From assembly GCA_039028935.1 (NCBI GenBank), contig JBCCHD010000037.1:1-33987 (forward strand): DNA of 33,987 bases, read 5' to 3'. The notes beneath the pieces are model-generated. The model made no database searches. It was not told the origin of the DNA and saw nothing but the letters and a program-made list of their open reading frames with translations. Numbering within the stretch: position 1 is the first letter of the stretch; each line of letters opens with the position of its first letter. The position numbers were made by a program, and so were the translations under genes. Source of the stretch: Pseudomonadota bacterium. GTDB taxonomy: Bacteria > Pseudomonadota > Gammaproteobacteria > Steroidobacterales > SZUA-146. Of the stretch, positions 1-33,987 are shown one piece after another.

Positions 1-309
1 GACAGATGGTTGAACGCAACGTGGCCCATGATCCCACCAATGCGATCCATGAACACGGACTGACCGCTGTGAACGGTGAGGTCGCACCACTCGCGCGCGA
101 TATCATCGACCATTTGCCGACGAACGAGCAGCGCTCCTATAAAAAGGCGCTATTTGGTACCGATACCGATGAGGAACGTGCAGAGTACGTCGGCAAATGG
201 TCGATGATATCGCGCGCGAGTGGTGCGACCTCACCGTTCACAGCGGTCAGTCCGTGTTCATGGATCGCAATGGTGGGATCATGGGCCACGTTGCGTTCAA
301 CCATCTGTC
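1..309. repeat. Fold-back inverted repeat at the window edge
   Basis: Bases 1-122 are the reverse complement of 188-309, with a single mismatch that I can find (position 40, A where the other arm predicts T). The arms are separated by a 65-nt centre, 123-187. Both arms encode the same amidohydrolase segment; the left arm reads it on the plus strand and the right arm on the minus strand. Read from the left arm, the coding frame continues naturally through the centre for about 20 codons before the strand switch. Read from the right arm it soon hits a stop. The centre is therefore probably the real continuation of the gene, and the switch probably a template-switch chimera or assembly fold-back at a contig end. 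A genuine inverted duplication is less likely. Confidence 0.9.
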
Positions 310-1744
310 CCAATGTGAACTGCACGTCCTCACCGTCACGACTAATGGCCGGAAAACGCTTCATCGCCGTAAACCGAAACAAGGTGCGCGTGTCTTCGCC
401 ATCATTTAACACCCAGCCCAGAAGCAGTTGATTGGCGTGCGTAATTTCATCAAACCCCGCCGCAATCATATCGTCGGCCCGAGCAAACGCCGGCACATGC
501 CCGGCCACCCGCAAGCCAAGTCGATGCGCCTCTTCCACCAATGCGTCCGCCCACTCTGGTTTCATTGAGTTGTAAAATTTAACCTGGTGAAAATCACGCG
601 AGGCACACCACCGGACCATGTCGAGCCCCGCTTGAAGTGAGTCAACCAATTCACCGGTCTGGGCTGAAAACTCGCTTTTTCCTTCGATAAAACACGAACG
701 AGTGATTCGCGGGCCGGCAATTTCACCGCGATTAATGCGTCCAATCAGACCGTCGAGCACATCGTTTTCATTGCCCATATCGCGCACCGAGGTGACGCCC
801 GCCGCAATATTCAACAGCGCATTTTCTTGACCCAAATGACCGTGCATTTCATACATGCCAGCGACGAGCGTGCCGCCGGCTCCGTCCACGATGACTTCCG
901 ACGCCGACGCGGGGCTGCGCGCAGGTTGCACACTGGTAATACGATTACCGTAAATCACAACATCTTTCGGTGACGTCAGCCCCAATGTGCTTGGTTCAAA
1001 CACTCGAACATTGCGAATACGCACAGGGGAATCGAAGGTTTGCGCAACCTTTTTCTGAATCTCAGCAAACCGTTCCGTAGAGAGTTGCACAGCTAGGTCT
1101 CGGAGCGCTTGATCGGCAGATTCATAGCCTTTACGAACAATGCTGAAACGGCCACTTGCTGTCGCGAAAAACTCCCTGTCTTGATCGAGCAAAATTAGCG
1201 CCGGATTAAGCGACAATCCGAGCAACTCATACGCTGTCACGTTTAAATCGCCCGCCGGCCCACTGAACGACAAATCAGATCGCGTGCGAATCGTGGCTTG
1301 ACCAGCCGGATACACAGTAACCCGACCATCTGCTGCTGCCAACAACGCGCGGGTTAGGAGCGCCGCGCCGTAAACACTGCCATCTTGATCAACGTAAAAG
1401 TGAGGGTCTTTGTCGACCCGAGCGACGCCAGTGCCTGTCGCATCTTGCCACAGCGCAGAGTTGCCCTCGATGCGAAAACTCTCATCCACCTTGCTACCGA
1501 AGGTTGTGCGGCCTGTGATATTGCGTTCGATCGGATAGCCGCGTTGATCAAGCGTCATTGTCTCTGCAATAGTGGGACCCCGACCGTTTTGCTTGAAGTC
1601 AAAATCGATAGACAGCTGTTCTCCCGCTGTGTCCACGATCATGTGACCAATGTCATCGCCACCAATGAGCACACGGTACTCCAACGTTTGCGCGGCAAGC
1701 GGCAGCGCGCATAGCAGTAACACAAGCGAGGTCAGGTATTTCAT
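137..1744 (-). CDS. Secreted amidohydrolase, 3' end disrupted by the fold-back
   Basis: This is a metal-dependent hydrolase of the amidohydrolase superfamily (imidazolonepropionase-like branch), exported by a Sec signal peptide (residues 1-18, ending PLAAQ). Residues about 20-230 are a beta-rich N-terminal domain that I do not recognise. The TIM-barrel follows: a beta-1 metal motif MHGHLG (HxH at residues 301-303), a candidate bridging lysine in QVKFYNS, a histidine in AGHVPAFA and another in EITHANQ. The beta-8 aspartate motif is absent because homologous sequence stops near residue 519, where the inverted repeat begins. The last 17 or so codons of this frame, down to the stop at 137, come from the antisense repeat centre and are not native. 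The native protein probably continues NEQRSYKKALFG and onwards, as encoded on the plus strand at 123-187. The substrate is unknown; secreted relatives act on peptides or cyclic amides. The family call is firm and the C-terminus is missing. Confidence 0.85.
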   Translation of the reverse strand: MKYLTSLVLLLCALPLAAQTLEYRVLIGGDDIGHMIVDTAGEQLSIDFDFKQNGRGPTIAETMTLDQRGYPIERNITGRTTFGSKVDESFRIEGNSALWQDATGTGVARVDKDPHFYVDQDGSVYGAALLTRALLAAADGRVTVYPAGQATIRTRSDLSFSGPAGDLNVTAYELLGLSLNPALILLDQDREFFATASGRFSIVRKGYESADQALRDLAVQLSTERFAEIQKKVAQTFDSPVRIRNVRVFEPSTLGLTSPKDVVIYGNRITSVQPARSPASASEVIVDGAGGTLVAGMYEMHGHLGQENALLNIAAGVTSVRDMGNENDVLDGLIGRINRGEIAGPRITRSCFIEGKSEFSAQTGELVDSLQAGLDMVRWCASRDFHQVKFYNSMKPEWADALVEEAHRLGLRVAGHVPAFARADDMIAAGFDEITHANQLLLGWVLNDGEDTRTLFRFTAMKRFPAISRDGEDVQFTLGQMVERNVAHDPTIAIHEHGLTAVNGEVAPLARDIIDHLPTYSARSSSVSVPNSAFL

Positions 1745-2052
1745 AACGAATACTCATGGTCAGAAGATCAATTCCCCTGACTATTGCAGTCCTTGTCAGG
1801 TTCGAAGTCAAGTCAGACACGAAATCCGGGGATCTCACACCAATGCCGTCACGATCAACCCTTGAAGACCATATGAGCGGGCCGGTTTGTTCGTGCGCGA
1901 GGCCGCGCGTTCGACATGATTTGATGAAGTTAGGTCAAATTTGCTAGCGTCGTGTCTGAGGCAGCGATTCGCGTTCGTCTTGGTGGTTATCGAACGCGAA
2001 CTCCACACCACCACCCATTGGGCGCAAACGCACCCACGCCAGGAGAACCGCA
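1745..2052. other. Divergent intergenic region
   Basis: This 308-bp gap separates the divergent amidohydrolase and threonine synthase-like genes and must hold both promoters. I see no convincing -35/-10 pair. The right half carries the 10-bp inverted repeat annotated separately and the Shine-Dalgarno AGGAG at 2041-2045. Short open frames here look non-coding. Confidence 0.6.
1968..2012 (+). promoter_or_regulatory. Perfect 10-bp inverted repeat with possible pseudoknot in the leader
   Basis: TTCGCGTTCG (1968-1977) and CGAACGCGAA (1991-2000) are perfect inverted repeats around a 13-nt loop. The loop contains GGTGGT (1982-1987), which is complementary to ACCACC just 3' of the stem (2007-2012), so an H-type pseudoknot could form. 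A weaker TGGG/CCCA hairpin follows before the Shine-Dalgarno. The element lies 53-85 nt upstream of the threonine synthase-like start. It could be an RNA control element or a dyad operator for a dimeric regulator. It matches no riboswitch class I know. Confidence 0.5.
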
Positions 2053-3321
2053 ATGCGTTTCGTGCGTCATCTACAAGGTATTGGCTCAGGCGCTGAATAC
2101 GATGTCGTAGCCCCGATGAATCTCGATCCTCTGGATGGTCGACCGGTGCGTATGACGCTCGATATTGACGCAATCCTAACCGCGTATCCGGATCAGAGCT
2201 GGTATCAACCGCAGCGTAAAAACATGTGGCGGTTTGGGGCACTGCTGCCGATAGACTGCAATGATCCTGTCGAACGCGACACCATTATCAGTCTTGGCGA
2301 AGGGCATACACCGTTATTGGATGCGTCTCGACTCACGATGACGAAAAACTGGGGCCTACGCCTGTTCATCAAAGACGAAGGCCACCCCCACGACGGTTTT
2401 GGTGAGAACCCCACACACAGCTTCAAAGATCGCGGCATGGCGGTTGTCGCATCGATGGCCAAACACTACGGCCTAACCCGACTGGCTGTGCCGACTCAGG
2501 GTAATGCCGGTGACTCACTGTGTCACTATGCGCGCCATGCTGGCATGCAGGTTGTTGTCGCGATGCCAAAAGACACACCGCTTCCCATTTTGGGCGCCGT
2601 TGCGGCAGCGGCGACCACCGACCCCGCTGTGACGCTCGAATTGGTTGAGGGCACGATCCGAGAAGCGGGTGCGTTACTAAAGGACGAGTACTTACCGCAG
2701 GGCTACTTCAACTGCGCCACCTTTCAAGAACCCGGGTGGCGCATCGAAGGAAAAAAGACGCTCGGGCTGGAGATCGCCGAGGCGCTGGCGGGTTACCAAG
2801 GGTGGCAACTCCCAGACGCGATTGTTTATCCAACGGGTGGCGGTACCGGCATACTGGGTATGTGGAAAGCGTTTGACGAACTGGAAGCGCTGGGTCTGAT
2901 TGACTCGCATCGACCGCGCATTTACGCGGTTCAAAGCGAGGTTACCGATCCGGTGGCGCAAGCCATGAAAACCGCCAAATCCGACACAACGCCACAAGAC
3001 GCTGGCAGCACGTTGGCCGTGGGACTCAATGTACCGGGTGGGGTTGGACATTTTGAAGTACTGAATATTCTTCGCGCGTCAGGGGGCACCGCGCTGACCG
3101 TGAGTGAAGCGGAGATCGCAGAGTATGTCAGCGCGATATGGTCAGAAACCGGTTGGTGGATTTGTCCCGAAGGCGCGGCCACACTGGCCGCCATCCCCAA
3201 GTTACTCGATCACGGTGAGCTGCGGCAAAACGAAACGGTTGTGGCTGTAAACACCGGGTCGTTTGAAAAGTACTTGCCGGACGTTCGTCACCTAGTAAAA
3301 GGCAGGCCCTTATCACAGTAG
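2053..3321 (+). CDS. thrC: Threonine synthase-like PLP-dependent enzyme
   Basis: This is a fold-type II PLP enzyme. Threonine synthase converts O-phospho-L-homoserine to threonine in the cytoplasm. The PLP Schiff-base lysine is K125 in THSFKDRGM, and the glycine-rich phosphate-binding loop is YPTGGGTGILGMWKA. EGHTPLLDASRL is the usual substrate-side motif. At 422 residues it fits the archaeal/actinobacterial-type threonine synthases, which begin with a CxxCG...CPxCG zinc ribbon. Here the same positions read GIGSGAEYD and LDPLDGRPV, so all four cysteines are gone. The start is set by AGGAG 7 nt upstream of the ATG. The gene looks monocistronic and ends before a strong terminator. A related PLP lyase with a different substrate remains possible, so the symbol is tentative. 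Confidence 0.82.
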   Translation: MRFVRHLQGIGSGAEYDVVAPMNLDPLDGRPVRMTLDIDAILTAYPDQSWYQPQRKNMWRFGALLPIDCNDPVERDTIISLGEGHTPLLDASRLTMTKNWGLRLFIKDEGHPHDGFGENPTHSFKDRGMAVVASMAKHYGLTRLAVPTQGNAGDSLCHYARHAGMQVVVAMPKDTPLPILGAVAAAATTDPAVTLELVEGTIREAGALLKDEYLPQGYFNCATFQEPGWRIEGKKTLGLEIAEALAGYQGWQLPDAIVYPTGGGTGILGMWKAFDELEALGLIDSHRPRIYAVQSEVTDPVAQAMKTAKSDTTPQDAGSTLAVGLNVPGGVGHFEVLNILRASGGTALTVSEAEIAEYVSAIWSETGWWICPEGAATLAAIPKLLDHGELRQNETVVAVNTGSFEKYLPDVRHLVKGRPLSQ

Positions 3322-3436
3322 CGACAGTGGATACTGCGTCACGCGGCAGGACACCCGCATTCCTCATCGCGTTGCATCACGTTGATGGCAGTTGTCGGTG
3401 CCTAAGTTAGCTCCACTTTCTCGGCCGCTCAAAAAA

Positions 3437-3460
3437 TAAAAGCCCCGATCGGGGCTTTTA
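3437..3460. terminator. Bidirectional rho-independent terminator
   Basis: A perfect 24-nt palindrome has a GC core (AGCCCCGATCGGGGCT) flanked by A-runs on the left and T-runs on the right. It therefore works as stem plus U-tract in both directions. It lies between the convergent ends of the threonine synthase-like gene (plus, stop at 3321) and the PEP-CTERM gene (minus, stop at 3484). Confidence 0.9.
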
Positions 3461-3483
3461 TGGCGTTACTGGTCGATAATCAA

Positions 3484-4173
3484 TTAGCGCTTACGCATAA
3501 AGCCCAATCCGCCCAGCGCGCTGAGCATCAAAAGGAGCGCACCTGGTACGGGCACCGGCGCATACGTAATGTTGTCGATGGCGCCTGAGCCCCCCATATT
3601 GATTTCGATTCGCGACACGCCGTCAATGCCAAAGAACGAGCGCACCCACTGATTGTCTCCCCCGGTGTCAGGGGTGTATAGCAGCAGATCAATGAGGTCG
3701 CCATCAATGTCGTAGAGTCGGATTCGATTGTTCTCCGATGGGCCGGACTCGGAGAACTCGACATCGAAAAAGTCAATGCTATCGAGACGCACGGCGGTAT
3801 CAAATTCGATCACAAACTGGCCGGCCGGACGACTGCCTTCATCATCCGGGGTGGTGCAGCTGAATGCGTCGCAATTATCGTTCTCCTGGATAATGAGCAC
3901 ATTACCCGGTGACAGCATGCCTAAATCGTTGCCCGGTCCAGGCGTGAACGGTCCACCAAGGTCGTAGTCGCCACCGGTCGGGTTCTCGGTATCAAAAACA
4001 ACAGCCAGGTCGAGTCCGTTATCAAAATTGAACGCGCTGATTGTCGCGCCCAAAATGTTGTACTCGTTGTCAACGATCGTTCCGGCTTGGATATCCTCAA
4101 AATCGATTGTGATCGCGAACGACACTGGTGATAACGCAAATGCCGCACCCAATGCGAGAAGGAAATTTTTCAT
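3484..4173 (-). CDS. PEP-CTERM (VPxPGA-type) sorting-domain protein
   Basis: This is a secreted 229-residue protein with an exosortase-type sorting tail. A signal peptide (MKNFLLALGAAFALSPVSFA) precedes an acidic, Asp/Gly-rich body that is probably an all-beta domain: it opens with ITIDFEDIQAG, and RLDSIDFFDVEF plus a late GSGAIDNITYAP resemble the beta-sandwich found in many PEP-CTERM proteins. The C-terminus is VPVPGALLLMLSALGG followed by an RKR end, that is, the recognition motif, one membrane helix and a basic cluster. In known systems an exosortase (EpsH/XrtA family) removes this tail and the protein passes to the surface or the exopolysaccharide matrix. No exosortase gene is in the window. 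The gene stands alone and ends at the shared terminator. Its molecular function is unknown. Confidence 0.88.
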   Translation of the reverse strand: MKNFLLALGAAFALSPVSFAITIDFEDIQAGTIVDNEYNILGATISAFNFDNGLDLAVVFDTENPTGGDYDLGGPFTPGPGNDLGMLSPGNVLIIQENDNCDAFSCTTPDDEGSRPAGQFVIEFDTAVRLDSIDFFDVEFSESGPSENNRIRLYDIDGDLIDLLLYTPDTGGDNQWVRSFFGIDGVSRIEINMGGSGAIDNITYAPVPVPGALLLMLSALGGLGFMRKR

Positions 4174-4681
4174 GATTGCACCGATGTATTGATTTTTGTT
4201 TGCGCCCGATTCCCCAAGGCACGACTGCCGAAAAGGCTATCAAAGGTGCTTGAGAAAAAGGTGAAGACTGAACGTAATAACGGCGTTTCGTTACATTACT
4301 CAACACATCTCACAATAAAAACCAACTTATGACAAATCAAACGGTCGCGACAACATTTCAAATACGTCAGCCGCTCGCTCGATAGTCATCGCGATTACCC
4401 GCCACCATCCTCCGCGCCAACTCACCGCACGCTGCGGCAACTACCACATTATGTTCAATGCCGAAACATCGCGTTTTCACATTACGATTTCGGCGCGTGG
4501 TACGTTAGGCATCGCACTCGCGCTGTGGACCGTTTTCGGATGACGTCTCTGCCGATCGATTCGTCCTCGGTCCTGCTGCTCACTGATTATCTACGCGCGT
4601 CGCGCGGCAATTATTTTGATACGCTTTTTGCGTTTACTGCGCCTTTATATAAGGAACCTCATCACAAGAAGGAAAGGCAGG
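4174..4681. other. Divergent intergenic region
   Basis: This gap of about 500 bp lies between the divergent PEP-CTERM and mosaic-protein genes. A TATATAA at 4646-4652 is a plausible -10 box about 30 nt before the favoured ATG at 4682, but no good -35 accompanies it. I see no repeat, RNA gene or convincing small gene; short frames here lack ribosome-binding sites. Confidence 0.5.
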
Positions 4682-7648
4682 ATGACTCGGGTACTCAACA
4701 TATTCATCTGTGCACTGCTCACTCACGCAATGCACGCGCAAGCAATTGATTTTGTCTCGAACGACAACGGTATTGAGGAAGCCGAGTTAACACACAAGTG
4801 GGCCTACACATCGTCATTGACCAATCCACTGAACAGCGCGCCAAGTCAACCGGCAAGTTCGCGCGTTGCACTGAAAGGTGATGGTGCGGACGCCGATGCC
4901 GACGGAATTCCGGATGACGCTGATAACTGCGTGCTGGTGGCGAACGCCGATCAGCGAGACTCCAATGGTGACAATTACGGCAACGCCTGCGACTTCGACT
5001 ACAACAACGACTGCTCAGTCAATTTCTTGGATTACGCGGCACTCACCAGCGATTTCACTGCCACGGGCGATCTGGATACCGACGCCAACGGGGACGGCGT
5101 AGTGAACTTTCTTGATATCGGCCAGTTCCCGTCGTTTTTTATGATGCCACCCGGACCGAGCGGCCTCCAAGGCGATTGCGATTCGCCCCCAGTCGACACG
5201 GAGGCGCCGACCGCCAGTTTTTCGCCGTCAACGCTCACGGTGCCATCGGGCATGACCGGCCAGTCCACGTTCACGGCGACTGACAATGTCGGCGTGACAA
5301 CGGGCCCCAATATCCTGTGTACCAACGGGGGCAGCTTCGATGTGTCGATGAGCACCTTTACCGCCGCCACCGTCACGCTATCGACCCAAAGCGTGTGCAC
5401 CGCCACGGTCGGTGATGCCGCCGGAAACGAAGGCATGGCGACGCTCACCGTGACGATGACCCCCTCTAACATGGCCGGTGACTGTCCGCGCACACTGCCT
5501 GCCGTCTCGACGGGCACGTGTTCCATTACGACGGGCACGGGCAGCGCGGTGCTAATTCAAGGCGACGTGTTTTTCGAGAGCGGACTGCTCACCAATGCCG
5601 AGGTGTTAGTTGACGATGGTGACATTGTTTGTGCTGGGTGTGACTGCAGCAGCGAGGCGACTTTTTCAACCGCGACGACGCTGATGTGCACCGATGCCGT
5701 AATCTCTCCCGGGCTCATTAATGGACGCGTCAGCGCCAGCTTCAGCCACAACGTGCCGTTCAACAACAGTGAAAAATACTTGCAGCGACACGACTGGCGG
5801 CGGGGCCAGCGCGGGTTTAGTCAGCTGCCTTCGGGTTTTGGCGGTGGCTCCGACCAGATCGTGTGGGAGGAGCTGCGCAGCGTCTTGGCCGGTGTGACCA
5901 GTGCCGTGACAAGTGGTAACCAGGACGGCATGATTCGTAATCTTGACCGCAACGACGAATTCGCCGGTCGCGACACCACGGATGTCGACACCTTTCCACT
6001 CGGTGACAGTAATGGCACACAGCTTATCAATGGGTGCGCCTATCCGGACATCGAAGACGAGACGGCCGCGTTCTCTGCCGTTTGGCGAGTAGCCGAAGGC
6101 ATCGACGCCACGGCCAGAAACGAATTTCTGTGCTTATCCGGTATTGGCGCTGGCAGCACTGATGTGCTGGAGGCACCGGTGGCAATCGACAGCGGTGCTG
6201 GACTGGCCTATGAGGACATTGTGAACACGGTGACGCGCGGCACACGTCTGGTATGGTCACCACGATCCGACACCTCACTGTATGGCAACACGGCGATGGT
6301 GCCCGTGTTCAAAGCATCGGGCGCCAAGATCGGATTAGGCACCATTTGGTCTTCGTCAGGCTCAGCAAACATGGCGCGCGAGTTATCGTGCGCGTCGGCT
6401 TGGAGCGACCGATGGGGCGGGGTGTTCACCGATGAAGAGCTCGTTAGCCTCGCCACAAAGAACGTGGCGCAGATCGCGGGCTTTGGCGATGTCATCGGTG
6501 AAATTGCGGTCGGCAAAGTCGCGGACATCACCATTTGGAGCACGGCAAATCACAGTGATCTTCGTGCCATTATCGATTCTGGGAACGACGATGTCGCCCT
6601 CGTGATGCGCGGTGGCCTGCCGCTTTACGGCGACGACAACCTCATCCAAACACTCGTACCCGCGGACAACTGCGAACTAATCGATGTCTGCGGCCAATCG
6701 AAACGCATCTGCGCGGAGCGGGAGTTTGGCGAAACGTTCGCTCAGATCACCGCAGACGCGCCAGCAGGCGCCTACCCATTGCTGGCCTGCGGCGCCTGGC
6801 CAAATGAACCGTCCTGTCTACCCGCACGCACGACGCCGGATGCGTATACAGGAATTGCGGGTGCCGGCGATGCCGATGGTGATGGGGTCGATGACACCGC
6901 GGACAACTGCGTTGGCGTATTTAATCCACCGACGCCACTGGATCCAGGTGTTCAAGCCGACACAGATAGCAACGGACTAGGGGATTTGTGCGACCTGCCC
7001 GACCCGGTTGCGCCGATCGGTGGCTTTGACCCACCACCACCACAACTGGTCACTGTCTACGAGGTGAAAACCGATCCGACCTTGACCGGCGAACTCATTA
7101 CGATGAACGACATGGTTGTGACAGCCGTGGCAAGCAACGGATTCTGGAGTCAGCTCGATTCAAACAGCGCGGAATTTATTGGCGTGGAAAATTCAGGCAT
7201 CTACAGCTTTACGGCGGAGACACCAACGGTAGCAGTGGGTGATCGCATCACGATTGAACGCGCCAGAGTGAACAACTTCTTTTCGCAAATCCAGCTCAAT
7301 GATCCCGCCGTAGAGATTGAGCAGAGTGGTTTGTCCATCGTGCCAACCCTACTCGACGCCGTGGCCCTGCAGAGTCTGATTTCCGCTCAGGCAAGCAGCC
7401 CATTCGAAGGGGCGTTGGTCACCGTGCAGAATGTCATTGTCACGAACGCCATGCCCCCGGGTGGGCCCGGCGATAGCGGCGCAAACGAGTTTGAGGTGGC
7501 ATCCGGCTTGCGCGTGGACGACGCGTTGTATTTGATTGATCCACAGCCGCTACTGGGAGAGAGTTTTATTTCAATTACAGGCCCCATCTCATTCAGAAAC
7601 AATTTCCTGAAACTGCTACCTCGAAATCAAGCTGATGTCATTCGATAA
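4682..7648 (+). CDS. Secreted mosaic protein: TSP3 + dockerin-like + Ig-like + degenerate amidohydrolase
   Basis: This is an exported 989-residue multidomain protein of unknown function. A signal peptide (MTRVLNIFICALLTHAMHAQA) is followed by a TSP3 calcium repeat (residues about 68-104). Next come two dockerin-type loops, DYNNDCSVNFLD (106-117) and DANGDGVVNFLD (134-145), an Ig/HYR-like domain (about 172-265), and an amidohydrolase-like barrel (about 290-630). A second TSP3 stretch and a C-terminal beta domain resembling an OB-fold complete it. In the barrel the usual ligands are replaced: HxH reads RVS (349-351), the beta-5 His is R469 in RVAEG, the beta-6 His is S504 in IDSGAG, and the beta-8 Asp is I555 in LGTIWSSSGS. 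The surrounding signatures (RHDWRRGQRG, ARNEFLCLSG, WSPRSDTSLYGNT, KVADITIW) are kept, so it looks like a pseudoenzyme. The start at 4682 is preferred over an in-frame ATG 66 nt upstream because GGAAAGG lies just before it and it begins the signal peptide. Confidence 0.8.
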   Translation: MTRVLNIFICALLTHAMHAQAIDFVSNDNGIEEAELTHKWAYTSSLTNPLNSAPSQPASSRVALKGDGADADADGIPDDADNCVLVANADQRDSNGDNYGNACDFDYNNDCSVNFLDYAALTSDFTATGDLDTDANGDGVVNFLDIGQFPSFFMMPPGPSGLQGDCDSPPVDTEAPTASFSPSTLTVPSGMTGQSTFTATDNVGVTTGPNILCTNGGSFDVSMSTFTAATVTLSTQSVCTATVGDAAGNEGMATLTVTMTPSNMAGDCPRTLPAVSTGTCSITTGTGSAVLIQGDVFFESGLLTNAEVLVDDGDIVCAGCDCSSEATFSTATTLMCTDAVISPGLINGRVSASFSHNVPFNNSEKYLQRHDWRRGQRGFSQLPSGFGGGSDQIVWEELRSVLAGVTSAVTSGNQDGMIRNLDRNDEFAGRDTTDVDTFPLGDSNGTQLINGCAYPDIEDETAAFSAVWRVAEGIDATARNEFLCLSGIGAGSTDVLEAPVAIDSGAGLAYEDIVNTVTRGTRLVWSPRSDTSLYGNTAMVPVFKASGAKIGLGTIWSSSGSANMARELSCASAWSDRWGGVFTDEELVSLATKNVAQIAGFGDVIGEIAVGKVADITIWSTANHSDLRAIIDSGNDDVALVMRGGLPLYGDDNLIQTLVPADNCELIDVCGQSKRICAEREFGETFAQITADAPAGAYPLLACGAWPNEPSCLPARTTPDAYTGIAGAGDADGDGVDDTADNCVGVFNPPTPLDPGVQADTDSNGLGDLCDLPDPVAPIGGFDPPPPQLVTVYEVKTDPTLTGELITMNDMVVTAVASNGFWSQLDSNSAEFIGVENSGIYSFTAETPTVAVGDRITIERARVNNFFSQIQLNDPAVEIEQSGLSIVPTLLDAVALQSLISAQASSPFEGALVTVQNVIVTNAMPPGGPGDSGANEFEVASGLRVDDALYLIDPQPLLGESFISITGPISFRNNFLKLLPRNQADVIR

Positions 7649-7675
7649 TAACCATCACGGGCAGGGATAGGTTCG

Positions 7676-9853
7676 TTACGCGGTTCCAATCGAACGCGGC
7701 GCGTTTTGCTCCGTGTCGGCCATCACTTGACGCATTGGGCTATTCAGCGCCCGGCGCTCGATCGGGCTCGTCGCGGTTTTGTCTCCAACAGATCGCGCGG
7801 CGATAGACGCAAACAGCTGTTCAATGCTGCTCGATTCGCCCACCAAGCGGTCCACAATACAGCGACCTAAAGTCTCATACGCGTCGAATTGCGCTTCGTC
7901 GAAAAACTGGTTCGCCGTCGATTCATGTGGAAATGCGGCATGCTCCGAAGCATACGCATAGACATTGACCGGTGGATCGTCGCAATGTGACGCCTTGATA
8001 TAGAGAATCTGGCCGGTCGAGCCATCGGCATATCGAACGGTGCCAATCGCGCAGGGACTGTATCCGCGTTGTACTTGACACTGTTCGACCAAAGTGGATA
8101 CGTCCATCGAAATCTCCGCGCCAAAGTCAGCTCTTACCCGATCAATGACTTTACCCAGATCAGACAATGTGCACTGAGGATCAGCACCGGCATCACTGGC
8201 AATTATGAATTCGCAGCGGCGGCGTACCAGTTCGTAGATACCCAGATTGTCAAACTGACCGCCGTCAGACAAATGCACTTTTCGGCACGACTCGTCGAGG
8301 CCGGCAGAAAGGATTTCGCGGCCCACCAATGTGAACCAATCGGCGCCAACAAATGGCAAGGCACCTCGCGCTGGATTGTCAGCCCAATAGCCTAGTCGAC
8401 AGTTTAGCAGCGACATTAACACGCTAAGGGAGCGAGAACGCACGAGGCAATTATTGGGATCGACTGCCGCGCCCGATACGGTCGCCGCCGCCGACAGACT
8501 CAGTCGACCACCAAGGTAATCACTCGTGCGCTTGAATCCGGTTGCATGCCCCCCGCAGTAGAGTGACGACAAAACAAAACTGCCGCCTTCTCGATTGCGG
8601 CGCTTCGCGTCTTTCGATGTGCGCGTATTGAGCGTGCAATTAATCAGATGCAACGGTGCGCCACTATACGGCGTCATAGATTGCAGGGCATCTTCCAGCC
8701 CCGTGTCTTTAAGTTGACCACTTCTGCTTTGACAGCTCGGTAAGAACGCCCGCGCAATGCGTGCTCGGTAATAACTGTGCATCGACACCCAGTTGGTGTC
8801 GCAAAACAAACCGACGACTACGCCGACGGCGAGTGCCGCCCAGTACAAGGGTGAGGACAGCAATCCGGTGTGGGCAACCAAGTGGTATGAAAACAGCGCG
8901 CTGCCCGCAAGCACCAGTACCAACGCAACACCGGCGAGTCGACGTCTGGCGGCTGGGCGGTGTTTTCCACGCATTGCACGCCACGCGGCGATCAGGCCGC
9001 CAGACAATGGTGCAAGCCATGTCGCATGCTGTATCGACTGGAGGTGTGTGCCTGAGGCGAGCCGTGCCAGCAACCATTCGTCGACCAGTGTCAGAATTGG
9101 AATGAGACCCACTGCCCCGACCACAACGCCGAACTTTAACGCGCGACCCATCCAACGTCGAAGGCGTAACACGCGCCCGGCCGTTCGCCATCGCCGCACG
9201 CCGCTCACCGCCGCGTAAACCAATACCATTATCGCGTAGCTGGCAAAGCACAATAGCGATGATAGAAGAAATAGTGAATAACCATCGTGGGTGGCGGCAC
9301 CAGCTGGGAGCGAGGCGTAGCGCTCGAGCGGCCAACTGATCGACAGAACGTCGCGACTCATAATTCCCATGAGCAGCAACATCACCGGTAAGAAAACAAG
9401 AAGATTGAGCAGTGTCGACGCCAATATTGAGGCCGCCAGTGTCCAACCACTAAAACCGGTCTCGCTTATCAGGTACTTGCCATGGGCGCGCAGCCAATTG
9501 AGTAATGGTGTTTGCTCGCTGCCCACCGGCGTGTCAAAGAGCGGCGCCGTATTGGATTGCGGCGACTGCCGATGATTGAGTAAGCGGGACACACATGCCC
9601 CGATATAGCCACCACCGGAGACGGTAGAAAGATAATCCACTCGACATAATAAGCCATGGCGATCGAGGCTATTTAGCAAACCGGCGTTAAAAGTCGCTGA
9701 CCGAATGCCACCACCGGATAAAGCAAGACCGACGCGCGGTGCGTCGACGGCCTGCTTGAGCGCTTCGCGACGTCGTTGAGTCCACAGCTGCTCGTCGGCC
9801 GCAACATCGTCAAACGAATGGGTGTATGAGGCGGGTTGTGTAAGCTTACGCAT
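7676..9853 (-). CDS. Membrane-spanning patatin-like phospholipase
   Basis: This is a Ser-Asp dyad lipid acyl hydrolase of the patatin family, 725 residues from the start chosen here. The oxyanion loop is SGGGIRSA (about residues 46-53), the nucleophile is S79 in STVSGGGYIG, and the catalytic aspartate is D530 in LSDGGQFDNLG. Between the two catalytic halves, residues about 130-375 hold five or six hydrophobic helices (for example LLNLLVFLPVMLLLMGI and LVLVLAGSALFSYHLV). The dyad is therefore split across a membrane domain, which is known in some large bacterial patatins. The ATG at 9853 overlaps the stop of the upstream cytochrome gene (TGATG) and has GAGG 8 nt before it, so I prefer it to an in-frame start at 9901. 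Translational coupling to the cytochromes suggests a joint role on a lipid or hydrophobic substrate. Confidence 0.88.
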   Translation of the reverse strand: MRKLTQPASYTHSFDDVAADEQLWTQRRREALKQAVDAPRVGLALSGGGIRSATFNAGLLNSLDRHGLLCRVDYLSTVSGGGYIGACVSRLLNHRQSPQSNTAPLFDTPVGSEQTPLLNWLRAHGKYLISETGFSGWTLAASILASTLLNLLVFLPVMLLLMGIMSRDVLSISWPLERYASLPAGAATHDGYSLFLLSSLLCFASYAIMVLVYAAVSGVRRWRTAGRVLRLRRWMGRALKFGVVVGAVGLIPILTLVDEWLLARLASGTHLQSIQHATWLAPLSGGLIAAWRAMRGKHRPAARRRLAGVALVLVLAGSALFSYHLVAHTGLLSSPLYWAALAVGVVVGLFCDTNWVSMHSYYRARIARAFLPSCQSRSGQLKDTGLEDALQSMTPYSGAPLHLINCTLNTRTSKDAKRRNREGGSFVLSSLYCGGHATGFKRTSDYLGGRLSLSAAATVSGAAVDPNNCLVRSRSLSVLMSLLNCRLGYWADNPARGALPFVGADWFTLVGREILSAGLDESCRKVHLSDGGQFDNLGIYELVRRRCEFIIASDAGADPQCTLSDLGKVIDRVRADFGAEISMDVSTLVEQCQVQRGYSPCAIGTVRYADGSTGQILYIKASHCDDPPVNVYAYASEHAAFPHESTANQFFDEAQFDAYETLGRCIVDRLVGESSSIEQLFASIAARSVGDKTATSPIERRALNSPMRQVMADTEQNAPRSIGTA

Positions 9854-9865
9854 CAATTTGACCTC
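9851..9865 (-). promoter_or_regulatory. TGATG stop/start overlap with Shine-Dalgarno
   Basis: On the minus strand the TGA of the cytochrome gene (9855-9853) shares its A with the ATG of the patatin gene (9853-9851). GAGG at 9865-9862 sits 8 nt before the ATG. This is a standard arrangement for translational re-initiation. It fixes the patatin start and ties its expression to the cytochrome. Confidence 0.8.
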
Positions 9866-12132
9866 GCAACGGTGAGCGTGTCGCGGTCGCCACTTAAGCA
9901 ATCATGTGGCGTATAGTTCACGTTCGTGGGCGCTGCATCGCGATGCACCTTCAAATACTCAACTAAGCTCCAACGCTCCTTGTCGCTCAACAGCGGTCCA
10001 ATGACTCCCGGTGGGAGCGGCTGATCATGACGTTCAGCCCATTCGTTGGCTGTTGCTGAAAAGGCATGTCCGGTATTGCGGTTGCCCGCGATCGATGTGT
10101 CTAGCCAAAAGCCACCCTCGCCGCGCGCTGATGGCTCAGTGACATAGCCGACATGCACGGGATCAAAATCACGCCGTCCCACAAAAAATCGACGAGTGCG
10201 TTGTTCAGGCGGCAGAAGCATTTCATACAGGGACGGCACAGACCCGTTGTGCAAAAACGGTGGCGTGGCCCATACGCCCTCCAAGGGACGTGGTTTATAA
10301 CCCGCCACCTGTTGCGGTAAATCGATTGTGCCGAAGCCCTCCAAACACGTTTGTTGGGCATAGCTAATGTTGTTATCACGGTAGTATTTTTGTTTGATCA
10401 TGATGCCAAGAATATTGAGGCCTTCGCCTTCGCTGACCGACGACACATCAATGGCGGCGAGCGAGTCTTCAAGATGCTGTTCTCCAAACTGTATGTGCCA
10501 CCGTAGCCACTGCTCATGACACGCCTGGTCGCACGACCGTTGCGCGTCGGGCGGGTTCTGTCGCGAGTGCTGTGTTTGAGCGACACTGAGTTCGTCAAGC
10601 GCCGAGTCTATGGCCGCAAAACTGCGCCGTGGCAATTCGATGTCGCGCGCTGTATCGGGATTGGGATAATGTTGAAGTACGTCAGACAGTGCACCGACGG
10701 CGTGACCGCCCTTCGCACGCAGGTCGATCAGCTCTGACAAGTGATAGCGCATTTCCCTTGACAGATAGCGCACATTCAATGGCCGGAGGGCCGCCGCAAC
10801 TTCGCGTTGTGTGAGTCCCGTTGGCGTCAGGTCATAGCGTCGCTCCACAAATCCGGTGGCCGCAGCGGGGTCTGTTCCAATATGCTCGACTGGGATGACC
10901 TCGATGAGCCATTCCATCGACGCACTCGGCTTACCCGGCGCGTTGGCCTGTTGCCGGGCGGGCGATGCGACATGCGGACCGTGACAGCCTTGGCAGTGCT
11001 GCTCAAACAGCGCTTTGCCTGCTTCGGCGTTGTCGGCATCGACGTCACCGAACACCGCTTCGGGCCAGCGAGGGGGTTGCAGTGTTTGCAGGGTATGCTC
11101 GATGGTCTGCAGATTCGGAATACTCGTTGACGAGCTAAAACGCTGCTCAGGCGGCAAGGGTCGGCCGTAATCGTCGGTGAGCAATACACGTGCTCCGACG
11201 CCCAGTGATTCACCTATATTTCGCGACAGCGGTTGACGCACCGAACCGTTATATTGCACCCAGTCGAATTTCCAAATGTTCCACACATATGGATAGCTCA
11301 CGGGCGCATCCCCGACTTGGTAGTTGGCCGCCACTAAGTGGTCGCCAAACACGGTGTTCGCAATACGGCTTAGCGCATCGGTACGCCCATACCCCTCTTC
11401 GACGGGATATAAGTGGCGCAACGGATTGTTTTGCCCGCTCGACATGAGGCGCTTAATGGTCGCCGATAGATTGCGTTTGAGTTCCGTCTTCCCTTGCGGG
11501 TAGCTGTCACCGATCACATTACGGCCGAAGCGATCAAACTTCATCGGGTTGTAGCGTGTGCTGATTAATGAGGCGAGCAATGTGGAGGCAAAACTACCGC
11601 GCTCTACACCGGCAAAATCATGCATCGCCTGTCCACCATCGATGCGCACGGCCAAATGTTCGCCATCGCGTTTATAGTGAATTTCGCCGCTGTGACAGGC
11701 GGCGCAAGTCAGATCCAACATGTACTCGCCCACGGTTGGCTCAAAATGCCGTGCAAAACCGACGGGCAGTTGGTGTGGGTTAGCCGCTGTCGGCTCAGGG
11801 TCAACAAGAAATCGCCATGCTCGCATGTGGTCGGGGTCGGCAAACCGTTTTTTGCCAAGTGGCATTTCCAGATGGACGAACCAATCGTAGCGAAGCGCAT
11901 CATGGGTAGCGCCTTGTGGCAAGGTCGCGCCTTGCCCGGTGTAGTAATAGGTTTGTCTACCCGGAGAGTCTACCGACTCCGTCCAACCCTGATTTAGATA
12001 GACATAGCGATCGACAGGCTCAAGATCGGGTACGGAGTGCGCGGGTAGGCCCACATAGAGCACGAACGCGCCGGTCGCCAGCGCACCGAGCACTAGCACA
12101 CTTGCGAGTAATCTTCGTATCCACTTGGCCAT
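9853..12132 (-). CDS. Membrane-anchored RoxA/MauG-like multiheme cytochrome c
   Basis: This is a large periplasmic c-type cytochrome of the RoxA-like (rubber oxygenase/diheme peroxidase-related) family, 759 residues. An N-terminal uncleaved-looking helix (IRRLLASVLVLGALATGAF) anchors it. Heme sites are CAACH (Cys143) and CQGCH (Cys380); a third, unusual CX3CH site, CDQACH, starts at Cys534. The signature FLHNGSVPSLYEMLLP near the C-terminus and the block GDAPVSYPYVW match the family and the neighbouring paralogue. RoxA-type enzymes cleave polyisoprene with O2, while other members are peroxidase-like, so the substrate here is open. The ATG at 12132 is favoured; a TTG at 12180 would add 16 polar residues before the anchor. 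The gene lies 125 nt downstream of the lipoprotein cytochrome and is coupled to the patatin gene, consistent with one operon. Confidence 0.85.
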   Translation of the reverse strand: MAKWIRRLLASVLVLGALATGAFVLYVGLPAHSVPDLEPVDRYVYLNQGWTESVDSPGRQTYYYTGQGATLPQGATHDALRYDWFVHLEMPLGKKRFADPDHMRAWRFLVDPEPTAANPHQLPVGFARHFEPTVGEYMLDLTCAACHSGEIHYKRDGEHLAVRIDGGQAMHDFAGVERGSFASTLLASLISTRYNPMKFDRFGRNVIGDSYPQGKTELKRNLSATIKRLMSSGQNNPLRHLYPVEEGYGRTDALSRIANTVFGDHLVAANYQVGDAPVSYPYVWNIWKFDWVQYNGSVRQPLSRNIGESLGVGARVLLTDDYGRPLPPEQRFSSSTSIPNLQTIEHTLQTLQPPRWPEAVFGDVDADNAEAGKALFEQHCQGCHGPHVASPARQQANAPGKPSASMEWLIEVIPVEHIGTDPAAATGFVERRYDLTPTGLTQREVAAALRPLNVRYLSREMRYHLSELIDLRAKGGHAVGALSDVLQHYPNPDTARDIELPRRSFAAIDSALDELSVAQTQHSRQNPPDAQRSCDQACHEQWLRWHIQFGEQHLEDSLAAIDVSSVSEGEGLNILGIMIKQKYYRDNNISYAQQTCLEGFGTIDLPQQVAGYKPRPLEGVWATPPFLHNGSVPSLYEMLLPPEQRTRRFFVGRRDFDPVHVGYVTEPSARGEGGFWLDTSIAGNRNTGHAFSATANEWAERHDQPLPPGVIGPLLSDKERWSLVEYLKVHRDAAPTNVNYTPHDCLSGDRDTLTVARSN

Positions 12133-12257
12133 TTCTGCGTCGAACCCTCGCCTTCGCGTTTGTTCGTTCGAGTGTGGCAAATGGACTCACGCGAAACAGG
12201 ACGCGCATCACAGACTGGCACCAGGGTTTTCACTGATCGCCAAAAACACGGGTTAAA

Positions 12258-13901
12258 TCACAGGGTTTTCAGGAAATTGAGCAAATCAGTTTTGCTCGGA
12301 GGAGGTAATTCGGTCCCGAATACATGTCCAGCGTTGCTGTTTCCAGGCAGTGCTGTATCAAACTGAGCATCGCTCGTAATACCCGTATTCAGACCCACGC
12401 GCGTCGCATCGAAATGGTGGCTGATTGGAAAGCGTGTCGGTCGCTCATCGGGCGTCAAGAGTAGATCGGCCAATGTGGGCACCGAGCCGTTGTGCAGATA
12501 CGGTGCACTAGCCCAAATCCCATCGAGCGAACGCGCCTTGTAGTAATCAGGGTGCTGATCGATTTGATCTTTGTACACCTTGTGATACCCCTGCGCGGCG
12601 GCGCGAGCGGCTTTGAGCGGGTGTCGCAACGTCGCGCCGGTGGCGGCATGCACAACAAGATCGATACTTTGCGCGCGTCGTTCAAGTGTCGGCCCGGCAA
12701 ATACGGCGAGTTTTTGGCCTTCAAATCTGCCACTGGCGGCCGTAGCTTCAAGAAAATTATTAACCATGCGTGCATCGGTTCCCACCACGTCGACCGGCGT
12801 CAGCGCGACTTTCACTTTGCGCTTGGGATCGTCGCGGTCAGTGATCGCATGACACGACTCGCAGTGTTGTGCGTAGACCTGTTCTCCCCGTTTGACGCTC
12901 TTGGCTTCCGGCTGCTCGAGCAGGTCTTTCGGCCAGCGTGGCGACTTAAGCGCGTAGAGCCACTCCTGAATGCGACCAAGGTTGTCAAAATGCACGCTCG
13001 AGGGATACCCCAGTTTCGCGTTGTGGCCTGTGATTTCTAACTCACCAAACACCGCGAGCGCGGTCGTCACGTTTTGAAAAAGTGGTCCGGGACCCGCATT
13101 TGGCGCCGACCCATTCCATTGCACTAAATCAAGGTGTGGCGCGCTCCACAACACGGGAAAACTGACCGGGGCATCCGGCACATGACGATTGGCTGGGCTC
13201 TCCAGAAACTGCACACCCACCGCGTTAAAAATCTGCCCGAACGCATCGAGTCGCCCGGGGCCATATGGAACCGGTGTTTGGTTCGTCCGTTGGACGTTTC
13301 GCATCTTTTGCGCCCTTGCGACTAGGGCGTTGCGCAACGATATCTGTTCTGTCTCAGCAACGTTGAGGGCGTTTGCGAATCGCGCAAACTTATCGTCATC
13401 ACTCACTGTCGCACTTAGCGCCTTAATCACCGAGTCTTCGAAACGCTGGAAATCAAACAGGCTCTGCCCACCGTCCAGACGCACAGCTTGGGCATCGATC
13501 ATGACCTGACCCGTGTGACACGCGGCACAGCCAAGACCAACCCAGCGTTTACCGTTGGGGTCGGTATCTTGGGTGAATCCAACGGGTAGGCCATCGGGAT
13601 TCAGCATGGACGGACCCGCATTGAGCAACCCAAACGCGGCCATATGACGAAGGTCGCGAAACGGCGCGCTTGCATGTGGTTGTTCCAGCGCCAAAAACCA
13701 CTCATACGGCATCAGCCGCGATCCGAACGTCGTAAACCAAGACTTTTCTTGGATAGACGCGCTCCAACCCTGCTCCAAATTAATTGCGCCCATGCCCTGC
13801 GGAACGGGATCGCCGCTCACAACGACCGGATCAGAGCGCGAACACGCCGCGAGGCAAAGCGTCGCAACAAGCATCAGAAGTCGTTGATTTGATTGATTCA
13901 T
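12258..13901 (-). CDS. RoxA/MauG-like diheme cytochrome c lipoprotein
   Basis: This is a 547-residue periplasmic diheme cytochrome c and the first gene of the cytochrome/patatin operon. The start at 13901 gives a clean lipoprotein signal (MNQSNQRLLMLVATLCLAAC, lipid-modified Cys at residue 20). In-frame upstream starts at 13934 and 13949 would add a polar extension. Heme motifs are CAACH (Cys125) and CESCH (Cys347). Family blocks are LDGGQSLFDFQRFE, DAPVSFPVLWSAPHLDLVQW and APYLHNGSVPTLADLLL. These recur in the next gene, so the two are tandem paralogues, although this one is shorter and lacks the CX3CH site. By analogy it is a dioxygenase- or peroxidase-type enzyme, or the electron partner of the second cytochrome. 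No Shine-Dalgarno is obvious at any of the starts. The diguanylate cyclase diverges from the same short promoter region. Confidence 0.86.
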   Translation of the reverse strand: MNQSNQRLLMLVATLCLAACSRSDPVVVSGDPVPQGMGAINLEQGWSASIQEKSWFTTFGSRLMPYEWFLALEQPHASAPFRDLRHMAAFGLLNAGPSMLNPDGLPVGFTQDTDPNGKRWVGLGCAACHTGQVMIDAQAVRLDGGQSLFDFQRFEDSVIKALSATVSDDDKFARFANALNVAETEQISLRNALVARAQKMRNVQRTNQTPVPYGPGRLDAFGQIFNAVGVQFLESPANRHVPDAPVSFPVLWSAPHLDLVQWNGSAPNAGPGPLFQNVTTALAVFGELEITGHNAKLGYPSSVHFDNLGRIQEWLYALKSPRWPKDLLEQPEAKSVKRGEQVYAQHCESCHAITDRDDPKRKVKVALTPVDVVGTDARMVNNFLEATAASGRFEGQKLAVFAGPTLERRAQSIDLVVHAATGATLRHPLKAARAAAQGYHKVYKDQIDQHPDYYKARSLDGIWASAPYLHNGSVPTLADLLLTPDERPTRFPISHHFDATRVGLNTGITSDAQFDTALPGNSNAGHVFGTELPPPSKTDLLNFLKTL

Positions 13902-14003
13902 TCGGGAAGTGTAGCCTAAGTCACGTGCCGACATAGCGACGCCAATCACATTAAGTGAAATTCGTGTCGGCGGGTTCCAGAATCGATCAGCGAGTCGTCT
14001 ACC

Positions 14004-15710
14004 ATGCCTTGCAGCGTTCGTAACACACAGATTGCTCTCTTTCTCGCCATGTGGTTACTGGCGGGGTCCGCGGTCGCCGAATCGCTGACGATCAGCGCTC
14101 AGGCGCCCGAACAAAATGCCACATCGGCGCTACTCTTCTTCGAAGACCCCGAGGGTTTATTAACGTTCGACGATGTGCGCACCGCAGAAATCGATGCGCT
14201 CTTTGCATCACACGGATCCGATGGTCCACAGATTGGCTTTACTCCCTCTGCCTGGTGGGTCAAGCTCACGCTGTCGAATCCAAGCGCATCAGCGCTGAGA
14301 CTGTACTTGCGCCAAGACTACCCGCTCATTGACGAACTGGATGTGTGGGTACCGAACGCCAGTGGCGGCTTTGTGCGCATGCAAGGTGGCGACCGGGTAC
14401 GCTTCTCAACGCGACCGGTTCAACATCGCAATGCGCTATTCCCGATTGAGCTGGCGGCCCGCTCCGAATCAACCGTGTACCTGCGATTCGCCTCCGACGG
14501 ACCGATTAACATTGGGCTATCCACTCATCTTGATCAAACCATGATCGAAAAAGTCAGCGTGAGTGAGCTCGGCATCGGCCTGTATTTCGGGGGCTTCCTA
14601 GTGCTGGTCTTTTACAACATGTTCATTTTTGCCGCCGTGCGAGATCGAACATTCATTTTTTATCTGCTTTACCTTGTAAGCTACGGCGCCTACTTTGCCG
14701 TGCACAACGGCATCGCGTTTCAGCATCTTTGGCCTAACAGCCCGTGGCTTGCCAATCAAAGCCTACTTGTGCTGCTGGCGATGACGCTGTTTTTTGGCCT
14801 CATGTTTTCCATGAAGTTTTTAAACATACGCGAACGCTCCGCGGCTTATCTGCGCATTGGTACCGCGTTGCTTGGCATCATCGTTGTGGCGTTCTTATCC
14901 ATCTTTGTACTGCCCTATCAAATGGTCATCGTCGCACTCGCGTTGCTTTCGCTAGCGACCACGGTGCTGATCATCGCCATGGGTCTTTCAAGTCTATTCA
15001 GCGGCTATCGCCCGGCCCGCTACTTTATGTTGGCGTGGTCGGCTTTATTGATCGGCGTGGTCGTCTACATGCTCAAGACCTTTGGCTTACTGCCGCACAA
15101 CACGTTTACGCACTACGGCTTTCAGATTGGCTCACTTATCGAAATGACATTACTGTCGGTCGCGCTCTCAAGTCGCGTGAATGATATGCACAACGCGATC
15201 ATGCAAGACCCACTAACCGGTGTGGGCAATCGACGTCAACTTAACGAACTGCTCGATCTTGAGTTTGAACGTGCACAACGTACTGATGCCCCGCTCGCAC
15301 TGATCATTGGCGATATTGATAACTTCAAACAAATCAACGACACGCACGGCCACTCCAAGGGCGATGAGATCATCCATAAGGTGGCCACGTTCTTTAACGA
15401 CAGCGTGCGCAAACAAGACACCGTGTGCCGCTACGGCGGCGAGGAATTTGCGATAGTCATGCCCAACACCAACGCGTTCGCCGCAGAAGTCATTTCCAAA
15501 CGCTTGCTCGAGGACATTGAACGGAGTGATTTCGGCGGGGTGCCAGTTACGATCAGCGCCGGACTATGCAGCATCCCCGAGCACCAGTTTGACGACGCCA
15601 AAGCGTTCTTCGACGCCGCAGACCAAGCGCTCTATGACGCTAAACTCAGCGGGCGTAATCGAGTGATGGTGTACCGGCCCGGCGAGGCAGACTCGCTGAA
15701 GGCGTCCTAG
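14004..15710 (+). CDS. 7TMR-DISM diguanylate cyclase (GGDEF)
   Basis: This inner-membrane sensor makes cyclic di-GMP from two GTP. The order is a signal peptide (residues 1-25), an extracytoplasmic 7TMR-DISM type 2 beta domain (about 40-180, with TPSAWWVKLTL typical of the family), about seven transmembrane helices (about 190-390) and a C-terminal GGDEF domain. The latter begins DPLTGVGNRRQLNELL at residue 402 and has an intact GGEEF active site at 478-482. RxxD (RKQD) five residues before the active site is an intact allosteric I-site, so product feedback inhibition is expected. At 568 residues it has normal family length. It is divergently transcribed from the cytochrome operon with only about 100 bp between starts, so the two may share regulation. 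The ligand is unknown; DISM2 domains are often proposed to bind carbohydrates. Confidence 0.95.
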   Translation: MPCSVRNTQIALFLAMWLLAGSAVAESLTISAQAPEQNATSALLFFEDPEGLLTFDDVRTAEIDALFASHGSDGPQIGFTPSAWWVKLTLSNPSASALRLYLRQDYPLIDELDVWVPNASGGFVRMQGGDRVRFSTRPVQHRNALFPIELAARSESTVYLRFASDGPINIGLSTHLDQTMIEKVSVSELGIGLYFGGFLVLVFYNMFIFAAVRDRTFIFYLLYLVSYGAYFAVHNGIAFQHLWPNSPWLANQSLLVLLAMTLFFGLMFSMKFLNIRERSAAYLRIGTALLGIIVVAFLSIFVLPYQMVIVALALLSLATTVLIIAMGLSSLFSGYRPARYFMLAWSALLIGVVVYMLKTFGLLPHNTFTHYGFQIGSLIEMTLLSVALSSRVNDMHNAIMQDPLTGVGNRRQLNELLDLEFERAQRTDAPLALIIGDIDNFKQINDTHGHSKGDEIIHKVATFFNDSVRKQDTVCRYGGEEFAIVMPNTNAFAAEVISKRLLEDIERSDFGGVPVTISAGLCSIPEHQFDDAKAFFDAADQALYDAKLSGRNRVMVYRPGEADSLKAS

Positions 15711-15916
15711 AAACGCAACGTCAAAGTATCAACAAGATTCCACACATCGACGCAACATCGACAAATTAATCTTTCACGCAATCAAAACAATAATCTCGAT
15801 TCTTGCTCGTTCCTTATGTCAGCGTTAATGTCACCAGCCTGCACGCTTGTGTATAGTGCGTCTACCGCTCATTGGCCTATAAGAGTGGAGGTTGATGAAT
15901 CGCTGATCGTCATTTA

Positions 15917-18223
15917 CTAGAGATCGGACGCGTCGTAAATCCATCTAACGAATTGCCGGTCTAAGCTACGAATACAATCCCAATTTTGTTGAAGTGTTGT
16001 GGCGAGATTGTCTGCGTTTAAGCCAGCCGATTCCCAGGATACACATGGTTTCGAATTTAAAAAAAGAATATTGATAGCCCCATCTGCGTTTTTGGTAAAT
16101 TTAAGCTGCACCGTGAGCGCCGAGCGATTTAGCAGGCTCAACCGGGGAAGAAGACGGTTAAGAAAAGCCAAATAGTCTGCTGGATCAACTTCAGGCGTGT
16201 TAACAAAAACGATATTTTTTTCGCGCCGTAAACGAGATTCAACTTCGAAGATGCCAATGGCCTTTACTCGGCGCGCACCCTGAAGCCAGTCCCAGTAGTC
16301 ATCAACATTACTTAGCGGCAGCTCAACCACATGAGAATAAACTCGACGAGTCAGCCCTTTACCCGGCACAAGTGCCACCACGTTGACCCGGTCGACGGAG
16401 CGAGCAATTTTGGATCTAGTCGGCTTGTCAAGAGCATCTCTTTTCCGTAATAGAATACGGATCGCCTCAACATATTCGGCGGGACTTATAGCTTGGTCAC
16501 CATCTGGATCTTCGTGATGACGCAAAGATTGGGCATGAGTATTACCATTGTAAAAGAGGTGTCGCATTTTGTTCGAAAGTTGGGTATCCAAGATCTCGAT
16601 CTCTCTCATATGAGGAAGAACACTCTCTTCTAGCTCGTCAGCAATCTGGCCTGCTTTATTTGGATCCACGAACATAGTCGGTATATTCGACGACCTAACC
16701 GGAGTCACATAGCGAAAGGCACCACCTTCTTCAAATAGTCGGCGCATGGTTTTGATCGTAATCATCGACTTTTCTGAAAGCTGCATTGCATCTATTTTGA
16801 TCGGAGTATTGAGTAGAAAATCGCCAAATCCAATCAGGTCGGCCTCTCCATGCTTGTCACATTGATTGCCCGTAATGCTTGCGTCTACCGACGAAAGTTG
16901 GCGTTCAATTAATCTTCGCGTGTAGTGAACATCCACATGGAGCTTCACGCGCCGTTTCTTTGCGAGTTGGTGCTGCAGTCTAGCCAACTCAAGGCCTGGA
17001 CTGTTACACCGTCCTAGGTATGTGAGAAACTTACCTTCGGGGTGGCCAGTTACAAGAACTGCGTTTGACTCAGAATCACTGCCAATAATCGCCAATTGAC
17101 CATCAGGTCGCTCTATGATGTCTGTTACAAACATACGGCGTAGGCCCGGTCGGAATCGTGCTGCCCAATCGACCGAATAGTCTTTTCCCGACAGACCCAC
17201 AACCACTGTAGCGAGATAATCGACACCACTAAAAATAAGATCGCCACTTTGGATAGCATGAATCCGTAGATTTTCTAGATAGGCCAGTTCCGGCATTTCC
17301 ACTCTAGCGGTGATTTTCCTCGAGTCGGGATCGAGCACGATAATAAAAGCGGTTCGGTGGGGGTCCTGCCAATCACCCTTTGTAACGAGTGCAACTATGC
17401 CCCTTTGTGTACGGACGGCAGAACGAAATCTACATGGCGAGCAGTTTACGATTTTTCTTCGGAAGGTCCGACTGGTGGTCAGATCATGATATAGCAAATT
17501 TGTCTGCTGGTTGGCGAGGCCATCGTACTGGCTCGACAAGGCGCCCTCTTTGTCTGCTAATTGGTCGGGAAAATCAGTCAGTTCGAACGAGCTTGAGCGT
17601 TGTGCTCTATCTCCATTCCAGTCGTAATGATACGTTGCTACTCGTACTGTATCTTGCTCTAGAAATTTAGGTTGGGGCGTACCCAACATGAGTGTGAATC
17701 CGTCAGAACGCGTGGACACAACCGCTTCTTTAACCCGATGATGGAATGTCATCTTATTTTTCTTGAGTTCCCCATTCGGCGTAGTGGTCCAGAGTTCAAT
17801 GCGTCCATGCTCAAAATAAGATTCGTGATTGCGATTCAGTTGAAACCAGCGGCCCGGTTCTGGGTAAAAAAATATCAATGCCGGCGCTTTCGACGTCGAA
17901 TCGATGCCAATTATTGACCACCCTGGTCGGTCGTATATCTGCTGCCACAGGAGCGATCCATCTGGACCAAACTTAGCAAATAGCGGCCTCCCAGGATGAC
18001 CTCCTGTGTCGCTGACTCGGGCGTCCGCAATGCCGCTAACCCAAAGAAAACCCTCGACACCTTCTTTTAGAATTAAGCCCCGGTCCGCACCGCGTCCATC
18101 CGTTTCTGCTGACCGCGGAGTGCCAAATAATGTTAGCGCGCCCGCATCAATGTCGTATGCACAAGTCTCTCGTATTTGAACAAGTGTCAGAATAAAAATA
18201 AGAAATTGAGTGCTGCAACGCAT
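15917..18223 (-). CDS. Exported 768-residue protein with one EF-hand, unrecognised family
   Basis: I do not recognise this family. A signal peptide (about residues 1-22, MRCSTQFLIFILTLVQIRET) directs export. Residues about 30-430 have repeating short beta segments of propeller character (for example DGSLLWQQIYDRPGW, RTAFIIVLDPDSRKI and DGQLAIIGSDSES). A charged region (LARLQHQLAKKRRVKLHVDV) leads to an alpha/beta second half. That half contains a canonical EF-hand loop, DPDGDQAISPAE (residues 572-583), with Asp at 1, 3 and 5 and Glu at 12, so one Ca2+ site is likely. Late motifs are NIVFVNTPEVDPADYLAFLN and a C-terminal WDCIRSLDRQFVRW. The stretch is visibly richer in A+T than its neighbours and has few opposite-strand shadow frames, which hints at foreign origin. 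No Shine-Dalgarno is clear at the ATG. It is not obviously in an operon. Confidence 0.8.
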   Translation of the reverse strand: MRCSTQFLIFILTLVQIRETCAYDIDAGALTLFGTPRSAETDGRGADRGLILKEGVEGFLWVSGIADARVSDTGGHPGRPLFAKFGPDGSLLWQQIYDRPGWSIIGIDSTSKAPALIFFYPEPGRWFQLNRNHESYFEHGRIELWTTTPNGELKKNKMTFHHRVKEAVVSTRSDGFTLMLGTPQPKFLEQDTVRVATYHYDWNGDRAQRSSSFELTDFPDQLADKEGALSSQYDGLANQQTNLLYHDLTTSRTFRRKIVNCSPCRFRSAVRTQRGIVALVTKGDWQDPHRTAFIIVLDPDSRKITARVEMPELAYLENLRIHAIQSGDLIFSGVDYLATVVVGLSGKDYSVDWAARFRPGLRRMFVTDIIERPDGQLAIIGSDSESNAVLVTGHPEGKFLTYLGRCNSPGLELARLQHQLAKKRRVKLHVDVHYTRRLIERQLSSVDASITGNQCDKHGEADLIGFGDFLLNTPIKIDAMQLSEKSMITIKTMRRLFEEGGAFRYVTPVRSSNIPTMFVDPNKAGQIADELEESVLPHMREIEILDTQLSNKMRHLFYNGNTHAQSLRHHEDPDGDQAISPAEYVEAIRILLRKRDALDKPTRSKIARSVDRVNVVALVPGKGLTRRVYSHVVELPLSNVDDYWDWLQGARRVKAIGIFEVESRLRREKNIVFVNTPEVDPADYLAFLNRLLPRLSLLNRSALTVQLKFTKNADGAINILFLNSKPCVSWESAGLNADNLATTLQQNWDCIRSLDRQFVRWIYDASDL

Positions 18224-18642
18224 TATGTTTGAGCAAAGCCTTATGCATTTGGGCTAAAGAAAATGAAGTCGCAGTTAACTCTCGTAACGAGACCCCGCCC
18301 TAAGCCGCGACCGAAACTGTCGCAAGACTCAGCTTAAGCCTAAAACAATTTAGCTCATCCGCCCTTCTTTCGCTCTTTTTTTACCTTTTTTTGAAACTAG
18401 CAGTGTATTCATCAGAGCACCGCAAAAACCTTATTACTCTAAGAATACAAGGGAATAGCCACCTAATTCACAGTTCGGTGAAGGGTCTTCTATTTCATTA
18501 ACGAAACGAAAAGAGAGAAACGTGCGCGTAACGTCGGGCGACTTAGGCCAATCGAGGAGCAATCGCTATCAAGTTGTGACTCCAATCACCCATTGGCGAT
18601 GAGCCGCTAAAGAACGAGTTTCCTAAAACGATGTTGAATCAT
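18224..18642. other. Intergenic region with small dyads and pyrimidine tracts
   Basis: This region lies upstream of the 768-residue protein gene and downstream of the PEP-CTERM gene at 18643. It holds TCTCGT-A-ACGAGA at 18280-18292 (about 57 bp before the start at 18223). It also holds a nested pair, GCGAC/GTCGC (18307-18311 with 18319-18323) inside TAAGC/GCTTA (18301-18305 with 18332-18336). T-rich tracts follow around 18366-18392. Any of these could be an operator or leader structure. I see no gene or RNA. Confidence 0.4.
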
Positions 18643-19260
18643 CTACATCTTGAAAAAACGCCTCACTCCAAACAGCCCAGCCACACTGCTTAGTAAAAGA
18701 AAATACGCCGAGGGGACCGGTACAGGCACGATGACGTTTGCACCACTGATGCCACTGGCCAGCAGCGCATCACCAATCGGCTCCGCACTGACATTCAACC
18801 ACGGATTAATACTCGACTCTTCAAGGCAGAGCGTCATACCGCACGGCGTGGCGCTGGGATGGGTGGAATCCAGAACCAAGAAGGTAAACGTACCAATCTC
18901 GCCAGCCGACGTGATGCCGCCAAACACGCCTTGCAATTTGTTCGCAGCAATACCAAAGTCTTGATAGAAACCGGGGGAATCCAATGAGCCAACCGGAGAG
19001 GCCGGCGCCCATACATCCGGCTGCAGCGGCGCCGCCTCATACGTCACGAACACCAGAGCGCCGGCGTCGTAGATGAGATTCAATGCGCCGCCAAACACAT
19101 TTTCGTCTGTAAAATCATAGATGACGGTCACACTCACCTGGCCATTGTTACCGTCGTAGCTCAGCGCATCCAGCCCTACACTGCCCGCTAAGGCATTGGA
19201 CATCCCACCACCCACTAACAAACAGATAAGTACTTGGTGAACGATTTTGCTGTGCATCAT
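18643..19260 (-). CDS. PEP-CTERM protein with cohesin-like domain
   Basis: This is a secreted 205-residue protein. A signal peptide (about residues 1-25, ending ALAG) is followed by one beta domain, about 28-165, with cohesin-type features: GNNGQVSVTVIYDFT, GGALNLIYDAGALVFVTYE and GEIGTFTFLVLDS, that is, spaced strands with the buried Val/Phe pattern of the cohesin jelly-roll. The C-terminus VPVPSAYFLLLSSVAGLFG plus a basic RRFFKM end is an exosortase sorting signal, a second variant beside the one at 3484. GGGAGAAG directly before the ATG at 19260 is a strong Shine-Dalgarno; an in-frame ATG at 19257 is the alternative. Cohesin modules bind dockerins in cellulosomes, but many isolated ones have unknown partners. 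The dockerin-like mosaic protein in this window is one candidate. Confidence 0.78.
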   Translation of the reverse strand: MMHSKIVHQVLICLLVGGGMSNALAGSVGLDALSYDGNNGQVSVTVIYDFTDENVFGGALNLIYDAGALVFVTYEAAPLQPDVWAPASPVGSLDSPGFYQDFGIAANKLQGVFGGITSAGEIGTFTFLVLDSTHPSATPCGMTLCLEESSINPWLNVSAEPIGDALLASGISGANVIVPVPVPSAYFLLLSSVAGLFGVRRFFKM

Positions 19261-19739
19261 CTTCTCCCGTTATCCGCTAGCCTACAGCAAGAAGAACCAT
19301 ACCCAATAATCCAATTAAGAACAGAAACTTAGATTTTTTGCGTCGGACCTTATTATCTTGGACCGCCAATACTTCACTCGAAATACAAGATCTTCATGAA
19401 GAACGTTATCAACACTAAGGCATCGGCGTCCAACACGACAAACAAGTCGTTCAACCACACCGAATCATCGACCGACGTTCAGTGTTATCGGGTAGCGAAC
19501 AAAAACGAACAGCATCGGTTCTTGTCCAAACCCGCGACGCTCGACCGAAACAAGTACCGACTCGACCTTCACCGCCGCTGATTGCCAGGCTCACAACTAT
19601 CGGCGTATGATCACACTCACTTCCGCCAAGAACCGAAGAACTTCAGGGCACGGTGAGGATGAGCAGAATCGACCTCGTGGTGAAACGACACTCGCTCACA
19701 ACGAATTTTGACGCGCTGTATTTTTGGGAGGATCACCCG
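19261..19739. other. Intergenic region
   Basis: This is the divergent spacer between the cohesin-like PEP-CTERM gene and the acetyltransferase gene. A 61-codon frame (19396-19581, plus) has no ribosome-binding site and an unstructured Asn/Thr/Ser-rich translation; I treat it as non-coding. The Shine-Dalgarno GGGAGG at 19726-19731 belongs to the next gene. Nothing else stands out. Confidence 0.5.
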
Positions 19740-20204
19740 TTGACGTATCTTATTCGCGAGGCGACGCACAGCGACCTCGATACCCTCCTCTCATTTGAGC
19801 AGGGCATTATTTCAGCTGAGCGACCCTATGATCCGACGCTCAAGCCCGACCCAATCAGCTACTACGACATCAAAGCAATGATCGACAGTCCAGATGCCGT
19901 TGTCATTGTCGCTGAGTTCGACCAGACGATTGTCGCGTCTGGATACGCAAAGCATCGGGCGTCACGACACTACACGACACCCGAAACCCATGCTTTTTTA
20001 GGCATGATGTACGTTCAGCCCGAGCATCGGGGTAAGGGCGTTAATGGCAAAGTGCTCGACACACTACTCGACTGGGCGCGAAGTCAGAACCTGCTTGAGG
20101 TTCACCTTACCGTTTATCCGGAGAATGAAGCTGCGTGCCGTGCTTATCGAAAAGTCGGGTTTGAGCCGTATATTCTTGAAATGCGTATGGGGCTAGACGA
20201 CTAG
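19740..20204 (+). CDS. GNAT family N-acetyltransferase
   Basis: This is a small cytoplasmic acetyltransferase of the GNAT superfamily, transferring acetyl from acetyl-CoA to an amine on an unknown substrate. The acetyl-CoA pyrophosphate-binding motif is VQPEHRGKGVNGKVLDTLL (the R/QxxGxG/A loop). It is followed by a beta-5 segment, LEVHLTVYPENEAACRAYRK, and the usual GFEPYILEMRM ending. I chose the TTG at 19740: GGGAGG lies 8 nt before it and the protein then begins at the conserved YLIREATHSDLDTL strand, giving 154 residues. An upstream GTG (19653) or ATG (19659) in frame would add about 27-29 residues with no family homology that I can see. It appears to be a single gene, pointing towards the convergent DUF2799-like gene. 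Confidence 0.87.
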   Translation: MTYLIREATHSDLDTLLSFEQGIISAERPYDPTLKPDPISYYDIKAMIDSPDAVVIVAEFDQTIVASGYAKHRASRHYTTPETHAFLGMMYVQPEHRGKGVNGKVLDTLLDWARSQNLLEVHLTVYPENEAACRAYRKVGFEPYILEMRMGLDD

Positions 20205-20248
20205 CGGCGTGCCGTATGCGCATTCAGAAGGGTCAGTTGGCGACCGTA

Positions 20249-20827
20249 TTATTCCAATAAACGGAGTGACGACAACCCGTCTTTATAATTGACTTTCAGG
20301 CTTTGCCTAAGGCTCGTTAGTCTTCGAGTCTCGAAATCTCGCTCCGACACTAAATTAGCAATTCTCCCTCTCAGCATCATAACGCGCTCATGATCAACCG
20401 CGGCCAACACGTCCTTACTTGAACTTGACGGCACATCCGACAGCTGTTTGCGGGTCAACCGTAGTTCGGTCGTAATGAGCTCCAGTCGCTGATGTCCGGC
20501 ATAGATCTCGCGGCCAGTCAGAAAACCGTGATGATACCGCTGCCATTTCGAATCCCTGCAGTTCGGTAAAGGCTCGTCGCCATGCTCGCCCTCGAACAGG
20601 CCCTGTTCGTAGCTGCAGAGTTTTTCAAGGCCGTATTCAAACCCCATTCGGTAAGCAATGGGCGCCGAGTTGCTGCATGCGTACACGGGTTCGTTATCAT
20701 CAAGCTGCCCACCGGACATGGCGGTCGACGCGCCATGGTCTCGCCACTGATCGACATTGCAGGTTTGAAGCGGCATGGTGGAACAACCGGCTAAATAAAG
20801 AACACAGAGTGTGAGTAAGTGACGCAT
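20249..20827 (-). CDS. DUF2799-like lipoprotein
   Basis: This is a 192-residue predicted lipoprotein: MRHLLTLCVLYLAGC carries a lipobox ending at Cys15. The mature part matches the DUF2799 pattern: a W-x(3)-G start (DQWRDHGAST), then AYRMGFEYGLEKLCSYEQGLFEGEHG, then a late Cys and YHHGFLTGREIYAG. These are short Gly-containing helices with spaced cysteines. The C-terminal third (about 115-185) is rich in Arg, Leu and Glu and probably forms a coiled coil (TELRLTRKQL, RIANLVSERDFETRRL). The function of the family is unknown; members are envelope proteins of Gammaproteobacteria. A GAGAG-like Shine-Dalgarno lies somewhat far upstream. Confidence 0.8.
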   Translation of the reverse strand: MRHLLTLCVLYLAGCSTMPLQTCNVDQWRDHGASTAMSGGQLDDNEPVYACSNSAPIAYRMGFEYGLEKLCSYEQGLFEGEHGDEPLPNCRDSKWQRYHHGFLTGREIYAGHQRLELITTELRLTRKQLSDVPSSSSKDVLAAVDHERVMMLRGRIANLVSERDFETRRLTSLRQSLKVNYKDGLSSLRLLE

Positions 20828-21373
20828 TTGACTATCCGCTCTCAGGAGTTAACGAAACCAATGCGATCAGTGTTGCCCAGCGCAATTACCATAATCTGGA
20901 ACTGTGTCACAGTTCACAGAATTACAGAATTAGACTAAGTGAAAGTCCGTACTGAGGGAGTACGCTCATTACCCGCAAAGACAATTCTAGGGTTGATAAG
21001 GTCAGACGGCCTTACTGTCGGCGTACCGTTTCGGAAAGCGAAATCCGAGTTTTCTTTTGTGGCTTGATAATGCAGTCCGCCGCCCAGAGTGACGAAGACA
21101 CCCAACACACGCTCAACGGTATCAGCCGTGCCACCGCATGCACGGCGGATTGCTGCTGTAACAGTCTGAAGGCCCAGGATTTTTCTCGTTGTTTTAGTCG
21201 TCTTACGTTACTATTTATGAATAGAGTGAAATTCGCAACCCGACACTATTGCCTCACCATATGGCGCGTAACCTGTTATTTTGTATAGATATTCAGGTGC
21301 CTGACAGTCATGTGATCAGCGCCAAGGACGTCGGTGCGAGACGACAAACAAACCACCATGGAACACCATTGAT
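20828..21373. other. Long intergenic region with minor dyads
   Basis: This 546-bp stretch holds no gene that I can support. It contains CGTACT-GAGGG-AGTACG (20948-20964), a short direct reiteration of ACAGAATT just before it, and TCGGA/TCCGA (21031-21035 with 21044-21048) followed by a broken T-run that resembles a weak plus-strand terminator with no gene to serve. It is AT-richer towards 21180-21320, where the promoter of the next gene probably lies. Confidence 0.4.
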
Positions 21374-21910
21374 ATGGAAGCAGACGACACACCAAGCACG
21401 AACAAGACCTCCGCACTGTCGATTATTGCCATCGCTATGTCGATGGGCGCACTGTTTGTCTCCGTGCTGGAGGTCTCTGCAATCCGCGATGATCAACGCA
21501 TCCAGGTTTGGCCTTACATCGGTGTCTACACCAACTACTCCGAGGACGGATTTCGTTTGCATGCGATTAACAAAGGAATTGGTCCGGCTCGGGTCCAAAC
21601 ACTCAAGATGTTCTATGACGGCGAACACGTTACGGATATCGATCAGCTCATCCTCAATACGCTAGGCGAAAAGGATGCGTTCAGCTACGACCTCTATCGG
21701 TCCAGCAATATTAGTCGAAGTGTCATGAGCGCAGACGAAGATAAGACCCTATTCGGCGTGCCCTGGGAACCGCGCACGCGGCGTTTGATTGATGACTGGG
21801 CAACCAAGGTTGATGTCGTCGTCTGTTATTGCTCCGTGTATGACGACTGTTGGGAATCGCGCCTAAATACGGGCGAGCCGACGGAAGTGTCTAGCTGTCC
21901 GGTTCAGTAG
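21374..21910 (+). CDS. Small membrane-anchored hypothetical protein
   Basis: This 178-residue protein has a short hydrophilic N-terminus, one transmembrane helix (SALSIIAIAMSMGALFVSVL, residues 13-32), then EVSAIRDDQRIQVWPYIGV and a soluble domain. Similar single-helix proteins with a conserved R-x-QRI-x-VWPY junction and a following NKGIGPARVQTLKMFYDG segment are common hypothetical proteins in Gammaproteobacteria. The soluble part carries several Cys near the C-terminus (VVVCYCSVYDDCW, SSCPVQ), suggesting disulfides and an extracytoplasmic location. No role is known. No Shine-Dalgarno is visible before the ATG, so the start is moderately supported. Neighbouring gaps are long; it is probably monocistronic. 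Confidence 0.78.
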   Translation: MEADDTPSTNKTSALSIIAIAMSMGALFVSVLEVSAIRDDQRIQVWPYIGVYTNYSEDGFRLHAINKGIGPARVQTLKMFYDGEHVTDIDQLILNTLGEKDAFSYDLYRSSNISRSVMSADEDKTLFGVPWEPRTRRLIDDWATKVDVVVCYCSVYDDCWESRLNTGEPTEVSSCPVQ

Positions 21911-22176
21911 CGATCAACCCTAATCATCTTGAAAACCAGCGGCTCGATGCGCAGAGTGCGTGACCACCGAGGTTTGCGCCCACTCACGACGGTGTGAATT
22001 CACCACACCGACGAGCAGAATCCGTCAATCCGCGCTTGGCCCACGCAAACAGTGTTACCAATCTGTGATCAATGTAAATTCGACCTGGTATCGTGATAGA
22101 TTCGCGCAATGGAATGCGCTGGCGAACCGTCACGGGTCTCGCTAATCAAGAGAGTAAGAGGAGTTCTCTACGGCTT

Positions 22177-23289
22177 ATGATGTTCTCAAAACCCAAGATC
22201 TCATGGTGTGCAATATCTACACTAGCGGCCGCGTTGTCTATCTCGGTTGTTAATGCGAGCGATCAGAGTGGCAATGCTCAGTTGAGCGAAGAAGCCGCTA
22301 CTGACAAGGTTTTACAAGATCTATCTCAGTCAATGATAGAGCAAACCTTAAACCGGCTCACACCGGCGCAACTAAAAACACTCGATGAAAAATGTGACGC
22401 CGGCGCCTCGTTTGCCTGCGAAACACTGAGCGGTGTCTACAAACGCGGCGTGAATGGACCGAAGGACGAAGCGAAAGAGTTTTACTACACGAAAAAGGCG
22501 TGCGACGCCGGCAGCATAATCTCGTGTGGCAATCTGGGCGTCTTTTATCACGACGGTATGGGCACGCCCAAAGACCATACCAAATCCATTCCGTTTCTCA
22601 TTGCAAGTTGCAACGACCGTCAACCTAACGCGTGTTTTTATCTGGGCTATGCGTACAAAAAGGGCGAGGGAGTCGACACAGATTTGACCAAAGCGTCGAG
22701 CGCGCTATCAAAATCCTGCGATTTGAAATTCGCCTTCGGTTGCGGAGGTCTCGGTCAGCTCTATATGGAAACCGCCGAGTCTGATCAGGATATACAGACT
22801 GCCATCAGTCTCTATGAAACTGCGTGCGAGATGCCAAAGGGATATTTTGGCTGTTATGCTCTCGGAGTCGAATACCAAAGCGGCGAAAGAGTTGACCAAG
22901 ACGATGAAAAGTCCTTTCGCTTTTTTCGATTAGCGTGCCTCCATGGGCACAACGAGTCGTGCATTAACACTGGCATCAACTACTATCGAGGCACGGGGGT
23001 TGAAAGAGACATGCGCTTGGCAGGCGAGTACTTAGAACCACAGTGTGTAAAACGACACACTCTCGCGTGTCTATACTTCGCTTATCAATTAAAACTCGGT
23101 GATGGCGTACCGAAAGATCACGGACGCGCGTTTTCACTTTTTGTTTTGAGCTGCAGTGACGGGTTTGCAGATGGCTGCTTCGAGGTCGGTCTTGCCTATT
23201 ATGACGGCCAGGGCGTTGCAATCGATCGACAAAAAGCTCAGCAGTATTTTGATAAATCGTGTGCACTTGGAATTCAGGAAGCGTGCTAA
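22177..23289 (+). CDS. Secreted Sel1-repeat protein, Hcp-like, with paired cysteines
   Basis: This 370-residue exported protein is built of Sel1-like (SLR) helical repeats of about 36 residues. A signal peptide (MMFSKPKISWCAISTLAAAL to VVNAS) precedes a short linker. Nine repeats or part-repeats each carry a cysteine pair, CDAGASFAC, CDAGSIISC, CNDRQPNAC and so on to the terminal CALGIQEAC. The spacing is C-x7-C except for one C-x8-C (CEMPKGYFGC). This is the pattern of Helicobacter cysteine-rich (Hcp) proteins, where each pair is a disulfide stapling the helices. The chain ends exactly on the last cysteine. Such proteins act as protein-protein scaffolds; weak beta-lactam binding is reported for Hcp members. 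AGGAG lies 14 nt before the ATG at 22177, a bit far. In-frame starts upstream to 22093 look non-native. Confidence 0.88.
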   Translation: MMFSKPKISWCAISTLAAALSISVVNASDQSGNAQLSEEAATDKVLQDLSQSMIEQTLNRLTPAQLKTLDEKCDAGASFACETLSGVYKRGVNGPKDEAKEFYYTKKACDAGSIISCGNLGVFYHDGMGTPKDHTKSIPFLIASCNDRQPNACFYLGYAYKKGEGVDTDLTKASSALSKSCDLKFAFGCGGLGQLYMETAESDQDIQTAISLYETACEMPKGYFGCYALGVEYQSGERVDQDDEKSFRFFRLACLHGHNESCINTGINYYRGTGVERDMRLAGEYLEPQCVKRHTLACLYFAYQLKLGDGVPKDHGRAFSLFVLSCSDGFADGCFEVGLAYYDGQGVAIDRQKAQQYFDKSCALGIQEAC

Positions 23290-23671
23290 TGCTACTGTCC
23301 TGTCACGCGACTGCGACACGCCGATGAGAGATCGCGGACGTATTGATCCGCACAGTAGCCGCCCGTTTTTTCGTTTTTTATTTTTGTCGATTATTCAATA
23401 ACGTCGGTTTTTACTGCGATATCTACTATGCGCAGCGCAATAATAATAGACGACCGTCGGCTTAATCCCTAGATCAAAACCAGACAACTACCGCCTTTTT
23501 GACAGACTGTTCGACGGCGCAAATCACTCCATTTTGCAATACCCAACTCGCCGCATTAAGAATTTCTGAGTGTCTGAGAAACCCTTTTGTCGTATCACGC
23601 ATCATTACCAGTAGAGGGTCTGTCATTAGCGGCGCCCGTCCGCCCATCGAAAACAGCGAGAAACGGTTCGA
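23290..23671. other. Intergenic region upstream of the acyltransferase pair
   Basis: After the Sel1 gene there is a small GCGGA/TCCGC hairpin (about 23333-23350) and then long T-runs (about 23368-23390). This could be an imperfect terminator, although stem and T-run are separated. A weak promoter candidate, TTGCAA (23534-23539), 17 nt, TAAGAA (23557-23562), lies 110 nt before the MBOAT start. Nothing else is seen. Confidence 0.4.
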
Positions 23672-25075
23672 ATGGTATTTAACACTCCGATTTTCTTACT
23701 CTTTTTTGTTTTTTTCCTGCTGATTTACGGCGTGATTTTGGGCGAGAAGAAGCCCAAGCTCTACTTTATTCTTGTCGCCAGCCTGGTGTTTTACGGCGCC
23801 TGGAACTACCGGTTTATTCCGCTGCTCGTCGGCAGCGCCGTGATTGACTATTACTTGGCACTTGCTATCGCCGCCGCACCGGCGCATCGCAAACGACTGT
23901 TTTTAACACTGTCGGTCGTCATGAATCTGGGCATTCTGGCGCTGTTCAAATACGCCGACTTCGCCATCGAATCGGCAGGTGAGTTCTTATTACTGTTCGG
24001 TGTCGAAGCCTCGTTACCCACGCTCTCCTGGATTCTCCCAGTTGGCATTTCGTTCTACACCTTCCAAAGCCTCAGCTACACAATAGACGTTTATCGCGGC
24101 GACATGGAACCACGCCGGGGACTCGCTCACTTCACAACGGCACTCGCCTTTTTTCCCCAACTGGTTGCCGGACCCATTTTGCGCGCGCGTCAGATTCTTC
24201 CGCAGTTTCATTCGCTGCCGGTGCCCACCTGGGAAAACGCGCGTCACGGATTTTTGCTGATCACCTCTGGGCTGTTCAAAAAAACCATCGCCGACTTACT
24301 GGCGATACCAGTCGCTCACGCATTTGATGGCGATGGACCGGTCAGCCTGCTCGAAGCCTGGACCGGTGCGTTGGCCTTCGCTGGGCAGATTTATGGCGAC
24401 TTCGCCGGCTATACCGACATGGCGATTGGTATCGCACTGGTCATCGGCTTTAAGATCCCACCCAACTTTCGACTCCCTTACTTCGCCGTTTCACCCGTTG
24501 ATTTTTGGCGTCGATGGCATATCTCGCTATCCAGCTGGCTACGCGACTACTTGTACATTCCGTTAGGCGGCCGCAACAATCGCTACCGCAATGTGATGAT
24601 CACGATGCTGTTAGGCGGACTCTGGCACGGCGCCGCCTGGAACTTTGTTGCCTGGGGAGCGTTCCACGGTGTCATTATTATGGCCACACACTACCTGAGC
24701 GGACTCGGTATATTCGCGGCGTTTTCCAGCAGGTCGTCGCGGATGATGACCGTTTTGAAGTGGGCGATTACGTTCTATCTTGTCTTGCTGGGGTGGGTGC
24801 TCTTTCGCGCCACCAGCCTCGACGATGCGCTACAGCTCATGATTAACATGCACACCATCTCCGGTCTCCCGGGGTCGGCGCCGACCGCCTTGGTGGTCTT
24901 CGTGCTCACAATCGTCGCATTAATCGGCATGCATGTGTGGGACTGGTTTGTTATTGCCAAAGGCGATGCCTTTGAAACCAAGCGCTGGCTGTTTTGGCCC
25001 GTGCTCATTCTGATCCAGGCAATTTGCCTTATGACCGGAGAACCGAGTAATGAGTTCATCTACTTCCAGTTCTGA
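23672..25075 (+). CDS. MBOAT family O-acyltransferase (AlgI/PatA-like)
   Basis: This 467-residue integral membrane protein moves acyl groups, usually acetyl, across the inner membrane for modification of an extracytoplasmic polymer. It begins MVFNTPIFLLFFVFFLLIYG, and about ten or more hydrophobic helices follow. Family blocks are PVGISFYTFQSLSYTIDVYRG, FFPQLVAGPILRA, the DFAGYTDMAIGIA segment and FWRRWHISLSSWLRDYLYIP. The presumed catalytic histidine is H319 in GGLWHGAAWNF. Length and motifs match AlgI, PatA and DltB-type proteins. The downstream gene overlaps it by 26 nt and encodes an SGNH-type partner, the usual arrangement. No alginate or peptidoglycan genes are adjacent, so the acceptor is unknown. 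The start is modestly supported by a GAGA-like sequence about 10 nt upstream. Confidence 0.94.
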   Translation: MVFNTPIFLLFFVFFLLIYGVILGEKKPKLYFILVASLVFYGAWNYRFIPLLVGSAVIDYYLALAIAAAPAHRKRLFLTLSVVMNLGILALFKYADFAIESAGEFLLLFGVEASLPTLSWILPVGISFYTFQSLSYTIDVYRGDMEPRRGLAHFTTALAFFPQLVAGPILRARQILPQFHSLPVPTWENARHGFLLITSGLFKKTIADLLAIPVAHAFDGDGPVSLLEAWTGALAFAGQIYGDFAGYTDMAIGIALVIGFKIPPNFRLPYFAVSPVDFWRRWHISLSSWLRDYLYIPLGGRNNRYRNVMITMLLGGLWHGAAWNFVAWGAFHGVIIMATHYLSGLGIFAAFSSRSSRMMTVLKWAITFYLVLLGWVLFRATSLDDALQLMINMHTISGLPGSAPTALVVFVLTIVALIGMHVWDWFVIAKGDAFETKRWLFWPVLILIQAICLMTGEPSNEFIYFQF

Positions 25076-26267
25076 TCAAGCACCCGGCACTCGCAAGATT
25101 TATCTGCGTATTCTGCTCGCGATTGTGCTGGGCATGGCCACTGCATTGGCCAGCGTGCAGGCATTTGTCGCGGCCAATGGTGCAGGGTCTCGTTCAATAC
25201 TGGGCCGAGTCATTGAGGCACAAGAAGCCATTCCATCCATCGCGGGTGAAAAAGAGGACCTCGTGTTGGTGTTTGGTTCTTCGATGGTCGAAGCGGGGTT
25301 TTCGCCACGAGAATTTGATCGCGATCTCGCGGAGCAAGGCATCGATATAAAGTCTTTCAACTTTGGCTTTGGCGGACTGAATCCGCTCTTCCAGGATTAT
25401 CTCTCCCGGCGCATGGTGGAACAATTTCAAGCACAGGACCGGCGCATAAAACTGTTGCTCATTGAATTCAATCCGTTCCAAACGACGGTTACTCGCCGCG
25501 AAGGTGCTCGCGCACTTGAAGAATCGTATATCGCTCTGCTGGCAAGCCCCAAAGAACTATTCGATGTCTTTATGAAAGATCCGGAACGCGGCCTTCGTAT
25601 GTTGCAGATTCGGTATCTGCGGGACGGCATCTCGGCTGAAATGATCACCACGTTTTTTTGGGGTGAACCATTTGAACAACAAGCCCCTCGTACTCAACTC
25701 GTTCAAGAAGAAGGTATCGCCGAAGCACTCGACGAACTGCAAGCGGAACTGGGCAAACGATTTAGCGACGAATACCCCGACTATGACGGCTCTGACTGGT
25801 ACTACCCCTGGCAAGGCGGCGGCACCATACAGTCGGAGCGACCAGCGGAAACAGTGGCTCTTTTTAACGACTACTATCGGCTCACCCAAACCGACTTTCG
25901 CAAAGACAATGCTCGTTTACGGCGCATTGCCACATCGGATATTGTGGATTTGAACTTCGACCCCGAGCTTGTCGACGCCTTTATTCGAATCGTGAACAAC
26001 TTCAAGGTCATCGCCGATGACATCGAAATCGTCTTACTCCCCAAAAACCATCGATGGATTGACAATCCACCCGAGGCGCTTGCGCGACAGGCCGACGTCG
26101 TTGAGCAAATCAAAAAAGCAACTGGTGTACCGGTACGAGACTTTCAGAAAGTCGAGTCGCTGGGCGACGAGATGTTTTCCGATACAACCCACTTGAACCG
26201 CTATCGCGGTGCCGTTATTTTCACGCGACTGCTGGCCGAGCAATATCAACGCACGTTACGGCCCTAA
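25050..26267 (+). CDS. SGNH-type acyltransferase partner of the MBOAT protein
   Basis: This 405-residue protein has a signal anchor (residues about 18-42, LRILLAIVLGMATALASVQA) and a periplasmic domain with SGNH/DltD-AlgX-like features. The nucleophile block is FGSSMVEAGF (Ser77 or Ser78), a Gly-Asn block is FGFGGLNPLF, and the catalytic Asp-His pair is D378-x-x-H381 in SDTTHLNRYRG. In related systems the MBOAT protein passes the acyl group to this partner, which transfers it to the sugar or teichoic-acid acceptor. GGAG lies 9 nt before the ATG, inside the MBOAT gene, so the two are translationally linked. The middle region (about 180-290) is not familiar. The acceptor is not indicated by neighbouring genes. 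Confidence 0.85.
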   Translation: MSSSTSSSDQAPGTRKIYLRILLAIVLGMATALASVQAFVAANGAGSRSILGRVIEAQEAIPSIAGEKEDLVLVFGSSMVEAGFSPREFDRDLAEQGIDIKSFNFGFGGLNPLFQDYLSRRMVEQFQAQDRRIKLLLIEFNPFQTTVTRREGARALEESYIALLASPKELFDVFMKDPERGLRMLQIRYLRDGISAEMITTFFWGEPFEQQAPRTQLVQEEGIAEALDELQAELGKRFSDEYPDYDGSDWYYPWQGGGTIQSERPAETVALFNDYYRLTQTDFRKDNARLRRIATSDIVDLNFDPELVDAFIRIVNNFKVIADDIEIVLLPKNHRWIDNPPEALARQADVVEQIKKATGVPVRDFQKVESLGDEMFSDTTHLNRYRGAVIFTRLLAEQYQRTLRP

Positions 26268-26298
26268 CGCGCCAATGGACGCGCGATATTAATCGCAA

Positions 26299-26982
26299 CT
26301 AGCGTCGCAGAATCGCCCACCACCGCGCCACGTTTAGTAGGCTCATCAGTGCCGCCGATACGTAAGTCATCGCCGCTGCGCTCAGTAAACGGCGCGCATG
26401 TAATTCATCGCCTTCAATCAACACATCGTGTTTCGCGAGCATAGGCAACGCACGCCCAAAGCTTGCGTCAAATTCACTTGGCAAAGTTAATAAGTGAACC
26501 AGCACTCCGGTACCGAGCGTCATAAAACCACCCAACACCATCAAGCCACCGGCCACCGGAGTGCGTGTTACGGCCACAATTACCGGTGAGGCCATCAGTA
26601 AGAACGCACCGACTTTCTGCACAGGCCCAACCAAACGCACCAACTGTGTGCGCAAATGTAACGCTCGATAGCCGGTGGCGTCCTGAATAGCATGCCCGAC
26701 TTCGTGAGCCGCGACGACAACGGCGGTCAGGGATTTTCCAGAGAAGTTCGCCTCGCTCAGTCGAACCATTTTCTCATCAGGCGAATAGTGATCACCCGCG
26801 TCGGTCGCTTCCGTGCCAACGGATTCCAATCCATGCAAGTCCAGCAAACGCCTCGCTGCCTCGCCGCCTGTCACACCATACCGGTCGGCGGGCTCACTGT
26901 AGCGCTTCATCACTCTACCCACCCAGAATCCTGGAAGGTAGATAAGGGCAAGCAACACCAGCAAGAAGAAAAGAATGTGCAT
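26299..26982 (-). CDS. YugP-like zinc metallopeptidase (Zn_peptidase_2)
   Basis: This is a 227-residue membrane zinc protease of the YugP family. An N-terminal helix (MHILFFLLVLLALIYLPGFW) is followed by RYGVTGGEAARRLLDLHGL, the metal site HEVGH (residues 93-97), two further helices (about 122-165), and the third-ligand region LPSEFDAS (Glu170). DHYSPDEKMVRLSE before the active site is also typical. The ATG at 26982 was chosen because family members start with this helix; the frame stays open about 98 codons further upstream, but that sequence is unlike the family. No Shine-Dalgarno is visible. Family substrates are unknown. It converges on the acyltransferase pair (31-bp gap) and diverges from the lipoprotein gene at 27304. 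Confidence 0.9.
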   Translation of the reverse strand: MHILFFLLVLLALIYLPGFWVGRVMKRYSEPADRYGVTGGEAARRLLDLHGLESVGTEATDAGDHYSPDEKMVRLSEANFSGKSLTAVVVAAHEVGHAIQDATGYRALHLRTQLVRLVGPVQKVGAFLLMASPVIVAVTRTPVAGGLMVLGGFMTLGTGVLVHLLTLPSEFDASFGRALPMLAKHDVLIEGDELHARRLLSAAAMTYVSAALMSLLNVARWWAILRR

Positions 26983-27303
26983 ACGAGGATTATTTAGTGA
27001 GTCGTGTCCGAATAGTAACAAGGAGGCATCCACAAGTGGACAATCCCCTACCTGCCCTGGCGCTCGCTGCCATGCTGGACGCGCGGACCGTTTGGCGCGA
27101 TGTCGTTGTCGGTCAAACGCGTGGGGGAGCGGGTACCGATTGGAGGTAGGGCCTAAAATCAACAGACCGAGTCCCATCGTTAATGGCAAAACCTGTCGTA
27201 TCAGTAGCCGTATCCTGTGCGAAGAAGGACGCACCAGCCACACTTTTGGCGTACGACCGCGTATGATTCGGGTCATGAACCTCCAACACGCTGGTTACTC
27301 ATC
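26983..27303. other. Divergent intergenic region
   Basis: This 321-bp spacer lies between the YugP-like gene and the lipoprotein gene. It is open in the frame of the YugP-like gene, but the translation is basic and unlike that family, so I regard it as untranslated. TCCAC-AA-GTGGA at 27029-27040 is a short dyad about 50 bp from the YugP-like start. No clear promoter boxes are seen. Confidence 0.4.
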
Positions 27304-27798
27304 ATGAATGCACTGTCGAATTACCTGATCACCGGGGCGGCGATTTTGCTTAGCCTGAGCGGTTGTGCCACCGCCGATCTCTCCGATGAATACTTCGAAA
27401 CGGCGGCTCGACAGTTGGACTATGGGGATTATAGCTCGGCGTATCTACTCGAAAAGGCCTGGGATGCCTACAAGAAAAAAGACTACGCGAAGATTCTCGG
27501 CTACACGACCAAATGCGTTGACATTCATGGCGACGAAGGCAAGCGCATGAACTCAACGTTATCGGCCTTTGAGCCCGAAGTGTCAGCCGGCGAACTGTGG
27601 GCGCTTAATGATGTGGGAACATGCCTATACATCATGGCCAATACGTACGAAGAACTTCAACGCTACCCCGACGCGGTCAGGACCTATCGTCAATTGGCGA
27701 CCGACTATACCTATGCCCAGTGCTGGGATACCAAAGGTTGGTTCTGGCGGCCGGCCGAGGGCGCGGCCCGAAAAGCCGAGAAAATGAAGAACTGGTGA
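27304..27798 (+). CDS. TPR-type lipoprotein
   Basis: This is a 164-residue predicted outer-membrane lipoprotein. MNALSNYLITGAAILLSLSGC ends in a lipobox (LSGC, Cys21). The mature part is helical with a TPR-like rhythm: LLEKAWDAYKKKDYAKILGY, then ALNDVGTCLYIMANTYEELQ, then RYPDAVRTYRQLATDYTYAQ. The end CWDTKGWFWRPAEGAARKAE recurs in small proteins often labelled beta-glucanase precursor-like, a label with no functional basis that I can see. TPR lipoproteins usually serve in envelope complexes. The start at 27304 gives the lipobox; the frame is open upstream to 27217 without a signal sequence. No strong Shine-Dalgarno is seen. Confidence 0.82.
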   Translation: MNALSNYLITGAAILLSLSGCATADLSDEYFETAARQLDYGDYSSAYLLEKAWDAYKKKDYAKILGYTTKCVDIHGDEGKRMNSTLSAFEPEVSAGELWALNDVGTCLYIMANTYEELQRYPDAVRTYRQLATDYTYAQCWDTKGWFWRPAEGAARKAEKMKNW

Positions 27799-27927
27799 GT
27801 AATGGTGTTCACCCGCTTCCAGGATTCCGACTGACTGTCCCAGGGCGACGCTGCTTCGCAATCTGACCAGACAACATCGCTGAATTTCCGCGTGGGTAAC
27901 ATGGACACAGCGAAGTAATACCTGTCT

Positions 27928-28131
27928 TTATTGCTTAGTGCTGCCTGAATACAGAGCCCCCACCGTACCCAGCAACAAAACGATTGCAAACGCAATGGGC
28001 ACGATAACGGCCGATTCGATCCAGTAAGCCCGTACCAAATCATTCGTTGACGTATCAACGGGCGGTGCCGCAACAAGAATATCGAGGCTGGATAGGAATC
28101 CAGATTGAGACGTGTTCTCAACGGCAAAACC
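27928..28131 (-). pseudogene. Possible remnant of a small membrane protein
   Basis: A 67-codon open stretch with no ATG follows directly on a stop. Its translation has a polar first half (residues about 1-38, containing DILVAAPPVDTSTND) and a convincing transmembrane helix (AVIVPIAFAIVLLLGTVGAL, residues 41-60) before a short tail, SGSTKQ. Possible starts are only a TTG at 28038 or a GTG at 28002, neither with a Shine-Dalgarno. It could be the 3' end of a decayed gene, a small membrane protein with a rare start, or chance. Confidence 0.25.
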
Positions 28132-28285
28132 TTAAAGTACGCCGATCTCAAAGATTGTATCAAGCGTAATTATTTCGTCATGCGGCCTAAAAAGCCGGGT
28201 GAATGCACAGGGACGCGATCGCGCTCAAAGAACTTTTTCGACGCGCTGAAACTCCATGCTTTGGGCCACTCAACCGACCGTCTTA

Positions 28286-28315
28286 GGTTTCTTAGTGGGT
28301 GTATTACCGTATAAT
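28286..28315 (+). promoter_or_regulatory. Candidate sigma-70 promoter for proB
   Basis: A perfect TATAAT at 28310-28315 lies about 85 nt before the proB start at 28401. The -35 region is poor (TTTCTT about 16 nt upstream), so strength or sigma-factor use is uncertain. Transcription would begin near 28322, which excludes in-frame proB starts upstream of that point. Confidence 0.5.
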
Positions 28316-28400
28316 CACTTGCCCATTCTCTTTTATCTGTTACGCCGTTATTACCGAAACACGGTGGCACCTGTCACTATCATTCCTCAAGCCATACCGC

Positions 28401-29546
28401 ATGCATCACTCGTTTGAAAACCCAACAGCCTCAATGATTCGCCAAGCACGACGGGTGGTGATCAAGCTCGGTTCGTCGTTGCTCATTGACCCAGACAATC
28501 GGTCGTTACGCCGTGAGTGGCTACGTCGCTTGATCGACGATATCCATCCAATGCTACAAGATGGTGTGCACGTGTTGATTGTGTCGTCTGGCGCCATCGG
28601 CGTGGGATGCCGCAGCCTCGATCTCCGTCGATCGGAATTATCACTCGCACAAAAGCAAGCCGTCGCAGGTGTCGGTCAAGTGCGCTTACTGCAAACGTAC
28701 GAAGATTTGTTTCAGGCCCATGGCAAGAGCTGCGCGCAGGTACTGCTCACCTTAGAAGACACCGAACAGCGGCAACGTTATCTCAATGCGCGCACCGCCA
28801 TTGAGGCCATGCTCGAACTGGGCGTTATTCCAATCATTAATGAGAATGACACGGTTGCCACCTCAGAGATCCGGTATGGCGACAACGATCGTCTGGCCGC
28901 CAGAGTGGCGCAGATGATGTCCGCAGATGTCCTGATCATATTCAGCGACATCGACGGTCTTTACGACGCTGATCCGCGATTGAACGACACCGCCACGTTG
29001 CTGCCACGGGTCGAGACGATCACCCGTGCGATGCGAGCCGCCGCCGGCGACAGCGGTTCGATCGACGGTTCGGGCGGCATGCGCACCAAGCTTGAAGCGG
29101 CCGACATCGCGCAGACAGCAGGGTGTCAATTGCTCTTGGCGAACGGCTTACACGCACACGCTTTTCAGCGCTTGCTCGATGGTGCGCCGTGCACTCATTT
29201 TGTTGCGCAGGAAACGCCGCGTCAGCAACGCAAAGTGTGGATTGCATCGAGCCTGAATGTGAAGGGCACGATTATTGTGGATGCCGGGGCAGCGAGTGCG
29301 TTGCGAGACGGTGGTAGTTTATTGGCGATAGGCGTTCGTGACGTGCGCGGCGACTTTAGTCGTGGCGATACCGTCCGTGTCAGCATCGAATCCGGGCAAG
29401 AAATCGCGCGCGGCTTGAGTGCATACAGCAATAAAGAAGTCGCCAGTATTCAGGGCCACCATAGCGCGTCGCTGACTGAGGCTTTAGGCTACGATGGTCC
29501 GGCGGAGGTGATTCACCGAGACAATTTGGTCATGCACACTCAGTAA
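28401..29546 (+). CDS. proB: Glutamate 5-kinase with PUA domain
   Basis: The enzyme phosphorylates L-glutamate with ATP to gamma-glutamyl phosphate, the first step of proline synthesis, in the cytoplasm. Kinase motifs of the amino-acid kinase family are present: RVVIKLGSSLLID, VLIVSSGAIGVG, IPIINENDTVA, IFSDIDGLYDADPR and GSGGMRTKLEAADIA. A C-terminal PUA domain (about residues 280-370) includes GTIIVDAGAASALR and RGLSAYSNKEVASIQG. At 382 residues it is close to full-length ProB. I chose the ATG at 28401; an ATG at 28434 (MIRQARRVVIK) is nearly as good, and neither has a clear Shine-Dalgarno. A longer in-frame extension back to 28299 overlaps the likely promoter. proA follows after 70 nt, so the two form an operon. 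Proline feedback inhibition is typical of the family. Confidence 0.95.
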   Translation: MHHSFENPTASMIRQARRVVIKLGSSLLIDPDNRSLRREWLRRLIDDIHPMLQDGVHVLIVSSGAIGVGCRSLDLRRSELSLAQKQAVAGVGQVRLLQTYEDLFQAHGKSCAQVLLTLEDTEQRQRYLNARTAIEAMLELGVIPIINENDTVATSEIRYGDNDRLAARVAQMMSADVLIIFSDIDGLYDADPRLNDTATLLPRVETITRAMRAAAGDSGSIDGSGGMRTKLEAADIAQTAGCQLLLANGLHAHAFQRLLDGAPCTHFVAQETPRQQRKVWIASSLNVKGTIIVDAGAASALRDGGSLLAIGVRDVRGDFSRGDTVRVSIESGQEIARGLSAYSNKEVASIQGHHSASLTEALGYDGPAEVIHRDNLVMHTQ

Positions 29547-29616
29547 CGCATCAGCAACATCTCATCCTTCTCCCGTCAATCACTCATCTGACGATACCTT
29601 GGAATAACGCTCACCG

Positions 29617-30879
29617 ATGAACGAACTTGAACACTATATGAACCAGCTCGGCCAACGCGCCCGCTTGGCCGTCGCGGCCATGGCGCGCGCCAACGCCGAG
29701 CGCAAGGCACAGGCGCTCGCTGCGGCAGCAGACGCCATTCGTACCGATTCTGAGTTGATCTTGATCGCCAATGCGAAAGATCTGGACCACGGTCAGAACA
29801 AAGGACTGAGCGAAGCGATGCTGGATCGATTGCTGCTAGACGCCGAACGCATCGACGCCATTGCCGACAGTGTGTCGGCCATCGCCACAATGGCGGATCC
29901 CATCGGCGCGGTAATGGATTCGTGGGAGCGACCTAACGGTCTAATTATTGAACGCCGCCGCGTACCGCTGGGTGTGATCGGTATCATTTATGAGAGCCGC
30001 CCCAACGTCACCGCAGACGCCGCGGCGCTCGCCGTAAAATCCGGCAATGCGGTGATCTTACGCGGTGGCTCCGACAGCCACCATTCATCAATCGCCCTGC
30101 ACGCGCCGATTACGACAGCATTGGCCGCTCACGGCTTACCCGCCACCGCCGTGCAGCTGGTCGAAACAACGGACCGCGCTGCCGTCGGTATGATGCTGAG
30201 CGGCCTTGATGGCAACGTTGACGTCATCGTCCCGCGCGGCGGTCGACGCTTGATTGAACGCGTGCAGCAGGACGCACGTGTGCCAGTGCTGGGGCATCTC
30301 GAAGGCATTTGCCATGTGTATGTCGATCGTTCCGCACGCAAAGAGATCGCGCTTCCGGTGGTGGTCAACGCCAAGATGCGTAGAACAGGAATCTGTGGTG
30401 CAGCCGAAACGTTGTTGCTGGATACGAACGGTGACGAGGCCCTGCATCGTCAACTACTGAGCGCGCTGCATGACGCCGGATGTGAACTACGCGGCGACGC
30501 TTTCGCGCGCGGATTACATGAAAATGTTCAACCCGCCAACGACAAAGACTGGGGCTGCGAGTTTTTATCCGCGGTGATAGCGGTACGAGGCGTTGCCGGC
30601 GTAGACGGTGCGGTTGAACACATCGCGCGCTACGGGTCCGGCCACACCGAATCGATCATTGCGCAAAAACCCGACACGGTAGCGACGTTTTTAAATCACG
30701 TTGATAGCGCCATCGTGATGCACAACACCTCGACTCAATTTGCCGACGGCGGCGAGTTTGGCATGGGAGCAGAAATTGGTATCGCCACCGGAAAGCTACA
30801 TGCACGCGGGCCGGTTGGCGCCGAGCAATTGACGAGCTATAAGTATGTGGTGCATGGGAACGGACAAATACGAAGTTAA
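29617..30879 (+). CDS. proA: Gamma-glutamyl phosphate reductase
   Basis: The enzyme is an NADPH-dependent reductase that converts glutamyl 5-phosphate to glutamate 5-semialdehyde, the second step of proline synthesis. The protein has 420 residues, the normal length. Family motifs are RRVPLGVIGIIYESRPNVTA, GNAVILRGGSDS, the catalytic cysteine C260 in RRTGICGAAETLLLD, YGSGHTESII and the late FADGGEFGMGAEIGI. It aligns as an aldehyde-dehydrogenase-superfamily enzyme throughout, with no truncation. The ATG at 29617 is accepted although no clear Shine-Dalgarno precedes it; a second in-frame ATG occurs at 29638. It is co-transcribed with proB. ProB and ProA enzymes usually act as a complex because the phosphate intermediate is labile. 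Confidence 0.96.
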   Translation: MNELEHYMNQLGQRARLAVAAMARANAERKAQALAAAADAIRTDSELILIANAKDLDHGQNKGLSEAMLDRLLLDAERIDAIADSVSAIATMADPIGAVMDSWERPNGLIIERRRVPLGVIGIIYESRPNVTADAAALAVKSGNAVILRGGSDSHHSSIALHAPITTALAAHGLPATAVQLVETTDRAAVGMMLSGLDGNVDVIVPRGGRRLIERVQQDARVPVLGHLEGICHVYVDRSARKEIALPVVVNAKMRRTGICGAAETLLLDTNGDEALHRQLLSALHDAGCELRGDAFARGLHENVQPANDKDWGCEFLSAVIAVRGVAGVDGAVEHIARYGSGHTESIIAQKPDTVATFLNHVDSAIVMHNTSTQFADGGEFGMGAEIGIATGKLHARGPVGAEQLTSYKYVVHGNGQIRS

Positions 30880-31021
30880 CACGGTAGGATCGATTTAGAT
30901 CGGCCAAAGGTTTCCGTACCGACGCAAGACTTATCGATTACTATCTTGTCTTTCTTACTCTCCGTCCTACTCCCCACACTTGGAAAAATCGATCTGCGGC
31001 GACATTGGAATAATCCTATAC

Positions 31022-31063
31022 GAATACGGGATACGGAATACGGAATGCAGAATTTTGAATCGA
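31022..31063. repeat. Degenerate 7-bp tandem repeat
   Basis: Six tandem 7-mers with consensus GAATACG decay from left to right: GAATACG, GGATACG, GAATACG, GAATGCA, GAATTTT, GAATCGA. They lie in the 290-bp spacer between proA and the convergent metalloprotease gene, where I see no gene or clear terminator. Confidence 0.6.
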
Positions 31064-31169
31064 GATCACCGGACTGCGATCACGGCACATTCTGGCCAAT
31101 TCCTTTCGGCATTCAGATGCACGTTCCTCTTCGCCGAACACTATCCCTACGATTCTTGGCGCAATCCGG

Positions 31170-33974
31170 CTAGTCCCCGGGCGCAACCTCAAGCTGTGGA
31201 AGAGTCGTATCAATATCCACTACGCCGTCACCGTTTGCATCGATATCGCACGCGTCGCCGATGCCATCGCCATCGAAGTCCGGCTGGGGTTCATCCGCGG
31301 AAGGTTTCGGATTAGGCACGAGCGGACAGTTATCAATCAGGCCCACGTTGCATTGATATCCGGTAAGGCGATCGGGCATGACGCACTCCGCTTTGTCCCC
31401 GTCCACATCCTGATCACAGGTGTCGCCAACCTGATCGCCATCCATATCTTCCTGCGCGGCGTTCGGAATCATTTCGCAATTGTCCTCCGCATCGGGCCAA
31501 CCATCGCCGTCTTGGTCTATTATCGGCCGCACGTGCAACGCCTCGATATCTACCGCTCCCGTACTACGTAGTCGCAGCGACTGCGGTCCCTCGGTTAGCG
31601 AAATAGCTGGCCCGGCGCGCCATGCGAAATCTGAATCACTGGATGATGCAAACGACCAAGCTGCGGTATTGGAAAACGCAAGCGTTGTCACACCATTGCG
31701 ATCGGCAACCGCTTCGGTCCCGCCACTCGGCGAGGTGTAATCAGTCAGCAAGCCACCTGGATTTTGGTGTCGAACTGACGCCTGCAGCCGGTATTTACCT
31801 GCTTGCGGTATGTTGAGTGTAAAACTCAGCGCGTCGGTCGCCGAATCCAAGGCCGCGTACCGCATGACATAGATTCCATCGGTCGGAAGCTCACTGTAGG
31901 TCTCAAATTCCGTGTTGGCACTGGCGGTCATTTCTTGGGCCAACAGCAGTTCCTGGCAGAGTGTTTCGGAACAACCGTCCGAAAAGTTGGATCGAATACT
32001 GCGCAAAATTGGAAGACTAGTCGCCGGCAAAATGCGTTCTCTCGTGCAGCCATTGCCAAAACCAACACAGTGGTGATTGAGCACAGTCATGACTCGGCCG
32101 TGATCATCCAATGAGATTTTCCCATCCCAGGCAAGTTGAAAATAATAGTGATTAACGAGCAGCATAAACTCATTGATCCCCCAATGCCTTTCAAGTTCGG
32201 TAATCGCATAAGTGTAGGCCTGGTTGGCAAACTGAACCGCCTGCCTTGGAGGCGGAACGGTCGGCTGGAAAGGTGGATTTAAGAGATTCTCTTGCTCCGG
32301 CAACTCGATGGAAGTGGCAATCGAGTCGCTAATGACTACCCCACTACTTGTATCCGTCTGCGGGAACGAAATAATGTCGTCCCCTACTTGGCACAGATCG
32401 CCTAAACTATTCTTGTAAGGCGTTCGACATTTGTTCCAAGCAAGATCTCGGTACGTTTCGACTATCACCCTCCCGCAATTATAGGGCTGTTGTCTGGCAT
32501 TGGCGCAGGGGCCTGAGTCTACAGAGTAAACGGTGCTGGCATCCGATAAGATGCCAAACTGTGTATCTGGACCGTGGCCAGAGGTTTCACTAGCACCAAA
32601 CCGCAGCGCATTCACGGTATCAAAGGCTCTCGCATCGTTCTCTAAAAAACGATACAAGTTGTAGCGATGGGCGTTGTGGTCGGCAAATCCCTCCGCGATG
32701 GCCAGACCAAATGGGTTCGATGGAGTGTCGTGATAATCGTACATCAAGTGAACGACATGGCCATACTCGTGGGCCATGGTATACAGATTCTGGGTTTGGC
32801 CACGATCTCTTGCCAACTGCACCGTGTTTCGCTTCTTACTCGGCACTGCGCACCCGCCGTTACCACATTGGGAATTGCCGGAAGGCACAATCGCAACCCT
32901 CAACGGCTTTGGATCTTTCCAGTCGACAAACGACGAGTAGGACCCGAGTGAACTGTTAGCAAACACAGCAAGATCGTGCTTCCAAAAATACACATTTAAA
33001 AAATCATCGTCCGGCGGTGCAATTAAAATCAACTCATCTTGACTGCACGATGCCGTACCGCTAATCACATCGGAATAGGTATTTGTCACAGGATCCCAGG
33101 TTGTGATCAAAGGCTCGCCCGCGGCATGACTGGCACCGTGATCGAGTTCGATCACACAATCCGATCCGTCAGCAGTTGCGCTAAATGCAACAGTGCCCGC
33201 ACTCTCGCTCGTCCTGGGTTGAAGCCGATTCGTATAATTCGATTTAATGACCGTCTTATCGACAAGCGCGTGATTCGGATACTCCTCGTCAAAGACCTCA
33301 AACAGAAGATCGAGCTTTTCGTCAAAGAAATAGACTCGAGAATCATGGCGAGAATCAGCAAAACGACTCACTAAGCTGCCACGCTCGGCATCATAGTATC
33401 GTTCGAGCAATTCAATTTCTCCGTCCACTAACCGAGACACGCGTGCGATAAGTGCCGAACGTTCTCGCGGCGTTGCGAGGTTCTTGAAGACGTCGGGTGA
33501 ACTCAATCCACCGACAACGCTAGTCAGCTGGCCCTGCTTATCTAAATAGAGCTTTAGCACGCTCCCGAGGACGGGGAACCCGTTAATCTGAGATTGAATG
33601 CGAATCGAATGAGTCCGATTTAATCGCCGGGTTGCGACGCGATAGGACATAGGGTTATCCGACGCGTGAGCCACTTGTTCGCGATACGGCATCGGCAAGT
33701 CGGGTGCGACACATCGCAAAAACGCCGACAGCGAGTTGGAATCCTGGAAATCCGTCGCGGCACAATCAGGCGCAAGCTTGTTTCCAACTAGGTAGCGTAG
33801 CTGGTCACCCTCAACGTCAAAAAACCGTTCGTCCGGCGACCCTCGCGTAAACTCGGCAACCTGGTATCTCAGGTCAGAAGCGGCATTATGGGTCATTGGC
33901 TGATTGACACACCCCACAGAAGCGCCAGTTGCAGCCAACAAAACCAAATGCTTGACAAGCGCTGACGGCCGCAC
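31170..33974 (-). CDS. Lipoprotein zinc metalloprotease with FTP-like propeptide and TSP3 repeats
   Basis: This 934-residue surface or secreted protein begins with a probable lipoprotein signal (LVKHLVLLAATGASVGC). Residues about 110-160 resemble the fungalysin/thermolysin propeptide (RIQSQINGFPVLGSVLKLYL, then LTSVVGG), an intramolecular inhibitor. The gluzincin active site is HEYGH (402-406) with a third ligand E428 in AIAEGFADHN, 21 residues later. A carbohydrate-binding-like beta-sandwich lies at about 690-815 (YRLQASVRHQNPGG, SLRLRSTGAVDIEALHV). TSP3 calcium repeats run from about 818 to the end (DQDGDGWPDAEDNC, DFDGDGIGDACDIDANGDG). The start used is a GTG at 33974, 14 bp from the window edge, and the frame remains open beyond it, so the true start may lie outside. 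It converges on proA. The substrate is unknown; export with propeptide activation is likely. Confidence 0.85.
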   Translation of the reverse strand: MRPSALVKHLVLLAATGASVGCVNQPMTHNAASDLRYQVAEFTRGSPDERFFDVEGDQLRYLVGNKLAPDCAATDFQDSNSLSAFLRCVAPDLPMPYREQVAHASDNPMSYRVATRRLNRTHSIRIQSQINGFPVLGSVLKLYLDKQGQLTSVVGGLSSPDVFKNLATPRERSALIARVSRLVDGEIELLERYYDAERGSLVSRFADSRHDSRVYFFDEKLDLLFEVFDEEYPNHALVDKTVIKSNYTNRLQPRTSESAGTVAFSATADGSDCVIELDHGASHAAGEPLITTWDPVTNTYSDVISGTASCSQDELILIAPPDDDFLNVYFWKHDLAVFANSSLGSYSSFVDWKDPKPLRVAIVPSGNSQCGNGGCAVPSKKRNTVQLARDRGQTQNLYTMAHEYGHVVHLMYDYHDTPSNPFGLAIAEGFADHNAHRYNLYRFLENDARAFDTVNALRFGASETSGHGPDTQFGILSDASTVYSVDSGPCANARQQPYNCGRVIVETYRDLAWNKCRTPYKNSLGDLCQVGDDIISFPQTDTSSGVVISDSIATSIELPEQENLLNPPFQPTVPPPRQAVQFANQAYTYAITELERHWGINEFMLLVNHYYFQLAWDGKISLDDHGRVMTVLNHHCVGFGNGCTRERILPATSLPILRSIRSNFSDGCSETLCQELLLAQEMTASANTEFETYSELPTDGIYVMRYAALDSATDALSFTLNIPQAGKYRLQASVRHQNPGGLLTDYTSPSGGTEAVADRNGVTTLAFSNTAAWSFASSSDSDFAWRAGPAISLTEGPQSLRLRSTGAVDIEALHVRPIIDQDGDGWPDAEDNCEMIPNAAQEDMDGDQVGDTCDQDVDGDKAECVMPDRLTGYQCNVGLIDNCPLVPNPKPSADEPQPDFDGDGIGDACDIDANGDGVVDIDTTLPQLEVAPGD

Positions 33975-33987
33975 CCAACATCGCGCC

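What the first reader, a model, noticed from the sequence alone, without database searches (positions are those of the whole stretch)
7676..13901. Operon of two RoxA-like cytochromes and a membrane patatin lipase
A lipoprotein diheme cytochrome, a membrane-anchored paralogue and a patatin-type acyl hydrolase are consecutive on one strand, the last two with a TGATG overlap. RoxA-type proteins oxidatively cleave polyisoprenoids; patatins hydrolyse acyl lipids. A coupled oxidation/hydrolysis pathway for a hydrophobic polymer or membrane lipid is plausible, and I know of no described system with this composition.
Basis: partly seen in the sequence, partly recalled or inferred. Interest (0 to 1): 0.7.

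Follow-up and report, generated by a model that had tools for sequence, protein, structure and literature searches.

The report
Lipid-cutting and lipid-oxidising gene cluster
A bacterium carries, side by side, genes for a membrane enzyme that probably cuts fatty acids out of lipids, two haem enzymes related to ones that add oxygen to fatty acids, and a membrane sensor that makes an internal signal molecule; together they look like a bacterial way to make and perhaps sense oxidised-fat messengers.

Summary
In detail: CYA (diheme lipoprotein), CYB (membrane-anchored diheme) and PAT (membrane patatin-like enzyme) are consecutive on the minus strand; CYB and PAT overlap by TGATG. The RoxA/polyisoprenoid reading does not hold: both cytochromes score 492-532 bits for NCBIfam NF040606 (cut-off 150) but 39-59 for the rubber-oxygenase models (cut-offs 900-1000). 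NF040606 also takes in likely orthologues of PA2077/PA2078, the oleate 10S-dioxygenase and 7,10-diol synthase of P. aeruginosa; CYA lies in their clade. PAT's predicted fold is closest to human cytosolic phospholipase A2 (Z 25). CYB-PAT recurs in two other genera of the order and in another family; CYA-PAT recurs in a Lysobacterales MAG; further PAT-diheme pairs occur on rhizobial and Methylobacterium plasmids. The exact trio was seen only here. Best explanation: an oxylipin module in which a cPLA2-like phospholipase frees fatty acids, diheme enzymes oxygenate them, and a receptor cyclase senses a product. The enzyme half is supported by comparison, the receptor role is inferred, and no chemistry is shown.

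The parts
12258..13901 (-). CYA: diheme c-type cytochrome lipoprotein (547 aa), NF040606 / FadCcp family, clade of the likely PA2077/PA2078 orthologues
   Evidence: (NF040606 531.6 bits)
9853..12132 (-). CYB: membrane-anchored diheme c-type cytochrome (759 aa from the ATG), NF040606 family, clade otherwise mostly paired with a catalase-family gene
   Evidence: 492 bits; RoxA fold, Z 14.1
7676..9853 (-). PAT: membrane-embedded patatin/cPLA2-like acyl hydrolase (725 aa); GGGIRS (R51), TVSGG (S79), SDGG (D530)
   Evidence: human cPLA2, Z 25
14004..15710 (+). 7TMR-DISM receptor with DISMED2 extracellular domain and GGDEF diguanylate cyclase, head-to-head with CYA; homologues head-to-head with the diheme gene in L009 and L204-L210
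13902..14003 (.). 102-bp intergenic stretch between the divergent CYA and receptor genes, presumably holding both promoters (no sigma-70-like site was found here by the consensus scan)
   Evidence: inference

Best explanation
An oxylipin-making module with a probable built-in sensor. PAT, an integral-membrane cPLA2/patatin-type enzyme, hydrolyses membrane phospholipids and frees unsaturated fatty acids (inferred from fold and conserved catalytic residues). CYB and/or CYA, exported diheme enzymes of the FadCcp/NF040606 family, add O2 to the fatty acid to give a hydroperoxide and then convert it, as PA2077 (dioxygenase) and PA2078 (diol synthase) do in P. aeruginosa (inferred from family and clade; which of the two does which step is open). 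The divergent 7TMR-DISM/GGDEF protein then reads a product or the lipid state in the periplasm and changes c-di-GMP (inferred from conserved head-to-head linkage only). Shown by computation: gene order, overlap, haem and catalytic motifs, family scores, fold matches, and recurrence of the pairings. Not shown: any activity, substrate, co-transcription or signalling.
For: CYA lies in their clade with L009. (2) PAT model: human cPLA2 1cjy Z 25.3, 392 residues at 3.8 A, and GIVD cPLA2 Z 25.2, above CapE (19.5), PlpD (19.0) and plant patatin (15.6). R51, S79 and D530 are invariant or at least 90% conserved in an alignment of PAT and 18 relatives. (3) Linkage: CYB then PAT on one strand in L204 and L205 (2 of the 8 other genomes with NF040606 at E 1e-60 in a 396-genome order draw); PAT-SGL-CYB-CAT in L129 and L142; CYA-PAT in L009; all 7 PLSDB records listed with hits to both have them within 6 kb (one of the 61 CYB-type records was not listed). 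Co-occurrence in 369 genomes of the class: 5 with both against 0.9 expected, p 9e-4, or 5e-3 without the own genome. (4) In 66 NF040606 loci, another haem-enzyme gene stands close to the diheme gene in 34: catalase family in 25, P450 in 9, never both, as expected for alternative second steps on a hydroperoxide. (5) The receptor gene is head-to-head with the diheme gene in 8 of 9 order genomes that carry the family, and in L009.
Against: 59 of 63 NF040606 loci taken from genome draws have no PAT neighbour, and of 23 other PAT loci from the class and family draws none has a cytochrome beside it (at least four lie on contigs under 7 kb), so PAT is an optional partner. The two other genomes of the genus (92% and 84% complete) have no NF040606 match over the cut-off and no PAT; one has an 88-position remnant with three stops. 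In the order the receptor linkage fails in G012 (L092), whose diheme gene has a catalase-family neighbour instead. CYB has Tyr where RoxA and PA2077 have the bridging Trp, so its chemistry may differ. The equivalent of RoxA F317 could not be aligned with confidence in either protein. PAT shows no signal peptide, so it may free fatty acids on the cytoplasmic side while the cytochromes are exported. The catalase-family neighbours read show Ala, Val or Gln, not Thr, before the presumed distal His (by eye), which argues against a coral-type allene oxide synthase. DISMED2 is predicted to sense carbohydrates (PMC8846402, passage).
Confidence: 0.58

Rival explanations
1. Lipid-peroxide repair: PAT clips oxidised acyl chains out of the membrane and the diheme enzymes reduce the freed hydroperoxides (or H2O2), as classical bacterial cytochrome c peroxidases do; the catalase-family neighbours elsewhere would be part of peroxide defence.
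For: The family name is di-heme cytochrome c peroxidase; 21 of 29 members of the CYB clade sit beside a catalase-family gene; phospholipase A2 enzymes can serve membrane repair (recalled).
Against: PA2077, one of the characterised members, makes fatty-acid hydroperoxides rather than removing them (PMC4496055); P450 genes stand near the diheme gene in other clades; this genome (96.9% complete) has no PF00199 catalase match at E 1e-3; a receptor cyclase is not an obvious part of repair.
Confidence: 0.2
2. RoxA-type cleavage of a polyisoprenoid or another hydrophobic polymer, coupled to hydrolysis.
For: PF21419 match in both; CYB's model matches RoxA 4b2n at Z 14.1 over 393 residues.
Against: RoxA/B/C equivalog scores of 39-59 bits against cut-offs of 900-1000; PAT's fold is that of a phospholipase A2; the lipoprotein and membrane anchors suit a membrane substrate better than extracellular rubber.
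Confidence: 0.06
3. PAT is a cell-killing effector of CapV/CapE type (anti-phage or toxin-like), near the cytochromes by accident or as part of an island.
For: CapE and CapV structures match PAT at Z 19.5 and 16.9; the relative L142 PAT has a weak PADLOC hit (phospholipase effector, 14.3 bits); the rhizobial loci L089 and L201 also hold caspase- or trypsin-like genes.
Against: No PADLOC match for any of the four window proteins; cPLA2 matches clearly better; CYB-PAT linkage is seen in three genera of the order.
Confidence: 0.05
4. The genes are neighbours without a shared pathway: diheme enzymes for signalling or oxidation, and PAT for membrane remodelling.
For: PAT is absent from 59 of 63 NF040606 loci of the genome draws, and PAT relatives elsewhere mostly lack a cytochrome neighbour.
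Against: Repeated pairing in four clades of the cytochrome tree, with gene overlap here and abutting or overlapping genes in L204 and L205.
Confidence: 0.11

Closest known systems
P. [quoted passage not shown] parts and passages read)
   Same: Two diheme NF040606/FadCcp genes in tandem, exported, same haem and HNGSVP-type motifs; CYA in the same clade; a sensor gene next door.
   Different: Here the two cytochromes come from different clades; a phospholipase-type gene belongs to the cluster, whereas ODS needs exogenous oleic acid (PMC6377657, passages); the neighbouring sensor is a 7TM receptor cyclase, not a LysR regulator.
Rubber oxygenases RoxA/RoxB/RoxC
   Same: Diheme fold (4b2n, Z 14.1) and PF21419 signature.
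   Different: Scores far below the Rox equivalog cut-offs; lipoprotein or membrane anchor; phospholipase-type partner.
Group IV cytosolic phospholipase A2 of animals (1cjy, 5iz5)
   Same: Best fold match of PAT; GGGxR, Ser and Asp motif positions; in animals it supplies fatty acid for dioxygenases (recalled).
   Different: A helical membrane segment lies between the Ser and Asp halves; bacterial; below the PF01735 cut-off (15.8 against 23); no C2 domain found by Pfam.
Catalase-related allene oxide synthase / hydroperoxide lyase working after a dioxygenase (PMC5617202, PMC8124189, passages)
   Same: Dioxygenase plus catalase-family partner, as proposed for 21 CYB-clade loci elsewhere.
   Different: The window genome has no PF00199 match, and the partners elsewhere that were read lack Thr before the presumed distal His.

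Membership tests
FadCcp / NF040606 di-heme cytochrome c peroxidase | Score over the NCBIfam cut-off of 150 | tested here: met
   531.6 (CYA) and 492 (CYB) bits
FadCcp / NF040606 di-heme cytochrome c peroxidase | Two CxxCH haem motifs, third axial His, MauG-like PxxHNGS motif | tested here: met
   Invariant C143/C146/H147, C380/C383/H384, H628 and H689 (CYB numbering) in 13 aligned members
FadCcp / NF040606 di-heme cytochrome c peroxidase | Inter-haem Trp (W251 of PA2077, W302 of RoxA) | tested here: inconclusive
   CYA has Trp (VQWNG); CYB has Tyr (VQYNG); PA2078 itself has Ser
FadCcp / NF040606 di-heme cytochrome c peroxidase | Equivalent of RoxA F317 (F269 of PA2077) | tested here: inconclusive
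   The stretch is gapped in the alignment
FadCcp / NF040606 di-heme cytochrome c peroxidase | Oxygenation of long-chain unsaturated fatty acids | not testable with these tools
   Needs assay
RoxA/RoxB/RoxC rubber oxygenase | Score over the NCBIfam cut-offs of 900-1000 | tested here: not met
   38.9 to 58.5 bits
RoxA/RoxB/RoxC rubber oxygenase | RoxA-like fold | tested here: met
   4b2n_A Z 14.1, 4.0 A over 393 residues (CYB model, pLDDT 81)
Patatin-like phospholipase (PF01734) | Score over the gathering cut-off; GGGxR, Ser and Asp-Gly motifs | tested here: met
   31.5 against 27.7 bits; R51, S79, D530
Cytosolic phospholipase A2 (PF01735) | Score over the Pfam cut-off | tested here: not met
   15.8 against 23 bits
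Cytosolic phospholipase A2 (PF01735) | cPLA2 catalytic-domain fold | tested here: met
   1cjy_B Z 25.3 and 5iz5_B Z 25.2 (PAT model, pLDDT 72.5)
ODS oxylipin quorum sensing | LysR-type receptor beside the diol-synthase genes | tested here: not met
   The flanking genes are an amidohydrolase-like gene and a 7TMR-DISM/GGDEF gene
Anti-phage patatin effectors (CapV/CapE) | PADLOC model match | tested here: not met
   0 families at E 0.01 for the four window proteins

The most novel reading that the evidence does not exclude
A self-contained bacterial oxylipin signalling circuit that parallels the animal eicosanoid cascade: a membrane cPLA2-like phospholipase frees endogenous fatty acid, diheme peroxidase-type dioxygenases (and not lipoxygenase or cyclooxygenase) oxygenate it, and a divergently encoded seven-transmembrane receptor with a diguanylate cyclase domain senses the product and sets c-di-GMP. 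This would give a membrane receptor for bacterial oxylipins and a new ligand class for DISMED2 domains.
Probability: 0.25. Interest if true: 0.85.

Novelty: new variant of a known kind. Interest (0 to 1): 0.66.

Why it matters
Known bacterial oxylipin signalling (ODS) depends on exogenous oleic acid and leaves at least one oxylipin receptor unidentified (PMC6377657, passages read). A gene set that pairs the oxygenases with a phospholipase-type enzyme and with a conserved membrane receptor cyclase would make both gaps testable: the substrate could come from the cell's own membrane, and the receptor would be the gene next door. The wider pattern, NF040606 genes close to catalase-family or P450 genes or a second diheme gene, points to a large and little-described set of bacterial oxylipin pathways.

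Tried and rejected
Polyisoprenoid cleavage: rejected as a membership claim on the Rox model scores. Defence effector: no PADLOC match for the window proteins, one weak one for a relative. Conservation inside the genus: the two congeners have no NF040606 match over the cut-off and no PAT, so the locus is patchy. A catalase elsewhere in this genome: none at E 1e-3, although the same Pfam model does hit the L129 and L138 proteins over its cut-off and the NGR234 one below it. Coral-type allene oxide synthase for the catalase-family neighbours: the residue before the presumed distal His is Ala, Val or Gln in those read, so left open. CYP74 for the P450 neighbours: they show an ordinary [FL]GxGxHxC[LM]G loop, and the four scanned match PF00067 and only distant NCBIfam P450 models. 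NGR234's patatin neighbour (L087) is another patatin subfamily, below the Pfam cut-off, and is not counted as PAT. A search for this gene combination in print found no description among the papers listed; the lists were capped (20 of 140, 15 of 150, 12 of 6,289 and 10 of 186 papers shown) and the library is open-access only. The first tree script ended in an error after 246 s and was replaced by FastTree; in the second tree the distant L126_5748 sequence was dropped and ten sequences were added. The L060 contig (3.7 kb) was too short for neighbours and is left out of the 66-locus count. Loci are not genomes: some genomes gave two loci. The genome searches of the class, phylum, order and f154 family were drawn samples, not complete surveys.
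Full report
Observation. Three consecutive minus-strand genes are present as described: CYA (13901-12258, lipoprotein signal with LAAC, two CxxCH), CYB (12132-9853 from the ATG, one N-terminal hydrophobic segment, two CxxCH) and PAT (9853-7676, five hydrophobic segments). CYB and PAT overlap by TGATG. No terminator-like site lies in the 125 bp between CYA and CYB. Co-transcription was not tested.

What the cytochromes are. Pfam gives PF21419 (RoxA-like) in both. NCBIfam separates the alternatives: NF040606 'di-heme-cytochrome C peroxidase' at 531.6 and 492 bits (cut-off 150), against 38.9-58.5 bits for RoxA, RoxB and RoxC (cut-offs 900-1000). To anchor NF040606 I looked for the tandem PA2078-PA2077 genes, described as oleate 7,10-diol synthase and 10S-dioxygenase (PMC4496055: abstract, introduction, part of the methods, and passages). 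I take these as likely orthologues. They score 488 and 529 bits for NF040606, so the family includes the fatty-acid enzymes. In FastTree trees of 70 and 79 members, CYA pairs with L009 (support 1.0) in the clade that holds this tandem pair (0.69 in the first tree, 0.939 in the second), and CYB lies in another clade (0.997 in the second tree).

The CYB clade and second-step enzymes. I read 66 NF040606 loci (window, L009, six plasmid loci, L173, L174 and 56 from genome draws). A catalase-family gene lies close to the diheme gene in 25 loci, in 21 of them overlapping in the ORF calls or within 100 bp (three of these with over-long ORF calls); a P450 gene lies next to it or one gene away in 9; never both; 32 loci have neither. 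Only some were checked by Pfam: catalase L129 and L138 over the cut-off and L087 below it, P450 L094, L106, L121 and L130; the rest rest on similarity. Of 29 members of the CYB clade in the second tree, 21 have the catalase-family gene; the 8 without it are the window and L204-L210, seven loci of one other family of the order. The window genome has no PF00199 match, although that model does hit the L129 protein. I read this as alternative enzymes that act on a hydroperoxide made by the diheme enzyme; that is inference.

What PAT is. The Pfam patatin match is short (residues 43-132). The AlphaFold model (mean pLDDT 72.5) matches human cytosolic phospholipase A2 best: 1cjy_B Z 25.3 (392 residues, 3.8 A) and 5iz5_B Z 25.2, above CapE 19.5, PlpD 19.0, CapV 16.9 and plant patatin 15.6 (Foldseek E 2.8e-7 for 5iz5_B). 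R51 (GGGIRS), S79 (TVSGG) and D530 (SDGG) fall in the motif positions and are invariant or at least 90% conserved among PAT and 18 relatives. Between the Ser half and the Asp half lies a helical membrane segment. It fails the PF01735 cut-off (15.8 against 23), so I say that it works like a cPLA2, not that it is a member of that family. CYB's model (pLDDT 81) matches RoxA at Z 14.1 over 393 residues.

Is the association more than chance? In a draw of 369 genomes of the class, 19 carry NF040606 over the cut-off, 17 carry PAT at E 1e-50 or better and 5 carry both (0.9 expected; Fisher p 9e-4, or 5e-3 without the own genome). Linked pairs: L204 and L205, two other genera of the order, with CYB then PAT abutting or overlapping on one strand; L129 and L142, another family, with the order PAT-SGL-CYB-CAT; L009, PAT convergent with CYA (PAT is cut by the contig end). 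In PLSDB, 39 records hold PAT-like and 61 hold CYB-like hits (60 of the 61 listed); 7 of those listed hold both, four Methylobacterium and three rhizobial. In six of these the two matches are within about 2.3 kb; in the seventh (L202) the nearer of two PAT copies is about 5 kb away. The pairs fall in four clades of the cytochrome tree. Among 54 genomes with NF040606, five have a near full-length PAT match of 294 bits or more: linked in the own genome, G721 and G739, about 19 kb from a diheme pair in G298, and on another contig in G143. Against the association, 59 of 63 loci from genome draws have no PAT (2 of 56 and 2 of 7 have it); of the 26 PAT genes of the class and family draws only those of the own genome, G721 and G739 have the cytochrome beside them; and of 13 PAT loci from the named genome collection only L009 does. 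The exact trio was seen only in the window.

The receptor. The gene at 14004-15710 (+) carries DISMED2, 7TMR-DISM and GGDEF domains and starts 102 bp from CYA, head-to-head. A homologue lies divergently beside the diheme gene in L009 and in L204-L210 (DISM part 260-365 bits; the three domains checked by Pfam for L009, L204, L205 and L206). In the order draw 9 genomes carry NF040606 at E 1e-60: 8 have the receptor linkage and the ninth, G012 (L092, another family), has not and has a catalase-family neighbour. With L009 that is 9 of 10. Among the other loci scanned only L118 has a homologue of the DISM part, about 6 kb away. Seven of the nine are from one family, five from one genus without PAT (L206-L210), so they are not independent; the window and L009 add two. 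Whether these are orthologues against the background of other DISM genes was not tested. In one other genus, six loci with a 919-944 aa diheme ORF have a TPR gene directly upstream; the one scanned carries a class III nucleotide cyclase domain.

Mechanism. PAT frees fatty acid from phospholipid; CYA and CYB oxygenate and rearrange it; a product or the membrane state is read by the receptor cyclase. In P. [quoted passage not shown] DISMED2 is predicted to sense carbohydrates (PMC8846402, passage), which counts against the sensing step. PAT's apparent lack of a signal peptide leaves open on which leaflet it acts.

Comparison and novelty. The parts are known kinds; the combination of a cPLA2-like enzyme, FadCcp enzymes and a DISM-GGDEF receptor was not described in the papers listed by my searches of an open-access library (capped lists, mostly titles and abstract starts). 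I rate it a new variant of a known kind. The weakest points are the lack of any activity data, the patchy spread, and the Tyr in place of the bridging Trp in CYB.

Noticed in passing
L112-L120 (except L115), L127, L129, L142-L147, L174 and others: NF040606 diheme genes stand close to a catalase-family gene in 25 of 66 loci (21 overlapping or within 100 bp); possibly a widespread unstudied enzyme pair. The N-termini read are hydrophobic, so it is probably exported or membrane-anchored.
   Followed up: partly
L086, L094, L102, L105, L106, L107, L111, L121, L130, L203: A cytochrome P450 gene lies next to the diheme gene or one gene away, instead of the catalase-family gene.
   Followed up: partly
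L100, L103, L104, L129, L142: An SMP-30/gluconolactonase-like (SGL) gene lies immediately beside the CYB-type gene, together with the catalase-family gene; Pfam checked for L142 only.
   Followed up: no
L133, L134, L135, L137, L140, L141: A TPR gene lies directly upstream of a 919-944 aa diheme ORF in these six loci of one genus; the one scanned (L140) has a class III nucleotide cyclase domain.
   Followed up: no
L087 (S. fredii NGR234 pNGR234a): Catalase, hypothetical, diheme enzyme and a different patatin-like phospholipase are consecutive on the symbiotic plasmid.
   Followed up: partly
L089 and L201 (Rhizobium plasmids): PAT and diheme genes lie among genes annotated as caspase family and lysozyme (L089) or trypsin-like and phospholipase D-like (L201).
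   Followed up: no
L177 and L178: PAT relatives without a cytochrome neighbour lie near a CMAS-type (cyclopropane synthase) gene (L177, Pfam) or what looks by eye like a GMC oxidoreductase (L178).
   Followed up: no
G001:C1:19439-19720 (L025): A congener of the window genome holds an NF040606 fragment with three in-frame stops, perhaps a decayed copy.
   Followed up: no
window 4616-7648 and 31170-33974: Large proteins with thrombospondin type 3 repeats; the first also matches part of an amidohydrolase domain.
   Followed up: no
window 23672-26267: MBOAT O-acyltransferase overlapping a 405-aa gene with no Pfam match, perhaps a polysaccharide acetylation pair.
   Followed up: no
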